Origin: a virus | Virus record (IMG/VR): IMGVR_UViG_3300021952_000001 | Location: 50,356 to 114,355 of that record | DNA: 64,000 nt | Reading direction: 5' to 3' (one strand) | Shown here: one piece after another, positions 1 through 64,000 of the stretch | Position numbering within the stretch: position 1 is the stretch's first letter | Layout of the letters: the number at the start of each line of letters is the position of its first letter | Notes under the pieces: model-generated | Database searches by the model: none | Told to the model about the DNA's origin: nothing | The model's input: only the letters and a program-made list of their open reading frames with translations | Position numbers and translations under genes: made by a program

Positions 1-708
1 TACCAAGAAGCTTTTGATGCCATATTTGTAAAAGGAGTTAATCCTAAAGATTACTTCGGTACTTACAATCAAGTAGTTGATTTTGCTGAGATGGATTTAG
101 CTGATGAAAATAATCAAGTTAGAATTATCAAACAAGCACTTACTGATCAAGGATTTGATCCTGAAGATGTAGAAACAGAAGTTGAAAGACTTAAAAACTA
201 TGGAGATCTAGAAAGTGTTGCAGCTAAACATCATAAGGTATTGGTTAAAAAAGAAGCAGCTAAGCTTCAACAAATGGAATCTAAAGCTCAGCAAGAGTTA
301 CAACAAAAGCAAGCAATTAGAAACCAATATATTACAAATGTTCAATCTATCCTACAGGATAAAGTGAAGAATAAAGAGTTTGATGGTATTCCTATCAATC
401 CAAAAATAGCAGGCGAACTACAAGACTTCTTATTAGTTGATAAGTGGAAAACTCCTTCAGGAGAAACTCTTACAGACTTTGATCGTGCTATTTTGGATAT
501 GAAGAAACCAGAGAACCACGAGATGAAAGTTAAGGTGGGTCTTATTCTAAAAATGTTAGAAAAAGATCCTACATTATCAACCATACAAAGAACAGGTGTG
601 ACTAAAAAGTCTAATCAGTTATTTGGAGAAGTTGCTAGACAGGTTTCTAAAGCTAAGAGTAGCGGAGGTCCTGGTTCAAAAGCTGACCCTAAATCATGGT
701 TCTTATAA
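1..708 (+). CDS. Scaffold-like head assembly protein, 5' end outside window
   Basis: The reading frame is open from base 1, so the true start lies upstream; 235 residues are visible. They are almost all helical and charged, with a Lys/Gln/Glu-rich coiled-coil stretch in the middle (around bases 240-330), and the tail is a flexible Gly/Ser/Lys segment ending SWFL. It lies directly upstream of the major capsid gene, where phages usually keep the scaffold protein. That position and the coiled coil are the only grounds for the call; no catalytic motif is seen. A portal-associated or head-cargo protein is possible instead. Confidence 0.5.
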   Translation, partial: YQEAFDAIFVKGVNPKDYFGTYNQVVDFAEMDLADENNQVRIIKQALTDQGFDPEDVETEVERLKNYGDLESVAAKHHKVLVKKEAAKLQQMESKAQQELQQKQAIRNQYITNVQSILQDKVKNKEFDGIPINPKIAGELQDFLLVDKWKTPSGETLTDFDRAILDMKKPENHEMKVKVGLILKMLEKDPTLSTIQRTGVTKKSNQLFGEVARQVSKAKSSGGPGSKADPKSWFL

Positions 709-742
709 CAAACATATTAATAATTAACAAATTCGAATAAAA

Positions 743-2296
743 ATGGCAGTTCAAACAATCCCTGGGTTAACTGGTTTTACTTACGCTCGTGTTGCCTCTA
801 TGGACAAACGTGCAGTAGGAAAACTTACTGACTCAAATCACTTAGAGTCTTTTCACTCTACTGAGCCTGCTGACTATGATAAAAAAATCATCAGTCTGTA
901 TACGCAAAGCTCATTGTACAGTAACGACTTCTTGGACATGATCAACAAGAGCACTCCTTATTACATTGATAATAACAGTGACGCTTGGAAATGGCAAGTA
1001 GCAGTTCCTTACAAATTCCCTAAAATTATCGATGTTCCTAGTTCTACTCAACAATTGTTGAAACCAGGTATCGATGGTCAAGAATTTCAATTAGTAATTG
1101 ATACTAATGAGTTTTCTAAAAATGCAATTGTATCTGTAGGTACTCGTCAGTACGGTCCTAGATTCTATGTAATCAAAGATCCTGTGCCTTGGAATGCTGG
1201 TTACTTGTATACATTTAACTTGGTAACTGATAACCCAACAGTTGATTTCGTAACTCCAAATTTCTTACAAGTAGGTATTGAGTTAGAATTGGTTGATGCT
1301 GCTATCGGTGAGTTTGATCAAGACTTATTAGGTCTTCCTCGTTTAGGTGAGCAAATCACTATGTTTGAATCTTTAGGTTCTGCATATGGATATGAGCACA
1401 AAATCACAGAATGGGCTGATGACAAAATGATGAGAGATGCTGGTGGTAAACCATTAGATATCTTGGTATATGCTCCACAAAGACGTAACCAATTACCTTT
1501 AACTCGTAATGATGTTAAATGGGAACCGTTCATCGAGTTCTGGATGCGTAAATCTATGTTAGAATTGAAAGTTAAACGTATGATCTGGGCTAAACCTGGA
1601 ACAGTTAAAACTAATGGTTCTAAACAAGAAGTTAAACGTACATCTGCAGGTGTTTACCACAGAATGCGTAACAACGGAAACTTGGTACAATACAACCGTG
1701 GAGAATTCTCTGCTAACTTGATTCGTTCAGTATTTGGAGATTTGTTCTACAGAAGAGTAGATGTTAAAGACCGTAGAGTTAAAATGTACACTAATGAGGC
1801 TGGATTCGATGTATTCCAACAAGCTCTTAAAACTGATGCATTAAATTCAGGTCTTACTTTCATGGCTGATTCTGGAAACAGATACATGCAAGGAGAAGGA
1901 CAACATATCACTTACAACTTTGCATTTGATGCAATGGTAACTCGTGAGACTGGACGTGTTGAATTGATTCACTTGAAAGAATTAGATTTACCTCAAACTA
2001 ACTTAGAGTTTGGACAAAACAAAAAATCTACTCCAGTATTTATGGTGTTTGATGTTTCTCCAATGTCTGATGGTTCAATGGTGAACAACATCCGTGAAGT
2101 TCGTATGAAAGGTGCGCCTTCTATGACTTGGGGTTATATTGATGGTACTCGTCACCACTTAGGTTTTGCTAAGTCTCAAGGTATGAGTTCAGCTAACAAA
2201 TTCCCAGGATACGAAATCTGGATGAAAGACAGATGTGATGTATTCATTGAAGATTTATCAAGAACTGTATTGATCGAAGAGATCCCACAATTCTAA
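743..2296 (+). CDS. Major capsid protein, crAss-like
   Basis: This 517-residue protein resembles crAss-like major capsid proteins in length and in recognisable segments: GTRQYGPRFYVIKDPVPWN (about residues 133-151), VTDNPTVDF, and the stretch GEFDQDLLGLPRLG near residues 190-205. It would form the icosahedral shell. The gene uses more C-ending codons (AAC, TTC, TAC) than most neighbours, as expected for a very highly expressed phage gene. A strong stem-loop follows the stop codon. The scaffold-like gene lies just upstream. The identification is by recognised sequence pattern and position, not by a search. Confidence 0.85.
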   Translation: MAVQTIPGLTGFTYARVASMDKRAVGKLTDSNHLESFHSTEPADYDKKIISLYTQSSLYSNDFLDMINKSTPYYIDNNSDAWKWQVAVPYKFPKIIDVPSSTQQLLKPGIDGQEFQLVIDTNEFSKNAIVSVGTRQYGPRFYVIKDPVPWNAGYLYTFNLVTDNPTVDFVTPNFLQVGIELELVDAAIGEFDQDLLGLPRLGEQITMFESLGSAYGYEHKITEWADDKMMRDAGGKPLDILVYAPQRRNQLPLTRNDVKWEPFIEFWMRKSMLELKVKRMIWAKPGTVKTNGSKQEVKRTSAGVYHRMRNNGNLVQYNRGEFSANLIRSVFGDLFYRRVDVKDRRVKMYTNEAGFDVFQQALKTDALNSGLTFMADSGNRYMQGEGQHITYNFAFDAMVTRETGRVELIHLKELDLPQTNLEFGQNKKSTPVFMVFDVSPMSDGSMVNNIREVRMKGAPSMTWGYIDGTRHHLGFAKSQGMSSANKFPGYEIWMKDRCDVFIEDLSRTVLIEEIPQF

Positions 2297-2310
2297 TAAA
2301 TAAGAATTCC

Positions 2311-2357
2311 GAGAAAGATCCCCTCATCCCCACTCCCTCCTAGAGGGGATCAATCTC
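2311..2357 (+). terminator. Long stem-loop downstream of capsid gene
   Basis: GAGA-AA-GATCCCCTC (2311-2325) pairs with GAGGGGATC-AA-TCTC (2343-2357): nine pairs, an A-A internal loop and four more pairs, around a C-rich 17-base loop. There is no U tract behind it, so it may protect or process the 3' end of the capsid mRNA rather than act as an ordinary intrinsic terminator. Confidence 0.6.
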
Positions 2358-2409
2358 AATCATAGACTTAGTAAAGCCTCTTATGTTTTAACATAATGTA
2401 ACTAAGTTA

Positions 2410-2464
2410 TAGAGTGATGGATTAGGCATTTCCTGATTGCATTCCCTTCGATGGGAACACTCTA
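2410..2464 (+). ncRNA. tRNA-like three-way RNA element (candidate)
   Basis: TAGAGTG (2410-2416) pairs with CACTCTA (2458-2464) as a seven-pair acceptor-like stem. The hairpin TTCCC-TTCGAT-GGGAA (2442-2457) abuts its 3' strand exactly as a T arm does, with a T-loop-like sequence. Between them lies one hairpin, ATTAGG-CATTT-CCTGAT (2421-2437, one T-G pair). Only one arm stands where a tRNA has D and anticodon arms. It ends five bases before a true tRNA. It may be a decayed tRNA or a tRNA mimic; the fold was drawn by eye. Confidence 0.45.
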
Positions 2465-2469
2465 CAAAT

Positions 2470-2543
2470 CGTGTGGTAGAGCAGTTGGTTAGCTTGCTGG
2501 ACTCATAATCCAGAGGTCGTAGGTTCGAGTCCTACCCACGCAA
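2470..2543 (+). tRNA. tRNA-Met (CAU), initiator type
   Basis: The cloverleaf is complete: acceptor 2470-2476/2536-2542, D stem GAGC/GCTT, anticodon stem CTGGA/TCCAG with loop CTCATAA (anticodon CAT at 2504-2506), variable loop AGGTC, T stem GTAGG/CCTAC with loop TTCGAGT. Two marks of bacterial initiator tRNA are present: an unpaired C1-A72 and a purine-pyrimidine pair at 11-24 (A-T). The third mark, three G-C pairs in the anticodon stem, is only two-thirds kept (G-C, G-C, A-T). CCA is not encoded. Similarity to bacterial fMet tRNA runs along the whole molecule. Confidence 0.93.
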
Positions 2544-2579
2544 CTAAAATAAACCAAACATTATTAATTAAACTACATT

Positions 2580-3548
2580 ATGGGTAAATTAGGAAAGATC
2601 TCTACAATCAAAAGAGAGTATACCACTTCTCAATTGCAAACAATGCAAAGTGGGTTGGCACAGAAAGGATTAACTAGAATTCCTGGTACAGGAGTTTTTA
2701 AGTATCCTTACAAAGAATTAGATGGTAAGTATAGAACAGGATTAGATCCAGATGCTGCTTACATTAGACGAATTGCAGATCCAACTGAAAGAGAATTAGA
2801 AACTGAAAGAGTTACTAATCTACGAGCTAAACTTGAAGCTGATCTAGGTGATATTGATCTTGGTCCACGTTCTAAGTTCTGGAACTATGGATTATCAACT
2901 TCTACAGAAGATCAATCTCATGTGCAGCCAGTTAAATTGTTAGATGGTGATAACTATTATGATCTTTCTATTCCGTTTCAAGAACTTGCTTTTGCATGGT
3001 TGAGAGTACATCCTACTATTGCTTCTTCATACCAAGCTTGGGAAAGAGGAGATTATCCTGCAGATACTCAATTCTACATTGTAGATGATGAGATTGAAAA
3101 TGCAGTGGTCTTCAAGAAAAAACAATTGATCAACAAAGCTATTGTTAAGTTTGATGCAATGACTCCTGAGAAAAAACGTAAAGTGGGTAGATTATTAGGT
3201 CTTCCAGTTACAGAGGATACAAAAGAAGAAGTTGTATACAACCAAGTAGATAACATGTTGAAACAATCAGAATTTAAGTCTGGTGCTTTCCAAGGATTAA
3301 ATCCTGTAGAAGTATTCAACAGATTTGCTGACATGAAGGAAAATTTACTCCATATTAAAGATTTAGTTAAACAAGCTATTGCTCATTCAATTTATAGAGT
3401 TAAACCAAGTGGTAAAGTTTATGAAGGTGAATTTGAAATTGCTAAAGATGAAGAAGATCTTATCAAGTTCTTAGCTGATGATGACCATCAAGATGAGTTA
3501 CTTGTATTAGAAGGAAAACTAAAAACTAAAAAACTAGCTTCTGTTTAA
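2580..3548 (+). CDS. Virion structural protein, unknown role
   Basis: I do not recognise a family in this 322-residue protein. It is soluble-looking, mixed helix and strand, with no signal peptide or membrane segment, a Lys-rich helical middle (about residues 180-215) and an acidic stretch near the end (EIAKDEEDLIKFLADDDHQDE). It follows the capsid gene and tRNA and precedes the connector-like gene, so a head-completion or auxiliary capsid role is likely by position. A stem-loop overlaps its stop codon. Confidence 0.6.
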   Translation: MGKLGKISTIKREYTTSQLQTMQSGLAQKGLTRIPGTGVFKYPYKELDGKYRTGLDPDAAYIRRIADPTERELETERVTNLRAKLEADLGDIDLGPRSKFWNYGLSTSTEDQSHVQPVKLLDGDNYYDLSIPFQELAFAWLRVHPTIASSYQAWERGDYPADTQFYIVDDEIENAVVFKKKQLINKAIVKFDAMTPEKKRKVGRLLGLPVTEDTKEEVVYNQVDNMLKQSEFKSGAFQGLNPVEVFNRFADMKENLLHIKDLVKQAIAHSIYRVKPSGKVYEGEFEIAKDEEDLIKFLADDDHQDELLVLEGKLKTKKLASV

Positions 3549-3560
3549 GGAGCTAGTTTT
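3530..3560 (+). terminator. Stem-loop across a stop codon, terminator-like
   Basis: AAAACTAGCT (3530-3539) pairs perfectly with AGCTAGTTTT (3551-3560) around an 11-base loop that holds the TAA of the preceding gene. The T run is part of the stem, so termination may be partial. Confidence 0.55.
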
Positions 3561-3576
3561 ATAAATATACAAGCAT

Positions 3577-4308
3577 ATGATACCAGTAGATAGTTTATTA
3601 TACAAGATTGATCAAAAACTAAATAAACTATCAACTAATGAGCACCAACAGATTCAACTAGAAGACAAAATCTTAGCTCTGAATGAGGCTCAGATAAAGT
3701 TGATAAAACAAAAAGTTGATGGCATTAGTGCTGCAAATGCAATGGGAATGGATGCTTTTAAGAAGCGTTATGAAGACCTACAAAGTCTTGTAATGAATTA
3801 TGATCATCAACCATTACCTTTAGTATTGAAGGATGCTAATTTAAATCAATGGGCTGCTAATGTACATACATTAGAACCAAAGTATATGTTCTACGTTGAT
3901 AGCTATGCATTAGCTGATAAAGGTAGATGTATAGATAGACAGATCTGGATTAATCGAGATCTAGCTAAACACGGAGATTTACAGTTCATACTAAACAATG
4001 AACATTACAAACCTTCATTTGAATATCAAGAAACATTTAACTTTCTTGCTTCTGATGAGATAAGTATATTCACTGATGGAACTTTCACTCCAAAGACATT
4101 ACAAATAATGTATATGCGTTATCCTGATTATATTAATAAAGAAGGATATATTATGTTAGATGGAACACCTTCTTTTGATCAAGACTGTGAACTTGAAACA
4201 TATCTAGAGGATGAATTATTAGATTTAACAGTTCAAAACCTAGCAATGTATACTGAGAATCAATCTGCTGTACAAAATGCAGCATATAGGATTCAAACAA
4301 ACGAATAA
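3577..4308 (+). CDS. Head-tail connector-like protein
   Basis: The 243-residue product starts with a coiled-coil helix (about residues 1-70), then a beta-rich middle, and ends in a pattern typical of phage connector/adaptor proteins: a strand IMYMRYPDYIN, a short turn, an acidic segment, then a long C-terminal helix (LEDELLDLTVQNLAMYTEN) that would line a ring. This resembles P22 gp4/HK97 gp6-type adaptors in layout only. Position between head and tail genes agrees. It could also be another ring protein of the crAss-like tail. Confidence 0.5.
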   Translation: MIPVDSLLYKIDQKLNKLSTNEHQQIQLEDKILALNEAQIKLIKQKVDGISAANAMGMDAFKKRYEDLQSLVMNYDHQPLPLVLKDANLNQWAANVHTLEPKYMFYVDSYALADKGRCIDRQIWINRDLAKHGDLQFILNNEHYKPSFEYQETFNFLASDEISIFTDGTFTPKTLQIMYMRYPDYINKEGYIMLDGTPSFDQDCELETYLEDELLDLTVQNLAMYTENQSAVQNAAYRIQTNE

Positions 4309-4332
4309 ACTATTAATTTAAATAAATAAACA

Positions 4333-5430
4333 ATGGCTGATTTTTCATTAACCACGTTATTCGTGGTGCCAGTAGGACAGACTGTTCTTCCTAGCTCTGG
4401 TTCGACACAAGATCTTACTGCAGGTCAAGTAGGTATCTTCAACAGCAATTATGCAACTGTTAACGCAGGAACTATTGCAGCATCTCCTTATTTCTACGTT
4501 GCACAAGGTAGAGCTAACACTTACTTGCAAGGATCTAAAAGATCTGACAAAATTGCTAGTAATGGTTCTAACGTAACTGAATGGTACAAAGTATCAGGAA
4601 CTACAACTGCAAATGTTCAAGTTACAGATGTAACAGATTTTAATGTACAAGCAGGTGAGGATATCACTTTGACTTTACGTGCTCACTCAAGCTACTTGGA
4701 TACATTGTACTTCAATGGATTTACACGTTCAGTAACTGTAGCTGCTGCATGTTTAGAGTGTGGTGGTGATCCATGTGCTAGTGTTGATGTAAATGCATTA
4801 ATTGATGCTTTGATTGCAAAATTAGAAGCTCAAGCTCCAGGTACTAACCCTGACAACATTTCATTGAACCAATTTTATACATTTGAAAATGTAGGTGGTA
4901 CAATTTTACGTATTACTGGTAAACCATTAACTGCATATGGACAACCATGTGATGTAGCTGCTTTTCCTTACGAATATGACAGAATGTATTTCCGTACTTT
5001 CGTATATGCTGGACCTGCTACAACTGCTGACTTTATTGTTGCTGACAACTGTAACATTGTTGCTACAGCTACTGTAACTCAAGAAGCTTCTTACCCAACA
5101 GGTGTATCTGCAGAGATTGCACAATTGGAGAAAAACTTCTACAGCTACCAAGCTGGTTACTTGAAACATTTATATAGAATGAATGGTTACAATGAGAACT
5201 TTGAGTCTTATGTAGCTGCTGGTATCGCTTATGATACATTTTATATCAAATTCAACGAGTACAACAAAGGTGCTTATGTATGGGGTGATTATATCCATGA
5301 AGATGCTACTGTAATTATTGCTGTTCCAGTTAACTCAATGCTTACAAGTTCTCTTCAAAGTACGTTAGAAGCTGCTTTAGGTGCTCTTCCAAGCCCTTCT
5401 TCAACTACTACTACTACTACAACTATGTAA
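4333..5430 (+). CDS. Abundant virion protein with poly-Thr C-terminus
   Basis: This 365-residue protein has no family I can name. It is beta-rich, with a Cys cluster (CLECGGDPC, about residues 138-146) that splits an N-terminal domain from a C-terminal one, and it ends in a run of threonines. Like the capsid gene it favours C-ending codons, unlike its neighbours, and a very stable hairpin follows it. Both suggest high expression, so a major head-decoration or tail protein is likely. The N-terminal pattern (VGIFNSNYATV) recalls repeat-forming phage structural proteins, but this is weak. Confidence 0.6.
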   Translation: MADFSLTTLFVVPVGQTVLPSSGSTQDLTAGQVGIFNSNYATVNAGTIAASPYFYVAQGRANTYLQGSKRSDKIASNGSNVTEWYKVSGTTTANVQVTDVTDFNVQAGEDITLTLRAHSSYLDTLYFNGFTRSVTVAAACLECGGDPCASVDVNALIDALIAKLEAQAPGTNPDNISLNQFYTFENVGGTILRITGKPLTAYGQPCDVAAFPYEYDRMYFRTFVYAGPATTADFIVADNCNIVATATVTQEASYPTGVSAEIAQLEKNFYSYQAGYLKHLYRMNGYNENFESYVAAGIAYDTFYIKFNEYNKGAYVWGDYIHEDATVIIAVPVNSMLTSSLQSTLEAALGALPSPSSTTTTTTTM

Positions 5431-5462
5431 TCCATAGAAGGTAGAAAATTTTAACAATAACC

Positions 5463-5503
5463 TATGCCAGGGGAAAGAGGATAACTCATATTCCTCTGGC
5501 ATA
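5463..5503 (+). terminator. Strong 13-pair stem-loop terminator
   Basis: TATGCCAGGGGAA (5463-5475) pairs with TTCCTCTGGCATA (5491-5503) over 13 positions with one G-T pair, followed by an AT-rich TTTATTT. It lies between a presumed abundant virion gene and the next gene and probably ends or protects that message. Confidence 0.7.
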
Positions 5504-5517
5504 TTTATTTAAACAAC

Positions 5518-6081
5518 ATGGCAGATTTAAAACTAGATATAATTGTAGTTCCTACATATAATGTATTTAACTTAGCAATTATGGATGCTTCTACATATCC
5601 TGATGATCCACCTTTGGTATCAGGTGCAACTATTGATATAGATGTACCAGGATTTGGTTTAGTAAGCTTACCATTCATAGTTGGTGAATTGAATATATTT
5701 ACATCATCAAATCTTGGCATAAGTGCTGTTGGTGTGAGTGAACCTCTCCCTGATGGAATATATCATTTAAGATATTCTATTGCACCAGCTACAACTAATT
5801 TTGTTGAGAAAACAATTATTCGTGTAGATAAACTACAAGAGAAGTTTGATGAAGCTTTTATGAAACTTGATATGATGGAATGTGATAGAGCTATTAAGAC
5901 ACAAGCAAAAGTGGATCTTAATACTGTATATTTCTTTATTCAAGGATCAATAGCAGCAGCTAACAACTGTGCTGAGGTAGAGGCTAACAAATTGTACACT
6001 CAAGCAAATAAAATGTTAAATAACTTTATAAAAACCAATTGTGGTTGTTCAGGTAACAACTATCAAGTAAACTTTTACTAA
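5518..6081 (+). CDS. Small virion-associated protein, unknown
   Basis: The 187-residue protein begins with a beta-rich domain (residues 1-105; LKLDIIVVPTYNVFNLAI and an FGLVSLPF strand) and continues into a helical C-terminal half that ends in CGCSG. The pattern of a beta domain followed by helices with scattered Cys residues recalls small connector or decoration proteins, but I cannot name it. It heads a short run of Cys-containing small genes. No signal peptide is present. Confidence 0.6.
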   Translation: MADLKLDIIVVPTYNVFNLAIMDASTYPDDPPLVSGATIDIDVPGFGLVSLPFIVGELNIFTSSNLGISAVGVSEPLPDGIYHLRYSIAPATTNFVEKTIIRVDKLQEKFDEAFMKLDMMECDRAIKTQAKVDLNTVYFFIQGSIAAANNCAEVEANKLYTQANKMLNNFIKTNCGCSGNNYQVNFY

Positions 6082-6082
6082 T

Positions 6083-6181
6083 ATGGCAACTTGTAATTCA
6101 TGTGGAGCTAATGTGGGATGTGGATGTAACTTAAACAAAAGTGGACAATGCGCAGCCTGTGCTTCTAAAGTAAATAAATAA
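6083..6181 (+). CDS. Cys-rich 32-residue microprotein
   Basis: The start codon lies one base after the previous stop. The 32 residues contain six cysteines as C-x2-C, C-x-C and C-x2-C (CNSCGANVGCGC, then CAAC), a zinc-ribbon-like or disulfide-rich spacing. Tight gene spacing on both sides and the ordered Cys pattern argue that it is real. Its function is unknown; a metal-binding accessory virion protein is a guess. Confidence 0.55.
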   Translation: MATCNSCGANVGCGCNLNKSGQCAACASKVNK

Positions 6182-6187
6182 TAAATT

Positions 6188-7102
6188 ATGTTATCACCTA
6201 GATTAACAAATTGTGTTGAGTGTTCAACTATACCAGTTTTATTAAACAATATAGATTGTAAACTTGCAGAGATGGCTAATAATTTATATAACAATGTTAT
6301 ATTAATGCTTAACCAACCTGTTCAAGGAAATACAATTATTGATCTATTGAACTACAGAAGAATACTTACTTTCAAGTATTGTAATCCAGATTATGCTGGA
6401 TGTTATACAGTACCAATGATTGCTAGTAGAATTAAAATTCTAACAGCTGGATGTAAAACTATTCCATGTCAACCATGTATGGAACCACTTACAACAACTA
6501 GTACTTCTAGTACCAGTACCAGTACCAGTACCAGTACATCAACTAGTACAAGTACAACAACAACTACCACTACAACAGATCCATATTATTACTATATAGC
6601 TAATTTATATGCATGTCCTAATTGTGATACTCCTAGTGGTACTGATACAATAATTAAATCAGTATCTCCTTTAACTATTGGAAATTGGATTCCTTGGGTT
6701 AGTGGTGGTAATGTTTATATGTTCAATGTATTGTCTGTAACAAGTCCTTTTTATATGGCAACATTTATTGATGCTGGTGGAGAAATTACAACCTGTGGTT
6801 GTCCGACAACTACAACTACTACTACCACAATTGCAGGTCCTACTATTAACATAGGACTAGATGTATCATCTGGATGTAATATACTTACTCCAATTAGTGG
6901 AACATTTGATGGTGGTACTTTTTGTACTTCTTCAACTATAACTTCATTAGGACTTCCATTTAGTGATTATATAGGATCACCTGATACATATGTATCATTT
7001 TTTGTATCTGATGGTAGTGGTCAATATAGAGAGGTACTCAATCCTGCAATAGGTGAACATACAGCAACAATTATAGGACCTTGTTCAACTTGTCCAGTAT
7101 AA
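6188..7102 (+). CDS. Modular virion protein with two Thr-rich linkers
   Basis: The 304 residues read as three beads on a string. A helical N-terminal anchor (residues 1-98, several Cys) is followed by a pure Ser/Thr linker (about 99-130), a small beta domain with a CPNC motif (131-205), a second Thr linker (207-215) and a C-terminal beta domain ending CSTCPV. The same linker type appears in at least nine other genes here. The product is likely a small head or tail fibre or decoration protein. The role is inferred from architecture. Confidence 0.65.
   Translation: MLSPRLTNCVECSTIPVLLNNIDCKLAEMANNLYNNVILMLNQPVQGNTIIDLLNYRRILTFKYCNPDYAGCYTVPMIASRIKILTAGCKTIPCQPCMEPLTTTSTSSTSTSTSTSTSTSTSTTTTTTTTDPYYYYIANLYACPNCDTPSGTDTIIKSVSPLTIGNWIPWVSGGNVYMFNVLSVTSPFYMATFIDAGGEITTCGCPTTTTTTTTIAGPTINIGLDVSSGCNILTPISGTFDGGTFCTSSTITSLGLPFSDYIGSPDTYVSFFVSDGSGQYREVLNPAIGEHTATIIGPCSTCPV
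6509..6536 (+). repeat. Tandem hexamer repeat in Thr-Ser linker
   Basis: Four to five exact copies of AGTACC lie in tandem inside the Ser/Thr linker coding region. Slippage here would change linker length by two residues without breaking the frame. Confidence 0.8.
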
Positions 7103-7131
7103 TAAATTAATAATATATAAATAAAAATAAA

Positions 7132-7356
7132 ATGAGTTGTACCAATTGCTTTAATGGTTGTGCTGAAACAACTTCAGATCAATGTGTAAAATATACAGGA
7201 ATAGACATTCCTGAATTAGGTATTGTCAAAGGTGACCCTTTAGCTGCTGTGTTGCAAAGTATCAATGATGCCATTATAGCGCTACAGATAGCTATTACAA
7301 CAACAACTACTACCACTGTGGCACCAACTACCACAACAACTACTACTAGTGCTTAA
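7132..7356 (+). CDS. Short Cys-containing protein with poly-Thr tail
   Basis: The 74-residue protein opens with a Cys-rich segment (MSCTNCFNGC), has a short helix (residues 40-60, LQSINDAIIALQIAI) and ends in a threonine tract. The helix LEMALIKIDQAIC near the start of the first collagen-like fibre protein (gene starting 41412) is similar, suggesting a shared virion-binding or trimerisation module. With no C-terminal domain after the linker, it may be a bare anchor or a shortened fibre. Confidence 0.55.
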   Translation: MSCTNCFNGCAETTSDQCVKYTGIDIPELGIVKGDPLAAVLQSINDAIIALQIAITTTTTTTVAPTTTTTTTSA

Positions 7357-7367
7357 AACCAAAGAAT

Positions 7368-7952
7368 ATGACAGTATTAATAACATTAACAACGGCAGGA
7401 ACAGATTCTGGTCCTTTTAGTTTATATTCAAATCTAGATGGATTTGTTACACCATTTGAAACAGGTGTAAGTAGATTTGCATTAGAAGCTGGATATACAT
7501 CTACACTTGTTCCAGATTTTACAGCCACTGTAAGAGTTAAATCTACAGGAGCATGTACAAACTATACAGATTTGCCTATTACAGGTACAACCACAACTAC
7601 AAGTAGTAGTACCACTACAAGTACAACTACTATCCCTGCTTATGTGTTTAGTAATGGTACAATCTTAAGTAAAGCATCTAGTTCAGGAACTGTTACAGAA
7701 ACTATAACAGGAACATTAACTGTAAACTCAGGACCTGCAGTATTTCATGCAAGAATAAATGTAAATACTGGTGATTCAGGATATGTTAATTTTACAGTGA
7801 GTGGTATTGATGCTAGTATAATTTCTAGATCTGGATCAGGTATTAGTGATGGTCCAAGTTTCTCTGTACCTGTAGGAGTATATTCTTATTCATTAAGAGT
7901 AGATGCAACAAGTGCACCTGTATTTACAGTAGTGACTGGAGAAATTGTATAA
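7368..7952 (+). CDS. Two-domain small fibre-like protein with Thr linker
   Basis: The 194 residues comprise an N-terminal beta domain (1-68), a Ser/Thr linker (about 74-88) and a C-terminal beta sandwich. The N-terminal domain matches the start of the protein at 16465: both show I-x-L-T, then GPF-x-(L/I)-Y, a G-V/Y strand, and a final I/V-x-S-x-G-x-C. Reuse of this domain in two genes points to a common attachment site on the virion. It ends the first structural transcription unit, just before a strong terminator. Confidence 0.6.
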   Translation: MTVLITLTTAGTDSGPFSLYSNLDGFVTPFETGVSRFALEAGYTSTLVPDFTATVRVKSTGACTNYTDLPITGTTTTTSSSTTTSTTTIPAYVFSNGTILSKASSSGTVTETITGTLTVNSGPAVFHARINVNTGDSGYVNFTVSGIDASIISRSGSGISDGPSFSVPVGVYSYSLRVDATSAPVFTVVTGEIV

Positions 7953-7994
7953 TATATTTCAGTAGGTTTGTTGGTTTTCTTACTGAACATAATT

Positions 7995-8026
7995 CCTCAG
8001 TGTAATATTTTACACTGGGGTTTTTT
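7995..8026 (+). terminator. Rho-independent terminator
   Basis: CCTCAGTGTAA (7995-8005) pairs with TTACACTGGGG (8010-8020), 11 pairs with one T-G, loop TATT, then six T. A weaker hairpin (TCAGTAGG with CTTACTGA, 7959-7986) comes just before it. Together they close the first structural unit. Confidence 0.9.
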
Positions 8027-8030
8027 GTTT

Positions 8031-8049
8031 TATAACTATTTTAGTTATA
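8031..8049 (+). terminator. AT-only boundary hairpin
   Basis: TATAACT-ATTTT-AGTTATA is a perfect seven-pair hairpin just after the terminator. A near copy stands at 22098-22116, also at a unit boundary ahead of a promoter. Confidence 0.45.
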
Positions 8050-8075
8050 AATAATAACCTGTCTAATTAAAAATA

Positions 8076-8108
8076 TTTGGAAAGTATAAAAACTATTCTT
8101 TATCTTTA
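8076..8108 (+). promoter_or_regulatory. Bacteroidota-type promoter
   Basis: TTTG (8076-8079), a 21-base spacer and TATCTTTA (8101-8108) match the TTTG/TAnnTTTG consensus except for the last base. It follows a terminator and precedes the gene at 8138, so it probably starts the tail-connector unit. Confidence 0.7.
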
Positions 8109-8137
8109 CCATATTTTTTAACTAAATAGCACTCTAT

Positions 8138-9355
8138 ATGTCTGAAAACCAAGCATTGTTAAATCAATTAGAAGACCTGCTTCGATTAAAAAGATCTAAA
8201 AAATTCTACGCTGAAAGACTTGGAATTACAGAATCTGAAGTAAATGATTTGTTAAAAGAATTGAAAGAACAGAATAACGAACCTCTACCAGAAGTTTATA
8301 ATGCTGTTACAAAGAAAGTTAATATTGACAAAGGTACATTAGAAAGTACAATTGTTTCTGACTTTGATCCAAAGGATGATATTGAACTAGCCAAATTACA
8401 TAAAATAGATCTTGACAAGTATGTTATTACAAACTACTGGTCTAAGATGTTACCAAGTGGGAAGTTTACTTCCTCAGTCTTCTCAAAAAGAAAACAAGCA
8501 GAAGATTATTCTCCCGAAGACTTTATCAAGTTTTTAGAAAACTACACACCTAGACCTCAATCAATATTTGCTGTTGATGTTGATAGTAGTAAAGAACATG
8601 TGAATGTTGAAATATCATTATCAGATTATCACTTAGCCAAAAGACATATTGATGGAGATAACAGTCCTGCTGAAAGAGCTAGACGTTATTTTAATGTTGC
8701 TGAGTCATTAATTAGAAAAGTGAGATCAATATATAACATAGACACAATTGTGTTCCCTATATCGAATGATTTCTTTCACACTGATAACTATCAACATCAA
8801 ACTACAAATGGTACACCACAGGACACTATAATGGATTATAGTTCTGAGTATGAATTAGGATTTGATATTCTAGTTAGCACTATTAACATGTTGAAAAACA
8901 ATTGTAGTAATGTAGAAGTTATATTAGTTCAAGGTAATCATGATAGAACTAAATCATTTTATCTTGCACATGCATTAGATGTGTTCTTCAAGAATAATTA
9001 TGATGTAAGATTTAAAAGAGAACATAGTGTTGTAAAAGGAATAACATTAGGTAATACATTTATTGGTTGGCACCATGGCAACTGTAAAATAGAAGATCTT
9101 CCTTTATTATTTGCTACACATCCAGATTATAGTAAAGAATTTGGTAATGCAACATTTAGAGAAGTTCATACAGGTGATAAACATCACTACATGGCTAAAG
9201 AAATTAAGGGAGTAAGAATACAACAAATGCCTAGTTTATCAGGAACTGATAGATGGCATCTAGATAGTAATTATGTACATTCAGTACGAGCAGCCCTGGC
9301 TTTAGTTTATGATTATAAACATGGAAAGGTTTGCGAGTTTGAAGAAAGAATTTAA
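8138..9355 (+). CDS. Metallophosphoesterase with N-terminal HTH-like domain
   Basis: The 405-residue protein carries the calcineurin-type phosphoesterase signature: D-x-H (D163, H165), G-N-H-D (266-269), HH (312-313) and H-x-G-D-x-x-H (344-350). These residues hold two metal ions and would cleave phosphodiesters or phosphomonoesters. The usual GD-x-x-D motif is only represented by SNDFFH (about 208-213), so activity may be altered. The first 50 residues look like a helix-turn-helix (AERLGITESEVNDLLKEL). It opens the tail-connector unit, which suggests a packaged or assembly-linked enzyme. Substrate is unknown. Confidence 0.75.
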   Translation: MSENQALLNQLEDLLRLKRSKKFYAERLGITESEVNDLLKELKEQNNEPLPEVYNAVTKKVNIDKGTLESTIVSDFDPKDDIELAKLHKIDLDKYVITNYWSKMLPSGKFTSSVFSKRKQAEDYSPEDFIKFLENYTPRPQSIFAVDVDSSKEHVNVEISLSDYHLAKRHIDGDNSPAERARRYFNVAESLIRKVRSIYNIDTIVFPISNDFFHTDNYQHQTTNGTPQDTIMDYSSEYELGFDILVSTINMLKNNCSNVEVILVQGNHDRTKSFYLAHALDVFFKNNYDVRFKREHSVVKGITLGNTFIGWHHGNCKIEDLPLLFATHPDYSKEFGNATFREVHTGDKHHYMAKEIKGVRIQQMPSLSGTDRWHLDSNYVHSVRAALALVYDYKHGKVCEFEERI

Positions 9356-9357
9356 AA

Positions 9358-10086
9358 ATGGCAACACTAAGAAAATTAGTATCGGATGTACGTTCAGTAC
9401 ATAAAATTTTATCCACTGACAGTTTGATAACTGACAGAGCTATTGCATCTGAAATTAGAAACAACTCTCTATTGTTAATCAAACGAGAAACTAATTTAAG
9501 AAAGCTCTGGGCAACTGATACTTTATTTACTACTATTCCATGTTTAGAGATGATAGAAGTACCAATCTCTGAATGCTGTGATTATGTAGATCCTTGCAGT
9601 ATAGCAAGAACAAAATATAAACTCCCACGTATCTCTGAAGGAAACTATCAGTATGTTATACAGGGAGTTTACTCTATTAATGCAATGAGTGGTCAAGGAA
9701 AGAAATTGAAAGAGATTTCAGTTAATAGATATTTGAATCTATTAAAACTTCCTATTATTAAGAAAGAAGATTATTTCTGGATTTCTAATGGTTATTTGTA
9801 TGTCACTAACCCATTGTTACAAGCTATACGATTTGTAGCATTCTTTGAAGAAGATGTTGATAATAACATCATGTATCCAGAATGTGGATGTGGAAGTGCA
9901 CAATACACTACAGAACAAATCTGTCAGAATCCATTAGATAAAGAGTTTCCTCTTCCAGGATACTTAGAACAACAGGTTCTTGAATTAACATCTAAGAAGT
10001 TATTATCTACTTATTTTAATCTTAAAACAGATGTAAGTCAAGATAATGTAGATGGCCAAGCACCAAATGCAAAACCAAATAATTAA
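9358..10086 (+). CDS. Tail ring/connector protein, crAss-like
   Basis: The 242-residue protein has a helical N-terminus (residues 1-60), a beta-rich centre with a Cys pair region (ISECCDYVDPC, about 74-84) and a helical C-terminus (LEQQVLELTSKKLLSTYFNLK). Helix-beta-helix with a final helix facing a channel is usual in ring-forming tail connectors. Its place just before two other connector-like genes and the muzzle-like gene fits the crAss-like ring-protein block. It overlaps the next start by one base (TAATG). Confidence 0.55.
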   Translation: MATLRKLVSDVRSVHKILSTDSLITDRAIASEIRNNSLLLIKRETNLRKLWATDTLFTTIPCLEMIEVPISECCDYVDPCSIARTKYKLPRISEGNYQYVIQGVYSINAMSGQGKKLKEISVNRYLNLLKLPIIKKEDYFWISNGYLYVTNPLLQAIRFVAFFEEDVDNNIMYPECGCGSAQYTTEQICQNPLDKEFPLPGYLEQQVLELTSKKLLSTYFNLKTDVSQDNVDGQAPNAKPNN

Positions 10087-10562
10087 TGAGAACAAAGATT
10101 GATTGGAGAAGTGCCAGTAAAGAAAACTATAATGACTTCTGTAAAAAGCATCCAACTATAAAGATTACATTTGATAACTGGAGAAACATTCTCTACACTT
10201 ACAATGAATCATTTAAAGAGTATGTTTTAGAAACAGGAGAGAAAGCTAAGCTTCCTTATGGTTTTGGTGAGTTTTCAATCAATAAAAAGAAAAGAAGAAG
10301 ATTAAAAGGAATAGATGGTAAGGAGTTTGTTAATCTTCCTATAGATTGGCAAAAGACAAAAGAAAAAGGTAAAGTGATTTACAATTTCAATTATCATACA
10401 GAAGGTTATTTCTTTGGATGGATGTGGTTTAAAACTACAGCTAGATTTAAAAACTCTGATCTTTGGTATTTTAAACCATCAAGACTTACATCCAGATTAC
10501 TATCGCACTATCTTAAAACCAGCGACAAGTACCAACACATTTACAAAGAATGGAAACGCTAA
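10086..10562 (+). CDS. Small basic protein of the tail-connector block
   Basis: The 158 residues are rich in Lys, Tyr and Trp, with a very basic loop (INKKKRRRLKG, about residues 63-73) and a Trp-rich strand (FFGWMWFKTTARF). This looks like the conserved small gene that sits between ring proteins in crAss-like phages, though I cannot name its role. The basic loop could face DNA or be extended like internal arms of small-ring proteins. Translation is likely coupled to the previous gene through the TAATG overlap. Confidence 0.55.
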   Translation: MRTKIDWRSASKENYNDFCKKHPTIKITFDNWRNILYTYNESFKEYVLETGEKAKLPYGFGEFSINKKKRRRLKGIDGKEFVNLPIDWQKTKEKGKVIYNFNYHTEGYFFGWMWFKTTARFKNSDLWYFKPSRLTSRLLSHYLKTSDKYQHIYKEWKR

Positions 10563-10565
10563 ACT

Positions 10566-11552
10566 ATGAGCTACTACTATAAATATGATTTCGTATCACC
10601 AGAACCTGTCTATGCCACTGTAAAAGAGGAATTAAAATCCTATTTTGATACAGGAGCAGTAGATGATCTTTTATTCCCTACTTACTTGGACAAATGTCTT
10701 AAGAAGCTAGGTAGAACTACTTATGTAATTGCGGAAGAAACTCTTTATATAGAAGACTTCCAAGCAAGACTTCCAGATAACTTTTATGCTGTAAGAGAAG
10801 CTTGGATGTGTACAGAGATTCCTCAGTACCCATATCAGTCTGCTAACTCATTCTATTCACAAGCAGCTAGTGCTACAACTATTCAAGTTAGTCCTATTGT
10901 TTATGGTGGAAATCCATGTGATAATCCATGTTCTAATCCTGAATGTCAACAATGTGATTGTAATGGTGCATGTATGCCTTTATTAGCTCAAGCTGTATAC
11001 AAAACAAATACACAGACATCTAGATCATTTAGACTTGAGTATTTACTTAAACCAGGTAATATTTCTGCTAAACAACATTGTGGTGTAGAATATACAAATA
11101 ACTGGGAGTTCTATCAAGATGCTCCTCCTGTACATGAGTTTACTCCAGGATCTGCAAGTTATGATTCATTTGATGTTAGAGATAATAAACTTGTAACTAA
11201 TTTCAGAAATGGAATTGTACATTTAGTATTCTATGCTACAGAATACGATCAAATAGGAAATCAAATGATTCCTGATAACTATCGTATTAGAGAGTATGTA
11301 GAAGCATTCATTAAATACAAAGTATTTGAAATGTTAACTAACCAAACTGTTGATGAAACATTCAATCAGTTACAACAAAAGTTAGTTTACCATAAACAGC
11401 TATATGAAGAAGCATTCATCATGGCTAGTATTGAAATCAAGAAACAAACTGCATGGGAAAAACAAAGACGAGTTAAAAATGACTTGAATAGGTTTAACAT
11501 GTACGAACTACCAAATAGAACTAATAGATACGGTAGAAGAAGAAATAATTAA
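10566..11552 (+). CDS. Tail ring/connector protein (P22 gp4-like layout)
   Basis: The 328-residue protein starts with a short N-terminal strand and helix (VKEELKSYFDTGAVDDLLFPTY), continues with the segment ARLPDNFYAVREAW, has a Cys-rich insertion (about residues 119-138, eight Cys), and ends in long helices with a basic tail (NRYGRRRNN). The motif in which the protein descends from a beta segment PDNYRIREYVEAFIKYKVFEML into a long helix is typical of tail-adaptor rings. Location directly before the muzzle-like gene supports a role in the crAss-like tail stack. Confidence 0.6.
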   Translation: MSYYYKYDFVSPEPVYATVKEELKSYFDTGAVDDLLFPTYLDKCLKKLGRTTYVIAEETLYIEDFQARLPDNFYAVREAWMCTEIPQYPYQSANSFYSQAASATTIQVSPIVYGGNPCDNPCSNPECQQCDCNGACMPLLAQAVYKTNTQTSRSFRLEYLLKPGNISAKQHCGVEYTNNWEFYQDAPPVHEFTPGSASYDSFDVRDNKLVTNFRNGIVHLVFYATEYDQIGNQMIPDNYRIREYVEAFIKYKVFEMLTNQTVDETFNQLQQKLVYHKQLYEEAFIMASIEIKKQTAWEKQRRVKNDLNRFNMYELPNRTNRYGRRRNN

Positions 11553-11559
11553 TTAAGTT

Positions 11560-14500
11560 ATGGCAAATAACACAGAAGATACAACTCCTCAAGGAAACAT
11601 CAGACAAGAGTATAAGAATGCCACTGTAGGTTTAAACTTGGACCAAACTGTTAATCAGATTAAACCAGGTACACTTACATATGCATTAAATGCTGCTGTT
11701 GAAAACTTTGATGCTAACTCAATTAATTACCAAAATGAACAAGGTAATGAGTTTTGTTTGCAGTTTCCTGAGAATCATGTATTAATTGGTACATATTTTA
11801 TTAGTGAACAAAACAAACATATTTTCTTTTTAGTAAATCCTACTGCTGACAATTATAGTTGTGAGATTGGATTCATGGATAATAATGATTGTATTTATCA
11901 AACACTTGTATCTGCTACTTGTTTAAACTTTCAAGTTGATCATCCTATACATAAAGTTGTACATAGAATTACAAATTGTACAACAGAGATATATTGGACA
12001 GATGGGTTTAATCCTAGAAGATATTTAGATATAAATAATATTCCTTATAAGTTAGCTTCAGGAAGTCCTTTATGTAATCCTATATATTCAAATGAATTAG
12101 ATTGCAATCAATTAAAGATGCAACCTAATTTTGATATTCCTCAATTAGAAGTAGATAAAATTACTACTGGAGGAAGTGTTACTGCTGGTACATATCAGTT
12201 TGCTGCACAGTATTCTGATGCATCTGGTAATGGATATACATCATTTTACTCTGTTACAAATCCAACACCTGTTGCTGACATACATATTACATCTCAAGAT
12301 TTTAATTATCCTGTAGGTAAATCTATTGTTGTTAATGTTTCACATTTAGATTTAACAGGACAATTTCAATATTTTAATCTTGCTGTAATTAAAACAGTAA
12401 ATGCAATTACATCAGTAGAGCTAATTGGTACATATTTTATTGATGGTGAAAATAGAAAGATTACTTATACAGGGCAGATTGTAGATAACATTCGTTTGTC
12501 TATTAATGATATCTTTGAAAAGTTTCCATACTATGATGTTGCTGAAGACTTAACTGCTGTACAAGATATTCTTGTATGGGATGGTCTTAAGTCTAATGAA
12601 AGAGTCAGTTATCAAAAGATAGCTAATCAAGTTTCTTTATTATGGGAAACATATAAAATTCCTAACACTGAAAATTATGCAAATGAATTAAATGCTACAA
12701 ACTTACGTGGATATCTACGTGATGAAGTGTATGCATTTGAAATTGTATTTCTTTTAAATAATGGAATGCAAACAGATGGATTCCATATTCCTGGTAGAGT
12801 ATCTACTCCATCAGATAATGATCCTATTTATGTAACTGATCCAGATTTTATTGGAGAACCTATCACTGGACATAATTATAATTATCGTTGGACAGTATAT
12901 AACACTGCTACAGTAATTGGAACTGCTACAGGAGAAAAGATAGGAAATGCCACTCCATATCAATATGGTAACTTTGCTTATTGGCAATCAGAAGAAAAAT
13001 ACCCTTGTGATGAGAATATATGGGGAGATCTTGCAGATCAACCTATTAGACATCATAAGTTTCCAGATGTATTAGTATCACCTATATATGAATCAAAAAC
13101 ATTTACAGGAAAAGATACAATGGAGATGGGTAATGATGCTGTCTATCCTATTGGTGTTAAGATAAATACAGAACAAATTAAATCATTAATAGATTCTTCA
13201 AATCTTACACAAGATCAAAAAGATAGTATTGTAGGATTTAAAATTGTACGTGGTGATAGATCTACAAATAAATCTATTATTGCAAAAGGTATTCTTAGAA
13301 ACGTAGGAAAGTATACAAGAGAAAATCAAGACTATTACTATCCTAACTATCCATATAATGATCTTAGTGCAGATCCTTTCTTAAATACAACTAATAATGC
13401 TTGGACACAGTTGTGTACAGCATTTGAAATAAATGTTTTAAAATTTAATCTTCCTGAAGATAATCCTACATATTTAGAAGTTAAGTATACAGATTGTAAT
13501 ACTAATAAAACTGCTTCTATAAAATATGATACATTAGGTTTGAAATCATTATGTTCTATAGGTGTTCCTGTTATACAAGGAATTGGTCCTAAGAATAAAA
13601 TGGATATGGTAAATGGTGGATTATATGTTCCTGCTCCAGATTGTATTGGTACAGTTGGTTATGCAGAATATGATGTTTATTACATTGCTACATCAGGATC
13701 ACATGCAGGATGGAAAGCACAGTGGAATGATCCTATCTTAGGAGTTACAGAAGTGTGGCTTCCTGGAGGATTATTTGGTGGACGTACATATGTTATTCAT
13801 ACAAGAGTAGGTACTGTTCCTCAAAACATAGATGGTAGTTCTTATTATGTAATTGATAAAACTGGTGAGGTTAGAACTACAGCATGTAAAGCTACATATC
13901 CTCAACCAGCATTAATTACAGGAGATACATTAGGTAATAGACAAATATTCAATTCACCTGAAACATCTTTTGGTCAACCGTTCTTAGGAAACATTCTTAA
14001 ATTAGAAAATGTAATGTTTGGTCAAGGTGTTGCACACTTTGTTGAAGTGAAAGGTAATGCTAAATATAAGTTACTTACTAAAGAAGCTCAAATTGATGCA
14101 CTAGATGCATCCAAAGCATTAGGAGCTGTTACTTCTACATTTAATGCATCTGCAATGTTTGCTGCATATCAATCATATCTTACTATTTACATAAATGGTA
14201 TTACAAGAAAGAACTATGCATATTCATTCAACTCTATAGCTGATTATAATTATAGTGTAGGTATTCCTAATGATACAGGAGTTAAACAAAGAGTTTTAGA
14301 AAACTCTGCTAAATATTTAATTCCAGGTGTACAATCAACAGGATCTGGAACTAAAGATTTTCCAATTAATAATTATCAAAGAGAATCATCTGTATATTTA
14401 AAAACTACTGAAGATAAATCTACATTACCTTTTCCAAGTGATAGTCCATATATGGTATCTGGAGGAACTTCTATATTAACAGAACGTTCTAGATTTACAA

Positions 14501-16455
14501 TATCAGATATAGGTAATTGTTCTACTCCGGCTAAAGAAGAAAAGATACAAGTAGTATCTTACTATGCTTCATTGAAAAATACATTTGTTAATCAATGGGG
14601 ACAGATCTATTCATATAAAACAATTGATACAGGATTTCAAAGAATGTTCAATGTAACAACTCCTTTACCTAATGTGGTATTTGGTGGAGATACATTTATT
14701 AGTAGATTTGCATTCAAAACAAAACTACCATTCTTTATTGATAATAGAGTTAATGCTCCTGATGATTCAGATATATTCTATGATGAGATTGGTAACATAG
14801 CCTATCCTAAATTTTGGCATTCTGCTAGATCTATTTTACAAGATTATAGTGGTGATACAGGAGGTGCATTACCTGCAACATTATCAAACATCATTTCATA
14901 TAAAGCTCATAATTTTGATTGTCCTAATAGTCAAGAACCTGGACCAACATCAACTCCTCCTGTTCCTGCACAAGACAATCCTAATAGAACATTTTATGAT
15001 GGATATTTCTATTTGTTTGCATATGGTATTCCTAACTTCTATTGTGAGAGTTCTTACAATACAGATCTTAGACAAGCATTTAATAATAGAGAAGGAGACT
15101 TCTGGCCACATGTAAGTAATAATATTCCTGATAACTGGGTACAAGAAAACTTTGTATCTATTAATCAAGATAATACTTACTATTATAATACAACATATTC
15201 AAAACAAAATAAAGAGGATAACTTTTCACATCTTCCTCCAGACTTTGATCCAACTAAAGCATGTTTTACAAATTATCCATTTAGAGCTATTTACTCAGAT
15301 CTTCAATCAACAGATGCTGATAATAGAGTGAATAACTGGTTAATCTATAGAGCAACATCATATTTTGATTTTCCTCAAAATTATGGCCAACTTGTATCAT
15401 TAGATGGTATTCAAAATAAAGCTGTATTAGCTAGATTTGAAAACAAGTCATTAATGTATAATAACTTGCTTACAGTGGATACAAGTAATCCACAAGCAGC
15501 TTATTTAGGTAACCCTAATTTATTTAGAGGAGCACCTCCTATTGACTTTGCAGAAACAGATCTTGGGTATGTAGGAAGTCAGAACAAGTTCTTCTTAAAG
15601 ATTCCTAATGGGCAAATAACTATTGATGCTAAAAGAGGACAAGTATTCTTAATAGAAGGTACACAAGTTCAAGACTTGTCTGCTTTTGGATTAGGAATGA
15701 ATAGATTCTTTACGGATCACTTAGCATTTGAAATACTAAGATATTACCCAGAAGTAGATACTGATAATCATTTTAATGGTGTAGGACTTCATGGTGTATA
15801 TGATAGTAAGTTTGATAGAGTAATAATTACTAAACTTGATTATATTCCTTTATATGCTAACATTTTTTATGATGCTGCATTAAAAGAATATTATATAGAA
15901 GAAGATAATATTAGAACACAAGTATTTCTTACAGATCCTGATTATTTCTGTAATAAGTCTTGGACAGTATCATTTAACTTTACAACTAAGAGTTGGATAT
16001 CATTCCATAGTTATATTCCTAATTTCTATATAGGAGAAAACAATTTCTTCTATTCAGGAATTAATGGATGTTGTGATGAGTTTGATTTTGTTGCAGGACC
16101 TTTAGTACCTGGACCAACAACTACAACCACTACAACACATGTATTAAATTGTACTATTGCAGGAACTGCTCGTGTACCTAATTGTAATTTAGATGGAACA
16201 GCTATTGAAATAGTTCCAACCACTACAACTACAACATCTAGTAGTACAACTACTACCACAACTACAGTTTATTTTAACTGTGCATCTGTTACAGCAGTTA
16301 CCACTGCAATGTCGCAAAATGTTACATATTTAGATTGTGATAGTGTGGAACAATCAGTAGATTTTAGTAATACTAGTGTAGACTTCTGTGCAACAGAAAT
16401 TATAAGTCATACATCAGAAGTAGAAATAACAGTTAATGGACCTTGTCTACTATAA
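11560..16455 (+). CDS. Muzzle/tail stabilisation-like protein with added Thr-linked domain
   Basis: The 1631-residue protein looks like the crAss-like muzzle protein, itself distantly similar to P22 gp10 tail-stabilisation proteins. Its opening (GLNLDQTVNQIKPGTLTYAL) and the long beta-propeller-like body with repeated aromatic strands (YWTDGFNPRRYLDI; FDRVIITKLDYIPL near the end) support this. After residue 1510 the protein adds two Thr linkers around a short Cys-containing segment, then a small domain (VTYLDCDSVEQSV) that matches the C-terminal domain of the fibre at 41412. So the tail tip seems to display a module shared with the fibres. Confidence 0.65.
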   Translation: MANNTEDTTPQGNIRQEYKNATVGLNLDQTVNQIKPGTLTYALNAAVENFDANSINYQNEQGNEFCLQFPENHVLIGTYFISEQNKHIFFLVNPTADNYSCEIGFMDNNDCIYQTLVSATCLNFQVDHPIHKVVHRITNCTTEIYWTDGFNPRRYLDINNIPYKLASGSPLCNPIYSNELDCNQLKMQPNFDIPQLEVDKITTGGSVTAGTYQFAAQYSDASGNGYTSFYSVTNPTPVADIHITSQDFNYPVGKSIVVNVSHLDLTGQFQYFNLAVIKTVNAITSVELIGTYFIDGENRKITYTGQIVDNIRLSINDIFEKFPYYDVAEDLTAVQDILVWDGLKSNERVSYQKIANQVSLLWETYKIPNTENYANELNATNLRGYLRDEVYAFEIVFLLNNGMQTDGFHIPGRVSTPSDNDPIYVTDPDFIGEPITGHNYNYRWTVYNTATVIGTATGEKIGNATPYQYGNFAYWQSEEKYPCDENIWGDLADQPIRHHKFPDVLVSPIYESKTFTGKDTMEMGNDAVYPIGVKINTEQIKSLIDSSNLTQDQKDSIVGFKIVRGDRSTNKSIIAKGILRNVGKYTRENQDYYYPNYPYNDLSADPFLNTTNNAWTQLCTAFEINVLKFNLPEDNPTYLEVKYTDCNTNKTASIKYDTLGLKSLCSIGVPVIQGIGPKNKMDMVNGGLYVPAPDCIGTVGYAEYDVYYIATSGSHAGWKAQWNDPILGVTEVWLPGGLFGGRTYVIHTRVGTVPQNIDGSSYYVIDKTGEVRTTACKATYPQPALITGDTLGNRQIFNSPETSFGQPFLGNILKLENVMFGQGVAHFVEVKGNAKYKLLTKEAQIDALDASKALGAVTSTFNASAMFAAYQSYLTIYINGITRKNYAYSFNSIADYNYSVGIPNDTGVKQRVLENSAKYLIPGVQSTGSGTKDFPINNYQRESSVYLKTTEDKSTLPFPSDSPYMVSGGTSILTERSRFTISDIGNCSTPAKEEKIQVVSYYASLKNTFVNQWGQIYSYKTIDTGFQRMFNVTTPLPNVVFGGDTFISRFAFKTKLPFFIDNRVNAPDDSDIFYDEIGNIAYPKFWHSARSILQDYSGDTGGALPATLSNIISYKAHNFDCPNSQEPGPTSTPPVPAQDNPNRTFYDGYFYLFAYGIPNFYCESSYNTDLRQAFNNREGDFWPHVSNNIPDNWVQENFVSINQDNTYYYNTTYSKQNKEDNFSHLPPDFDPTKACFTNYPFRAIYSDLQSTDADNRVNNWLIYRATSYFDFPQNYGQLVSLDGIQNKAVLARFENKSLMYNNLLTVDTSNPQAAYLGNPNLFRGAPPIDFAETDLGYVGSQNKFFLKIPNGQITIDAKRGQVFLIEGTQVQDLSAFGLGMNRFFTDHLAFEILRYYPEVDTDNHFNGVGLHGVYDSKFDRVIITKLDYIPLYANIFYDAALKEYYIEEDNIRTQVFLTDPDYFCNKSWTVSFNFTTKSWISFHSYIPNFYIGENNFFYSGINGCCDEFDFVAGPLVPGPTTTTTTTHVLNCTIAGTARVPNCNLDGTAIEIVPTTTTTTSSSTTTTTTTVYFNCASVTAVTTAMSQNVTYLDCDSVEQSVDFSNTSVDFCATEIISHTSEVEITVNGPCLL

Positions 16456-16464
16456 ATAAATAAT

Positions 16465-17331
16465 ATGTCACAAACAATAAACATAAAATTGACAAAGGTT
16501 GGTCCAGTTGCTGGGCCCTTTGTCATATATGATCAAGTTAATAATATCATCGCTAACAATGTATCTAAACAATCATTGATAAGTGGTGTGACATACGTTG
16601 TATCTAATTCTGTTACATCTATAAAAATAAACTCTATTGGTGATTGTACATTTTCTAAAACACACGTAATAGCTCCAATTGCAGATAACTATTATAACAC
16701 TCTTGTTGCACAAAGACTTGTTACAGGATGTGTATGGAGACATTTAACTAATATACAGTTGTATAATTCATTCTATGGAATTACAGCACCGTATATGATT
16801 GAGTATCCATTTGCATATCAGTACCAAGATGAAATATTACAAAACGTAAAAGATTATTCTAAAGCCTATAAATATCTTCCTATTCCAGATGGTGTATTTA
16901 ATTATAACACAAAAGTTGAAACAAACGATCATTGGTTTAACAAAGCTATTTTATACAATGGGCAGCAATCATCAGGATTACTTGAACTTGTTGCAAAGCC
17001 TTTACATAATCTAAAAGAATATATGTCTTATCCAAAATTCAATGTTGATAGTAAAACTATCACTTATACTAAGAGTGATAACTTTTATCAGTATAATACA
17101 TTTTGGGCATTACAGAAAAGTTCACAAGATGTGTTATTCAACACTCCTTGTACATCTCTATCATACGATAAAGTTATTAATGAAGACAATATGGACTATG
17201 GCACCAGATCATTCAGAAAAGCCCCTCTAAGAGCAAAAGAATTAAAAGTGAGACATATACTTGATAATACAAATAACATTCATATAGTGTCTCAATTCAT
17301 ATTAACACCTGCACAAATAAGTTATAAATAA
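16465..17331 (+). CDS. Tail-associated protein sharing a domain with gene at 7368
   Basis: The 288 residues divide into an N-terminal beta domain (1-68), homologous to the N-terminal domain of the protein at 7368 (shared GPF-x-x-Y, strand and turn pattern, final Ile-Asn-Ser-Ile-Gly-Asp-Cys), and a C-terminal part rich in Tyr, Asn and His that I do not recognise. The stop overlaps the next start (TAATG). It follows the muzzle-like gene, so a tail-tip or fibre-attachment role is likely. Confidence 0.55.
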   Translation: MSQTINIKLTKVGPVAGPFVIYDQVNNIIANNVSKQSLISGVTYVVSNSVTSIKINSIGDCTFSKTHVIAPIADNYYNTLVAQRLVTGCVWRHLTNIQLYNSFYGITAPYMIEYPFAYQYQDEILQNVKDYSKAYKYLPIPDGVFNYNTKVETNDHWFNKAILYNGQQSSGLLELVAKPLHNLKEYMSYPKFNVDSKTITYTKSDNFYQYNTFWALQKSSQDVLFNTPCTSLSYDKVINEDNMDYGTRSFRKAPLRAKELKVRHILDNTNNIHIVSQFILTPAQISYK

Positions 17332-18308
17332 TGGCAAAGGGTTGGTTAGACAATTTCGGTAAAGAAGATAATTATAATGATTCTCAAGCTTCTGCTCCTG
17401 AAGGATTTCAAGGGGATGGATATAGTAATGTAGGTAGAAACTATTCTCCTGCATGGAGAGGACAGTTTCAGAAAGGTGGTACAGTTTTTTTACAACCAAC
17501 TGATTCAAAATTACCATGGGCATATAATAATAAAACTAAAGATTATAATTCAGAAGTTGCTATGTCAATAGGTGGTGAAAATGGAGAACCTGCTTATTTA
17601 ATTCCTACATTTAAAAAAGGTAAGTTTTTAAAAGATCCAATTAAAGAATATAAAAAAACAGGAGAACATTTAGGTGGCCCATTTAAAAATTGGCAAGATG
17701 CAGATAAATGGGAACAAGAAGTGAGACATCCTGCTGTAGAACAACATAGATCTATTATACCTTATACGTATAGTAATATGCAAATGGGTGGTAATGTCTA
17801 TCCAGTTAATTATGTTCCTCAAGCACAAATGGGAGGAAGTCTTCCAGGAGCAACAGGAATGATGTATGCTAGAACAGGTGCTCCTAGTAAAGGTCCACGT
17901 AGAAATCAAACTGATGTTACAGATGCTTCTGCTCAGAATGGTAAAGAAATGCAATATTATCAAGAAGGATTAGATTTCAAACCAAAGACTATTAGTAGAG
18001 ATGGATCTGTAATTAAAGATGATCTTGGGCAATGGGCTCATCCAGGAGAGATAACAGAAATAGGAAGTAATAATATTACTATGGAAGGAGTTCCTTATGA
18101 TGTACTAGGTATATCTGATACAGGAGATACTAAACTTATGAAACCAGGTAAGAACTATAAGTTTAAGGGTAAAAAAGTGACTGAGTATCCTATGGCTAAA
18201 AATGGTGTAAATCAACAAGATGAAAAAAGCTTGCAACAATTAGATCAATTAACTAACTTTACAAACTACAATACCAAACAACCAGGTGGCTGGTTAGATA
18301 CATTATAA
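17331..18308 (+). CDS. Virion protein with AQNG-type motifs
   Basis: The 325-residue protein is Gly-rich and low in hydrophobics. It starts MAKGWLDNFG and ends GGWLDTL, so the tetrapeptide GWLD marks both ends. It holds two copies of the short motif A-[KQ]-N-G (about residues 201-204 and 289-292) plus QMGG copies, which recur in the next protein and in small genes at 62127-63312. A middle segment (about 45-145) with HPAVEQHRS might be a small enzyme-like domain, but I see no clear site. Probably cargo or an assembly substrate. Confidence 0.55.
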   Translation: MAKGWLDNFGKEDNYNDSQASAPEGFQGDGYSNVGRNYSPAWRGQFQKGGTVFLQPTDSKLPWAYNNKTKDYNSEVAMSIGGENGEPAYLIPTFKKGKFLKDPIKEYKKTGEHLGGPFKNWQDADKWEQEVRHPAVEQHRSIIPYTYSNMQMGGNVYPVNYVPQAQMGGSLPGATGMMYARTGAPSKGPRRNQTDVTDASAQNGKEMQYYQEGLDFKPKTISRDGSVIKDDLGQWAHPGEITEIGSNNITMEGVPYDVLGISDTGDTKLMKPGKNYKFKGKKVTEYPMAKNGVNQQDEKSLQQLDQLTNFTNYNTKQPGGWLDTL

Positions 18309-18310
18309 TT

Positions 18311-21300
18311 ATGAAAGCACAAATGTTAAAACTGGCAGGTGTAAAAACTGAAGCTGCCTTTTACAAAAAGTATCCTACACAAGAAGCATTTATGAAAGTG
18401 CATGGTAAAGCTTTTAAGAAAGCTCAGATTGGTACTTATATTGGTGGTGAAGCTACTGCTGCACCAAAGCCAATTAACTTTAATGATGCTTACGATCAAG
18501 CAGATCTTTCTATTACAGGTAAGACAGGTAAGATGCGTCAAGAAGAAGCTAATAAACAAGCTACTTTAGCTACTCAACAAAAACAATCACAGGGTGGTGG
18601 AGATATATTTAGTCAAATAGGTGGAGCACTAGGTAATCTTGGTGAAGTATTTGCTGCTGAATATGGTACACATATTCCTAAAGCTCAAATTGGTAGAAAT
18701 CTTACTCCTATTGGTCAAAATCTTACACCTGCAGGAATGGTTAATGTTGGACCACAAGTAGGACAACCTCAAGTATTTAATACAGGTACATTACCAAATC
18801 AAGTTAATCCTGGACAATCAGCCACTATGGGTGCAATAGGAGACGCTATTGGTAAATATGCAGGGCCTGTAGGTGAAGTTATTCAAGGATATGGAGCACT
18901 TAGAGCAGAAAGACAACAGTTAAAAAGTGCTCAACAAACACAACAACTTAGTGATCTTGCATTGAAAGCATCTAACACAAGACCTGAAAAAACACAAAGA
19001 AGATATGTTCGTCCTGAAGATATGGTTACTACAGGTAATCAATTATCTCCTTCATATGGTACAGGAACAAATATTCTTGCTCAAGATGGTGTAACTGTAT
19101 CTGGAAAACCTGTAAGTAAAAAAGATATTAGAAAAGAAAAAGATTTAGTTAAAGTATTACCAAACTCTAGTCTTTATCCAGAGGATGAGGCTAATTATAT
19201 ACGTACTACAAAATCATTAGAAGGTTTAGGTAAAAGAAGTAAACCATTAGAACAACAAGCTACAAATGAATTTGTTGATTGGTATCAACATCCAGAAACA
19301 TTAAAACGTTTTGGTGAAAATACAGGAATGGATCCTGCAAGATTACAAGATTTTGTAGGTAAAGCTTTAAGAACTCCTATGCGACCTGCTAAAGAAGATG
19401 ATTATTTAACTTCTGAAGATAATGCTAAATGGAGAAGTCCTTTTTGGCAAGATCAAAACTATAGAACGTTAAATAAAAATACAGGAGAAATATTATACCA
19501 ACCAAATCTTGAAAGTACATATGGTTTAGAAAAAACAAAAAATATACTAGCACATGAATTAGGTCATGCTTCTAGTTTAGATGAATTATTAGGACCTAAG
19601 TTAATGGGTATATTAGGAGAACCTACACATGTATTTAAAAAAGAAAAAGCATATATAGGTAGTCCTAATGAAGCATATGGTAACTTTCATGAGTTTAGAA
19701 AAAATTTAGGATTAAAACCTGGTCAAAAGATAGATGAGTCTACATTAAAAAAATTAACTAAGAAAAAAGGATTAGATCAAGAAAGATTTTATAGAGCATA
19801 TAGTCCTGATAAAATTACAAAAGCTATTAACACTATAGCATACAATCCTAATAATAATGAGGATGTAACATATGCACAAGATGGAGCAGAGATTCAAAAT
19901 ACATATGCTCCTAATAATCTTTATGATGATCTTGGTTACGAACCATTAGAAGATTCTAATGAAGTAAAACAATATCAAAATGGTGGTTATGCAAATTCAC
20001 AAGATTATTATAATAAAATAATAAATGCAGGTCAAAGTACAGGTATAATATCAGGAGGAAATGTTCCTTGGGATGTTATTGGTAATTTTGGAAGTAATGT
20101 TGGTGGTGCTATTGTAGGACAAGATGCAGGTGCTGGAATTGGAGGAACTATTGGTGGTACACTAGGAACTGCTTTAGGTGGTCCTCTTGGCGGTGCTATT
20201 GGTAAAACACTTGGTACTGTTGCTGGTGGTTTGCTTGATACTAATGATAGAGATATGAAGAAAGCTCAAAGAGCTACAAGTAGAAATATGCAAGGTATGG
20301 CTTTTGCTAATAGTGTTCAAGGAGTACAAGGACAGAATGCTGCATATATGGAAGATGGAGGATATGTATCTAATGATTGGACTCCACAAGTAATTGCTAA
20401 GTTTGGTGATCACTCTCCAGAAGATGTGTATGATTTTGCACATGAAGGAATGGATTCATTAAGAGCTGGTGGTCATTTGAAAGAATATAGAGATCCTAGT
20501 GAAAGAGCTATGCAAACATATGCTATGGGTGGTGAACTTAAAACTCATTGGGGAGGTCATATGGAAGAGATGTCTGAGAATCCATATCTACCTGATGGTG
20601 GTGTAACTTATATGCCTCATGGACAATCTCATGAAGAAGCTGATAGTAATGGTAGAACAGGTATTGGAATCACTTATGGAGATAATCCAGTTGAGGTGGA
20701 AAGAAGAGAACCTATTATGAAACTTAAAGATGGATCTACAGGAGAAGATAATCTTGTAGTATTTGGTAATCTAGAAATTCCTAAATATGGTGTAGAGCTA
20801 TTAGGAGATAAAAAAGCAAAAGGAATGAAGTTTAAAAACTATGTATCAGATCTTTCTAAATCTGAAACAAAACAAAATAAAACAATTCAAAAGTCTACTG
20901 ATGAGTTAGATTCATTGACACCAATGGATTCATTTGATAAACTTAAACTTTCTGGATTACAAGCTAACATATTAGGTGGTAATATGAAACTTAAAGAGAT
21001 TGCTGATACTAAACATAAAGCTGCAGCTTTACAAAATGCTATCAATGATACAGCAGAAGAGTTTGCTCTTGATGCAGATCATTTAGCTAAGGGTAGAGTA
21101 AAAACAGCTAAGATGGGTGGTAAGTTTTCAAAAGCTCAAGATGGTATTGATATGAATGCTGGAGAATTAGATGAAGTAAAAATTCCAGTAAAGAAAATTG
21201 ATTATATGAGAAAGGCATTAGATAATACTCTTAATCCTATAGATATAGTTGAACCTGATATGACTCCTCAAGGATCTGCAATTCCAGAATCAGCAGGAAG

Positions 21301-22102
21301 TCCTATGAATATGTATCAAGCTCCAGTTAAAGGTCAAAATAATACATTTCATAATTATTCATGGATTGATGCAATTAATAATATTGTGCCTAGTTTAAGA
21401 CCATCAAATGCTGAAGAACTTAATGGTAGACAATTACTTGGAGAAATGTATGCATTGTCACAAAATCAAGAAGAGCCTGTACAAGCACAACAGTATTCTC
21501 CACAATTAGCTAGTCCTTATTCAATTTCTTTACAAGATCAAATGAATGAGATTACAGCTCAAACAAGAGCTGCTCAAAAAATGGCTCATGGTAATCCAGC
21601 TGCACAAGCTGCTATTGCTGCACAAGCATATGAAGCTATTAATAAAGTGAAAGGTGAAGAATTTAGAATGAATCAAGCATTGGCTGATAAAACCTATACA
21701 GGAAATATTGCAGCTATGAATGATGCTAAACTTAAAAACTTAGGAATCCTTGATCAACAATATGCTAGACAAGCACAAGCTAAATCTAATACTAAAGCTG
21801 TTACACAAGCTGCATTAAATTCTATCTCTGATAAATATGCTAAGAATGCATTAGAGAATAAAACATTGAAAACATATGAGAATATGTACAATTATAGATA
21901 TGATGCAAATGGAAAACTAATCAATATGAATGGTTTAGCTCAATTTAGTCCTTATGGAAGTGCATCAGGTAAAGGTGCAAAAGATTTACCAGAAGGTTAT
22001 GAGTATATTTATGATAAAAATAGTAGACCTATTGATGTTAGAAAAACTCCAAAAGAAAAAGCTAAAAATGGATCTATTGTTAAATCAATAAAAAATCTAT
22101 AA
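18311..22102 (+). CDS. Large virion protein with zinc metallopeptidase site
   Basis: The 1263 residues include HELGHA (H415-E416, H419), a classical HExxH zinc-peptidase site, inside a compact segment of roughly residues 310-490 followed by further helices. A glycine-zipper stretch (about residues 594-643, repeated G-x-x-x-G) could insert in a membrane. The rest is low-complexity and carries six copies of the A-[KQ]-[ND/I]-G motif (for example AQDG at about 257, 521 and 942, AKNG near the end). A protein that is packaged, ejected and helps open the cell envelope, or that processes virion proteins, would fit. Peptidase substrate is unknown. Confidence 0.65.
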   Translation: MKAQMLKLAGVKTEAAFYKKYPTQEAFMKVHGKAFKKAQIGTYIGGEATAAPKPINFNDAYDQADLSITGKTGKMRQEEANKQATLATQQKQSQGGGDIFSQIGGALGNLGEVFAAEYGTHIPKAQIGRNLTPIGQNLTPAGMVNVGPQVGQPQVFNTGTLPNQVNPGQSATMGAIGDAIGKYAGPVGEVIQGYGALRAERQQLKSAQQTQQLSDLALKASNTRPEKTQRRYVRPEDMVTTGNQLSPSYGTGTNILAQDGVTVSGKPVSKKDIRKEKDLVKVLPNSSLYPEDEANYIRTTKSLEGLGKRSKPLEQQATNEFVDWYQHPETLKRFGENTGMDPARLQDFVGKALRTPMRPAKEDDYLTSEDNAKWRSPFWQDQNYRTLNKNTGEILYQPNLESTYGLEKTKNILAHELGHASSLDELLGPKLMGILGEPTHVFKKEKAYIGSPNEAYGNFHEFRKNLGLKPGQKIDESTLKKLTKKKGLDQERFYRAYSPDKITKAINTIAYNPNNNEDVTYAQDGAEIQNTYAPNNLYDDLGYEPLEDSNEVKQYQNGGYANSQDYYNKIINAGQSTGIISGGNVPWDVIGNFGSNVGGAIVGQDAGAGIGGTIGGTLGTALGGPLGGAIGKTLGTVAGGLLDTNDRDMKKAQRATSRNMQGMAFANSVQGVQGQNAAYMEDGGYVSNDWTPQVIAKFGDHSPEDVYDFAHEGMDSLRAGGHLKEYRDPSERAMQTYAMGGELKTHWGGHMEEMSENPYLPDGGVTYMPHGQSHEEADSNGRTGIGITYGDNPVEVERREPIMKLKDGSTGEDNLVVFGNLEIPKYGVELLGDKKAKGMKFKNYVSDLSKSETKQNKTIQKSTDELDSLTPMDSFDKLKLSGLQANILGGNMKLKEIADTKHKAAALQNAINDTAEEFALDADHLAKGRVKTAKMGGKFSKAQDGIDMNAGELDEVKIPVKKIDYMRKALDNTLNPIDIVEPDMTPQGSAIPESAGSPMNMYQAPVKGQNNTFHNYSWIDAINNIVPSLRPSNAEELNGRQLLGEMYALSQNQEEPVQAQQYSPQLASPYSISLQDQMNEITAQTRAAQKMAHGNPAAQAAIAAQAYEAINKVKGEEFRMNQALADKTYTGNIAAMNDAKLKNLGILDQQYARQAQAKSNTKAVTQAALNSISDKYAKNALENKTLKTYENMYNYRYDANGKLINMNGLAQFSPYGSASGKGAKDLPEGYEYIYDKNSRPIDVRKTPKEKAKNGSIVKSIKNL

Positions 22103-22116
22103 CTATTTTAATTATA
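22098..22116 (+). terminator. AT-rich boundary hairpin
   Basis: TATAACT (22098-22104) and AATTATA (22110-22116) pair at six of seven positions around ATTTT. It overlaps the stop codon and resembles the hairpin at 8031-8049, again just upstream of a promoter. Confidence 0.4.
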
Positions 22117-22143
22117 AAGAATTAACTAAATACATTATGTGGT

Positions 22144-22175
22144 ATTGGATAATATAATTATTCATATTACATTTG
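22144..22175 (+). promoter_or_regulatory. Bacteroidota-type promoter for cargo genes
   Basis: ATTG (22144-22147) stands 20 bases before TACATTTG (22168-22175), an exact TAnnTTTG box. The three giant-protein genes follow without another obvious promoter, so this may drive all three. Confidence 0.65.
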
Positions 22176-22192
22176 TTAAATAATAAAACGCT

Positions 22193-24832
22193 ATGGCAAG
22201 TTTTACAGACAATCCTCAACTTCTTACAAACTTTAATCCTTACGTGCAGCAGCTACCAGTAGATGCTATGCGTGAGGTTGGTATGTATAAACAAGCTAAG
22301 TATGATGAGGGTGTACAAAAGATACAAACAGCAATTGATAATGTTGCAGGACTTGATATCATGAATGATGCAGATAAAGGATATTTGCAATCAAAGCTTA
22401 ATGATTTAGGTAGCAATCTAAAAACTGTAGCAGCAGGAGACTTCTCTAATTTCCAATTAGTTAACTCTACAGCTGGTATGGCTAATGCTGTAGCTAATGA
22501 TAAAAATATTCAAACTGCAGTTTTATCTACAAGTAATGTTAGAAAAGGTCAAAAAGAATTAGATAAAGCTAGATCTGAAGGTAAGTCTTCTCCTCAAAAC
22601 GAAGACTTCTGGAATACTCAAGTTAATGAATATTTGCAAAAGAAAGAAGTTGGTCAATCATTCACTGGTCGATATGATCCATATATTGATTTAACTGAAA
22701 AATATGCAAAGGTTGCTAAAGATGTAGAGGCTGTTGATTATAGTTATGATCAACCATATAAAACTAATGCTGATGGATCTTTAAAATATTTTGCTAAAGA
22801 TAAATCAGGTAACCTTGTAGAAACTACAAAAGATAAAGGTCAGCCTGTATTAGATGATGCAATGAAAAGAATTACTAAAAAAGGTAAATCTGCTCAAACT
22901 ATTCTTAATAACTTTCTTAGTTCTACATCTGAAGCTGATAGAAAACAATTGCAAATCGATGCTGCATATCATTATAAAAATGCTACAGCTGATACATTTA
23001 AAAAGGATATATTAGATGTAGCATCATTAAAAAAGAAACAAGCTAATGATCATGTTGTAGAACTTACTGTAGCATTGAAGAACCCAAAAATTCCAGATGC
23101 TGATAAAGCTGCAATGACTGCTGAGTTAACTGATCTACAAACTAGAATAAATGAAGGGTCTTATGAAAAGGAAGCAGCTAGTTTATTAACAGACTTACAA
23201 GATCCTAGTAAACTAAAATCATTTGCTGATAAAGTTTATACACAAAAGTATTTAACTAATCTTGCTCAAGATAAATCTACAGAATCATACAAAGAAGAAC
23301 TTTTAACTAATCCATATGCACAAATGCTTATGGAAAAGAAAAAGTTTCAATTTGAAGTACAAAAAGAAAATGTTAGAGTTAATGAGTGGAATACTGATCA
23401 TGCTTTTGACATACTTAAATGGAAAACTGAAAGAGCAGATAAACTTGAAGAGAAGTTAGAAAAAGCTAGAGAAAAATTAGGAGCTGAACCTATTACTAAT
23501 GAAGGTGCTTTAAGAACAGATCTTCCAAAAGTTACATCAGCAGATATTAGTTCTAAGATAAATTCTAATAATACTCAATTAAAACAATTAGATTCTCAAT
23601 TTTTATCACAGAATAAAAACTATACAAAGAAACAATTAGATGCATTTGCAGATAAATATGACACAGATCCTAATAGTCTTGATTTAAAAGATAATGATCT
23701 TAGATTATATTTGAATCAAAGAAGAAGTATAGATCATGATAACATCCATAACTACTCTTTATTAAAAGGAGTTAATGATGCAACTGCGCACATAGATAAA
23801 GATATTGATACTAGATTAAAATCTTATGGTGGTGTAGTTGATAAAAATGGTAAAGAATTATTTAATTCTAAAGAATTATATTTAGTAAATAAGAAGTTAG
23901 AAAAACTATCTAAAGTTACACAAGTTTATGATCCAGTTAGTGGTGGAAATAAAAATGTATTAAAGTTTGATACAAAAGGTGCTGAAGCAGTTTTAAATCA
24001 ATATAGAGGTACTAAATATGAAACTATAGCTAGAGCTTATATAAATCATAATACTGGAAAACCATTAAGTTATTCAGAAAAAATTGTATATAATAAAGCT
24101 AAACAAATTAGTGAACATGCAGCTCCAGTTGTAAGTGGATTAATTAAACAAAAACTAGATCTTGAATCAAGTTACTTGACAAACAAAATGCCTGAAAGTT
24201 TCAGTATGTCAGGAACATTAAATAAAACAAACAAACTAGATATGCAACATACTGATGCATTGATATCAGATTCAATGAATCCTGCATTAGGAATGTTAGA
24301 TTTAGAAAAATCAAAAGATTTTGATCCAGCAACTGTAAGTAAATGGAAAACTGAAAAGAAACCATTAGACTATAGAATAGTAAAAAATTATGATGGTAGT
24401 GGAGAATTAATTATTCAAAATGGTACAGAGATACAAAAGATACCAATGACACCTGAAACATTTAATAATTATTATCCTCGATATGCTCAAACAAATCCAG
24501 TTACTAGAATCAAAAGTATGATATTAGCATCTCCAGGAAATACAACAAATATTAATAAAAGAGGAGATGCTGTCAATGCACAATTTACAGGATATGATGT
24601 TCCCTTATTGAAAGGAACTAATTATGCAAAAAATGTAAGATTTGATATTGAAGGAGCTAAAAGTAATACAGGTGGAAAAATAGATAACTATCAAGTTAGA
24701 CTTTATGCCTTTGATGGTAAAGTGTGGCATAGTAGTGTCATCAATCAACAAGGATACATAGGAGAAGAGCAAATACAAGATGCTATAAATGGTATCGGTA
24801 TGGATCTCGTTAATTATACATTAAAACATTAA
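22193..24832 (+). CDS. Virion cargo protein, crAss-like
   Basis: The 879-residue protein is highly helical, with long Lys/Glu-rich coiled coils (about residues 370-440 and 450-500). Its opening (LPVDAMREVGMYKQAKYDEG, about residues 21-40) is a pattern I associate with a conserved crAss-like protein located just before the giant polymerase gene, thought to be packed in the capsid or tail. No enzyme motif is seen. It is first in the cargo unit, directly after the promoter. Confidence 0.6.
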   Translation: MASFTDNPQLLTNFNPYVQQLPVDAMREVGMYKQAKYDEGVQKIQTAIDNVAGLDIMNDADKGYLQSKLNDLGSNLKTVAAGDFSNFQLVNSTAGMANAVANDKNIQTAVLSTSNVRKGQKELDKARSEGKSSPQNEDFWNTQVNEYLQKKEVGQSFTGRYDPYIDLTEKYAKVAKDVEAVDYSYDQPYKTNADGSLKYFAKDKSGNLVETTKDKGQPVLDDAMKRITKKGKSAQTILNNFLSSTSEADRKQLQIDAAYHYKNATADTFKKDILDVASLKKKQANDHVVELTVALKNPKIPDADKAAMTAELTDLQTRINEGSYEKEAASLLTDLQDPSKLKSFADKVYTQKYLTNLAQDKSTESYKEELLTNPYAQMLMEKKKFQFEVQKENVRVNEWNTDHAFDILKWKTERADKLEEKLEKAREKLGAEPITNEGALRTDLPKVTSADISSKINSNNTQLKQLDSQFLSQNKNYTKKQLDAFADKYDTDPNSLDLKDNDLRLYLNQRRSIDHDNIHNYSLLKGVNDATAHIDKDIDTRLKSYGGVVDKNGKELFNSKELYLVNKKLEKLSKVTQVYDPVSGGNKNVLKFDTKGAEAVLNQYRGTKYETIARAYINHNTGKPLSYSEKIVYNKAKQISEHAAPVVSGLIKQKLDLESSYLTNKMPESFSMSGTLNKTNKLDMQHTDALISDSMNPALGMLDLEKSKDFDPATVSKWKTEKKPLDYRIVKNYDGSGELIIQNGTEIQKIPMTPETFNNYYPRYAQTNPVTRIKSMILASPGNTTNINKRGDAVNAQFTGYDVPLLKGTNYAKNVRFDIEGAKSNTGGKIDNYQVRLYAFDGKVWHSSVINQQGYIGEEQIQDAINGIGMDLVNYTLKH

Positions 24833-24834
24833 TT

Positions 24835-27800
24835 ATGCCAATTTTTGACAACGAACTTATAAACAATACTTCAAATAGAGGTGCAGCACCTGAGAGACCT
24901 TATTTAGCTTCTCCTGATACACTTGAAGTAGATGTTAATATTAATCCAGTACAGGGAGGTAATATAGGTGGTAACAACATTAGTAGAAAAGGAATGAGTA
25001 TTGATGAGATGTCATCATTAACACATGCTCCTTCTAAAGGTTCTACTTTTAGTTCTCCTATGGGAATGGCTAGAAGAAGTGAGTTGATTGATAACCAACG
25101 TTATCCAGTATATCAAAGAGGTGTTGATCTTGAGAATATATATGGATTACAACAAAGTGCATTTACACAACTAGGACATAGTCTTATTAAAACAGGAATA
25201 CGTGCTGCAGGTACATTTGCTCAGAGTTTAACTAATATTCCTAATGCTATATCAGCAGCTAAGAATGCAGATAGTTCTAAATTAGCAGGTGATCCAAATG
25301 GGTATGAAGGTGGTATAGATCATTGGGTTAATAATTTTGAAAATACTATACCAAACTATTATAGTAGATATGAAAAAGAACATCCTCATTTAGCAATGAT
25401 TCCTGGATTTACAGGATCTGCTAATTTTTGGGGAGAGAGTGTTCTTAAAAACTTAGGATTTACAGCTGGAGCAATTGCTGGTGCAGCTATTCAAGATCTT
25501 GCTGTTGGAGTATTGACAGAAGGTATTGGAGAAATTCCATTAGTGGCTAGCCAGATTGGCAAAGCCTCTTTGTGGTTTAATAAAATCCTTAGTGGTACTA
25601 ATGATGCAGAAAAAGTTCTTGATATAGCAAAAGCTGCTGGAGCAGGACAGAAAGCATTACTTAGTGCTGAGTCATTAGCTCATGCTGCTGCTTATACAAA
25701 AGTTGCTAATGGTTTTAGATATGGTACTAGTTTACTAGGATCTGCTATGACTGAAGCAGGTGTTGAAGGTAGAGATAGTTATGAAACAGTTAAAAAGACT
25801 TTATTAGAAAATTATAAGTTAGATCATCCAGGAGAAGAGATTACTGCTGAGGAAGCTGGTAAGATTGAAGAGTATGCTACTAATGCTATGAATACTAGAT
25901 TTGGTATTAACATGGCATTACTTACTGTTTCTAATGCTATTCAGTTTGATAACTTATTCAAATCTTTTAGTAATGCTGAAAAAGGTGTAGTGGGTTCACT
26001 TACTAAAACTTTAGAAGATACTGGTAAGATAGGATTGAAAGAAGGAAGTCTTGATGTATTTGAAAAGAAAGGTGCAGCCAATATATCAGAAAAAATCTGG
26101 GATGTAGTTAAACCTAAATTAACAAATGTATTATCTGAAGGTGTGTATGAAGAAGGTGGTCAGTTTGCTGCTGAGAAAGGTACCTATGATTACTACACTA
26201 GAAAATATAAAAATCTTAATAATCCTGAGAATAAAAAAAGCTGGGATGCATTAAATGAAACAATGCATTCAACTGCTTATGGATTATCAGAACAATTTAA
26301 TACTACTGAAGGTATAGACAATATGCTTATCGGTGGACTTACTGCTGTTATTACAGGAGGTATTCAAGGTAAGATTGATAACATTAGAGGTAATGGTAAA
26401 GATGCTCGTTTAACCTCTTCTATCAACATGCTTAATAAGTATGGACTTACTGGTATTCTTTCTAATAAATATGACAATACATTAAACTCTATTGGTATAG
26501 CAAAAGAAATGGAAGATGCTGCCAATAGTAAAAATATATTTAAGTACAAGAATTTAAAACATGATATGTTTTTTAATTTTGTACAATCTCGTATTCCTTC
26601 AGGAATGCATGATGTAACAATTGACCAATTAACAATGTTAAAAGATCTTTCTAAAGAAGATTTTGAAAAAACATTTGGTATGGATTTTAATACATCAAAT
26701 AAAAAAACTGTAGATGGTTATGTAGATACATTAATTGATGAAGCTAATTCTATTAAAGAAACAACTGATGCAATTAATAATACATATAAGAATCCATTTA
26801 AGTTTACAGTGGATCCTAAAAATGAAGATGATCATTCAGAAAACTTAAAATATAATACATTTGAATCTTGGAAAACAGATTTATCATATTTTAATTCTGT
26901 AAAAATTGATTCAACTGATAGACTAGCATCTATACAAAATGATTTAATTAATATAAATCCAATGTTGACAAATGCTGGATTAGCTGATATATTAGATAAA
27001 GAATCATTAACTGATTTAGCTAAATCATATGAAGAAGAAGCAAATCGTTTGAATAATACAATTACAGAATATACAAGTAATACTGATAAAAAAGCTACTA
27101 GAGCTCAAGTAAAAACATTACGTACTAATTCTGAAAAGATAAATATTGCTTTAGGTAAAAATGATCTTGACTTAAAAACATTTCATTCATTATTGAATTT
27201 TGAGTTGAATAATCAAGATGCTACTAAAGATGATATTGTAGGTTTAGATAAAGCTCCAGATTTATATAATCTAGGAGCTGATGTTGTTCAACATAACTTA
27301 AGAAAAAAACAAGCTATAGAATCATTTAATAATCTTTCTACTAAGGAAGGATTTGATAAATACTTTAAACAAGCAGATAACATTGCTAATGATGAAGTAG
27401 ATGAAGAAGACTTGTTTCCTCAAAATAAAAAAGAACCTACATTTGTTAATGATTCTAAAGAAAGAGAAAAGTTAGAAGTAGGTAGAGAATATACAATTGA
27501 TAAAACTAAAAGAGTCAATGTAAGAAAGATTGCTGATGATAGATATCAAGTAACAGCTCCTGATGGAACTGTATCATTTCATAAGACAAAAGAATCTGCT
27601 CAAGAAGAAGCTAAAGACTTATCTGGTGAGAACACAAACTTATCTAAAGTTAAAGTGATTGGTATTACAGATGAAGGTCTTGTTAAAGTGGAAGATGTTA
27701 ATGGTGATATATTAAATATTGATCCAAAAAGATTACGTGGATATAGAAGTATTGAAACTCAAGAAGAAAAACTTGCAAAAAATAAAGAACAATTAGATAG

Positions 27801-30800
27801 AGAACAAACTGAAATTGAAAAGAACTCTGGAACTGTAGCAACAGTTGATACATCATCTACTGCTATTCAAGAAGAAGGAAAGTTAAAATCAATATCAAAG
27901 TTATTTACATCTAGTACAACTGCATCTGAAGATTATAGTGATCCTACACAATCTGCAGCACATATAACTCGTTCTAGATCTTTCTTGAATAAAGTTAAAT
28001 CATTTAAGAATAGAAGTAATATAAAAGCTATCTTGGTTACACCTAATCAAGTAAATGCACTTGGTCTTACTGGTCTTGTGCAAATGTCTTATGGTGTTAT
28101 TTTAGAAACTCCATTATCAGATATTGAGAATGTTAATGATATAGATAAAGGATTTGTAGCTCAAGTATTTATTGTACAAGAGAATGGTAAGAATTACTTT
28201 ATATCAGAAGATGGTAAAAAGTTATCTGAAGTGGGAGAGCAAGTTGATGTTAATCAAGTTGTTTTTCAAACTATGCCTACTACATCATTATATTATGATA
28301 ATGGAACTCCTAGATTTAGAAGTGATGAAGAAGCAAAAGCTGAATCATATTCTAATGCATGGAAAGAATATAGATCTCAATTATTCTCTTCTCCAGATAA
28401 TGACTACCGTATATTTGATTTTAATGTATCGAGAGGTATTCCTAATATAGAAGATGATGCTGCAACAAATCAAGTTGGTGATATATTGATTCCAGAATCA
28501 AAAATTAATTCAGCAGAAGGCTTAATTACAATCTCTACAACGGGAGCAATTGATCACAATGGTGAAGCAATCAACTTTCCTGTAGGTGTGCCTGTATTAC
28601 AATATGGTGATACATTACAGTTCTTGAATAATAGAAGATTTAATGATAGAGAAGCTAAAGGTGTTTTCCAAACAATCAAAGCTCTTGCTGAAGATACACT
28701 TAAACAATCTGAAGCTGGTAAGTCTATAAGATTAAATAGAGGGTATACAGATTTCTTACAGAATGTTTTATTCTGGAAATCAAAAGGTAAGGAAACATTA
28801 GCTCCAAACCAAATCAGTCTTAACACTTCTAACATGACTATTAACTTAGGTGGTAATAGTTATGCTTTAACTGATATTGCTAATAATGAATCAGCAATTA
28901 TTGATCAGTTGAAGAATACTTATATTAGTGTAAACAATAAATCTTTAACAAAAGATTTTAGTATTCCTTTTACAGAATATTATATTAACCAAGCTGGTGA
29001 GTTTACCTCTTCAGAATGGAAAAACTATCAATCATTCTTGTTATCTAGCAAATACCCTAGTGGTAAAGTTAGACCAGAAGGAGATACTCCTTTAACAACT
29101 AATGTAGCTAAACCTACAGAAGCTGTTCCTTATTCATTCAAACAAAAGTATTCTACATTAACTGGTGTAGAATTTAATCTTAAAGCTGCTACTCCTAAAA
29201 AAGCTGCACCAGCAAAAACTGCTGGTCCTAAGATTGGTGAGTATAATGTTGATGGTGAGACAGTTAATGATTATAAATTGAGTGGAGATCGTATTGTAAA
29301 CTTTACAGCATCTATTAATGATGGTGTAGTGTCTGCTATTGTAGTTAGTAATTCTATTACACAAGAATTAGCTTCTGATTCACAAAAGATGTCAGATATT
29401 ATAATTCCTCAAGTAAAAGCTATTGCTGAAGAAAAAGGAGAACAGTTTGATGCTACCAAAACAGATGAGCAATATGTATTTGATTATTTATCAAATGCTA
29501 TTGCTAGTGATTTACAAAACCAATTAGCTCCTCAAGAGGAAGTGGTTGAAGAAGTTTCTAAACCTGAAGAAATTATCGAAGAAACTCCAGAGTCTGATAC
29601 ATACAATCCTGAGAATACAGAATATCCAGACGTACCATTTAGAAAGGTTGGTGGTGTAGATGTTGAAAGAATGACAAATACTGACATAGAAGCATTCAAA
29701 GAATGGCATGCTGCTAATGTTCCCAATATTCCATTTGAGATATTACAAAATATTATCACTACACATGATGGAGAAAAAGCTTGGGGAGCATTTGAAAATG
29801 GTGTAGCTAAGTTTATGAAAGGTGGTCAAAGAGGTACAGAGTATCATGAAATCTTTGAAGCCATCTATAATGCTATGTTATCTAAAGATCAACAACAAGA
29901 ATTACTTGATGAGTTTAAATCTAAACCAGGTAAGTTTTTAGATAGAGAATCTGGTAAGAAAATTAATTATGATGAAGCTACAGACTTACAAGCTAAAGAA
30001 AGAATAGCAGATGACTTTGCTGACTTTAGACTTGGTAAACTTGCAGCTAGAACATTAGGTGAAAGAATATCTAAGTTTTTCAAATCAATTGTAGATTTCT
30101 TTAAAGCGTTTGTAACTAAGCCTTCTGTTAAATCAGAATTGTTCAAAGCAATCAATACAGGTAAGTTCAAAGAAGAAGTCTTAAAAGAGACTAATAATGA
30201 ATTTGCTCAATATAGTAGAGTTGGTAAACTTAGTGTAAAACAAACACAAGAGTATATTGAAGATATTACTGCTCGTGCTGCAGGATTTTTATTTAGTGAA
30301 AGTCAAAAAGGTTTATTGTTTTCTCCTGAGAAAATTACTAGTGCAGAAATGTTTAGTAAGATTGAAGCAATGTATATTAAAGAAGGCAAGTTACAAGAAC
30401 TTGGTGCGTCTACATGGAAAGATCTTAAAGTTAAAACTTTAGAAAAGCTTCGTACATTAGGAGTTAATTTTAATGCAGATGATGTAATATCTATTAATGA
30501 TGAAGAAGCAAATAAAAATGATTATGCTCCAGAACCTTTTTCTGTAGATTGGAAAAAGAATTCAACAGGTGCAATTAAGTTTTCTTTATCTACATTATTA
30601 CAAGTAGCTGCAACAAATCAACAGAATAATTTATCTTTGGTATTACCAGCACCTGAATTTTCAAGCGTTAGAGGATTAAAACTTTTAAACTTTAGTAAAG
30701 CATTTGCTACTGTATTAGATAAACTTTCTAATACATCTAGCATAGATGTTGCTACTAATAAACTTTTAGAACTATCTGTTAACGATCCTAATTATGCTAG

Positions 30801-33800
30801 ATTGTATCAACGTGTTCGTGGTACACTTCCACTTAATGAATTTAGTAATGACGATTGGAGATACTTCATTCAGTTCATGCAAACATTTACTAAACAAAAA
30901 CCTGAAGCATTAATCCAATACAAATCTGGAAATGAAGTGTATACTGGAGCTGCTAACTTATATACAGCTGTTTCACAAGTTCAACAAGGTTGGGTTGAGA
31001 ATATGAAAGCTATTGCTAAAGTTCCTAAATCAATTATTAGCTTTGATAAAAAAAATAAAGTTTATGTAATAGATGAAACTAAACTTAAAGAGTTTGATAA
31101 TTCTGAGGATGGGATGATTAACATGTTAAATGCTATAGGTGTTAATTTCTCAGCAGATACATATAAGAGATTAAAAACTTCTCAAAAGAATACATTTGTA
31201 AAAGCTGTAAGCTCTATTAAATCTTATTTAGGTAAGAATAATCAGATCATGAGTATTACAGGTAAGACTCTTGATATCAATGGACAATTATCTAACTTAG
31301 CTGAACTATTAGTTAAAGTTACTAATCCTAATCAAGACTCTACATATTTTGGTGTAGAGGGACAACGTATTGGTACATATGCAAATAATAATGCTCCTTC
31401 ATTATTTGAAAATGAATTTAATGAATCAGAAACATTAGATGAGCTTCTTGAAAAAAGACCTGAATTAAATGATATATTTTCTGAGAACAGTCAAGTACTT
31501 AAGAAAGGTGGATTATTTTTTGACGAAGAAGGTAATAGAATCAAATCTATTAAAGTTAAATACATTCAAGGAACAAAGAATACAGATACAAATAAAGGAA
31601 CATCTACAAGTAAGTTAACTCTTGGTGATAGATTTACACAAGAGATTAACCAAAATATCAATGGTAGATATTATATATTAATTCCTGCAGATGGATCTAC
31701 AGAATGGGCTATGGATTTAGGTAACACTATTTCATTTGCTAATGTGGAAAAAGGTAATGCTTGGAAACAAATCAATAATGTATTCAGAGGATATTTGAAT
31801 GATGAGGTTAGTTTAGCATTAGACTTTGAAAATAGAAAACAATTAAATAATGTAGCTAGTAAAGCTAAAGAACTTCGTTTCTTTAAAGATATTTTATCTG
31901 AAAAAGATTTGAATGCAATTAATGATTTGATTGATAATAATGCTACACAAGAACAAGTAGAGAAATATATAAGTGATAACATTGATACTATTAATGAATC
32001 AATTAAAAACTTTATCGATAGTACAGCTAATGAAACAAAAAATGTATTATTAAATACAGGAGAAGTTCTTTTTATAAATGAAGGAGTATACTCTTATGCA
32101 GGATTAGATAGTACATTTGCTCAAGCTGAAAATTTAGATAAATTTAATATGAATGACGACATCTTAGATAACTTGATGACGTTCACAGCTGCTAATTATA
32201 TTATTAGTAATATTGAATTACATAAAGTATTATTTGGTGATCCTTATCAATTTAAAATTAAAGGTGATCAGTTAGATGAAACTAAACGTATTAAATCTTT
32301 CTTATCTCCAAGATTAACAACATTTGATACACCTGAATACAACACTTGGTTAAATGAAAACATGAATGCTGTAGAAGATATTAAATTAGCTTCTACAGAT
32401 CCTGGGTATCATAATTATAAAGCTTATGCAAATACAATCACTGTTAGTGATATAAATGTAGCAGGAAGTCTTTCTAACTTAGTTAAAGATTATTCTAAAA
32501 CTAATGAGGCTGATGCAATGTCTTGGATATCAGATGGTGCATATAAAGAGGTTAAACTTAAAAATGGTCAATGGAGTAATGAAGCGGAAGCTTTCCATCA
32601 ATGGCAATTGGCTTATACAAGACAAAATTTACCAGGCTATACTTATTCAAGTGATAAGTTAGAAGCTCATGATAAAGAACTTATTAGTAAACCAGCTCCT
32701 AAATATACAATTGAAGTATTAAAACCTATTGTATCTGGAAACAAATATAATAAGAATAATTTTGATCTTGTACTAGATAAGTTCTCTCAAATGCCAATCT
32801 ACTATAGTATGGTAAAAGGTACTAATCTTGAAAACCTTTATATTCAGATGATGAAACAAGGTGTAGATTATGCTATCATGGAATCTGGTAGAAAGGTTGG
32901 TATTGAAGGTATGCATTCATTATACAATGCAGATGGTTCATTCAATGAAGAAGCATTCAATAACAATGTACAAGTTCCTTGGAAAGCTTATGGTATTCAA
33001 GTGGAGACAGCAACTGAAGGTGATAAAACACAAACTAGAGGATCTCAGTTAACTAAACTTTCTAGTATGGACTTATTCAATAATGGTGTTGCATCTAGTC
33101 CAGCAGCTGAGAAAGAATACAAACGTAATACAGACATCTTAAACAAGATGAATGAGAACGCTTACAATACTCTTTTAAACAAACTAGGATTAACTGATAC
33201 AGGTAATGGTTTCACTATGGATAGTGTTACTGTTTCTGAGACATTAGTTTATGAAATGTTAAGAAGAGAAGTTTCTCAAAATACAAAAGATACAGTTCAG
33301 TTAGATGATAATGGTGAATTCCGTATTCCATTTGAAGCATCTCCTTCTTATGTACAAATCAGAAGTATCATTTATGCAATGGTTAATAAGGCTCTTATTT
33401 CTCCAAAGTTAAATGGTGGTGCTCATGTTCAGGTTCCTGCTACAATGTTTGAGTCTGCAACCAAAGGAAGAAGTCTTGCTATCAAAACAGAAAAAGGCTG
33501 GGAGAAAATATCTAAAACAGACTACAATAAATTGTCTGATGAAGATAAAAAGAAAGTGATGTTAACAGATGATACTCTTAAGTTTTACACTAGAGAGAAT
33601 CCGTATTGTGAAGTGATGCTTCCTCATTGGTTCAAAGGTAAGTTTGGAAATAAAACTGATGAAGAGATTATTAAATATCTAAATAATACTGAAGAAGGTA
33701 GATCTATACTTAGTGGTATTGGATTCCGTATTCCTACACAAGCTTTGTCTTCTGTAGAAGTATTTAGAGTGAAAGGTTTTCTTCCACAATATATGGGAGC

Positions 33801-36540
33801 TACAGTGGTAGTGCCATCAGAAATCACTACTAAAGCAGGATCGGATTTTGATATTGATAAATTGAACATGTACCTTAAAGCTGTATATACAGATAGATCT
33901 GGTAATGTTAAGTTAGTTAAATATTTAGGAACTGAAGAAGCAACTAAAGACTTTTATAGTAAAGTGTTTGATGATACTCTTGCAATAGAACAAATGGCCA
34001 AAGCTGATCTTATAGAAGCAGTTGATATTATCATTAATGGATTAGAAGATCCAAAAGGACTAATTGACAAATATGGTAATTACATATTATCTGTACAAGA
34101 TGAATATGATAATCCATATGATTTTAGAGCAATCATTGAAAATAAACTTGAGAAACTTACAGATAGTAATTTACAATCTGGATTACGTGAAGATTTTGTA
34201 AATGATATGTATAAGAAATCTCTTGAGAATGAATATTATGATTCTCTTGCTAAACTTCTTACACTTCCTGAAAACTTTGATAGATTAATTTCTCCTGTAG
34301 ATGATGCTGGATTAAAAACATTATCAGAGAAGTTAGATAAATTAAGAGGATATAATGAAGGAGACATTAAGAACAGACTTCTTAATAGAAACTACATGAC
34401 TAGTCTTAGACATGCATTTGTTATAGCTAAAAGATGGGTTGGTATATCAGCAGTGAATATTACTAACTTATCATTGAAACAAAAAAGTAAAGTGTACATT
34501 GATCCTACTAAGTTTGAAATTATTTCTGAAAAAGATAGAAATATACTTGGAGATGGAAAAGTTAATATCAAACACAATACAGTTGATGTTGATGGTAAAC
34601 AAATGATTTCTTTATCTGGAACTAATGTTGCTGATGATTCAGATGCATTGATATCAGGAAGATTATCTGGATATGCTACAGCATTTGTGGATGTTGCTAA
34701 AGATCCATTTATTCTTAAACTTATTCAAAGTAACTCTGTCGTAGGTACATTTATGTTCTTAGAAAATATTGGTGCAGGAGAAGAAGGAATCATGTTTTTA
34801 AATCAACCAATCATTGATGAGTATTTGAAGATTGTTGATAATGCTCGCACACAGAATTTGTTTAATGATGCACTTGTTGATTTTGTTCAAGATTTGTTTC
34901 CTACTACACAAACTCTTTTATATGAAGCTAAAGTTATACCAGCTAATTTTGAATCAAATATATCAGGATATTACACTGGTAAATTAAATGAAAAACAAAA
35001 TGCTGAACAACATGTAATTTTAAAAGAGTTCTTGAAGTATGCAAAGATGGCTGAGTATAATTATAAGTTTACACAAGCTACAAATTATGACACAACTAGA
35101 TTTGGTAGTGGAGAAGAGTTTTCTAAAAAGCAATTAAGAACAGATAATGCTCGTAGCGCAAGTATTATTTCTTCTGTGGATAATGTATTAAATACAACAT
35201 TTATCGGTAAGCTAGAAAAACTATTAAGTAGTTCTATGCAGTCAATGGGTGCTATCTTCAGACTTGAGCAAGATGATATGAGAATAATTACTGAAGATGT
35301 ATTGAGACCATTCAGTGAAAACGAATACTTAAGTGCAGACAACTATAATAAAGTTGCTTTACAAATCAAATCTTCTTTCTTAGATTATATTATTCAAACT
35401 AAGACAGGATTAAATGCTGGTATAAAACAATTAATTGTAGATAATGAAACTTCTGTAGCTGCTAGATTAGAAAAAGCAAAAGCTAAATATCCTAATATAC
35501 AGATACTTAAGGATTTACAAATTGTAAGTGGTGATAGAGTGGATGGCGCTAAGAGTGTTAAACTTGTAGCAAATATAAAAGATGCTTACGATGAGGATAT
35601 CTATGTAGGTATGATGAGAGAACTTAGAGATACTAATCCAGAATTGAATCAATTATACAAAGATCTTGTAAGTGTATCTATTCTACAAGGAGGATATCAA
35701 TCTGCAATCTCTATTAAAAACATTATACCAATAGAAGATTATAGTGAGATTGTAACTCCTGTTGTAAACTCTATTACATCTAATGAATCATTACAAGCTT
35801 TTTCTAAAGGAATGTTTCAAAGAAATAATTTTGCTGATGATGCAATTATGCCTGTAGTACAACCTAAATTCTTTACAGCTTCTGACATGCCAATTGGTGA
35901 ACAAGTTAATTCAATTGGTGAACACTATGCAGATGTATATCAATACTATTCATCATTATTTCCAAATGTTGATGTATTAAATATTAAATCTACAGACAGA
36001 AAGATTTTATTATTAAATCCAAAGTATAACTACTTTGATGTTAAGAATGATTTTGTAAAAGTTCCTAGAGTGGTAACTGATAGAAAAACTGGAGCAAATA
36101 TTGATATGGTTACAGGTAAAACTATAACTAAGCTTGACTATGTTAATAGAAAGAAAAAAGGGGACTATTCATTACAAGATGTATTTGGTTATGCAAAAGT
36201 TAAATTAGCTACTGGAGAACCATTAATTAACTATGAAACTAAGAATAATAAAACAGAAGAATTCTATGTATATAAGTTAGTTAATCTATATGGTGATGGT
36301 CAAAGAGCTAATGAGCATTATTCAGACTTTAGACAATCAGTAATAGAGAATGGTACAATCCAGATAAATCAAGAAATTCCAGATGCAGATATTATTGAAT
36401 ACTACGGTGGTGAGATTACTAAAAAAGATGTATCTTTACCAACATCTGTAGAAACTTTAATTGAAAAACCTGAAGATATATCTCAAGAAGAATGGGATGG
36501 TTTATCTCAAGAAGAAAAGAATAAAATAAACGAATGTTAA
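24835..36540 (+). CDS. Giant virion RNA polymerase-like protein
   Basis: At 3901 residues this is the largest product here. D3004-F-D-I-D3008 matches the DFDID metal-binding motif of the crAss-like single-chain RNA polymerase (phage phi14:2 gp66 type), which enters the cell with DNA to transcribe early genes. RIPTQ (2965-2969) lies 35 residues earlier, matching the R-x-P-T-L/Q element that precedes the active site in multisubunit beta-prime. Other parts: a hydrophobic segment near residues 205-240, a peptidase-like YHEIFE (H1671, E1672) with ERIADDFADF 50 residues on but lacking the second His, and an acidic, repeat-poor linker region (850-1010). The size suggests several fused cargo functions. 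Confidence 0.75.
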   Translation: MPIFDNELINNTSNRGAAPERPYLASPDTLEVDVNINPVQGGNIGGNNISRKGMSIDEMSSLTHAPSKGSTFSSPMGMARRSELIDNQRYPVYQRGVDLENIYGLQQSAFTQLGHSLIKTGIRAAGTFAQSLTNIPNAISAAKNADSSKLAGDPNGYEGGIDHWVNNFENTIPNYYSRYEKEHPHLAMIPGFTGSANFWGESVLKNLGFTAGAIAGAAIQDLAVGVLTEGIGEIPLVASQIGKASLWFNKILSGTNDAEKVLDIAKAAGAGQKALLSAESLAHAAAYTKVANGFRYGTSLLGSAMTEAGVEGRDSYETVKKTLLENYKLDHPGEEITAEEAGKIEEYATNAMNTRFGINMALLTVSNAIQFDNLFKSFSNAEKGVVGSLTKTLEDTGKIGLKEGSLDVFEKKGAANISEKIWDVVKPKLTNVLSEGVYEEGGQFAAEKGTYDYYTRKYKNLNNPENKKSWDALNETMHSTAYGLSEQFNTTEGIDNMLIGGLTAVITGGIQGKIDNIRGNGKDARLTSSINMLNKYGLTGILSNKYDNTLNSIGIAKEMEDAANSKNIFKYKNLKHDMFFNFVQSRIPSGMHDVTIDQLTMLKDLSKEDFEKTFGMDFNTSNKKTVDGYVDTLIDEANSIKETTDAINNTYKNPFKFTVDPKNEDDHSENLKYNTFESWKTDLSYFNSVKIDSTDRLASIQNDLININPMLTNAGLADILDKESLTDLAKSYEEEANRLNNTITEYTSNTDKKATRAQVKTLRTNSEKINIALGKNDLDLKTFHSLLNFELNNQDATKDDIVGLDKAPDLYNLGADVVQHNLRKKQAIESFNNLSTKEGFDKYFKQADNIANDEVDEEDLFPQNKKEPTFVNDSKEREKLEVGREYTIDKTKRVNVRKIADDRYQVTAPDGTVSFHKTKESAQEEAKDLSGENTNLSKVKVIGITDEGLVKVEDVNGDILNIDPKRLRGYRSIETQEEKLAKNKEQLDREQTEIEKNSGTVATVDTSSTAIQEEGKLKSISKLFTSSTTASEDYSDPTQSAAHITRSRSFLNKVKSFKNRSNIKAILVTPNQVNALGLTGLVQMSYGVILETPLSDIENVNDIDKGFVAQVFIVQENGKNYFISEDGKKLSEVGEQVDVNQVVFQTMPTTSLYYDNGTPRFRSDEEAKAESYSNAWKEYRSQLFSSPDNDYRIFDFNVSRGIPNIEDDAATNQVGDILIPESKINSAEGLITISTTGAIDHNGEAINFPVGVPVLQYGDTLQFLNNRRFNDREAKGVFQTIKALAEDTLKQSEAGKSIRLNRGYTDFLQNVLFWKSKGKETLAPNQISLNTSNMTINLGGNSYALTDIANNESAIIDQLKNTYISVNNKSLTKDFSIPFTEYYINQAGEFTSSEWKNYQSFLLSSKYPSGKVRPEGDTPLTTNVAKPTEAVPYSFKQKYSTLTGVEFNLKAATPKKAAPAKTAGPKIGEYNVDGETVNDYKLSGDRIVNFTASINDGVVSAIVVSNSITQELASDSQKMSDIIIPQVKAIAEEKGEQFDATKTDEQYVFDYLSNAIASDLQNQLAPQEEVVEEVSKPEEIIEETPESDTYNPENTEYPDVPFRKVGGVDVERMTNTDIEAFKEWHAANVPNIPFEILQNIITTHDGEKAWGAFENGVAKFMKGGQRGTEYHEIFEAIYNAMLSKDQQQELLDEFKSKPGKFLDRESGKKINYDEATDLQAKERIADDFADFRLGKLAARTLGERISKFFKSIVDFFKAFVTKPSVKSELFKAINTGKFKEEVLKETNNEFAQYSRVGKLSVKQTQEYIEDITARAAGFLFSESQKGLLFSPEKITSAEMFSKIEAMYIKEGKLQELGASTWKDLKVKTLEKLRTLGVNFNADDVISINDEEANKNDYAPEPFSVDWKKNSTGAIKFSLSTLLQVAATNQQNNLSLVLPAPEFSSVRGLKLLNFSKAFATVLDKLSNTSSIDVATNKLLELSVNDPNYARLYQRVRGTLPLNEFSNDDWRYFIQFMQTFTKQKPEALIQYKSGNEVYTGAANLYTAVSQVQQGWVENMKAIAKVPKSIISFDKKNKVYVIDETKLKEFDNSEDGMINMLNAIGVNFSADTYKRLKTSQKNTFVKAVSSIKSYLGKNNQIMSITGKTLDINGQLSNLAELLVKVTNPNQDSTYFGVEGQRIGTYANNNAPSLFENEFNESETLDELLEKRPELNDIFSENSQVLKKGGLFFDEEGNRIKSIKVKYIQGTKNTDTNKGTSTSKLTLGDRFTQEINQNINGRYYILIPADGSTEWAMDLGNTISFANVEKGNAWKQINNVFRGYLNDEVSLALDFENRKQLNNVASKAKELRFFKDILSEKDLNAINDLIDNNATQEQVEKYISDNIDTINESIKNFIDSTANETKNVLLNTGEVLFINEGVYSYAGLDSTFAQAENLDKFNMNDDILDNLMTFTAANYIISNIELHKVLFGDPYQFKIKGDQLDETKRIKSFLSPRLTTFDTPEYNTWLNENMNAVEDIKLASTDPGYHNYKAYANTITVSDINVAGSLSNLVKDYSKTNEADAMSWISDGAYKEVKLKNGQWSNEAEAFHQWQLAYTRQNLPGYTYSSDKLEAHDKELISKPAPKYTIEVLKPIVSGNKYNKNNFDLVLDKFSQMPIYYSMVKGTNLENLYIQMMKQGVDYAIMESGRKVGIEGMHSLYNADGSFNEEAFNNNVQVPWKAYGIQVETATEGDKTQTRGSQLTKLSSMDLFNNGVASSPAAEKEYKRNTDILNKMNENAYNTLLNKLGLTDTGNGFTMDSVTVSETLVYEMLRREVSQNTKDTVQLDDNGEFRIPFEASPSYVQIRSIIYAMVNKALISPKLNGGAHVQVPATMFESATKGRSLAIKTEKGWEKISKTDYNKLSDEDKKKVMLTDDTLKFYTRENPYCEVMLPHWFKGKFGNKTDEEIIKYLNNTEEGRSILSGIGFRIPTQALSSVEVFRVKGFLPQYMGATVVVPSEITTKAGSDFDIDKLNMYLKAVYTDRSGNVKLVKYLGTEEATKDFYSKVFDDTLAIEQMAKADLIEAVDIIINGLEDPKGLIDKYGNYILSVQDEYDNPYDFRAIIENKLEKLTDSNLQSGLREDFVNDMYKKSLENEYYDSLAKLLTLPENFDRLISPVDDAGLKTLSEKLDKLRGYNEGDIKNRLLNRNYMTSLRHAFVIAKRWVGISAVNITNLSLKQKSKVYIDPTKFEIISEKDRNILGDGKVNIKHNTVDVDGKQMISLSGTNVADDSDALISGRLSGYATAFVDVAKDPFILKLIQSNSVVGTFMFLENIGAGEEGIMFLNQPIIDEYLKIVDNARTQNLFNDALVDFVQDLFPTTQTLLYEAKVIPANFESNISGYYTGKLNEKQNAEQHVILKEFLKYAKMAEYNYKFTQATNYDTTRFGSGEEFSKKQLRTDNARSASIISSVDNVLNTTFIGKLEKLLSSSMQSMGAIFRLEQDDMRIITEDVLRPFSENEYLSADNYNKVALQIKSSFLDYIIQTKTGLNAGIKQLIVDNETSVAARLEKAKAKYPNIQILKDLQIVSGDRVDGAKSVKLVANIKDAYDEDIYVGMMRELRDTNPELNQLYKDLVSVSILQGGYQSAISIKNIIPIEDYSEIVTPVVNSITSNESLQAFSKGMFQRNNFADDAIMPVVQPKFFTASDMPIGEQVNSIGEHYADVYQYYSSLFPNVDVLNIKSTDRKILLLNPKYNYFDVKNDFVKVPRVVTDRKTGANIDMVTGKTITKLDYVNRKKKGDYSLQDVFGYAKVKLATGEPLINYETKNNKTEEFYVYKLVNLYGDGQRANEHYSDFRQSVIENGTIQINQEIPDADIIEYYGGEITKKDVSLPTSVETLIEKPEDISQEEWDGLSQEEKNKINEC

Positions 36541-36541
36541 T

Positions 36542-39500
36542 ATGGCACATTGTGTAAATAGAAGTTCTCAAGAATTTATAGCATTAGCTGAACAATCAAA
36601 TATCAATCCAATAATTCTTGCTGCAAAGGTTTCTTTGTGGCAGGAAAAAAATGGATTAGATAACTTTCCCACAGTAGAAGATATATCAAATATTAAATCA
36701 AAAGGAGAAGTATTTAATACAGAAAGCTCTATATCATCTCCTAAGACAATTGCACTTATAAATGATTTTTTATCAAGAATTGGTGTAGATGTCAAATCTA
36801 CAAAAGATATTGTAGTTAATGGTATACGTGTGGATGCTAATGCTGTTGCAAACATTACACAGTCATTAGTTCAAGTGGTAGAAGGTAAAGAATCTAGAGC
36901 TCTTACAGAAGAGGCTATGCACTTTGCTGTAGAAATACTTGAACAAAAAAATCCAAAGTTATTTAATCAATTACTTAAAGAGATTAATAATTATGCATTA
37001 TTAAGAGATGTAATGTCTGAGTATTCTACAAATCCATTATATCAAACTACCGATGGTAAACCAGATATTCGTAAAATAAAAAAAGAAGCTATAGGTAAAG
37101 TGTTGGCTGAAACTGTGATTAATCAAAACGAAGGATCTACAGAAAATCCTGAACTATTGGCTAAAGTTGAATCATGGTGGAGTGAAATATTAAACTTCTT
37201 AAAAGGATTATTTGTAACAAGTGGATTTGATTCAGCAGCAATGAAAGTGCTATCTGGAGAAGCTATTGGTACAGTTGCAGATATTAGAGCTGAAGAAGGA
37301 ACAGTGTTCTTACAAAAAACTAAACAAGAACAAGTATTTGATAGTATCAAAGAAATGAGTTCTAAGATTACTAAACCAGAAGAAGACTATTACATTGATG
37401 GTAGAAAGATTGGTAGACGTGTAAGTAATCTTGTTGCTGATTGGTACGAGCGTAGATTTAAAAGTAATGATCTTACTAAGAGTGAATTTCAAAAAGCTGT
37501 AGATGATCTTAAAGCTGAGAAAGGAACAGCAGGACATGCTGATTTCGAACATGCCTTTGAAATATTTGTAGATGAGAATGGATTCTTAAGAGATGAACCA
37601 TTAGATGATAGTGGATATGTTTCTCAAATAAATCCTGCTAACAATGACATGTATGAACTTCTTAAGAACAATCTTAAGGATCGTTTAAATTCATTTCCTA
37701 AAGAAAATGGAGGAACTAGATTCATGTCTGAGGCTACAATTTATGATGCTCAAAGAGATATTGCTGGTACTGTAGATTTCTTAGCTGTTACACCAGAAGG
37801 AAAGGTTAGTATCCTTGACTGGAAGTTTATGGATCTTAACACAGATAAGTATACAGATATTCCTTGGTATAAAGTAAATGCTTGGAATACTCAAATGGAC
37901 CAATATAAATATATTATTGGTAAGACATATAATGTTAAGAATGAGAACTTTGAACAGACTAGAATGATTCCAATCAAGGCTGTTTATACAAAAGCAAATC
38001 CTAAGACAGGAGCTCTTCCTAAATTATTAAATATAAAAATTGGAGATGTTAATGTTAAAAACATTAAAGAAGATTATTTACTTCCTGTAGGACTTCAGTC
38101 TGAAAAAACTGGTAATAAAAAAATTGATACATTACTTGAAAAACTTAATGCTATCTACAAAAAACTTTCTGAAGAGAAAGTCTTACCTTCTGATAAACTA
38201 AACAAGGCTGAGCAATTAAATGCATTGTTCTCTGCAATTAGACAATTACAAGTGAAGCAAAACATTGCTCCATTGTTGTATCAAGCTAAAGTGTTGAATA
38301 AACAAGTGCAAGGTATATTAGATAAATACAAATCAGAATTTGAAGGTAAGGATGCTAAATCATTCACTGCAGATCAAATATCTGATTTTGCAGAAAGTAT
38401 TGAAACTGCAAGAGAAGCATTGACTGCATATACTAAACTTGATACAGAACTTAGATTCTTATTTGCAGGAGAACTATCTGATGAAGATAAAAAACTAAAA
38501 GAAGATTTAAGAGATACAGTTGATAATGCTAGAGAGTATGAAGATCTTTTAAAAGATGTTGATGAGGAATTTACTAATGATATAATTGGAGGTAGTGAAA
38601 ATGTTAAAAATCTTTCCACTCCAGAAAAGATTGTTAGAGGTATTAGTAAAATGTTTGGTAACACTGCTACATTACAGTTAAAAGGATTAGAGGTGTTATT
38701 TAAAAAAGCAAATAAAGCATTTGCTTTTGCTGGTATGGATACTTTAGCTGAAGTAAAAAAACTTACTGCTTTAAAAGAATCATATGAGAAATGGGCATCT
38801 AGTAAAGGGTTGACTAAAAAAAATATGTTTAATGCTATTCAAAAACAAGATGCTAATGAATTAATTGATGAGTTCAATCCTGAGTTTTATAGCACATTAA
38901 AAAAGAAAATACAAGATCAAGATTTTAAATGGATAAAAGAAAATGTTGATGTTGATGTTTATAAAAAACATATAGAAGAAAAAAAGAAAGAAGAAATTTT
39001 AAGAATATCAAACAAACCTAGAATTGGTACAGATGCACAGAATGCATTTGATATTAAAAGAGAACTAACAAAAGTTAATGATCTTTATAGTTTATCAACT
39101 CCTACAGGTATTGGATGGTTATTATATGATGACATTAAAAACTTTCCTAAAAGAGAAACATGGGAAAGTGAACAGTGGAAAGAATTAATTAAACCAGAAA
39201 ATAAACCTGCCAAAGACTTTTATGATTACATTAAAGAAAGAAATGAGTATTATAAAGAGATAGGATATATCAATGCTAAACAAGCTAGAACATTCTTACC
39301 GTGGGTGAGAAAAGGGTTATCTGAAAAACTTATATTTGGAGGAAAAATTTCTGTAGGAGAACAATTCTTACGACATATATCTGTAGATGAAGGAGATATT
39401 GGTTATGGTAAAGTTGATCCTTTAACTGGTAAGCCAGTTGATTCTATTCCAATCTATTTAACAAAACAATTAGATAGTGATTACTCTACTGATTTGTTTA

Positions 39501-41293
39501 AGACTATAGCAATGTATAATGAGTTTGCTATTAAGTTTAAATATCTTTCTGATATAGAAGCTCAAGGTAGAGCTCTTATTAGACTTGAACAAAATAAGAA
39601 AGCTATTGCTACATCTATGTTTGGTAAAACTCAATATAAAGATGGTGTAATTCAATATACACCAGATAATAATGAGAATGCTAAAATTATTGAAGATATG
39701 GTTAAAGCAATTGTTTACCAACAAAAATATATTGAGAGTGAGACATTTGATCAAATGTTAGGTAAGTTAGGAAACTTTGGAGGTAAATTAAATAAAGTGT
39801 TAGGACGTGATATATTTGCAGAAAACTTAGAAGGAAGACAAGTAAGTATTAATAAAGTGATTACTCAAATGAATAATACTTTTCAAATAGCTACATTAGG
39901 ACTTAATGTATTGTCATCTGCTTCTAACTTATTTGGTGGTAAAACACAATCATTAATTAACTCTGGTAAATACTTTACTAAAAAAGATTATGTATCTGCA
40001 GAGATGTGGTTGCTTGCAAATAAAATGGGTGGATCAGATAAACAAAAAATGTTAGCTGCTCTAGATTATTTTATTCCATTTACAGAAAATTACAACAGAG
40101 ATGCTGCTACTAAACTATCTTTAAATGCATTAGATGATCAAGCTATTCAAGATTGGTTAATGGTGTTAATGAGAGAAGGAGAACATTCTGTACAAACAAC
40201 TAACTTTTTTGCATACATAAATAATTCAATCGTTGAAAATGGTGAAATAGTTAATGCTAGAGAATTTTTGAAATCTACTCCAGAATATCAAAACTTTTAT
40301 AAAGGTAGTAAAGAAGAAAGAGAAGCACGTTCTGAAAAATTTGAAAAAGATGTTAAAGATCTTGTAGAAAAACAAGGAGTATTAAATTTAGGTAGTGTTG
40401 TAGATGGAGTGTTTGTTATTCCTGGCATTGAACAAAAATCTGATTCAGTAGTTGAAACAAGAAGAAAAATTCAACAATTTACTAGTGATGCATTAGGTAA
40501 CCTTACAGAAGAAAATAAACGTTTAATTAACTTAACTATATACGGTAACTCTTTTATGGTATTCAAGAACTGGATTCCTAGACTTGTAGATGTACGTATG
40601 GGTAACTTAAAATATAATTCAGCATCTGATGCATATGAATGGGGTAGAAGTAGAATGATGTTTAGAATAATTTCTGAAGACTTATTAGGTAGTATGCGCA
40701 TGTTGAAAAATTCTGTATTAGGAATTAATTCAGATAAAGATTTAGATGCTATAAGAAAGTTATTTGATAAAAAGAAATCTGATTATGAAACAGATACAGG
40801 TAAAGAACTTGATATGACTGAAGATGAGTTCATTGACCTTGTTAGACAAAATGTAAAAAATCAAATATTAGATACATTAACTTATGCTGCATTATTTGCA
40901 GTTGGTTTAGGACTTAAGGCATTAGCACCTGATGATGATGAAGATCCTTTTGTTAAAAATCAATATAAATTTTTATTGAAAGCAACAGATAAATTTAAAG
41001 ATGAGCTTGGATACTTCTATAATCCAACAAGCTTAACTGGATTAGTATCTACAGGAATATTTCCAGCAATGGGATTAATTGAAAATTATGAAAAAGCAGT
41101 TGTTAATTTCATGAAAGAAAACTATGCTATAGCAACAGGTAATCAAGAAATGGAAGATAAGAATAATGTAATTAAATATTGGATGAGATCATTTCCTATA
41201 TCGAGTCAAGCTGCAGGATTATTACCAATGTTCTATCCTAATTTAGCAAAAGACCTTGGATTGAAAATGCAATCACAGTATGGTATGAGGTAA
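36542..41293 (+). CDS. Giant virion protein with PD-(D/E)XK nuclease domain
   Basis: The 1583 residues contain a RecB/Cas4-type nuclease signature: AGTVDF (D412), ILDWK (D426, K428) and a following Q-x-x-x-Y (Q451, Y455), with the preceding GHADFEHAFE supplying an acidic helix. A segment near residue 120 (TEEAMHF) resembles a zinc-peptidase site with its first His lost. One hydrophobic stretch near the C-terminus (about 1450-1465, YAALFAVGLGLKAL) could be a membrane helix. It directly follows the polymerase gene and is likely ejected with it. The nuclease could act on host DNA or on phage DNA ends. Confidence 0.65.
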   Translation: MAHCVNRSSQEFIALAEQSNINPIILAAKVSLWQEKNGLDNFPTVEDISNIKSKGEVFNTESSISSPKTIALINDFLSRIGVDVKSTKDIVVNGIRVDANAVANITQSLVQVVEGKESRALTEEAMHFAVEILEQKNPKLFNQLLKEINNYALLRDVMSEYSTNPLYQTTDGKPDIRKIKKEAIGKVLAETVINQNEGSTENPELLAKVESWWSEILNFLKGLFVTSGFDSAAMKVLSGEAIGTVADIRAEEGTVFLQKTKQEQVFDSIKEMSSKITKPEEDYYIDGRKIGRRVSNLVADWYERRFKSNDLTKSEFQKAVDDLKAEKGTAGHADFEHAFEIFVDENGFLRDEPLDDSGYVSQINPANNDMYELLKNNLKDRLNSFPKENGGTRFMSEATIYDAQRDIAGTVDFLAVTPEGKVSILDWKFMDLNTDKYTDIPWYKVNAWNTQMDQYKYIIGKTYNVKNENFEQTRMIPIKAVYTKANPKTGALPKLLNIKIGDVNVKNIKEDYLLPVGLQSEKTGNKKIDTLLEKLNAIYKKLSEEKVLPSDKLNKAEQLNALFSAIRQLQVKQNIAPLLYQAKVLNKQVQGILDKYKSEFEGKDAKSFTADQISDFAESIETAREALTAYTKLDTELRFLFAGELSDEDKKLKEDLRDTVDNAREYEDLLKDVDEEFTNDIIGGSENVKNLSTPEKIVRGISKMFGNTATLQLKGLEVLFKKANKAFAFAGMDTLAEVKKLTALKESYEKWASSKGLTKKNMFNAIQKQDANELIDEFNPEFYSTLKKKIQDQDFKWIKENVDVDVYKKHIEEKKKEEILRISNKPRIGTDAQNAFDIKRELTKVNDLYSLSTPTGIGWLLYDDIKNFPKRETWESEQWKELIKPENKPAKDFYDYIKERNEYYKEIGYINAKQARTFLPWVRKGLSEKLIFGGKISVGEQFLRHISVDEGDIGYGKVDPLTGKPVDSIPIYLTKQLDSDYSTDLFKTIAMYNEFAIKFKYLSDIEAQGRALIRLEQNKKAIATSMFGKTQYKDGVIQYTPDNNENAKIIEDMVKAIVYQQKYIESETFDQMLGKLGNFGGKLNKVLGRDIFAENLEGRQVSINKVITQMNNTFQIATLGLNVLSSASNLFGGKTQSLINSGKYFTKKDYVSAEMWLLANKMGGSDKQKMLAALDYFIPFTENYNRDAATKLSLNALDDQAIQDWLMVLMREGEHSVQTTNFFAYINNSIVENGEIVNAREFLKSTPEYQNFYKGSKEEREARSEKFEKDVKDLVEKQGVLNLGSVVDGVFVIPGIEQKSDSVVETRRKIQQFTSDALGNLTEENKRLINLTIYGNSFMVFKNWIPRLVDVRMGNLKYNSASDAYEWGRSRMMFRIISEDLLGSMRMLKNSVLGINSDKDLDAIRKLFDKKKSDYETDTGKELDMTEDEFIDLVRQNVKNQILDTLTYAALFAVGLGLKALAPDDDEDPFVKNQYKFLLKATDKFKDELGYFYNPTSLTGLVSTGIFPAMGLIENYEKAVVNFMKENYAIATGNQEMEDKNNVIKYWMRSFPISSQAAGLLPMFYPNLAKDLGLKMQSQYGMR

Positions 41294-41326
41294 AGCTATA
41301 TTATACCAAGTATTTGATACACACGC

Positions 41327-41357
41327 TTTTTTTAAAGACATATAAGAATTAAATTTG
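41327..41357 (+). promoter_or_regulatory. Bacteroidota-type promoter for fibre genes
   Basis: TTTT (41327-41330), 19 bases, then TAAATTTG (41350-41357), an exact TAnnTTTG box. Transcription would start near 41364, just ahead of a stem-loop. Confidence 0.6.
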
Positions 41358-41365
41358 TAAACAGA

Positions 41366-41385
41366 CTGCTACTTCATTGTAGCAG
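41366..41385 (+). other. Stem-loop in fibre mRNA leader
   Basis: CTGCTAC-TTCATT-GTAGCAG is a seven-pair hairpin followed by ATCTTGTTTT. If the promoter at 41327 is right, the hairpin sits at the 5' end of the fibre message, as a stabiliser or attenuator. Otherwise it is a terminator for the giant genes. Confidence 0.55.
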
Positions 41386-41411
41386 ATCTTGTTTTAATAA
41401 TACACAAGATT

Positions 41412-43256
41412 ATGAATCCATTTTGCGAAGCTGCTCCCTGTCCTATCATATTAAGCACCACCTGCGTATTTTACGAAGGAGGTAATTTAATATGTACTGG
41501 AATTAATACTAATGACACTTTAGAAATGGCTCTGATCAAAATTGATCAAGCTATTTGTGGTGTTAGTGGAACATCTGGTACGTCAGGTACTAGTGGTTTA
41601 ACAGGAACATCTGGAACCTCTGGGACTCATGGTAGTTCTGGTACATCTGCTACAAGTGGTAGTTCAGGAACTTCTGGTACAACTGGTACTAGTGGAACCT
41701 CTGGTAGTGCTGGAACATCAGGAACATCAGGAGAGAATGGAGATAGATATAGAACTCCTTCCTATTCAACATTTGACATGTGCGATCCTGCATTAATTGT
41801 TGTTAATTCAGAATTAGCATATAGTGTAGGACAAACTATTATTATAGCCCATGATCAAAATAATTCATTTGAAGCTACAGTAACATCATATAATCCATCT
41901 ACAGGAGAATTAGCATTTATAAACCCAGTTAATTGTGTTGGATCAGGAACTTATTCTTCTTGGACAATCAATCTTGCTGGTGCCTCTGGTGGGGATGGAA
42001 GTTCTGGGACTTCTGGAAGCTCAGGGTTAACAGGTTCACATGGAACAAGTGGTAGCTCTGGAACTACAGGTACAAGTGGAAGTAGTGGATTAACTGGTTC
42101 TTCAGGGACTGCTGGTACTTCTGGTAGTTCTGCTATTAATGGTACAAGTGGAACTAGTGGAAATAGTGGGTCTAGTGGTACATCAGGTATTACTGGTACC
42201 TCTGGATCAAACGGTTCTTCAGGTTCTTCTGGTAGTAGTGGTACACATGGTACATCAGGCACCTCTGGAGCTGATGGTGGTAATGGATCAAGTGGAACAT
42301 CAGGGTCTCACGGATCTAGTGGTACTTCAGGATTAAATGGTACATTTGGTACCTCTGGTAGTAACGGTAGAAATGGAACATCAGGTACTAGTGGAATAAA
42401 CGGTACATTTGGAACTTCAGGAAGTAATGGATCTAGCGGTACCAACGGTACTAGTGGAACTACAGGATCTAGTGGTACAACTGGTTCTCATGGAACTAGT
42501 GGCTCATCAGGGACTAATGGTTCTGCTGGAACTTCTGGATCTAACGGATCAAATGGAACTAGTGGAAGCAATGGTTCTTCTGGAACACATGGCTCTAATG
42601 GTACCTCAGGTACATCAGGTTTTAACGGTACTAATGGTACCAATGGAACAAGTGGTACACGAGGAAGTAATGGTACTTCAGGAAGCTCTGGAACTAGTGC
42701 TACCTCTGGTACAAGTGGAAGTAATGGTTCTGATGGTACTTCGGGAACAACAGGTACTTCAGGATCTAATGGTTCAAACGGTACATCTGGTACCACAGGA
42801 ACATCAGGAACTACAGGTACTAGTGGAACATCTGCAACAGATGGTACTGGAGGTACAAGCGGAACTAGTGGTACAACTGGAACATCAGGTAGTTCAGGAA
42901 CAACAGGAACCAGTGGTTCTTCAGGAGCTACATTTTCATATAGAGGAAACTCTACAAGTTGTATAACTCTTCCTTTATCATTATGTACAACTACTACTAC
43001 ATCCAGTACATCTAGTACAACTACAACTACTAGTACAACAATAGCACCATTATCGTGCACTAAGTGGACATTCACTGCACCAACTGAAAATCCTGGAGAT
43101 TCAGCAACTGTAAATTATATAGATTGTTCAAATATAGAACAATCTGTAACATTGACTTATGGAGAGTATCCAATAGAAATTTGTGTATATTCAATAGTAT
43201 CAACATCTTTATGTTGTGGAGCATTCTTAGGTGACACTTATGTTCCATGTAGCTAA
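41412..43256 (+). CDS. Collagen-like fibre protein 1
   Basis: The 614-residue protein has a short Cys-containing anchor (1-49), a Gly-X-Y stretch (about 50-112), a small domain ending SYNPSTGEL...WTINL (about 120-188), a long Gly-X-Y region (193-505) and, after a Ser/Thr linker, a Cys-containing C-terminal domain shared with the end of the muzzle-like protein. The triplets are Gly-Thr-Ser, Gly-Ser-Ser, Gly-Asn-Gly and the like, with no proline. Trimeric triple helix formation is implied by the Gly spacing; stability without proline would need another device, such as glycosylated Thr. Likely a receptor-binding or head fibre. Confidence 0.8.
   Translation: MNPFCEAAPCPIILSTTCVFYEGGNLICTGINTNDTLEMALIKIDQAICGVSGTSGTSGTSGLTGTSGTSGTHGSSGTSATSGSSGTSGTTGTSGTSGSAGTSGTSGENGDRYRTPSYSTFDMCDPALIVVNSELAYSVGQTIIIAHDQNNSFEATVTSYNPSTGELAFINPVNCVGSGTYSSWTINLAGASGGDGSSGTSGSSGLTGSHGTSGSSGTTGTSGSSGLTGSSGTAGTSGSSAINGTSGTSGNSGSSGTSGITGTSGSNGSSGSSGSSGTHGTSGTSGADGGNGSSGTSGSHGSSGTSGLNGTFGTSGSNGRNGTSGTSGINGTFGTSGSNGSSGTNGTSGTTGSSGTTGSHGTSGSSGTNGSAGTSGSNGSNGTSGSNGSSGTHGSNGTSGTSGFNGTNGTNGTSGTRGSNGTSGSSGTSATSGTSGSNGSDGTSGTTGTSGSNGSNGTSGTTGTSGTTGTSGTSATDGTGGTSGTSGTTGTSGSSGTTGTSGSSGATFSYRGNSTSCITLPLSLCTTTTTSSTSSTTTTTSTTIAPLSCTKWTFTAPTENPGDSATVNYIDCSNIEQSVTLTYGEYPIEICVYSIVSTSLCCGAFLGDTYVPCS
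41559..41746 (+). repeat. Collagen-like Gly-X-Y repeat, first block
   Basis: About 20 triplets, mainly Gly-Thr-Ser, at codon level mixed GGT/GGA, ACA/ACT, AGT/TCA/TCT. Protein repetition is exact while DNA repetition is broken by synonymous changes. Confidence 0.85.
41988..42930 (+). repeat. Collagen-like Gly-X-Y repeat, main block
   Basis: Over 300 residues of near-unbroken Gly-X-Y. X is mostly Thr, Ser or Asn and Y mostly Ser, Gly or Thr. Proline is absent. Open frames on the other strand and in other frames across this block are by-products of the repeat. Confidence 0.9.
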
Positions 43257-43281
43257 TAAATAAAACTAAAATAAAAATATA

Positions 43282-46200
43282 ATGAGTTGTCCATCTTCTC
43301 CATATTGCGATTTAACAATTACTATCTCTTCAGGACTAGCTTATGGTCCTGGGGACTTTTTAATGTTATATTGTGACAATTGTAATTACATAAACGGTCA
43401 AGTTGTATCATATAATCCTTCTACTGGAGAGTTAGTAATCACTCCAGATAAATTTGTAGGAAGTGGTGAATGCTGTAATTGGACTGTTAACTTATCAGGA
43501 GTTCCTGGAGTTAATGGTACTAGCGGTAGCAGTGGTACAAGAGGTTCTAATGGTACGTCTGGCACTTCAGGTACTAGTGGTACTGATGGAACAGGAGGTA
43601 CTTCTGGAACATCTGGTACATCAGCTATTGATGGTACTTCAGGCTCTAGTGGATCTTCAGGCACAGATGGAACTGGAGGAAGCTCTGGTAGCTCAGGAAC
43701 TTCGGGAACTAATGGTACTGGGGGAACTAGTGGTACGTCAGGTACAAGTGCAATAGATGGAACTAGTGGAACTAGTGGGAGTTCAGGAACCAGTGGGTCT
43801 AATGGATCTGATGGTACCTCTGGAACTTCTGGGACTACTGGAACCAGTGGTACTAGTGGCTCTAGTGGAACAAGCGGTACAACAGGAACAAGTGGAACTG
43901 GAGGTACTAGTGGTGTAGATGGAGTGAGTGGTGGTAGAGTTTATTATTTTAATAATAGTCAAAACTCTTCTATTTCTCCATATAAAGCATTATCTACTAC
44001 TCCTACAACAACTGGATTACAAACTGTCACTCTTACAATGGCTGGTAATCAACATGATGACCTTGTCCAATCATTTATTAGTGATCAATTTGGATTTACA
44101 ATTATTCCATCAGGTGTACAGAGATTTCACTTACATGCAATGAAACCTCAAGCTAATGATGATATACAAGTTTACGTAACATTACAATTAGCTAATTCAA
44201 CAGGAACTCCTTATGGATCTTTAATAACATCATCTCCTTCTATTATTAGTTGGAATGGTATGGGAATTATATCAGAAACTAATCTTGATGTAGTATTTCC
44301 TCATACTGCTGTAGCTGCTACAGATAGAATGATTGTTAAGATTTATTTTAGTAACTATGAGAGTACATCAAAAGTTGTTTCTTGGTATACAGAAGATAGT
44401 GAATATTCATATGTAACAACATCTATTGCTGCTGCAGCTGGAACTAATGGTACTTCTGGTACTACAGGGACCTCTGGTTCGTCAGGTACAACAGGTACAT
44501 CTGGAAGTTCTGGATTTACAGGATCTGATGGGACATCAGGAAGTAGTGGTGTTAATGGAACCAGTGGAACAACTGGTACTAGTGGGTCATCTGGCTCTTC
44601 TGGTATTGATGGGACTAGTGGAACGTCAGGAATAAATGGTACAAGTGGCACAAGTGGAATTAATGGAACTAGTGGATCTTCTGGTCTAAATGGATCTTCA
44701 GGAAGTTCAGGAATAAATGGTACGTCAGGAACATCTGGTGTGAATGGTACAAGTGGTACAGCAGGTACGTCAGGAGTAAATGGAACTAGTGGTGTAAACG
44801 GTACTTCAGGATCTTCAGGGTCAAGTGGAATAAATGGTACCAGTGGTATTAATGGAACGTCTGGTTCTTCTGGTGTTAATGGTACATCAGGAATCAATGG
44901 TACTTCTGGAGTGAACGGAACAAGTGGAGTTAATGGATCAAATGGAACCAGTGGCTTTAATGGTACAAGTGGTGTAAGTGGAACTTCAGGAGTTTCTGGT
45001 ACATCAGGTGTATCAGGCACAAGTGGTGTGAATGGAACATCTGGTAGTTCAGGAGTTAATGGAACCTCAGGAGTTAATGGAACAAGTGGATCTAGTGGTG
45101 TTTCTGGTACTAGTGGTACAACACCTACAACAGCAGTTTATGCAACAAATTCATCAAAACTATATTCAACAGATGCAGCTTATGCATATGGTAGTGCTAA
45201 TCCATATTATGGATATTTAACTTATAATTCATCTGCTAACAGATGGAGATTTAAAGCAAGTCCAGCTACTCCAGATTCAGTTGAAGTTGCTTATTCAGAT
45301 ACTTCAGGTGATGCTGCAAGTTTAGGTGGAATTGCAGCAGATAGACAAGTTTTTGGAGATAATGCTAATGGTAGATCTAAAGGAATGAGTAGTGGTAATG
45401 CCAACACATCTGATAGTTCTAACTCTTCTGGATTTTATTTTGGAACAAGTGTTACTGGAATGCCTAGTACTGATTGGTGGAATTGGCTTACTGTAGCTGG
45501 AGGTTCTTGGTCAGGTTCAGATGGATATAGATGGCAGATGACTGGATCTTTTTGGAGTGATGACTGGAGACTTAGAAGAATGACTTCTGGTTCATGGAAC
45601 AGTTGGGTATCTATATTGCATTCTGGAAATTATTCTAGCTATTCTAACTTTAGTGGAGCTGTATATGGAACTATTTATTACGATTATAATAATACTGGTT
45701 ATTACTTGGATCCAGCGTCTACTAGTAACTTAAATGTGGTAGATGTTGCAAATAGATTGCAAGCACCATGGATAGGAGTAAATAACTCATCTAGTACTTC
45801 AGGTAATGGATTATCATTGTATGGAGCTAACTATGGGGGAGGTCAACCTACTTATGGTATAATGTTTGCTGGAACAGCAACATTTGGTACTTTTGGAGCT
45901 GTATCAGCAGATTGGGCTACATACTTTACTATGGATTCAACAGCTAATAGAGGTTGGATATTTAGAAATACAACAAATGGAAATGTTGCTTCTATAAGTA
46001 ATTCAGGAAGAATAACAGCTACAAATCCAGGTGCTGATTCTATATCTACAGGTGGGTCTGTAGGAGTAGCTCCATTTACTGGAAATAGTAATGGAGGATT
46101 AACAGCTAATGCTGATTACTTTTACCCACTTATTCAAGGATATAGTACAACAACAGCAGGATATGCTAATACTACACAGTTTGGATATGTTAGACCTATT

Positions 46201-46623
46201 GCTAGTGACAATGGATACGGTGCCATTAAACTTACAGGAGATGGTGCATTATCAACACCTAAGATATGGAAATTTAATAATAATGGTGATTTTACTTCTC
46301 CTGGTGATGTCATAGCATACTCAGATGCTAGATTAAAAGAAAATATAAAGACTATAGAAAACGCTGTATCAAAAATACAATCTATAAGAGGAGTTACATT
46401 TAACAGAAATGATATTAACCCTGATGGAGATAGCACAATATATATGGGAGTTATAGCTCAAGAATTATTAAATGTAATACCAGAGGTTGTTAGAATTGAT
46501 GAAAAAGATAAATACTCAGTAGCATATGGTAACTTAGCTGGATTATTTATCGAAGCAATAAAAGAACAACAAACACAAATAGAAGAATTAAAACAATTAG
46601 TTAACCAATTAATAAATAAATAA
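43282..46623 (+). CDS. Collagen-like tail fibre with S74 chaperone end
   Basis: The 1113-residue fibre has an N-terminal domain (1-72) homologous to the one in the preceding fibre (VVSYNPSTGELVI...WTVNL), a Gly-X-Y block (73-218), a beta domain (219-385), a second Gly-X-Y block (387-612), a knob-like part with WWNWLTVAGGSW and WRLRRMTSGSWNSW (pyocin-knob type, about 730-780), a YYDYNNTGYYLDP strand and a C-terminal S74 intramolecular chaperone. S1014-D1015 of SDARLKENI should be the self-cleavage site; GVIAQE and the final helix agree. The last ~100 residues would be removed after the trimer folds. Confidence 0.88.
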   Translation: MSCPSSPYCDLTITISSGLAYGPGDFLMLYCDNCNYINGQVVSYNPSTGELVITPDKFVGSGECCNWTVNLSGVPGVNGTSGSSGTRGSNGTSGTSGTSGTDGTGGTSGTSGTSAIDGTSGSSGSSGTDGTGGSSGSSGTSGTNGTGGTSGTSGTSAIDGTSGTSGSSGTSGSNGSDGTSGTSGTTGTSGTSGSSGTSGTTGTSGTGGTSGVDGVSGGRVYYFNNSQNSSISPYKALSTTPTTTGLQTVTLTMAGNQHDDLVQSFISDQFGFTIIPSGVQRFHLHAMKPQANDDIQVYVTLQLANSTGTPYGSLITSSPSIISWNGMGIISETNLDVVFPHTAVAATDRMIVKIYFSNYESTSKVVSWYTEDSEYSYVTTSIAAAAGTNGTSGTTGTSGSSGTTGTSGSSGFTGSDGTSGSSGVNGTSGTTGTSGSSGSSGIDGTSGTSGINGTSGTSGINGTSGSSGLNGSSGSSGINGTSGTSGVNGTSGTAGTSGVNGTSGVNGTSGSSGSSGINGTSGINGTSGSSGVNGTSGINGTSGVNGTSGVNGSNGTSGFNGTSGVSGTSGVSGTSGVSGTSGVNGTSGSSGVNGTSGVNGTSGSSGVSGTSGTTPTTAVYATNSSKLYSTDAAYAYGSANPYYGYLTYNSSANRWRFKASPATPDSVEVAYSDTSGDAASLGGIAADRQVFGDNANGRSKGMSSGNANTSDSSNSSGFYFGTSVTGMPSTDWWNWLTVAGGSWSGSDGYRWQMTGSFWSDDWRLRRMTSGSWNSWVSILHSGNYSSYSNFSGAVYGTIYYDYNNTGYYLDPASTSNLNVVDVANRLQAPWIGVNNSSSTSGNGLSLYGANYGGGQPTYGIMFAGTATFGTFGAVSADWATYFTMDSTANRGWIFRNTTNGNVASISNSGRITATNPGADSISTGGSVGVAPFTGNSNGGLTANADYFYPLIQGYSTTTAGYANTTQFGYVRPIASDNGYGAIKLTGDGALSTPKIWKFNNNGDFTSPGDVIAYSDARLKENIKTIENAVSKIQSIRGVTFNRNDINPDGDSTIYMGVIAQELLNVIPEVVRIDEKDKYSVAYGNLAGLFIEAIKEQQTQIEELKQLVNQLINK
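43499..43936 (+). repeat. Gly-X-Y repeat block, fibre 2 proximal
   Basis: About 145 residues of Gly-Thr-Ser, Gly-Ser-Ser and Gly-Thr-Gly triplets, with a single Pro at the very start and several Gly-Gly interruptions. Confidence 0.85.
44440..45117 (+). repeat. Gly-X-Y repeat block, fibre 2 distal
   Basis: About 225 residues with a regular nine-residue theme, Gly-(Val/Ile)-Asn-Gly-Thr-Ser-Gly-x-Ser, no proline. It differs in composition from the proximal block, pointing to separate expansion. Confidence 0.85.
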
Positions 46624-46988
46624 TGGCAATAACATTCACATTCTTAACAGATGACACAATGAAACTGGAGATAGCTCCAGTGTTGGGAGAATTAACAGAC
46701 GTAGTAACAAGAGTTAGATATAACTATGTTGGTATAAACGAAGATGGTATTGAAGGTGTCTTTATAGGAGCAACTCCTATGCCTCTTCCTACAGATACAG
46801 AAAACTATATTCCTTTTGCAGACTTACAACCAGAAAATGTTGTAGCTTGGTTAGAGGCTGTTTCTGATAAAGTACATATGCAAGAGCGTATTACAAAACA
46901 GATTGAAGCTCAAATAGCTCCTAAGTATGAACCAGTACCTTCTCCTTGGGCACCAACAACAACTAGTACTACCACTTTACTAATCTAA
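46623..46988 (+). CDS. Small fibre-associated protein with Thr tail
   Basis: The 121-residue protein overlaps the fibre stop codon by one base. It is a compact mixed domain (TFTFLTDDTMKLEIAPVLGE; then a strand pattern VTRVRYNYVG) ending in a helix and a short Thr/Ser tail. I do not recognise a family. Coupling to the S74 fibre gene suggests a tail-fibre assembly or attachment protein. Confidence 0.6.
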   Translation: MAITFTFLTDDTMKLEIAPVLGELTDVVTRVRYNYVGINEDGIEGVFIGATPMPLPTDTENYIPFADLQPENVVAWLEAVSDKVHMQERITKQIEAQIAPKYEPVPSPWAPTTTSTTTLLI

Positions 46989-46994
46989 TAACAA

Positions 46995-47831
46995 ATGGCA
47001 TTACCAAGTTCAGGACCTTTATCGATTTCTCAAATTCATACAGCATTAGGTAGCTCTAGTTATTCATTGCACACATTAAGTGTTGCAGCTGGAAAGACTA
47101 CTCCTGATGCTATATCTGAATTTTATGGATACAGTTCACTAACTTATGTATATTTATATTATGGAAGTACAAAAACTATAGCTTGTAGTGGAGTATCAGC
47201 AGGATATTTTTATATAAATTCATCTGATTTAAGTACAGCAACTAAGATTTATACTAATTCAGGAGGAACTACATACGCTTCTACTGCATTTTATTCTGAT
47301 GGAAGTATAGCTAGATCATGGAGTAGTAGTACTACTGTTTTAGCAGCAGCAAGTGCTTGTGTTATATGTTTTGTAGAAGGAACTTTAATAACACTTGTGA
47401 ATGGACAACAGGTACCAATAGAAAATCTTTATGTTGATCAGTTATTAATGTCATCTAATATAAGTACATTAACAGATACAAATGATGTAGAAGAACTTTA
47501 TAAATGGAATACTTATAATTTACAAGAATCAAGAATAGATTCTCCTATTATTAAAATTGAAAAACAAACTGCTGATCAAACTGTTATGATAAATGATGGA
47601 TTATTAGAAGCAACTCCTTTCCATAGTCAATTATATAAAAGAGATGGTTTATGGAGATTTGATACTATAGGATCTATTCAAATTGGAGATTATTTATATG
47701 ATATTAATAAAAATGAAATAGAAGTAACTTCTGTTAAATTTAATAAAGAAATTAAAACAATATATCCATTATCATTATCTCCTTCACATACTTATTTTGC
47801 AAATAATATACTTACTCATAATATCAAGTAA
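46995..47831 (+). CDS. Tail protein with C-terminal Hint/intein-like domain
   Basis: The 278-residue protein joins a tail-type N-terminal domain (LPSSGPLSISQIHTALG, then a beta region) to a Hint fold. The intein blocks are visible: A begins at C125 (CFVEGTLITLVNGQQVPIENL), B is LLEATPFHSQLY with T207-x-x-H210, F is the strand PLSLSPSHTYFANNIL, and G is H275-N276, then only Ile-Lys. No homing endonuclease lies between. The residue after HN is Ile, not Cys/Ser/Thr, so splicing is unlikely. Cleavage at the C125 side, or transfer of the activated N-part to another amine, is expected, as in bacterial intein-like domains. It sits with fibre genes. Confidence 0.85.
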   Translation: MALPSSGPLSISQIHTALGSSSYSLHTLSVAAGKTTPDAISEFYGYSSLTYVYLYYGSTKTIACSGVSAGYFYINSSDLSTATKIYTNSGGTTYASTAFYSDGSIARSWSSSTTVLAAASACVICFVEGTLITLVNGQQVPIENLYVDQLLMSSNISTLTDTNDVEELYKWNTYNLQESRIDSPIIKIEKQTADQTVMINDGLLEATPFHSQLYKRDGLWRFDTIGSIQIGDYLYDINKNEIEVTSVKFNKEIKTIYPLSLSPSHTYFANNILTHNIK

Positions 47832-48172
47832 TGAATTATAAAATAGATAAATCTGATTTAAATAATATTAAAATAGTATCTACATCTAATATTAATATAG
47901 ATACTATTATTGGTAAATGGGTAACTAAAGAGGCTCAAAGTGAAGAGTCAAGATATCTTTGGCAAAAAGAAACAATGCAGGAACCCTGGAATGAAACAGA
48001 TGATTTAGGAAGATATACTAATCATTCTGATAATCCAAATACAAATGTTGAATTAATTGATGATTGTATAGTAATGATATCAAATAAAAATATACCAAAT
48101 GAAGTAGAAATAACTGTTGATTATAGAACATTATTTGATTTAATAGGATATATTCCAAATATTAATTTTTAA
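47831..48172 (+). CDS. Small SET-domain protein
   Basis: The 113 residues contain the SET methyltransferase core: GRYTNHSDNPN (residues 60-70, with N64-H65-S66) for cofactor binding, a strand VMISNKNIP, and EVEITVDYR (91-99, D97-Y98) forming the active-site knot. The N-terminal strands of the SET fold are short. SET proteins methylate lysines. The start overlaps the stop of the Hint gene (TAATG), so both are likely made together and the partner or substrate may be a virion protein. Activity is inferred from motif only. Confidence 0.7.
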   Translation: MNYKIDKSDLNNIKIVSTSNINIDTIIGKWVTKEAQSEESRYLWQKETMQEPWNETDDLGRYTNHSDNPNTNVELIDDCIVMISNKNIPNEVEITVDYRTLFDLIGYIPNINF

Positions 48173-48186
48173 TAAAAAATTAATAT

Positions 48187-48194
48187 TATCTTTG
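48187..48194 (+). promoter_or_regulatory. Promoter -7 box (TATCTTTG)
   Basis: An exact TAnnTTTG box 20 bases ahead of the start codon at 48215. The region 17-21 bases upstream has only T runs, so the -33 element is weak. Confidence 0.5.
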
Positions 48195-48214
48195 TAATAT
48201 AAATCAACAATATT

Positions 48215-48403
48215 ATGGAAAACATGACTGTAAATGATGCGTTGGGTATATTGATCCAAGCTGCTAATGATGCTCAATTAAGAGGAGCATTTACATTACA
48301 ACAAGCTGTTGCAATTGCTAAAGCTATTGAGGTGATATCAACACCACTAGATCAGAGACCAGAAGGTCCTATGAAGGATAAGGTTGTAAAAGCAAACGCA
48401 TAA
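48215..48403 (+). CDS. Small helical protein, unknown
   Basis: The 62-residue product is two helices (VNDALGILIQAANDAQLRG; FTLQQAVAIAKAIEVIST) and a charged tail. It has its own promoter-like box and lies before a bidirectional terminator. I do not recognise it. Its helix-turn-helix-like shape could be a small regulator or assembly factor, but no binding motif is clear. Confidence 0.55.
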   Translation: MENMTVNDALGILIQAANDAQLRGAFTLQQAVAIAKAIEVISTPLDQRPEGPMKDKVVKANA

Positions 48404-48406
48404 AAT

Positions 48407-48431
48407 AAAAGCTCCTAATTAAGGAGCTTTT
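48407..48431. terminator. Bidirectional terminator between convergent genes
   Basis: AAAAGCTCCT (48407-48416) pairs with AGGAGCTTTT (48422-48431), with A runs before and T runs after, so it can end transcription in both directions. It overlaps the end of the minus-strand gene. Confidence 0.88.
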
Positions 48432-50502
48432 TTATTTCTGTAATAACCATCTCTGGTGTTATTTCTTTGTGACATTCAAATTGTCTGTCTGTACCCTTAT
48501 GTACAGGACACCAATCCCAATCTCCTCTATCAAACTTATATTTAGGATCATTCCAACATCCATAACATACATTGGTATTAGTCACTCTATGACAACTGAA
48601 TTCATGACCTTCTTCTGTAAAGTTAGAAATCATTATAACAGGAGTTTCTAATGCCCAGGCTAACCATGATAATCCACTAGATAGTCCAATGAAGAACTTG
48701 CTATTAGATATAGCTGTGATCGTATTATCCATACTTGTATTAAGAAGTGGTTGACAGTTATCAAAAGGATTAGATTCTTTAGATGTATTGATTACTAACC
48801 AGCCTTCTCCATGTAAATAGTTAATTACTTCTTGCCAGCCCTCTCTAGTCCAGAACTTACATCCTGCTGTACTATTAGTAGCTATTGTAATGTATCCACT
48901 AACACTATCATCTTTATGATCTATAATCTCAGGTTTTATTTCTGTGTACTCAAGACCTAAAATATTTGTAGCTGCCATTTGTAATGGTATAGTGTTTGGT
49001 AATGTAGGTTCCTTGTTATAATCATAGAACCAACCAATTTTATACATCCCATACAAGTTAGTAACTATGGATCCTGGTTCAACAAATTCAATCTCTGGGT
49101 ACTGAGATTCAAACAAGAAGTTTTTGAATGTAGAAACAATCATTTTACAATGATGCTTCTTTCTGAATTCTTCTACATAAGGCATCCAAGCAATATTATC
49201 TCCTAATGAAGAACTATCAAAAGCAATATACACTCTTTGATCTGCATAGTTTAATAAGTTAGTATACACTAGCTCATCATCTTTATACACTTTAGTTGTC
49301 CATTGTGTGTAATATTCTCTACTAAGTTTTACCCAGTGATTAATCTTCACTACATCTCTATGGAATAAGTTATCTGTTTCATCATAGAATTCGATAGTAA
49401 AATTACTATCACTTGTTCCTGTAATTTCTATAAATGGTTGACCTACAAAGTGTTGCGTAATCTTATAATCTTTTACATCATTTTTCATAATATCAAATTC
49501 TGTTACCACTCTATATAGTGACATTAATTTATTTCTAAAATTAGCTGTTGTGTTATTCTTAAGAATATCATAAGTTGTTTTATCTTCAAGAAGATCTGAC
49601 AATTGATTCTTTAGTTTTCTTGGATCTAGATTTGTAATGTATCTAGTGAACATATTCTTGTACTGAGGAAGATTTCTAGCTAAGATCTTCTTACCCTTAG
49701 ATATAGCTTCTCTTATTACCAAAGGATTACATTCCCATGTGCTGTTGAACATAAACACATCTGCTGCATCTATAAATCTATCAGCATCACTTCTTTCTCC
49801 CCATATCTTTACATTATCTGGAACTCCAGCTTTCATCAATGGTCCCCAATAGTGTTCAAAGTTTCCAGCTTGATTACCTACAAAATGAAATGCTACATCT
49901 GGCATTTGTCTAGCTAGTTCTAACATTTCACCTTGATTCTTACCAGGAGTCCAAAGACCAACATTCACAACATGCTTCATTTTAAGATTCATACCTAAAG
50001 CTATCTTAGTTTCATATACATCTTCTTCAGATAATCTATAATCATCAATAGGAAACTCTATAACACTATACATAGATGGCATCTTACCAAATGTATCTAC
50101 ATGGTAAGGAGTACAGAATGCATAATAGTCTGGATGAAATATTTTTTCTTCATCTGGATTGAATGATACATCATGACATGTTTCTACAATACGATAGGTC
50201 CTATTGTTATCATATAGCTTAGTAATCATCCTTCTATCCAATCTTTCTGATGGTTCGTGTATATGAATTACATCTGGTTTGAATTCTTCTATTACATTGA
50301 ATAGTTCCATCTTATCTTCATGTAATGTATATACAGGAACAAGATCCATAATGGCATTACGTTGTACTACATAATCAAGACTATGACATGCATATTCTAC
50401 AACGCATATTTCAACATCATCTTTAAGTGTCTCTATTGTTTTCAATAGAAAAGCTGGCATTCCTCCTGTAGATAAATGAGGTGCTAGATATAGTATTTTC
50501 AT
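48415..50502 (-). CDS. Two-domain glycosyltransferase with TibC-type protein O-glycosyltransferase end
   Basis: I start the protein at the ATG at 50502 (MKILYLAPHLSTGG, the usual GT4 opening); an in-frame TTG at 50523 would add seven residues. The N-terminal half (1-350) is a GT-B fold with an E-x7-E motif (E257, E265). The C-terminal half (about 425-695) resembles bacterial autotransporter heptosyltransferases: DSSSLGDNIAWMP, then SSGLSWLAWALETPVI, and a Cys finger C-x2-C-x15-C-x11-C (residues 646-677) like the iron-binding finger of TibC. Those enzymes put sugars on Ser/Thr of surface proteins. It is the only minus-strand gene, beside the Thr/Ser-rich fibres. Confidence 0.8.
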   Translation of the reverse strand: MKILYLAPHLSTGGMPAFLLKTIETLKDDVEICVVEYACHSLDYVVQRNAIMDLVPVYTLHEDKMELFNVIEEFKPDVIHIHEPSERLDRRMITKLYDNNRTYRIVETCHDVSFNPDEEKIFHPDYYAFCTPYHVDTFGKMPSMYSVIEFPIDDYRLSEEDVYETKIALGMNLKMKHVVNVGLWTPGKNQGEMLELARQMPDVAFHFVGNQAGNFEHYWGPLMKAGVPDNVKIWGERSDADRFIDAADVFMFNSTWECNPLVIREAISKGKKILARNLPQYKNMFTRYITNLDPRKLKNQLSDLLEDKTTYDILKNNTTANFRNKLMSLYRVVTEFDIMKNDVKDYKITQHFVGQPFIEITGTSDSNFTIEFYDETDNLFHRDVVKINHWVKLSREYYTQWTTKVYKDDELVYTNLLNYADQRVYIAFDSSSLGDNIAWMPYVEEFRKKHHCKMIVSTFKNFLFESQYPEIEFVEPGSIVTNLYGMYKIGWFYDYNKEPTLPNTIPLQMAATNILGLEYTEIKPEIIDHKDDSVSGYITIATNSTAGCKFWTREGWQEVINYLHGEGWLVINTSKESNPFDNCQPLLNTSMDNTITAISNSKFFIGLSSGLSWLAWALETPVIMISNFTEEGHEFSCHRVTNTNVCYGCWNDPKYKFDRGDWDWCPVHKGTDRQFECHKEITPEMVITEIKKLLN

Positions 50503-50520
50503 GAGCTTGGTTTTAAAAAT

Positions 50521-50528
50521 CAAAGATA
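50521..50528 (-). promoter_or_regulatory. Minus-strand -7 box for glycosyltransferase
   Basis: Read on the minus strand this is TATCTTTG, an exact TAnnTTTG box, 18 bases ahead of the ATG at 50502. The leader would be very short, about 12 bases, which supports the ATG start. No clear TTTG is seen at -33. Confidence 0.5.
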
Positions 50529-50581
50529 TAAAAAATATTTTTACGTTATGCTATATTATGCATAATAGTTATTTTCAGGGC

Positions 50582-50612
50582 TTTATATTTATAATATAAT
50601 AAATTACATTTG
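50582..50612 (+). promoter_or_regulatory. Bacteroidota-type promoter for lysis cassette
   Basis: TTTA (50582-50585), 19 bases, TACATTTG (50605-50612). It lies in the divergent gap and precedes the holin-like genes, the only + strand promoter-like site before 57484. Confidence 0.65.
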
Positions 50613-50638
50613 TTGTTCAATTATATATAACCAACACA

Positions 50639-50658
50639 CCCAGTCAGAACAGGCTGGG
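50639..50658 (+). other. Stem-loop in lysis mRNA leader
   Basis: CCCAGTC-AGAACA-GGCTGGG forms seven pairs (one T-G) about 20 bases after the expected start site. The fibre unit has a hairpin in the same relative place (41366). Confidence 0.5.
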
Positions 50659-50694
50659 CATTTTGCGTTACATTAACTTTTACGGAATATTAAC

Positions 50695-51015
50695 ATGGCA
50701 CAACCTTTTGAACAACAGGTAGAAAAAGAATTAAAAAGCATGGACCAAAGATTGTACGATCTAGAGGAAAAAATGACTTCAATAGACACTAAACTAACAC
50801 AAGTAGTAGATGCTATTCTTGGTAATGCCCTTACCAAAAGCGGTGGCTTTGTTAAAGACATAGACGACCTTAAAGACAAAATAAAAATATTAGAAGATAA
50901 ACTTCAACAACAAGAAGATTTCAAAAAGAGATTTACATGGACCATTGGTATCATTGTAGCTACAGCTCTTGTTGTTCAATATTTTACTAACTTGTATACT
51001 AACCTTAATAAATAA
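50695..51015 (+). CDS. Holin-associated coiled-coil membrane protein (XhlA-like)
   Basis: The 106 residues are a long coiled coil (1-78) followed by one membrane helix near the C-terminus (about 82-99, TIGIIVATALVVQYF). This layout matches hemolysin XhlA-type proteins that work with a holin. It is first in the lysis cassette, four bases ahead of the two-helix holin gene. It may set the timing of inner-membrane opening. The family call is by layout. Confidence 0.6.
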   Translation: MAQPFEQQVEKELKSMDQRLYDLEEKMTSIDTKLTQVVDAILGNALTKSGGFVKDIDDLKDKIKILEDKLQQQEDFKKRFTWTIGIIVATALVVQYFTNLYTNLNK

Positions 51016-51018
51016 TAA

Positions 51019-51270
51019 ATGAAAAAGTTTTTCACAATGTTTGACGATGATAACACTATCAATGAAAAAAGTGTTATTGGATTTTTAGCATTTCTAGTGA
51101 TGGTGGTATTTGCATCATTTGATATCGTAACAGGATACTATGGTAAAGACTTGGTAATCAATGAATTCATTTTCAATGCATTCTTGTTTCTTTGCCTTGG
51201 AGCCTTTGGATTTGGTTCTGTAGATAAATTTATCAACTCTAAAAAAGATGATGAAGACACTGGCGAGTAG
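51019..51270 (+). CDS. Putative holin
   Basis: The 83-residue protein has two membrane helices (about residues 18-38 and 49-67) with short charged ends, the usual size and shape of a class II holin. It would form inner-membrane lesions that release the endolysin encoded 4.7 kb downstream. It overlaps the next gene by 23 bases and ends in TAG. Confidence 0.65.
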   Translation: MKKFFTMFDDDNTINEKSVIGFLAFLVMVVFASFDIVTGYYGKDLVINEFIFNAFLFLCLGAFGFGSVDKFINSKKDDEDTGE

Positions 51271-51721
51271 TCTTTTTTTATTTTTGAGTGTAGTGGCTAC
51301 TGCTCAAGATATCACTATAGGATCCATCAAGAATAATATCGAGATGGGTCCTTTAGCTGGTAATAGAGACCTAGCCTTTGGAGTAAAAAATATTCTTGCA
51401 GAAGTGTTGCAAGAGAAGAACCTTGATTTGGTTCCTAATTCAAATAGAGTGCTCGAATTAGAGATGCTCTATTTTGATGTAAAGACTACCACAATGCAAC
51501 TAGCAGTTTATGGTAGCACAGAAGAAGTGACACAGATTATTGCACAGGCTAAATTGATTACAGATGGTAAAACATCAAAGCCTGTAGTAATAAAAGGTGA
51601 AGCTAAATCTATATCAGCCTCTACATTAGTTATTGATAAGGGAGGCAAATTTTCACAAACCAACGTTTCCTCAGCACTAAAGAAAGTGTGTGAGCAGTTA
51701 ATTGATAAATTAAAATTATGA
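51248..51721 (+). CDS. Secreted protein, unknown
   Basis: A signal peptide is clear (MMKTLASSLFLFLSVVATAQ, cleavage after TAQ likely); ATG codons at 51248 and 51251 both fit. The mature 137 residues are alternating helix and strand and resemble the small domain of CsgG-like proteins (AFGVKNILAEVLQEKNLDLV), though too short for a pore. It overlaps genes on both sides (ATGA with the next), so it belongs to the lysis operon and acts in the periplasm or outer membrane. Confidence 0.6.
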   Translation: MMKTLASSLFLFLSVVATAQDITIGSIKNNIEMGPLAGNRDLAFGVKNILAEVLQEKNLDLVPNSNRVLELEMLYFDVKTTTMQLAVYGSTEEVTQIIAQAKLITDGKTSKPVVIKGEAKSISASTLVIDKGGKFSQTNVSSALKKVCEQLIDKLKL

Positions 51722-53313
51722 AGAAGCTATTAGCGTTGTTATTATTGCTACCTATGTTATCCTTTGGTCAAGTTATTATTGATCAAGTAGTGGTAGAACC
51801 AGGTCCATATAAAGTGGGTGATGTTATTACATTACAATATGTAGTGAATAATCAAGGATTAGATGTAAACTATTTATGGTTTAGATATCATTATTCAAAT
51901 AAACATTTGGAATTGGTACCAAACTCTACAACATTCTTACAAGGGAATTCTACACAAACATTCTATACTCACTGGGCAAACTATACTTACAATTATAATT
52001 CTACGATTGCTGTAGGAGATCTTTATGGTCAATATAGATATGGTATGAGTTATTCTCCAAATCCTGATTGGAATGTTGCACAAATTTCTGTACAAAGAAC
52101 AGATGCTCCTATATCAGGAGTGATTGCTACACAGAGATATACAATTAAAGATAATACATCATATCAACAAATACATAAACTACACGCAGCTTATGCAACA
52201 TTAAGAAATGGTCAAGCTGTATCTAATGTTGGATCTACTGTACTATGGTTGAATTTAAACAGTGTATCAAGACTTGTATCTAGTGTTAAGTTTAAAGTGG
52301 CATTTCCTGCTGGGTATGACATTACAAAACATGCTATACAAGTGATGGCTACAAATGCACAAGGAGTTGTTGATTGGACTACTAATCCACAACCAGTTGC
52401 TGTAGGACCATTAGATAGTGCTGGAGAATTCCTAACAGATAAAGTAGAGAAGAATAAACAATACCTAGTAATGGTAAATCCTGCATGGGGGCAAAATGTC
52501 CCTAGTAATATTATTACTGTTACAGATGCATATAAGGCATTCAAAGCAATTAATGATAGAGGTATTAATAATACAGATCCATACTTCTCTACAATATTAG
52601 AGAATAGGATTGCTAATGTTACACAGGACCAAAACTTTGATAGCCAAGATGCATATTACTTATTTGCCACAGTGATGGGTGTAGATCTTTCTGGTGTACA
52701 AGGATTATTACTTCCTACAACAGACATGACTAAACCTACTAAGTTCTTATCAGGATTTACATCTAGCTTTGCTAACCCAACTGGTCCAACAAATATTACA
52801 CCTACAGCAGATAATGAAGTCTATAATCTATCGTATGCATGGGCAGGAGATCTTGATTTCTCTCACTCCTCTCCACTATCAGTTTCTGGTACAACTAATA
52901 CAGCTGGTAAGCAACTTTCTGTATCTGGTATATCAGCTCAATTAACATCAACTACAGATACATCAATTAATACAGCATTAGTTAATGGTAAAGTGGTTGT
53001 AACAGTAGGATTAAATGCTACAGGTTTAGCTGGAGCTGAATATCAAATAGGATATGATGACAGCAAACTTACATTTGATAATGTAACATTTGATACAGGA
53101 AATACAATTTCAAACTTCTCTACACATAAAGAGAACATTATAACATTTGGATCAATAGATAAGACAGGAGCTTCTACAGTTAAACAAGGAACTCCTTACA
53201 AACTTATATTTACACCAAAAGCACAATTAACCAACACATCAGGATTAATATTCACCTACTTTGCAGAAGCTGTAGATACTAAAGCTAACAAAGTAATTTT
53301 AAATATACAATAA
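51718..53313 (+). CDS. Secreted cohesin-like protein with dockerin-like segment
   Basis: The 531-residue protein starts with a signal peptide (MKKLLALLLLLPMLSFGQ). An N-terminal beta domain (20-150) is followed by another beta region, a helix-rich segment with a loop NVTQDQNFDSQDAYYLF (about 302-318) that resembles a dockerin calcium loop, and a C-terminal beta sandwich (about 400-531) with cohesin features (VVVTVGLNATGLAGAEYQIG, YDDSKLTFDN). Cohesins and dockerins bind each other. In a lysis cassette it may build an outer-membrane-linked complex. The function is inferred. Confidence 0.6.
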   Translation: MKKLLALLLLLPMLSFGQVIIDQVVVEPGPYKVGDVITLQYVVNNQGLDVNYLWFRYHYSNKHLELVPNSTTFLQGNSTQTFYTHWANYTYNYNSTIAVGDLYGQYRYGMSYSPNPDWNVAQISVQRTDAPISGVIATQRYTIKDNTSYQQIHKLHAAYATLRNGQAVSNVGSTVLWLNLNSVSRLVSSVKFKVAFPAGYDITKHAIQVMATNAQGVVDWTTNPQPVAVGPLDSAGEFLTDKVEKNKQYLVMVNPAWGQNVPSNIITVTDAYKAFKAINDRGINNTDPYFSTILENRIANVTQDQNFDSQDAYYLFATVMGVDLSGVQGLLLPTTDMTKPTKFLSGFTSSFANPTGPTNITPTADNEVYNLSYAWAGDLDFSHSSPLSVSGTTNTAGKQLSVSGISAQLTSTTDTSINTALVNGKVVVTVGLNATGLAGAEYQIGYDDSKLTFDNVTFDTGNTISNFSTHKENIITFGSIDKTGASTVKQGTPYKLIFTPKAQLTNTSGLIFTYFAEAVDTKANKVILNIQ

Positions 53314-53684
53314 TGAAAAGATTACTCATCCCAATTATATTGTTTACATTTATGTTTTCTTGTTCAGAGGTTGATAATGCAATTGTTGCTCCTTCATCTT
53401 CTGTTCCTGCAGAGTTAGGACTTAGCACTGTTGGTATTAAACTTGCTTCAAACTTTGTTACTGCAGAAGCACAGATGAATGTAAGACTAGAAGCAGCAGA
53501 TAAAGTGACAATTAAAATAGTTGACTTATCTGGTAAGACAGTTTCTTCAGAATCAGTAGATGCTAAAGCTGGAGATAACTTACTATCTGTATATACAAAA
53601 GCATTACCAAGAAGTTCATACGAGCTTCAATTATATAACTCAAACAATCAACAAATAGGTAAAACCTTAATTAATTTATTATGA
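53313..53684 (+). CDS. Lipoprotein with T9SS-like C-terminal domain
   Basis: The 123 residues begin with a lipoprotein signal (MKRLLIPIILFTFMFSCSEVD; Cys17 would carry the lipid). The acidic CSEVD start recalls surface-export signals of Bacteroidota lipoproteins. The C-terminal 75 residues look like the Ig-like sorting domain of type IX secretion cargo (TIKIVDLSGKTV, then SYELQLYNSNNQQIGKTLI). Such domains are normally cut off by the T9SS. It overlaps its neighbours on both sides. It probably sits on the outer membrane of the infected cell. Confidence 0.6.
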   Translation: MKRLLIPIILFTFMFSCSEVDNAIVAPSSSVPAELGLSTVGIKLASNFVTAEAQMNVRLEAADKVTIKIVDLSGKTVSSESVDAKAGDNLLSVYTKALPRSSYELQLYNSNNQQIGKTLINLL

Positions 53685-53974
53685 GCGAAGAACAAGGAGG
53701 AAACTCAATCAAGAACATCCTTATAGGATTGGCAAGTACAATTACAGTGGCTGTAGGTGGATTTGTAACAACTAAGTTAAATGGTGAAGATAAAGAAGAA
53801 GCTAAGCAAGAAGTTGCAGCTCCTGCACCTGCTCCAGTAATTAATATTACAAACACTAACCAACAAAAGCAACAACAAGCTGCTCCAGGTAAAACTGTAA
53901 TCATTAAAGAAAAAGCTGCACCAGCTACTCAACCAGCACCAGAAAAAAAGAAAAATGAAGAAGAGCCTTGGTAG
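53681..53974 (+). CDS. Single-pass membrane protein with Pro/Ala/Lys tail
   Basis: The 97-residue product has one membrane helix (about residues 11-31, ILIGLASTITVAVGGFV) and then a disordered tail rich in Ala, Pro, Gln and Lys (APAPAPVINI; QPAPEKKKNEEEPW). A short anchor with an extended Pro-rich periplasmic arm recalls TonB-like spacers that reach across the periplasm, and may link inner membrane to the CsgG-like partner encoded next. The next gene begins 20 bases before its end. Confidence 0.55.
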   Translation: MSEEQGGNSIKNILIGLASTITVAVGGFVTTKLNGEDKEEAKQEVAAPAPAPVINITNTNQQKQQQAAPGKTVIIKEKAAPATQPAPEKKKNEEEPW

Positions 53975-54671
53975 TCTATTATTCTTAGTAACAAGTATTG
54001 CTTGTGGCCAAGTGATTGGTAAAACTGTCACTGAAGATTATCAAGCAGGATTTGAAGGAAAAGAATCTGTTTACACTCTACCTGAATATAATGGCAAACC
54101 TATTCCTGTAGCACTTCTTGACATTGGTGTGTCTAAAGAAGTGATTGAACAGTATCCAGAACTTGGAGATTATAGAATAGGACTTGGTCTTACTAATATT
54201 GTTGTAGCATACTTAGAAGAAACATTCAGATTTGAATTCGTTGAGACTAAGAATGATATTAAACAAAGAATGATTACTCAATATAAAGCATCTCAGAAGG
54301 GTATATCAACAGAAAAGATAGAACTGAAAGGAAACATTGTATTGGCTAAATACTTCTGTTATATCGAGGTTTATGACTTCTCTATTTCAGAAGATGAAAC
54401 AATCAATCTTAAAGATGGTGTAAAGAATAAACTAGTAACTAGACTAGGACTACAAGTTAAGATGGTGGATGCACAATCTGGAACTTATATGACTGGATCT
54501 GGACTAGGTAAATCTATTACAACTAGAGAACTTACACTTATGAATAATGATAATGTTGATGAGGTGAAGTTTAATCAATCTAGTATAGGTACATCAACAA
54601 AGAAAGCATTAGAAAGTGCTACAGCCAAAGTGGTGAAGCGAATGATACAAAAACAAATCTTTACAAATTAA
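53955..54671 (+). CDS. CsgG-like outer-membrane/periplasmic protein
   Basis: The 238-residue protein has a signal peptide (MKKSLGSLLFLVTSIACGQ; Cys17 followed by GQ could make it a lipoprotein). The mature part resembles CsgG, the curli secretion pore: VALLDIGVS, RIGLGLTNIVVAYLEETFRFE, a later strand pair (LGLQVKMVDAQSGTYMTGSG) and a C-terminal helix (KKALESATAKVVKRMIQ). CsgG forms ring pores in the outer membrane. In this setting it may open the outer membrane at lysis or export the neighbouring secreted proteins. It lies in the same operon as those genes. Confidence 0.7.
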   Translation: MKKSLGSLLFLVTSIACGQVIGKTVTEDYQAGFEGKESVYTLPEYNGKPIPVALLDIGVSKEVIEQYPELGDYRIGLGLTNIVVAYLEETFRFEFVETKNDIKQRMITQYKASQKGISTEKIELKGNIVLAKYFCYIEVYDFSISEDETINLKDGVKNKLVTRLGLQVKMVDAQSGTYMTGSGLGKSITTRELTLMNNDNVDEVKFNQSSIGTSTKKALESATAKVVKRMIQKQIFTN

Positions 54672-55950
54672 AAAGATAATATTTATATTGTTCTTGTTTA
54701 TTGGAATAAGTGCTAGCAGTCAAACTGTAACACAAACTTATTACGATAAATGCACTGGAGAGATGAAAGTATTTACTATTCCTCTTCAGGGATCCACTGT
54801 AATTATGTTTTACAATAGAAGTAAAGCATTTACAGCAGCTGATGTACAGTCAGGAGCATTACAGATTTGGTTGGAAGAAACATACACTTGGTGGACTACA
54901 TATAATCCATGTTCTGTAGCACAAGCTACTCAAACTGTAGTTCAACAAACAGCAACACAAGCTACTCAAGCTGCTACATCAGCAGCAACAGCAGCTGCAT
55001 CAAGTGCTATTAATATTCCAGCTCCTCCTCCTCCACCTGCACCAGTAGCAGCTGCACCACCACCTCCTGCTTCTAGTAGTTCATCTTCTAGTAGTTCTGA
55101 AACTAAAACAGAATCAAAGTCTGAAACAAAGACAGAGACTAAATCAGAAGAGAAGAAAGAAGAATCTAAACAAGAGACTAAGAAAGAAGAAAAAAAGGAA
55201 GAGAAAAAAGAAGAGAAGAAAGAAGAGAAAAAGGAAGACAAGAAAAAGCAACAAGCTGTACAACCTGTACTCATTGCTGCTAATTATATGACCATGCAAA
55301 ACCTTGATGGATCCTTTAACCAGGTAGCATCATTTGGATTGTCTAGAAGTTCATTGACAGGAGCAACATCTTATAGTGCAAATACAATGATATGGAGTAA
55401 CCTTAAGCAGTTCTCTTTATCTCTATCTAAAACAACTCTATTGTTTAATTATGATAGAAAGGTGCCTATAAAATTTGGTAATGATGTTGTAGGTTATACA
55501 TATCATAAAGGAAGTATATATAAGATTACAGGACTTAGCTTAACAGCTATGTTGATGTTTAATACTAAAGTGGTATCTATAGGAATGAATGATGTATTCC
55601 TATTAAAGAAAGGAATGGTGTTTGGATATGCCCTTGGAGGTACATTCATTAATATGGAAAAAGATGTAATGATGTCACCATCACTTACAACCTTTATAAC
55701 AAGACCATTTCCATTTAAAAGATATACAATATCTCCTATGGTGGCAGTATCATCATCACCTATGAGTTATACAACAGCTACAAATAAATTTACATACAGC
55801 GAATATGTTACATTCATTATGGGAAGCAATTTTGACTTCAATCTTACGCAAAGGTTCAAAGCGAACTTAGGAATAAATACAATCGGTAATACAAATAAAG
55901 ACATACCTATGACTTATGCAATAACAATAGGTAGTAAAATCAAACTTTAA
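54667..55950 (+). CDS. Outer-membrane beta-barrel-like protein with Pro and Lys/Glu linkers
   Basis: Translation from a TTG at 54688 would cut the signal peptide short; starting at the ATT at 54667, which overlaps the previous stop, restores KKIIFILFLFIGISASSQ, a good signal peptide. I give that start, but it is uncertain. The mature protein has a small Cys-containing domain (to about residue 80), an Ala/Gln stretch, a PPPPPAP and Ser run, a long Lys/Glu-rich arm (about 155-190), then a C-terminal region of about 220 residues with repeated amphipathic strands, as in small outer-membrane barrels. It closes the secreted set before the endolysin. Confidence 0.6.
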   Translation: MKKIIFILFLFIGISASSQTVTQTYYDKCTGEMKVFTIPLQGSTVIMFYNRSKAFTAADVQSGALQIWLEETYTWWTTYNPCSVAQATQTVVQQTATQATQAATSAATAAASSAINIPAPPPPPAPVAAAPPPPASSSSSSSSSETKTESKSETKTETKSEEKKEESKQETKKEEKKEEKKEEKKEEKKEDKKKQQAVQPVLIAANYMTMQNLDGSFNQVASFGLSRSSLTGATSYSANTMIWSNLKQFSLSLSKTTLLFNYDRKVPIKFGNDVVGYTYHKGSIYKITGLSLTAMLMFNTKVVSIGMNDVFLLKKGMVFGYALGGTFINMEKDVMMSPSLTTFITRPFPFKRYTISPMVAVSSSPMSYTTATNKFTYSEYVTFIMGSNFDFNLTQRFKANLGINTIGNTNKDIPMTYAITIGSKIKL

Positions 55951-55961
55951 AACAATAAACA

Positions 55962-56576
55962 ATGAGTAAAATTTCAGAATTTCAAGCAGCTAACGGATTA
56001 ACAGCTGATGGTATTTTAGGTAAAGGTTCATTTGCAAAAATGAAAGAATTATGGGGTGTAACAGATGAGCAATTGGCTCACATCTTAGGACAAGTTTCAC
56101 ACGAATCAAACAACTTCACAGCAGAAAGAGAAAACTTAAACTATGGAGCTAAAGGATTAATGACTATCTTCAAGAAATATTTTCCTACAGAAGCATTAGC
56201 TAAGGCTTATGAAAGACAACCAGAGAAGATTGCTAACAAAGTATATGCATCTAGAATGGGTAATGGAGATGAAAAATCTGGAGATGGATGGAAATATAGA
56301 GGTGCTGGTGGTATTCAAACTACAGGTAAGGATAACTTCAAAGCATTCTCTGATTATATTAAGGAAGACTGTGTAGCTCATCCAGAACTAGTAGGTTCTA
56401 AATACTATTTAGATAGTGCTGTATTCTTCTTCAAAAAGAATGGTATTCTTCCATTATGTACAGTGGTGAATTCAGAAGCAATTACAAAGGTTACTAAACG
56501 TGTAAACGGTGGTGTAATTGGATTAGAAGATCGTGTTACAAGAACAAACAATTTCTACAAACAAATTAAAGGATAG
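55962..56576 (+). CDS. GH19 endolysin with N-terminal PG-binding-like segment
   Basis: The 204-residue protein starts with a peptidoglycan-binding-like helix (FQAANGLTADGILGKGSF), followed by a family 19 lysozyme/chitinase-type domain: LAHILGQVSHESNNF (catalytic E48), ENLNY (E57), then GDGWKYRGAGGIQTTGKDNF and VTKRVNGG. It should cut the glycan strands of peptidoglycan during lysis. No signal peptide is present, so it depends on the holin for access. It sits between the secreted set and the spanin-like pair. Confidence 0.88.
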   Translation: MSKISEFQAANGLTADGILGKGSFAKMKELWGVTDEQLAHILGQVSHESNNFTAERENLNYGAKGLMTIFKKYFPTEALAKAYERQPEKIANKVYASRMGNGDEKSGDGWKYRGAGGIQTTGKDNFKAFSDYIKEDCVAHPELVGSKYYLDSAVFFFKKNGILPLCTVVNSEAITKVTKRVNGGVIGLEDRVTRTNNFYKQIKG

Positions 56577-56578
56577 TT

Positions 56579-56887
56579 ATGAACTTCATCAAAAACCAAT
56601 GGTTAGCTGGAGTTATCATCATCATTTGGATCATTGCCTCATTACATAGTAACATCAATAATGATAAGTTACTAGATGAGGCAAATCATCTAAAGGTTGA
56701 GGTTGATAGCTTACAGGATATATCAGCACAGAAAGCAAAACAGATAGATAGCCTATCAAAGGTGGACACTATTATAGTGGACAAAATAAAAACCATTAAA
56801 GAAAAAGAATATGTTGAAAAGAAAGTTATTGATAGTCTGCCTATTAGTGGGCTTCAGCAGTTTTTCACAGACCGTTACGAAAGATAG
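56579..56887 (+). CDS. Rz-like inner-membrane spanin
   Basis: The 102 residues have an N-terminal membrane helix (about residues 8-25, LAGVIIIIWIIASL) and a long coiled-coil periplasmic part with KVDTIIVDKIKTIKEKEYVEKK. This is the i-spanin layout. The following gene starts inside it, in another frame, as Rz1 often does. It would bridge to the outer membrane and finish lysis. It starts two bases after the endolysin stop. Confidence 0.65.
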   Translation: MNFIKNQWLAGVIIIIWIIASLHSNINNDKLLDEANHLKVEVDSLQDISAQKAKQIDSLSKVDTIIVDKIKTIKEKEYVEKKVIDSLPISGLQQFFTDRYER

Positions 56888-57281
56888 TGTTGTAGTATTA
56901 ACTGAGAAACAAGCTAGAGCTATTGCTAAAGATCTTGTTAGTTATGATGCTTTGAAACAGATAGCTGCTCTCCAGAGTGAGAGAATTAACAATTTTCAAC
57001 AGAAAGAAAAATTATTTGGAGAACAACTATCTATCAAAGACACAATTATAGTGAAGCAAATGTCTATCATCGATAAACAAAATGCTGTATTAAACAATTT
57101 ACATAAGATTCATATACATGGGTATGCTGGAATTAAGACAGCATCCTTTGATTTCTCACAACCATCAGCACATGCTAATGTAGTATTAGAGTATAAGAAA
57201 TGGATAGCAGGTGCTATTTATACAGTGAAACAAAACACCCCATCAACAATGGGATTATTAATTGAATACAAATTATTTTAA
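56811..57281 (+). CDS. Secreted partner overlapping the spanin gene
   Basis: The 156-residue protein begins 77 bases inside the i-spanin gene in another frame. It has a signal peptide (MLKRKLLIVCLLVGFSSFSQ) without a standard lipobox, a coiled-coil middle (about residues 40-95) and a beta-rich end ending EYKLF, an aromatic C-terminus like outer-membrane proteins. It may play the outer-membrane spanin role without a lipid anchor, or be a unimolecular variant. The assignment rests on layout. Confidence 0.6.
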   Translation: MLKRKLLIVCLLVGFSSFSQTVTKDSVVVLTEKQARAIAKDLVSYDALKQIAALQSERINNFQQKEKLFGEQLSIKDTIIVKQMSIIDKQNAVLNNLHKIHIHGYAGIKTASFDFSQPSAHANVVLEYKKWIAGAIYTVKQNTPSTMGLLIEYKLF

Positions 57282-57284
57282 ACC

Positions 57285-57428
57285 ATGGCAAAAGCAAAAT
57301 CAATACAGGCTACAGAGAAAAAGGTAAAAATTAAAGTGGCAAGACCAGGAGTTCATGCTAAAACTAAAACCTCTCAACTAAAATCATCAAAAAAGTATAA
57401 AAAGCTTTATCGAGGACAAGGAAAATAA
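57285..57428 (+). CDS. Small basic protein (47 residues)
   Basis: The product is Lys/Arg-rich throughout with the core RPGVHAKTKTS and an ending YRGQGK, a pattern I associate with a conserved tiny protein of Bacteroidota phages. It may bind DNA or sit in the virion. Its stop codon lies inside the left arm of the following terminator hairpin. Confidence 0.65.
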   Translation: MAKAKSIQATEKKVKIKVARPGVHAKTKTSQLKSSKKYKKLYRGQGK

Positions 57429-57444
57429 TCTTTTTGATTATTTT
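57422..57444 (+). terminator. Terminator ending lysis cassette
   Basis: AAAATAATC-TTTTT-GATTATTTT is a perfect nine-pair hairpin followed by AATTTATTT. Confidence 0.65.
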
Positions 57445-57483
57445 AATTTATTTATAATCACACAGTTCTATTGAAAATTATTA

Positions 57484-57491
57484 TATTTTTG
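57484..57491 (+). promoter_or_regulatory. Promoter -7 box (TATTTTTG)
   Basis: An exact TAnnTTTG box 23 bases before the start at 57515 and just after a terminator. No TTTG is seen at the expected -33 distance. Confidence 0.45.
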
Positions 57492-57514
57492 TAGAACATT
57501 AAATTTTTTTAACT

Positions 57515-58306
57515 ATGGCAATACCATCTAAACAAATAGGTTGGGGAACAGAAGAAAATCTGTTGTGGCAAATCTCTAAGCAATTAGAGACTTTGACCAA
57601 TGTCACATATAATATAGGTAAAATAACTAGTACTACTTCTACTAGTACAAGTACAACAACCACTACAACTACAGTAGCACCTGGACCAGGTAATGTTGGA
57701 ATTGCTGCTAGTACAGATTTTGATATTGTAGGAGATTTTACTATTGAAATGTTTGTAAACTTATCTAACTTAAATGGTTTTCCACGTCCATATAGCTTTG
57801 GTGCTTATCCAGCTCCTAATGCAATATCAATAGAAGGTGGTCAGTTATATTTTTGGGCAAATAATGGTGCATTAATTAATGGTGCATTTGAACCTAATGT
57901 AGGACAATGGTACCATTTATGTGTAATTGGATCTGGATCTACAGCTTATATGTTAATTGATGGATTCCAAGTTGCAAGCTCTCCTTATTCAGGAAGTATT
58001 TCTAGTCAAGGACTTCCATTAACTATTGGAGATGGTAATGAACCTGATTCTTCATTTAATGGATTAATGAGTAACTTTAGATGGAATAATACAGCTGTAT
58101 ATGATCCAGCTGGATTTACAGTACCAACAAGTACACTTCCTAATATCAGTGGTGATGTATTGTTAATTTTCCAAGGAACTAATTTACCAATGGAATTATC
58201 TGATCTTAGTGGAAATGGACATAATGCTACAAATTCTGGAGCAACTTATTCTACAGAAAATCCATTTGCAGCAACAGAAGGATCATTACAAATGGGAACA
58301 ATTTAA
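57515..58306 (+). CDS. LamG-type decoration/fibre protein with Thr linker
   Basis: The 263 residues have a helical anchor (1-36, PSKQIGWGTEENLLWQISKQ), a Ser/Thr linker (about 37-54) and a concanavalin-like LamG domain (60-255): FDIVGDFTIEMFVNL, WYHLCVIGSG, then MLIDG and LSGNGHNAT. LamG domains bind sugars. The anchor is nearly repeated in the next gene. It is likely a capsid or fibre decoration that holds on to host or mucus glycans. Confidence 0.7.
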   Translation: MAIPSKQIGWGTEENLLWQISKQLETLTNVTYNIGKITSTTSTSTSTTTTTTTVAPGPGNVGIAASTDFDIVGDFTIEMFVNLSNLNGFPRPYSFGAYPAPNAISIEGGQLYFWANNGALINGAFEPNVGQWYHLCVIGSGSTAYMLIDGFQVASSPYSGSISSQGLPLTIGDGNEPDSSFNGLMSNFRWNNTAVYDPAGFTVPTSTLPNISGDVLLIFQGTNLPMELSDLSGNGHNATNSGATYSTENPFAATEGSLQMGTI

Positions 58307-58318
58307 AAATATAATATA

Positions 58319-58927
58319 ATGGCAATACCAGCAAAACAAATAGGACAAAGTCAACAATCAAATCTGCTTTGGAATATATCTAAACAATTAGAAAATTTAA
58401 TTAAGGTGACATCAAAAGTTTCTGTATCTGGAAATCCATCTACTCCTACAGGAATTCCATTTGAATGGTATCCACCTGCAGGATTAACAAATGATGGTGC
58501 TAAGTTTACTTACACAGATGGTGTAGAGTTAATCTCTTATCACATTAAAGGTATTATGCCTATTAATAGTAGTGGTAATGGATTTGGACAATATTTATGC
58601 ACTGTAAACTTCGGTACTCAACAACCTTTCTATTTCCCTGGAGATATTACAGGTTCTTTTCAAGTTACAGTTGATAATAACATTATTAACACACCATTAG
58701 CAAATGGTGCTGTATTGAGTTTAGCTGGTGGTGGTACCACTACTATTTCTGACTTTGCATTATATTTATATCCATATGAAAATCCTCAAGGAAATGGAGA
58801 ATACTGGTATGCTCTTGTAGCATCAGCTAATACAGCTGATAGTGGAGATATATCTGCATTAATGTCATATGACTTTGAGTTTTTATTACCAAACTTTGTT
58901 CAATCACCAACTATATTCCAAGACTAA
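58319..58927 (+). CDS. Decoration protein sharing anchor with previous gene
   Basis: The first 34 residues repeat the anchor of the preceding protein (AKQIGQSQQSNLLWNISKQ), but the rest (residues 40-202) is an unrelated beta-rich domain (FEWYPPAGLTNDGAKFTY; YENPQGNGEYWYAL). There is no Thr linker. Same anchor and different tip argue for domain exchange. The tip resembles no family that I know. Confidence 0.6.
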   Translation: MAIPAKQIGQSQQSNLLWNISKQLENLIKVTSKVSVSGNPSTPTGIPFEWYPPAGLTNDGAKFTYTDGVELISYHIKGIMPINSSGNGFGQYLCTVNFGTQQPFYFPGDITGSFQVTVDNNIINTPLANGAVLSLAGGGTTTISDFALYLYPYENPQGNGEYWYALVASANTADSGDISALMSYDFEFLLPNFVQSPTIFQD

Positions 58928-58929
58928 TC

Positions 58930-59025
58930 ATGGCAAATCATTTTCCTAACACACAAGCTCCAGAGCCTAAATCTGAAGAAGTAAAAGCTATCTTAGAAAA
59001 AGTAAAAGAAGCTAAAACTAATTAA
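58930..59025 (+). CDS. Small 31-residue protein
   Basis: Starts two bases after the previous stop and reads MANHFPNTQAPEPKSEEVK, then a charged helix. Its tight spacing supports reality; function unknown. Confidence 0.4.
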   Translation: MANHFPNTQAPEPKSEEVKAILEKVKEAKTN

Positions 59026-59060
59026 TGCACATCATTAAAAACTAATAAACCAACTACATA

Positions 59061-60077
59061 ATGAGAGATTTAAAATTCATTCAGGCTTGTCCTGATGACG
59101 CATATTACACTTGGCAAGTGCATTTGTGGCTAGAGAGTCTTAGAAACATAGGACAGTCTGATAAGGCTATATCCTTGATCTTTACTCCTAAGAATAGAGA
59201 AGTTAATCAAAAATGGAAACAAGTAATGGACTTGTATCCAGAAGCAGAGTTTCATTTCTATAAAGATGTTGATAATGTAAGTGATCTATTAGGAATCTAT
59301 ATTCCTATTCTACGTCCTTACGTCCTTTGGAAACATTTCAAAGAGCATCCAGAATTAAAAGATAAAGCTATCTTCTATTGTGATTCAGATATTCTGTTTA
59401 CAAAAGATTTCAATGTTGATCAGTTCTTAGAAGATGAAATATGTTATCTCTCAGATACAAATAGTTATATAAACGCATCCTACTTTGATAGTAAGGTGCA
59501 TCAAGTGCTTCCAGAGAAGCTTGAAGATTACAAGAACAGAGATGTTCTTGGAGAATTAACAAGTGTTATTGGAATCAACAGAGAAATCTGTGAAGCTAAT
59601 AATTTAAATTCAGGAGGAGCACAATATCTTTTAAAGAATGTAGATGCTTATTTCTGGAGTAAGGTGATGAATGATTGCATTATCATTAGAACATACCTTC
59701 AGAATATAAACAGAGAGTATTTTAAAGATGAGAATTCAGGATACCAAAGCTGGTGTGCTGATATGTGGGCTGTTCTTTGGAACCTTTGGGCTAGAGAACA
59801 AGAAACTAAAGTGGTTAAAGAACTAGACTTTGCTTGGGCAACTGATCCAATTTCTAGATTAGAAACAACATCTATTCTGCATAATGCAGGAATAGCTGCC
59901 ACACAACAAGATGGACACTCTTGTTTCTATAAAGGTAAATACCATATGGGACAAGATCCAACTAAAGATCATCATTTGAACATTGTGTTGAATGATGAGA
60001 AATCAAAACAATTTTGTACATGGCATTATGCCAACGAATTAAAGAAATTATCAAACAAATATAACCTTAATTACTAA
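59061..60077 (+). CDS. GT-A glycosyltransferase
   Basis: The 338-residue protein shows a GT-A fold: an N-terminal strand and helix (LKFIQACPDDAYYTWQVHLW), the metal-binding AIFYCDSDILF (D108-S-D110), and the acceptor-side segment NSGGAQYLLKN followed by a Trp-rich helix (CADMWAVLWNLWAR) and a late His-containing loop (ILHNAGI). The pattern is reminiscent of peptidyl-Ser/Hyp glycosyltransferases, which is suggestive given the neighbouring Ser/Thr-rich proteins, but a role in modifying host polysaccharide is possible. It sits among small fibre-like genes. Confidence 0.7.
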   Translation: MRDLKFIQACPDDAYYTWQVHLWLESLRNIGQSDKAISLIFTPKNREVNQKWKQVMDLYPEAEFHFYKDVDNVSDLLGIYIPILRPYVLWKHFKEHPELKDKAIFYCDSDILFTKDFNVDQFLEDEICYLSDTNSYINASYFDSKVHQVLPEKLEDYKNRDVLGELTSVIGINREICEANNLNSGGAQYLLKNVDAYFWSKVMNDCIIIRTYLQNINREYFKDENSGYQSWCADMWAVLWNLWAREQETKVVKELDFAWATDPISRLETTSILHNAGIAATQQDGHSCFYKGKYHMGQDPTKDHHLNIVLNDEKSKQFCTWHYANELKKLSNKYNLNY

Positions 60078-60081
60078 TAAC

Positions 60082-60354
60082 ATGGCAAATCAGAGAGATC
60101 TTAAAGCATTTGTCCGCTACGATGGTAGTGGAAGAGTTGTCGCAGGCAGCTTAGTTCTGAGAAAAAAGAAACCTAAAGTAGGTAGATGGCAAGAAATTTT
60201 AACGTATGAGTGTTGTAATCCTACAACTACCACTACAACCACTGCTGCTCCTACCACAACTACTACAAGTAGTTCAACTAGTACATCAACTTCTACAAGT
60301 ACTTCTACATCAACTAGTACTTCTACAACCACAACAACTACTACAACAGTATAA
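60082..60354 (+). CDS. Small anchor protein with long Ser/Thr tail
   Basis: The 90 residues have a short N-terminal domain (1-48, FVRYDGSGRVVAGSLVLRKK, ending CC) and a tail of about 40 residues that is almost only Thr and Ser. The domain is closely repeated in the next gene. The bare Ser/Thr tail would be a dense acceptor for O-glycans. It may be a head decoration. It follows the GT-A gene by four bases. Confidence 0.65.
   Translation: MANQRDLKAFVRYDGSGRVVAGSLVLRKKKPKVGRWQEILTYECCNPTTTTTTTAAPTTTTTSSSTSTSTSTSTSTSTSTSTTTTTTTTV
60223..60351 (+). repeat. Ser/Thr codon tract
   Basis: A low-complexity stretch of ACN and AGT/TCN codons, over 40 in a row with two Ala and one Pro. Similar tracts occur in the next gene (60504-60585) and in genes from 4333 to 57515. 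Confidence 0.85.
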
Positions 60355-60357
60355 TAG

Positions 60358-60855
60358 ATGGCACTTCAAAATAAATTAAAAGCGTTTGTTCGATTTGATG
60401 GTTCAGGTCGTATAATCCCAAGTAGTTTGATCTTGCAAAAATCAAAACCAAAGGTAGGTAACTGGAAAGAAATCAATTCAACAGAATGTTGTAATTATGC
60501 TCCTACAACTACAACTACTAGTTCTACCAGTACATCTACTTCTACTAGCACTAGTAGTAGCACTACAACTACAACTACTACAGCTCCTCCTTTAGTGTAT
60601 AATGATTATGAAGCTAGTAGATTTACAGTATTTTTATGTCCTCCAAATACAGGAGCAGTTATAAATATGGGTGTACCAAATGGTGATATATCCACTGCAA
60701 GTATAATATATGCTGCTTTTACTCCTACATATTTTACACCAAATGAAGCAATTTATGTTAAGTTTGATCAATTAGGTATAACTTACACTAAACAATTTAC
60801 TATCAATTCAATTGGAGATGCTGCTGTTCCTACAGGAGCACAAGTACCTTGTTAA
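60358..60855 (+). CDS. Small fibre-like protein: anchor, Ser/Thr linker, tip domain
   Basis: The 165 residues repeat the anchor of the preceding protein (FVRFDGSGRIIPSSLILQKSK, then ECCNY), continue through a Ser/Thr linker (about 52-76) and end in a beta-rich domain with two Cys (FTVFLCPPNTG; final QVPC). This is the clearest example of anchor, linker and tip. The previous gene has the anchor and linker but no tip, so the pair may have arisen by duplication. Confidence 0.65.
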   Translation: MALQNKLKAFVRFDGSGRIIPSSLILQKSKPKVGNWKEINSTECCNYAPTTTTTSSTSTSTSTSTSSSTTTTTTTAPPLVYNDYEASRFTVFLCPPNTGAVINMGVPNGDISTASIIYAAFTPTYFTPNEAIYVKFDQLGITYTKQFTINSIGDAAVPTGAQVPC

Positions 60856-60873
60856 TAAACTAAATAAAAATAA

Positions 60874-61299
60874 ATGGCATTAAAATCATTATTCCCAGAA
60901 GAAATGATGGAGGGAGCAGGAGCTTCCTCCCTCTCTCTGGATTCTATAAAAGCCAAGCTTAACTATTTTGAATTACAGATTCATGAGTTACACTGGCAAA
61001 CTACTAGTCTCGCAGAGCATTTGGCCCTAGGTGATCTATATGATCTTGTCTTTAATGTTAAAGATGAGATTGTAGAAAAGATTATGGGGTATACAGGTAC
61101 AAGAACTAAAGCAATGAAAGTGGAAGAGATCAAAAACTATTCTGCAGGAATGCCTAATGTTGTTGTTAATGAACTTATTCTTTTTGCTAAAAAGCTTGAA
61201 GGGTTTGGAGAAGCTAATAACATGCCTGATATTGAAAACATAGCACAATCTCTTAGTGGAGATGCTGCTAAAATTAAATATAGATTAACACTCTCATAA
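60874..61299 (+). CDS. Dps/ferritin-like helical protein (DUF5856-like)
   Basis: The 141-residue protein is four helices, with an ELQIHELHWQTTSLAEH start (about residues 29-45) and VFNVKDEIVEKIMGY (57-71) that resemble the metal-site helices of Dps-like proteins; I believe this is the phage family DUF5856. Whether the metal site is complete is unclear. It may be a virion-associated protein or protect DNA from oxidation. The next gene starts at the base after its stop. Confidence 0.6.
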   Translation: MALKSLFPEEMMEGAGASSLSLDSIKAKLNYFELQIHELHWQTTSLAEHLALGDLYDLVFNVKDEIVEKIMGYTGTRTKAMKVEEIKNYSAGMPNVVVNELILFAKKLEGFGEANNMPDIENIAQSLSGDAAKIKYRLTLS

Positions 61300-61581
61300 A
61301 TGGAAATAAGCAGAAAATTCTTTCCCAAAGTTTTATTAGACAATGAAGAAGTTTATTTTGCTCACTTAGAGGGAGTAATAAATTCAGTTGATGAGTTATC
61401 TAGTCTTCAAATAACGAAGGCTAGTGGCTCATACGATTTTAGATTAGCACCTAGCTTACCTAAATATAATGGGATGTTACTAGAAGAGATTCTTAAACTA
61501 CATAACATATTTGGTATCAGACTAGAACTTTCTAAAAGCATAAAGTCTACAGGCACTATAATGTTTAAAATTGATTTGTAA
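61300..61581 (+). CDS. Conserved-looking small protein, unknown
   Basis: The 93 residues form a likely alpha/beta domain (FPKVLLDNEEVYFAHLEGVI; a C-terminal strand TGTIMFKIDL). I do not recognise it. It begins immediately after the previous stop codon, so the two genes are coupled and may share a function. A promoter for the next unit overlaps its 3' end. Confidence 0.5.
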   Translation: MEISRKFFPKVLLDNEEVYFAHLEGVINSVDELSSLQITKASGSYDFRLAPSLPKYNGMLLEEILKLHNIFGIRLELSKSIKSTGTIMFKIDL

Positions 61582-61606
61582 GTATCACAATTATAGCATA
61601 TATTTG
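61575..61606 (+). promoter_or_regulatory. Consensus Bacteroidota promoter
   Basis: TTTG (61575-61578), exactly 20 bases, TATATTTG (61599-61606): both boxes match the consensus in full, the best promoter in the window. It precedes the gene at 61636. Confidence 0.8.
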
Positions 61607-61635
61607 TGACATAAATCAATTAAAAATATTACATT

Positions 61636-61881
61636 ATGGCAATTTATGATGCTAACAAACGTTACACATGGACTCCTGAAGACACATTCACATTATCAGG
61701 AGCAGAATTTGGTCTAATTCTTAATACAGTTAGAGCTTATTTAGCTTCAGAAGAAGCTGCAAGGTTTCAATTGATGGTTCAAACAAATGAAGCTATTGAA
61801 AAAGTCATGTCTAGAGCTGTAGAAGCTGATGTGGTTAAAGAGGTTGAAGAACCAAAACCTACAATGGAAGTTGTAGAATAG
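61636..61881 (+). CDS. Small helical acidic protein
   Basis: The 81-residue product is mostly one long helix (about residues 22-64, FGLILNTVRAYLASEEAARFQ) with an acidic, Pro-containing tail. It stands alone between the best promoter of the window and a terminator, so it is expressed as its own unit and probably in quantity. The function is unknown; a virion or regulatory protein is possible. Confidence 0.6.
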   Translation: MAIYDANKRYTWTPEDTFTLSGAEFGLILNTVRAYLASEEAARFQLMVQTNEAIEKVMSRAVEADVVKEVEEPKPTMEVVE

Positions 61882-61885
61882 CACT

Positions 61886-61917
61886 ATAGCTGCTGGGTGA
61901 CGAATAGCAGCTGTTTT
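61886..61917 (+). terminator. Rho-independent terminator
   Basis: ATAGCTGCT (61886-61894) pairs with AGCAGCTGT (61906-61914), nine pairs with one T-G, then TTTTC. Confidence 0.75.
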
Positions 61918-61936
61918 CAAACAAAAGCACTTCTCT

Positions 61937-62140
61937 ATGAGAATATATGAACCAAAGAATAGATTAGATGTTATTACACCAAAGGGGAGTGGGGTGATAT
62001 GGATCATTACTGATTATGGTCATGAGACAGATACCATTTACACTATTATTATTAATGAGACTGGTGAGTTGTGGCAATACACTCATAAAGACATTATTGT
62101 TAAACCTAATATAACATTTAGACGTTATGGCAACAATTAA
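61937..62140 (+). CDS. Small beta-rich protein, unknown
   Basis: The 67 residues look like a small beta barrel (RLDVITPKGSGVIWIITDYG; LWQYTHKDIIVKPNITF), as in short regulatory or SH3-like domains. I cannot name it. It overlaps the start of the next gene by 14 bases, so translation is likely coupled to the small basic proteins that follow. Confidence 0.5.
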   Translation: MRIYEPKNRLDVITPKGSGVIWIITDYGHETDTIYTIIINETGELWQYTHKDIIVKPNITFRRYGNN

Positions 62141-62549
62141 AAAACCTTTAATTAAAAGAGCTGATGGAAGTTCTTCACAACGTGGTTTGTGGGATAACAT
62201 CCGTGCTAATAAAGGATCTGGCAAACAACCTACTAAGGAAATGCTTCAACAAGAAAAGAAGATAAAACAAGCAAAGAATGGTGCTAGTACACCAGCTTGG
62301 ACCAGATCTGAAGGTAAAGATCCTAAAGGAGGACTTAATAGAAAGGGAGTAGCAAGTTATAGACGTGCTAATCCTGGCAGTAAATTAAAAATGGCTGTTA
62401 CAACACCTCCTTCTAAGCTTAAACCTGGAAGTAAATCTGCCAATAGAAGAAAAAGTTTTTGTGCTCGTATGTCTGGTGTTAAAGGTCCTATGAAAAAAGA
62501 TGGCAAACCTACAAGAAAAGCACTTGCTCTTCGTAAATGGAACTGCTAA
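62127..62549 (+). CDS. Small basic protein with conserved C-terminus (DUF6321-like)
   Basis: The 140-residue protein is strongly basic and has a C-terminal segment SFCARMSGVKGPM, then PTRKALALRKWNC, that I recognise from a protein family found in many aquatic phages. It begins MATIKK like the next two genes and has one copy of the A-K-N-G motif (about residues 50-53) shared with the large virion proteins. A packed, DNA-bound virion protein fits. Confidence 0.65.
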   Translation: MATIKKPLIKRADGSSSQRGLWDNIRANKGSGKQPTKEMLQQEKKIKQAKNGASTPAWTRSEGKDPKGGLNRKGVASYRRANPGSKLKMAVTTPPSKLKPGSKSANRRKSFCARMSGVKGPMKKDGKPTRKALALRKWNC

Positions 62550-62580
62550 ATAATTAACAATTAATCTATAAAACAATACA

Positions 62581-62979
62581 ATGGCAACTATTAAAAAAAC
62601 TGGCATTAAAAAAGCCCAAAATGGAACTTCTAAACCTGGGGAAATGAGTGGTGTTAAAATCTCTGATAAAGATGTTGCAAAACATCCTCAAGATTTTCAA
62701 TACTTAAATGATATTCCTAAGTATAAAAAAATGTTAGATCCTAAGACTAATAAAAACTATCCTAAAAAGAAAAATGGTGGTTCTGTTTCCGCTGGGACTA
62801 AAGGTCAAGCTAAAAGAGTTGGTCCTGTAGATCCTAAAGGTGCATACACAAAAGTTCAAAAGAGAACATTAGGTGGTGCTAAAGGAAAAGCTTCTTTGAC
62901 GAAAGATAAAGAACTTGGTGCAACTAAAATGAAAACTGGTGGTTGTATGAAGTGTGGTGGTAAAATGTCTAAAAAATAA
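62581..62979 (+). CDS. Small basic protein, MATIKK family
   Basis: The 132 residues start MATIKKTGIKKAQNG, so the A-Q-N-G motif lies at residues 12-15. The rest is rich in Lys and Gly with repeated K-[NT]-GG steps (KKNGGSVSAG; KTGGCMKCGG, a C-x-x-C near the end). It is likely disordered. Together with its neighbours it probably is a small virion cargo protein with affinity for DNA. Confidence 0.6.
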   Translation: MATIKKTGIKKAQNGTSKPGEMSGVKISDKDVAKHPQDFQYLNDIPKYKKMLDPKTNKNYPKKKNGGSVSAGTKGQAKRVGPVDPKGAYTKVQKRTLGGAKGKASLTKDKELGATKMKTGGCMKCGGKMSKK

Positions 62980-62985
62980 TATATC

Positions 62986-63312
62986 ATGGCTACTATTAAA
63001 AAACTTATCCAAGATGCTCCAAGAATGAGAGGATCTTTACCTAAAAAAGCTAAAGCTGGTGGTTCATTTCCTGATCTTAATAAAGATGGAAAAATTACTA
63101 AAGCTGATGTTCTTAAAGGACGTGGTGTAATTGCTAAAAAAGGAGCTACTGTCAAAGCTAAAGATGGTAATTGGATCCAGAAAGCTGTTAATCCAAAACA
63201 TAAAGGATATTGCACACCAATGACAAAAGCTACATGTACACCTAAACGTAAAGCATTAGCTAAGACATTTAAGAAAATGGGTGCTGAGCGTAAAGCTAAA
63301 AATAATAAATAA
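62986..63312 (+). CDS. Small basic protein with EF-hand-like loop
   Basis: The 108 residues start with MATIKK as in the two upstream genes. A calcium-loop pattern DLNKDGKITKAD (residues 27-38) has the acidic and polar positions of an EF-hand or dockerin. An A-K-D-G motif follows (about 57-60), then a conserved-looking C-terminus (YCTPMTKATCTPKRKAL). The stop overlaps the next start by one base. Calcium binding is inferred from spacing alone. Confidence 0.6.
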   Translation: MATIKKLIQDAPRMRGSLPKKAKAGGSFPDLNKDGKITKADVLKGRGVIAKKGATVKAKDGNWIQKAVNPKHKGYCTPMTKATCTPKRKALAKTFKKMGAERKAKNNK

Positions 63313-63392
63313 TGAACACTTGTCCTACACATCTTATTGAAAAGAGTGCTGAAGGATTGTGTCCTAAATGTTTAATTGAAAGTAATAAATAA
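63312..63392 (+). CDS. 26-residue Cys-containing microprotein
   Basis: Overlaps the stops and starts of both neighbours by one base. It contains Cys at position 4 and a CPKC pair at 17-20 (MNTCPTHLIEKSAEGLCPKC), half of a zinc ribbon. The exact overlaps on both sides support translation. Confidence 0.5.
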   Translation: MNTCPTHLIEKSAEGLCPKCLIESNK

Positions 63393-63532
63393 TGAAATCA
63401 GGAAAACCTAGAAATGCACCAAAAGTGAAAGCTCCCAATCCTAAGAAGCCAAACTTCATGAAGGAAGCTGATACACCAAGTAGATTAAAAAGTCCTATGA
63501 CTCCAATGAAATCTAAGAGATTATCAAAATGA
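63392..63532 (+). CDS. Small basic Pro-rich protein (46 residues)
   Basis: Starts on the last base of the preceding stop (TAATG) and ends in an ATGA overlap with the methyltransferase gene. It is Lys/Pro-rich (KPRNAPKVKAPNPKKPNF; ending KSKRLSK) and likely disordered. It probably joins the group of small basic virion proteins. Confidence 0.55.
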   Translation: MKSGKPRNAPKVKAPNPKKPNFMKEADTPSRLKSPMTPMKSKRLSK

Positions 63533-64000
63533 GAAATGAATTAAACCAACTAACTACAGAACTTTCTTTTACTCCTATTACATTTATGGAAATAGGTAGT
63601 AGAGATGGACATGATACAAAGTATGTAGCAGACTACTGGAAACTAAATCCTGAAGATTGTTATATCATAGAAGCTTATCCAGCTCTATGTGATAGAATCA
63701 AAGCTATGTATCCACAGTTCAATACATTTGGATTTGCTGCTTCTAATAAAATAGGAACAGTTGAATTCAATGCTGTACCACTTACAGATCATGATAATAA
63801 CATAGGTATATCTTCTATATTAGAATGTGTTGCTTATGATGTTCCATCTAATAAGATAACTGTAGAGACAAACACCATATCAAACTTTCTAGATTACTTA
63901 GGTTTACCTGGAGTAGATCTTATTAAAATAGATGTTGAAGGGTTTACACAAGAAGTGCTACATGGATTTGAAGATAAGCTTCAGAACATTAAAGCTATTC
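63529..64000 (+). CDS. FkbM-type methyltransferase, 3' end outside window
   Basis: The frame is open at the last base; 157 residues are seen. FMEIGSRDGHDT (residues 19-30) is the AdoMet-binding loop, IIEAYPALCDRI the second acidic strand, and LIKIDVEGF (131-139, with D135 and E137) the FkbM family motif. Such enzymes often O-methylate sugars or natural products. It starts in an ATGA overlap with the previous gene. In a phage with two glycosyltransferases, methylation of a virion or host glycan is a fair guess. Confidence 0.75.
   Translation, partial: MRNELNQLTTELSFTPITFMEIGSRDGHDTKYVADYWKLNPEDCYIIEAYPALCDRIKAMYPQFNTFGFAASNKIGTVEFNAVPLTDHDNNIGISSILECVAYDVPSNKITVETNTISNFLDYLGLPGVDLIKIDVEGFTQEVLHGFEDKLQNIKAI

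Follow-up and report, generated by a model that had tools for sequence, protein, structure and literature searches.

A candidate phage-encoded protein O-glycosyltransferase that is gained and lost together with proline-free collagen-like fibres

Collagens that are poor in hydroxyproline and bear glycans are known from the cuticle of Riftia, in which threonine carries galactose, and from BclA of Bacillus. Sugars on the Thr residues of their Gly-X-Y repeats stabilise or coat the triple helix, and the repeats themselves are still rich in proline (Gly-Pro-Thr). To our knowledge the enzymes that glycosylate these proteins are either unrelated to the one described below or not known. Glycosylation of a virion by its own phage has been described in mycobacteriophages; according to PMC12619734, which cites Freeman et al. 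2023, phage-encoded enzymes modify the phages' own virion proteins, the targets being the C-termini of the capsid and tail-tube proteins. The autotransporter heptosyltransferases TibC and AAH (BAHT, TIGR04414; PDB 4RAP, 4RB4) are bacterial enzymes. TibC has an iron finger formed by C339/C342/C358/C370 (PMC4358343); its Arg-286 and its thumb are essential, and the thumb is required for the dodecamer. We found no earlier report of a phage BAHT enzyme in the openly accessible literature.

The window analysed here (64,000 nucleotides of IMG/VR record IMGVR_UViG_3300021952_000001) comes from a freshwater-type crAss-like phage. On its minus strand is a glycosyltransferase gene (48415..50502; 695 aa from ATG) whose product joins an N-terminal GT4 half to a thumbless BAHT half. 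The GT4 domain (Glycos_transf_1, PF00534; 49549..49995, minus strand) scored 40.1 bits, the predicted fold of this half matched MshA, HepE and BshA, and the predicted activity is sugar-extending. A sequence-only reading had likened the C-terminal half to autotransporter heptosyltransferases, and this was borne out. The BAHT/TibC-like domain (48424..49404, minus strand; residues 374-700 of the 702-aa ORF) scored 266.2 bits against TIGR04414 (cut-off 200) and 25 bits against WaaC-type LPS heptosyltransferases, and matched TibC in a sequence comparison with E 5.8e-51. Its predicted fold resembled TibC 4rap (TM (TMt) 0.78-0.80, about 369 columns of 4rap) and included the N-terminal beta-barrel, with the strands at residues 346-416 making up the beta-rich part of the model. 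A C-terminal fold unlike that of TibC had been named as grounds for abandoning the reading; since the predicted fold is TibC-like, that refutation fails. The four-Cys finger pointed out earlier, C-x2-C-x15-C-x11-C, is also present (C646/C649/C665/C677; 48472..48567, minus strand) and its spacing is identical to that of TibC. In the model, confidence was low in the finger region (pLDDT near 50), and how the domains are positioned relative to one another was uncertain (pTM 0.51).

Comparison of 60 phage and 86 bacterial BAHT enzymes (residues in TibC numbering) showed which parts of the TibC active site are kept in phages. The catalytic base D110, K230, W305 and the four Cys were retained in all or nearly all enzymes of both groups; among phage enzymes D, K and W were found in 60/60, as was T or S at Thr-226. 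The window enzyme retains Asp-110 and the donor-site residues Thr-226, Lys-230 and Trp-305 as D435, T545, K549 and W613. In contrast, the adenine-contacting Arg-286, a mark of specificity for ADP-sugars, was present in 84/86 bacterial enzymes but in only 5/60 from phages, and the window enzyme has T594 in its place. The tip positions of the beta-hairpin thumb were gaps in the phage enzymes, with a median length of the thumb region of 35 residues compared to 45 in bacteria. With no thumb in the phage branch and no Arg-286 in nearly all of its members, one should not presume that these enzymes form a dodecamer or use ADP-heptose, and ADP-heptose is doubtful as the donor of the window enzyme since Thr replaces the arginine that contacts adenine. 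No heptose-synthesis gene and no HldE C-terminal match were found in the window phage. Synthesis of ADP-heptose by the phages themselves was rejected, as TIGR02199 exceeded its cut-off in one of 35 enzyme-bearing phages (G036, whose enzyme retains Arg-286) and six weak matches belonged to the wider cytidylyltransferase family. Likewise rejected as targets were AIDA-type acceptor repeats (TIGR04415), the strand-loop-strand repeats of autotransporters, which occurred in none of the 35. The TibC-like chemistry implied by the sequence-only reading is weakened by the lack of Arg-286, thumb, heptose-synthesis gene and TIGR04415 repeat. A contig scan with the window enzyme as sole query found no close bacterial relative.

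The proposed acceptors are the products of two plus-strand genes, fibre gene 1 (41412..43256; 614 aa) and fibre gene 2 (43282..46623; 1113 aa), which matched PF01391 (Collagen) with E 4.7e-50 and 8e-46, respectively. Their Gly-X-Y blocks, two in each gene (41559-41747 and 41979-42932; 43498-43938 and 44440-45123), comprise 246 strict uninterrupted triplets with 370 Ser/Thr and a single Pro, confirming the four nearly proline-free blocks noted earlier and departing from the collagen pattern of Pro in X and (hydroxy)proline in Y. A run of eight triplets did not arise in 300 shuffles of both fibre proteins. Ser and Thr dominate as had been claimed (81% of X, 69% of Y), although "nearly all" positions was slightly too strong because Asn occupies 18% of Y. 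Residues 220-384 of fibre 2 form a non-collagen domain, 73% shared with other lineages, and its C-terminus carries a Peptidase_S74/endosialidase intramolecular chaperone (46321..46494, plus strand; residues 1014-1071; 51.3 bits), as in homotrimeric fibres.

Fibre gene 2 is followed on the same strand by a DUF7936 gene (46623..46988; 121 aa) that moves from lineage to lineage together with the fibre and enzyme genes (82-94% identity in contigs L001-L003), and by a gene (46995..47831) with a virion-type N-terminus, also present in those contigs, and an intein/Hint-like C-terminal half (a weak match, E 0.018, below cut-off). A perfect bidirectional terminator-like hairpin (48407..48431) separates the convergent late operon from the enzyme gene; three such hairpins were found in the region against 0.8 expected, two of the three being the two strands of this one. 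The enzyme gene had been called the only one on the minus strand, which holds for the late module in the window but not for the whole genome, as the early half (G000 1-43 kb) lies nearly all on the minus strand. The window enzyme shares 82-83% identity with its counterparts in L002 and L003, while the terminases match at only 26%; enzyme and fibre genes are evidently exchanged between phage lineages. Further along the plus strand is a second putative glycosyltransferase (59061..60077; 338 aa, GT-A fold, DxD motif), which was rejected as part of the system because it occurs both with and without BAHT. The window also holds the 5' part of an FkbM-type methyltransferase gene (63529..63999, plus strand), the rest of which lies beyond the circular junction at G000:1-285. 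In some relatives a methyltransferase of this type is fused to the BAHT enzyme in the order MT-GT4-BAHT.

Presence of the enzyme coincided with the type of fibre. In the lineage of the window phage, proline-free Ser/Thr-type Gly-X-Y repeats were found in 17/17 enzyme-positive and 0/10 enzyme-negative contigs. Five of these ten had only Pro-type collagen (12.8-17.5% Pro, 3-7% Ser/Thr) and five had no collagen; in the eight that were searched whole nothing coded for GTSGTSG. Three contigs with Ser/Thr collagen and no enzyme (G007, G010, G016) were left out of the counts because they break off within the fibre region or shortly beyond it, and a Ser/Thr Gly-X-Y frame in L502 was not counted, being a GC-rich ORF of doubtful coding status. 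The tree of the lineage shows at least seven changes of the trait, and independent pairs were concordant in 7/7 cases (sign test, p 0.016). A second lineage gave the same result, with Ser/Thr-type collagen in 12/12 contigs with the enzyme and 0/12 without. One apparent exception, an enzyme-bearing phage without collagen (L023), was dismissed since a collagen gene of 901 aa lies in the remainder of its contig (G084). Among unrelated phages the enzyme was found in 13/36 contigs selected for GTSG but 1/33 selected for GPQ (p 6.6e-4), and that single GPQ contig also had 70 GTSGTSG sites. In a 735-kb phage and in Microcystis phage Mel-JY01, which has been cultured, the BAHT gene and a GTSG fibre gene are neighbours, and the two are also adjacent in Flavobacteriales-binned tailed phages. 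The 23/36 GTSG contigs without BAHT, many of them fragments but five of at least 65 kb, one of these 148 kb long, indicate that such fibres may exist without BAHT or use other enzymes. Conversely, the 636-kb BAHT phage LR756504 had no GTSGTSG site. Codon or GC bias as the origin of the proline-free repeats was rejected because GC content and the use of Pro elsewhere did not differ between enzyme-positives and negatives.

Joint gain and loss of the enzyme and Pro-free, Ser/Thr-rich fibres suggests that these phages sugar their own fibres. This core of the sequence-only reading passed all tests run, namely the predicted fold and co-variation in two lineages and in unrelated phages. Other roles must be weighed against it. 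A phage glycosyltransferase encoded close to fibre genes is usually taken to alter a host surface polysaccharide (PMC7029224), and the combination of GT4 and GT9-like domains is that of LPS core synthesis, so that the enzyme might modify LPS or capsule, for instance as a block to superinfection, with the fibre link reflecting the usual clustering of host-range genes. This is unlikely, as the C-terminal half falls in the protein-modifying BAHT branch by the scores given above, and as such a role predicts no dependence on fibre Ser/Thr, whereas the enzyme tracks Pro-free Ser/Thr collagen rather than collagen in general. Another virion protein could be the acceptor, and poly-Thr tracts do occur in or at the end of several virion proteins of the window (e.g. 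4333-5430, 7132-7356); however, Ser/Thr runs outside Gly-X-Y were as frequent where the enzyme is absent as where it is present (p 0.41) and only the Gly-X-Y type co-varied. Poly-Thr linkers were rejected on this ground, and an acceptor other than the fibres is less likely still.

Enzyme and fibre do move together, usually 1-5 kb apart, and their association could simply reflect joint swapping within one exchangeable fibre cassette with no functional link. We give this even less credence, since the link persists in phages whose backbones are unrelated, in those where the enzyme is not beside the fibre (e.g. G015, G018, G022) and in G017-G020, whose free-standing enzyme belongs to another subfamily. 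DNA glycosyltransferases are common in phages (PMC12619734), but protection of phage DNA from host nucleases is a very improbable function for an enzyme that matches no family of DNA glycosyltransferases, whose gene is surrounded by virion genes and whose presence follows the type of fibre.

We therefore favour, at a probability of about 0.7, the reading that 48415-50502 encodes a phage-specific protein O-glycosyltransferase acting on the phage's own Pro-free collagen fibres. We infer its activity, the order of sugar addition and the stabilising effect as follows. As the fibres are being synthesised in the cytoplasm of the host, the BAHT half would add the first sugar to Ser/Thr of the phage's own Gly-Thr-Ser repeats and the GT4 half would probably add a second; the methyltransferase fused in relatives would probably cap the glycan. 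Assuming that the GTS repeats form a triple helix, the glycans would take over the job of proline and hydroxyproline in ordinary collagen, holding and protecting the helix and coating the fibre. More tentatively, and at somewhat less than even odds, a widespread, phage-only branch of thumbless BAHT enzymes without Arg-286, in which methyltransferase, GT4 and BAHT often form an assembly line on a single polypeptide, may add a non-heptose, possibly methylated oligosaccharide to hundreds of Ser/Thr per fibre; the triple helix would then be stabilised by these sugars instead of by proline, a second, glycan-based route to collagen to and from which phages switch.

If the proposal is correct, it offers a general answer to how phages can make long fibres of the collagen type with neither proline nor prolyl hydroxylase, and a protein-glycosyltransferase family known only from bacteria gains a branch specific to phages, whose acceptor is new and whose donor probably is too. 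Close relatives, some combining the enzyme with Ser/Thr collagen and others lacking it and having Pro collagen, would be natural pairs for testing directly what glycans contribute to the stability of the triple helix, to recognition of the host and to shielding of the virion, and one member, Mel-JY01, is already in culture. For annotation, a BAHT gene adjoining GTSG repeats would then indicate a glycosylated fibre.

Compared to TibC and AAH, the window enzyme has a common (predicted) fold, the catalytic Asp, the phosphate-binding Thr and Lys, the Trp and the four-Cys finger, and its presumed acceptor is likewise a Ser/Thr-rich repeat protein. It differs in being phage-encoded and fused to GT4, in some relatives also to a methyltransferase, in a thumb region about 10 residues shorter in phages and in the change of Arg-286 to Thr; the phages have neither an autotransporter nor its repeat, and Gly-X-Y collagen stands in place of a beta-helix. 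Pro-type collagen-like tail fibres (GPQGPQ) share the Gly-X-Y plan and are found in close relatives of the window phage, but have the Pro-rich, Ser/Thr-poor composition given above and come without a BAHT enzyme. From virion glycosylation in mycobacteriophages the present case, known from sequence, is set apart by its BAHT-type enzyme and collagen-like fibres. Unlike the Pro-rich repeats of Riftia cuticle collagen and BclA, the fibres of the window phage are essentially Pro-free.

Two fibre genes in the late region (41412-43256 and 43282-46623) had been described from sequence as carrying four Gly-X-Y blocks rich in Ser/Thr and nearly free of proline, and this was confirmed. The blocks comprise 246 triplets in which Ser/Thr fills 81% of X positions and 69% of Y positions (370 Ser/Thr residues and one Pro across the four blocks), and a run of eight such triplets did not occur once in shuffled sequences. 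Fibre 2 ends in a C-terminal Peptidase_S74 chaperone domain, typical of homotrimeric fibres. A perfect bidirectional hairpin at 48407-48431 lies between the fibre operon and the convergent enzyme gene (48415-50502). Beside the fibre genes, a 113-aa protein (47831-48172) matches the SET domain (37 bits, cut-off 22.4), a histone-methylase-type domain that is odd for a phage. A 278-aa virion-type protein (46995-47831) has a C-terminal half that resembles an intein/Hint autoprocessing domain below the Pfam cut-off and ends in HN; this half is missing from relatives in loci L001-L003. Ser/Thr-type Gly-X-Y repeats make up about 3045 residues of a single phage ORF in locus L259 (3654 aa or longer).

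The enzyme has an N-terminal GT4 domain, and its C-terminal half scored 266 bits against the curated cut-off of 200 for TIGR04414 (BAHT). Its best PDB match was TibC, both by sequence (E 5.8e-51) and by fold; the model (pLDDT 80.6, with low confidence for the finger and the inter-domain geometry) aligned with TM 0.78-0.80 over 369 columns, so that the TibC-like fold proposed for this half held. In TibC (PMC4358343) the catalytic base is Asp-110, the donor site involves Thr-226, Lys-230 and Trp-305, and the finger consists of cysteines 339/342/358/370. These correspond to D435, T545, K549, W613 and C646/C649/C665/C677, bearing out the proposed Cys finger, and are conserved with hardly any exceptions among 60 phage and 86 bacterial enzymes. 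By its model the enzyme shares the TibC fold, and it probably performs the same chemistry on Ser/Thr.

The association of enzyme and fibre type was examined in 30 contigs, retrieved with the fibre-adjacent gene (38642-41290) as anchor. The BAHT enzyme exceeded the cut-off in 17, all of which carried Pro-free, Ser/Thr-rich Gly-X-Y blocks. Three of the 13 enzyme-negative contigs were set aside because they end near the fibre; of the other 10, five lacked collagen and five had only Pro-type GPQGPQ collagen (12.8-17.5% Pro, 3-7% Ser/Thr). No GTSGTSG coding sites were found in the eight of these 10 contigs searched whole. The uncorrected Fisher p of 1.2e-7 is inflated by kinship of the contigs. The anchor-protein tree shows at least seven gains or losses of the enzyme on well-supported branches, and collagen type tracked it in 7/7 independent pairs (sign test p 0.016). 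A sub-clade (G017, G018, G019, G020; loci L164-L167) has a free-standing BAHT of about 355 aa, 43% identical, in place of the fused enzyme; the G017 copy contains an in-frame TAA.

Codon bias fails as a cause of this pattern because overall GC and Pro use outside the repeats were alike in enzyme-positive and enzyme-negative contigs, as do poly-Thr linkers because other Ser/Thr runs were alike too. In a second phage group, anchored on terminase, collagen exceeded the Pfam cut-off in 12/12 enzyme-bearing contigs vs 0/12 enzyme-negative ones, although this counts as about one event since the enzyme-bearing contigs are close relatives. Among IMG/VR contigs, the enzyme was present in 13/36 selected by the GTSGTSGTSGTSG motif (size at least 30 kb) vs 1/33 selected by GPQGPQGPQ (Fisher p 6.6e-4), and the lone exception also has 70 GTSGTSG sites. 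BAHT was not found in the other 23 of the 36 GTSG contigs, many of which are fragments, so other enzymes or unglycosylated GTSG fibres may exist. Enzyme and fibre gene adjoin in the cultured Microcystis phage Mel-JY01, the 735-kb phage LR756501 and Flavobacteriales-binned tailed phages (L500, L501); a counter-case, LR756504, has the enzyme and no GTSG. The Mel-JY01 enzyme (PP395634.1, 4750-8430) was deposited as 'methyltransferase FkbM'; it matches GT4 and GT9-like (Pfam) and BAHT (TIGR04414) domains, with no FkbM match at the threshold used.

Enzyme and fibre parts have also passed between phage lineages. Identity between the window enzyme and its counterparts in loci L002 and L003 is 82-83%, that of DUF7936 is 82-92% and, for L003, that of a fibre domain is 73%, while the terminases share about 26% identity over 200 residues. 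Small GIY-YIG-like ORFs (M.YVYRHIRLD..PFYIGIG) recurrently adjoin the enzyme gene (L002, L003, L010, L011, L021, L024) and are possibly homing endonucleases that aid cassette movement.

The full record, G000 (114,355 bases, the window being positions 50356-114355), looks like a complete circular genome, since its terminal ~127 bases duplicate its initial ~127. The overlap lies within a gene for an FkbM methyltransferase (window 63529-63999 plus G000:C1:1-285), which is followed by a minus-strand GT2-type gene (L029:297-959); the genome has further sugar-modifying genes. Its large terminase matches Leptolyngbya phage Lbo-JY46 (40%), Cellulophaga phages and gut crAss-like phages, and its layout is crAss-like, with early genes on the minus strand and late genes on the plus. 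A 338-aa protein (59061-60077; PHROG 4417, unknown function) has a GT-A glycosyltransferase-like fold with a DxD motif, matching glycogenin and blood-group enzymes (E about 5e-6). It is conserved across the lineage regardless of BAHT presence, and its N-terminus may resemble plant Hyp/Ser glycosyltransferases.

Most likely, the BAHT domain would attach the first sugar to Ser/Thr in the nascent repeats, for the GT4 domain to elongate. Some relatives fuse a methyltransferase to GT4 and BAHT and look like single-polypeptide glycan assembly lines; an N-terminal FkbM or Methyltransf_23 domain gives chains of 1100-1180 aa (L005:8549-12097, L062:18885-22301). Gly-X-Y repeats without proline are expected to give a weak triple helix. 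Among close relatives, Pro is used where the enzyme is missing and Ser/Thr where it is present, which suggests that the glycan substitutes for proline; a role in shielding or host recognition is equally open. We infer the donor, the glycan and the triple helix alike.

The sequence-only reading, that the phage would glycosylate its own Pro-free collagen fibres with a TibC-type enzyme, is strengthened at its core by the independent co-variation; its TibC-specific chemistry is weakened. Arg-286 of TibC, an essential adenine contact, and the beta-hairpin thumb required for its dodecamer (PMC4358343) are respectively Thr in the window enzyme (Arg in 5/60 phage vs 84/86 bacterial enzymes) and missing in the phage branch (region median 35 residues vs 45 in bacterial enzymes). 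An ADP-heptose donor and a ring are therefore not to be assumed: the donor need not be ADP-heptose, nor need the ring form. A profile search did not find the ADP-heptose synthesis domain TIGR02199 in the window phage; it exceeded the cut-off only in G036, a compared genome whose enzyme retains Arg-286. No report of a phage BAHT turned up in a literature search covering few subscription journals. Like TibC, the window enzyme has the fold, the catalytic and donor residues and the four-Cys finger; unlike TibC, phage enzymes lack the thumb, nearly all lack Arg-286, and they occur without the autotransporter acceptor repeat TIGR04415 (0/35 phages). They are better placed in a distinct phage branch of the family.
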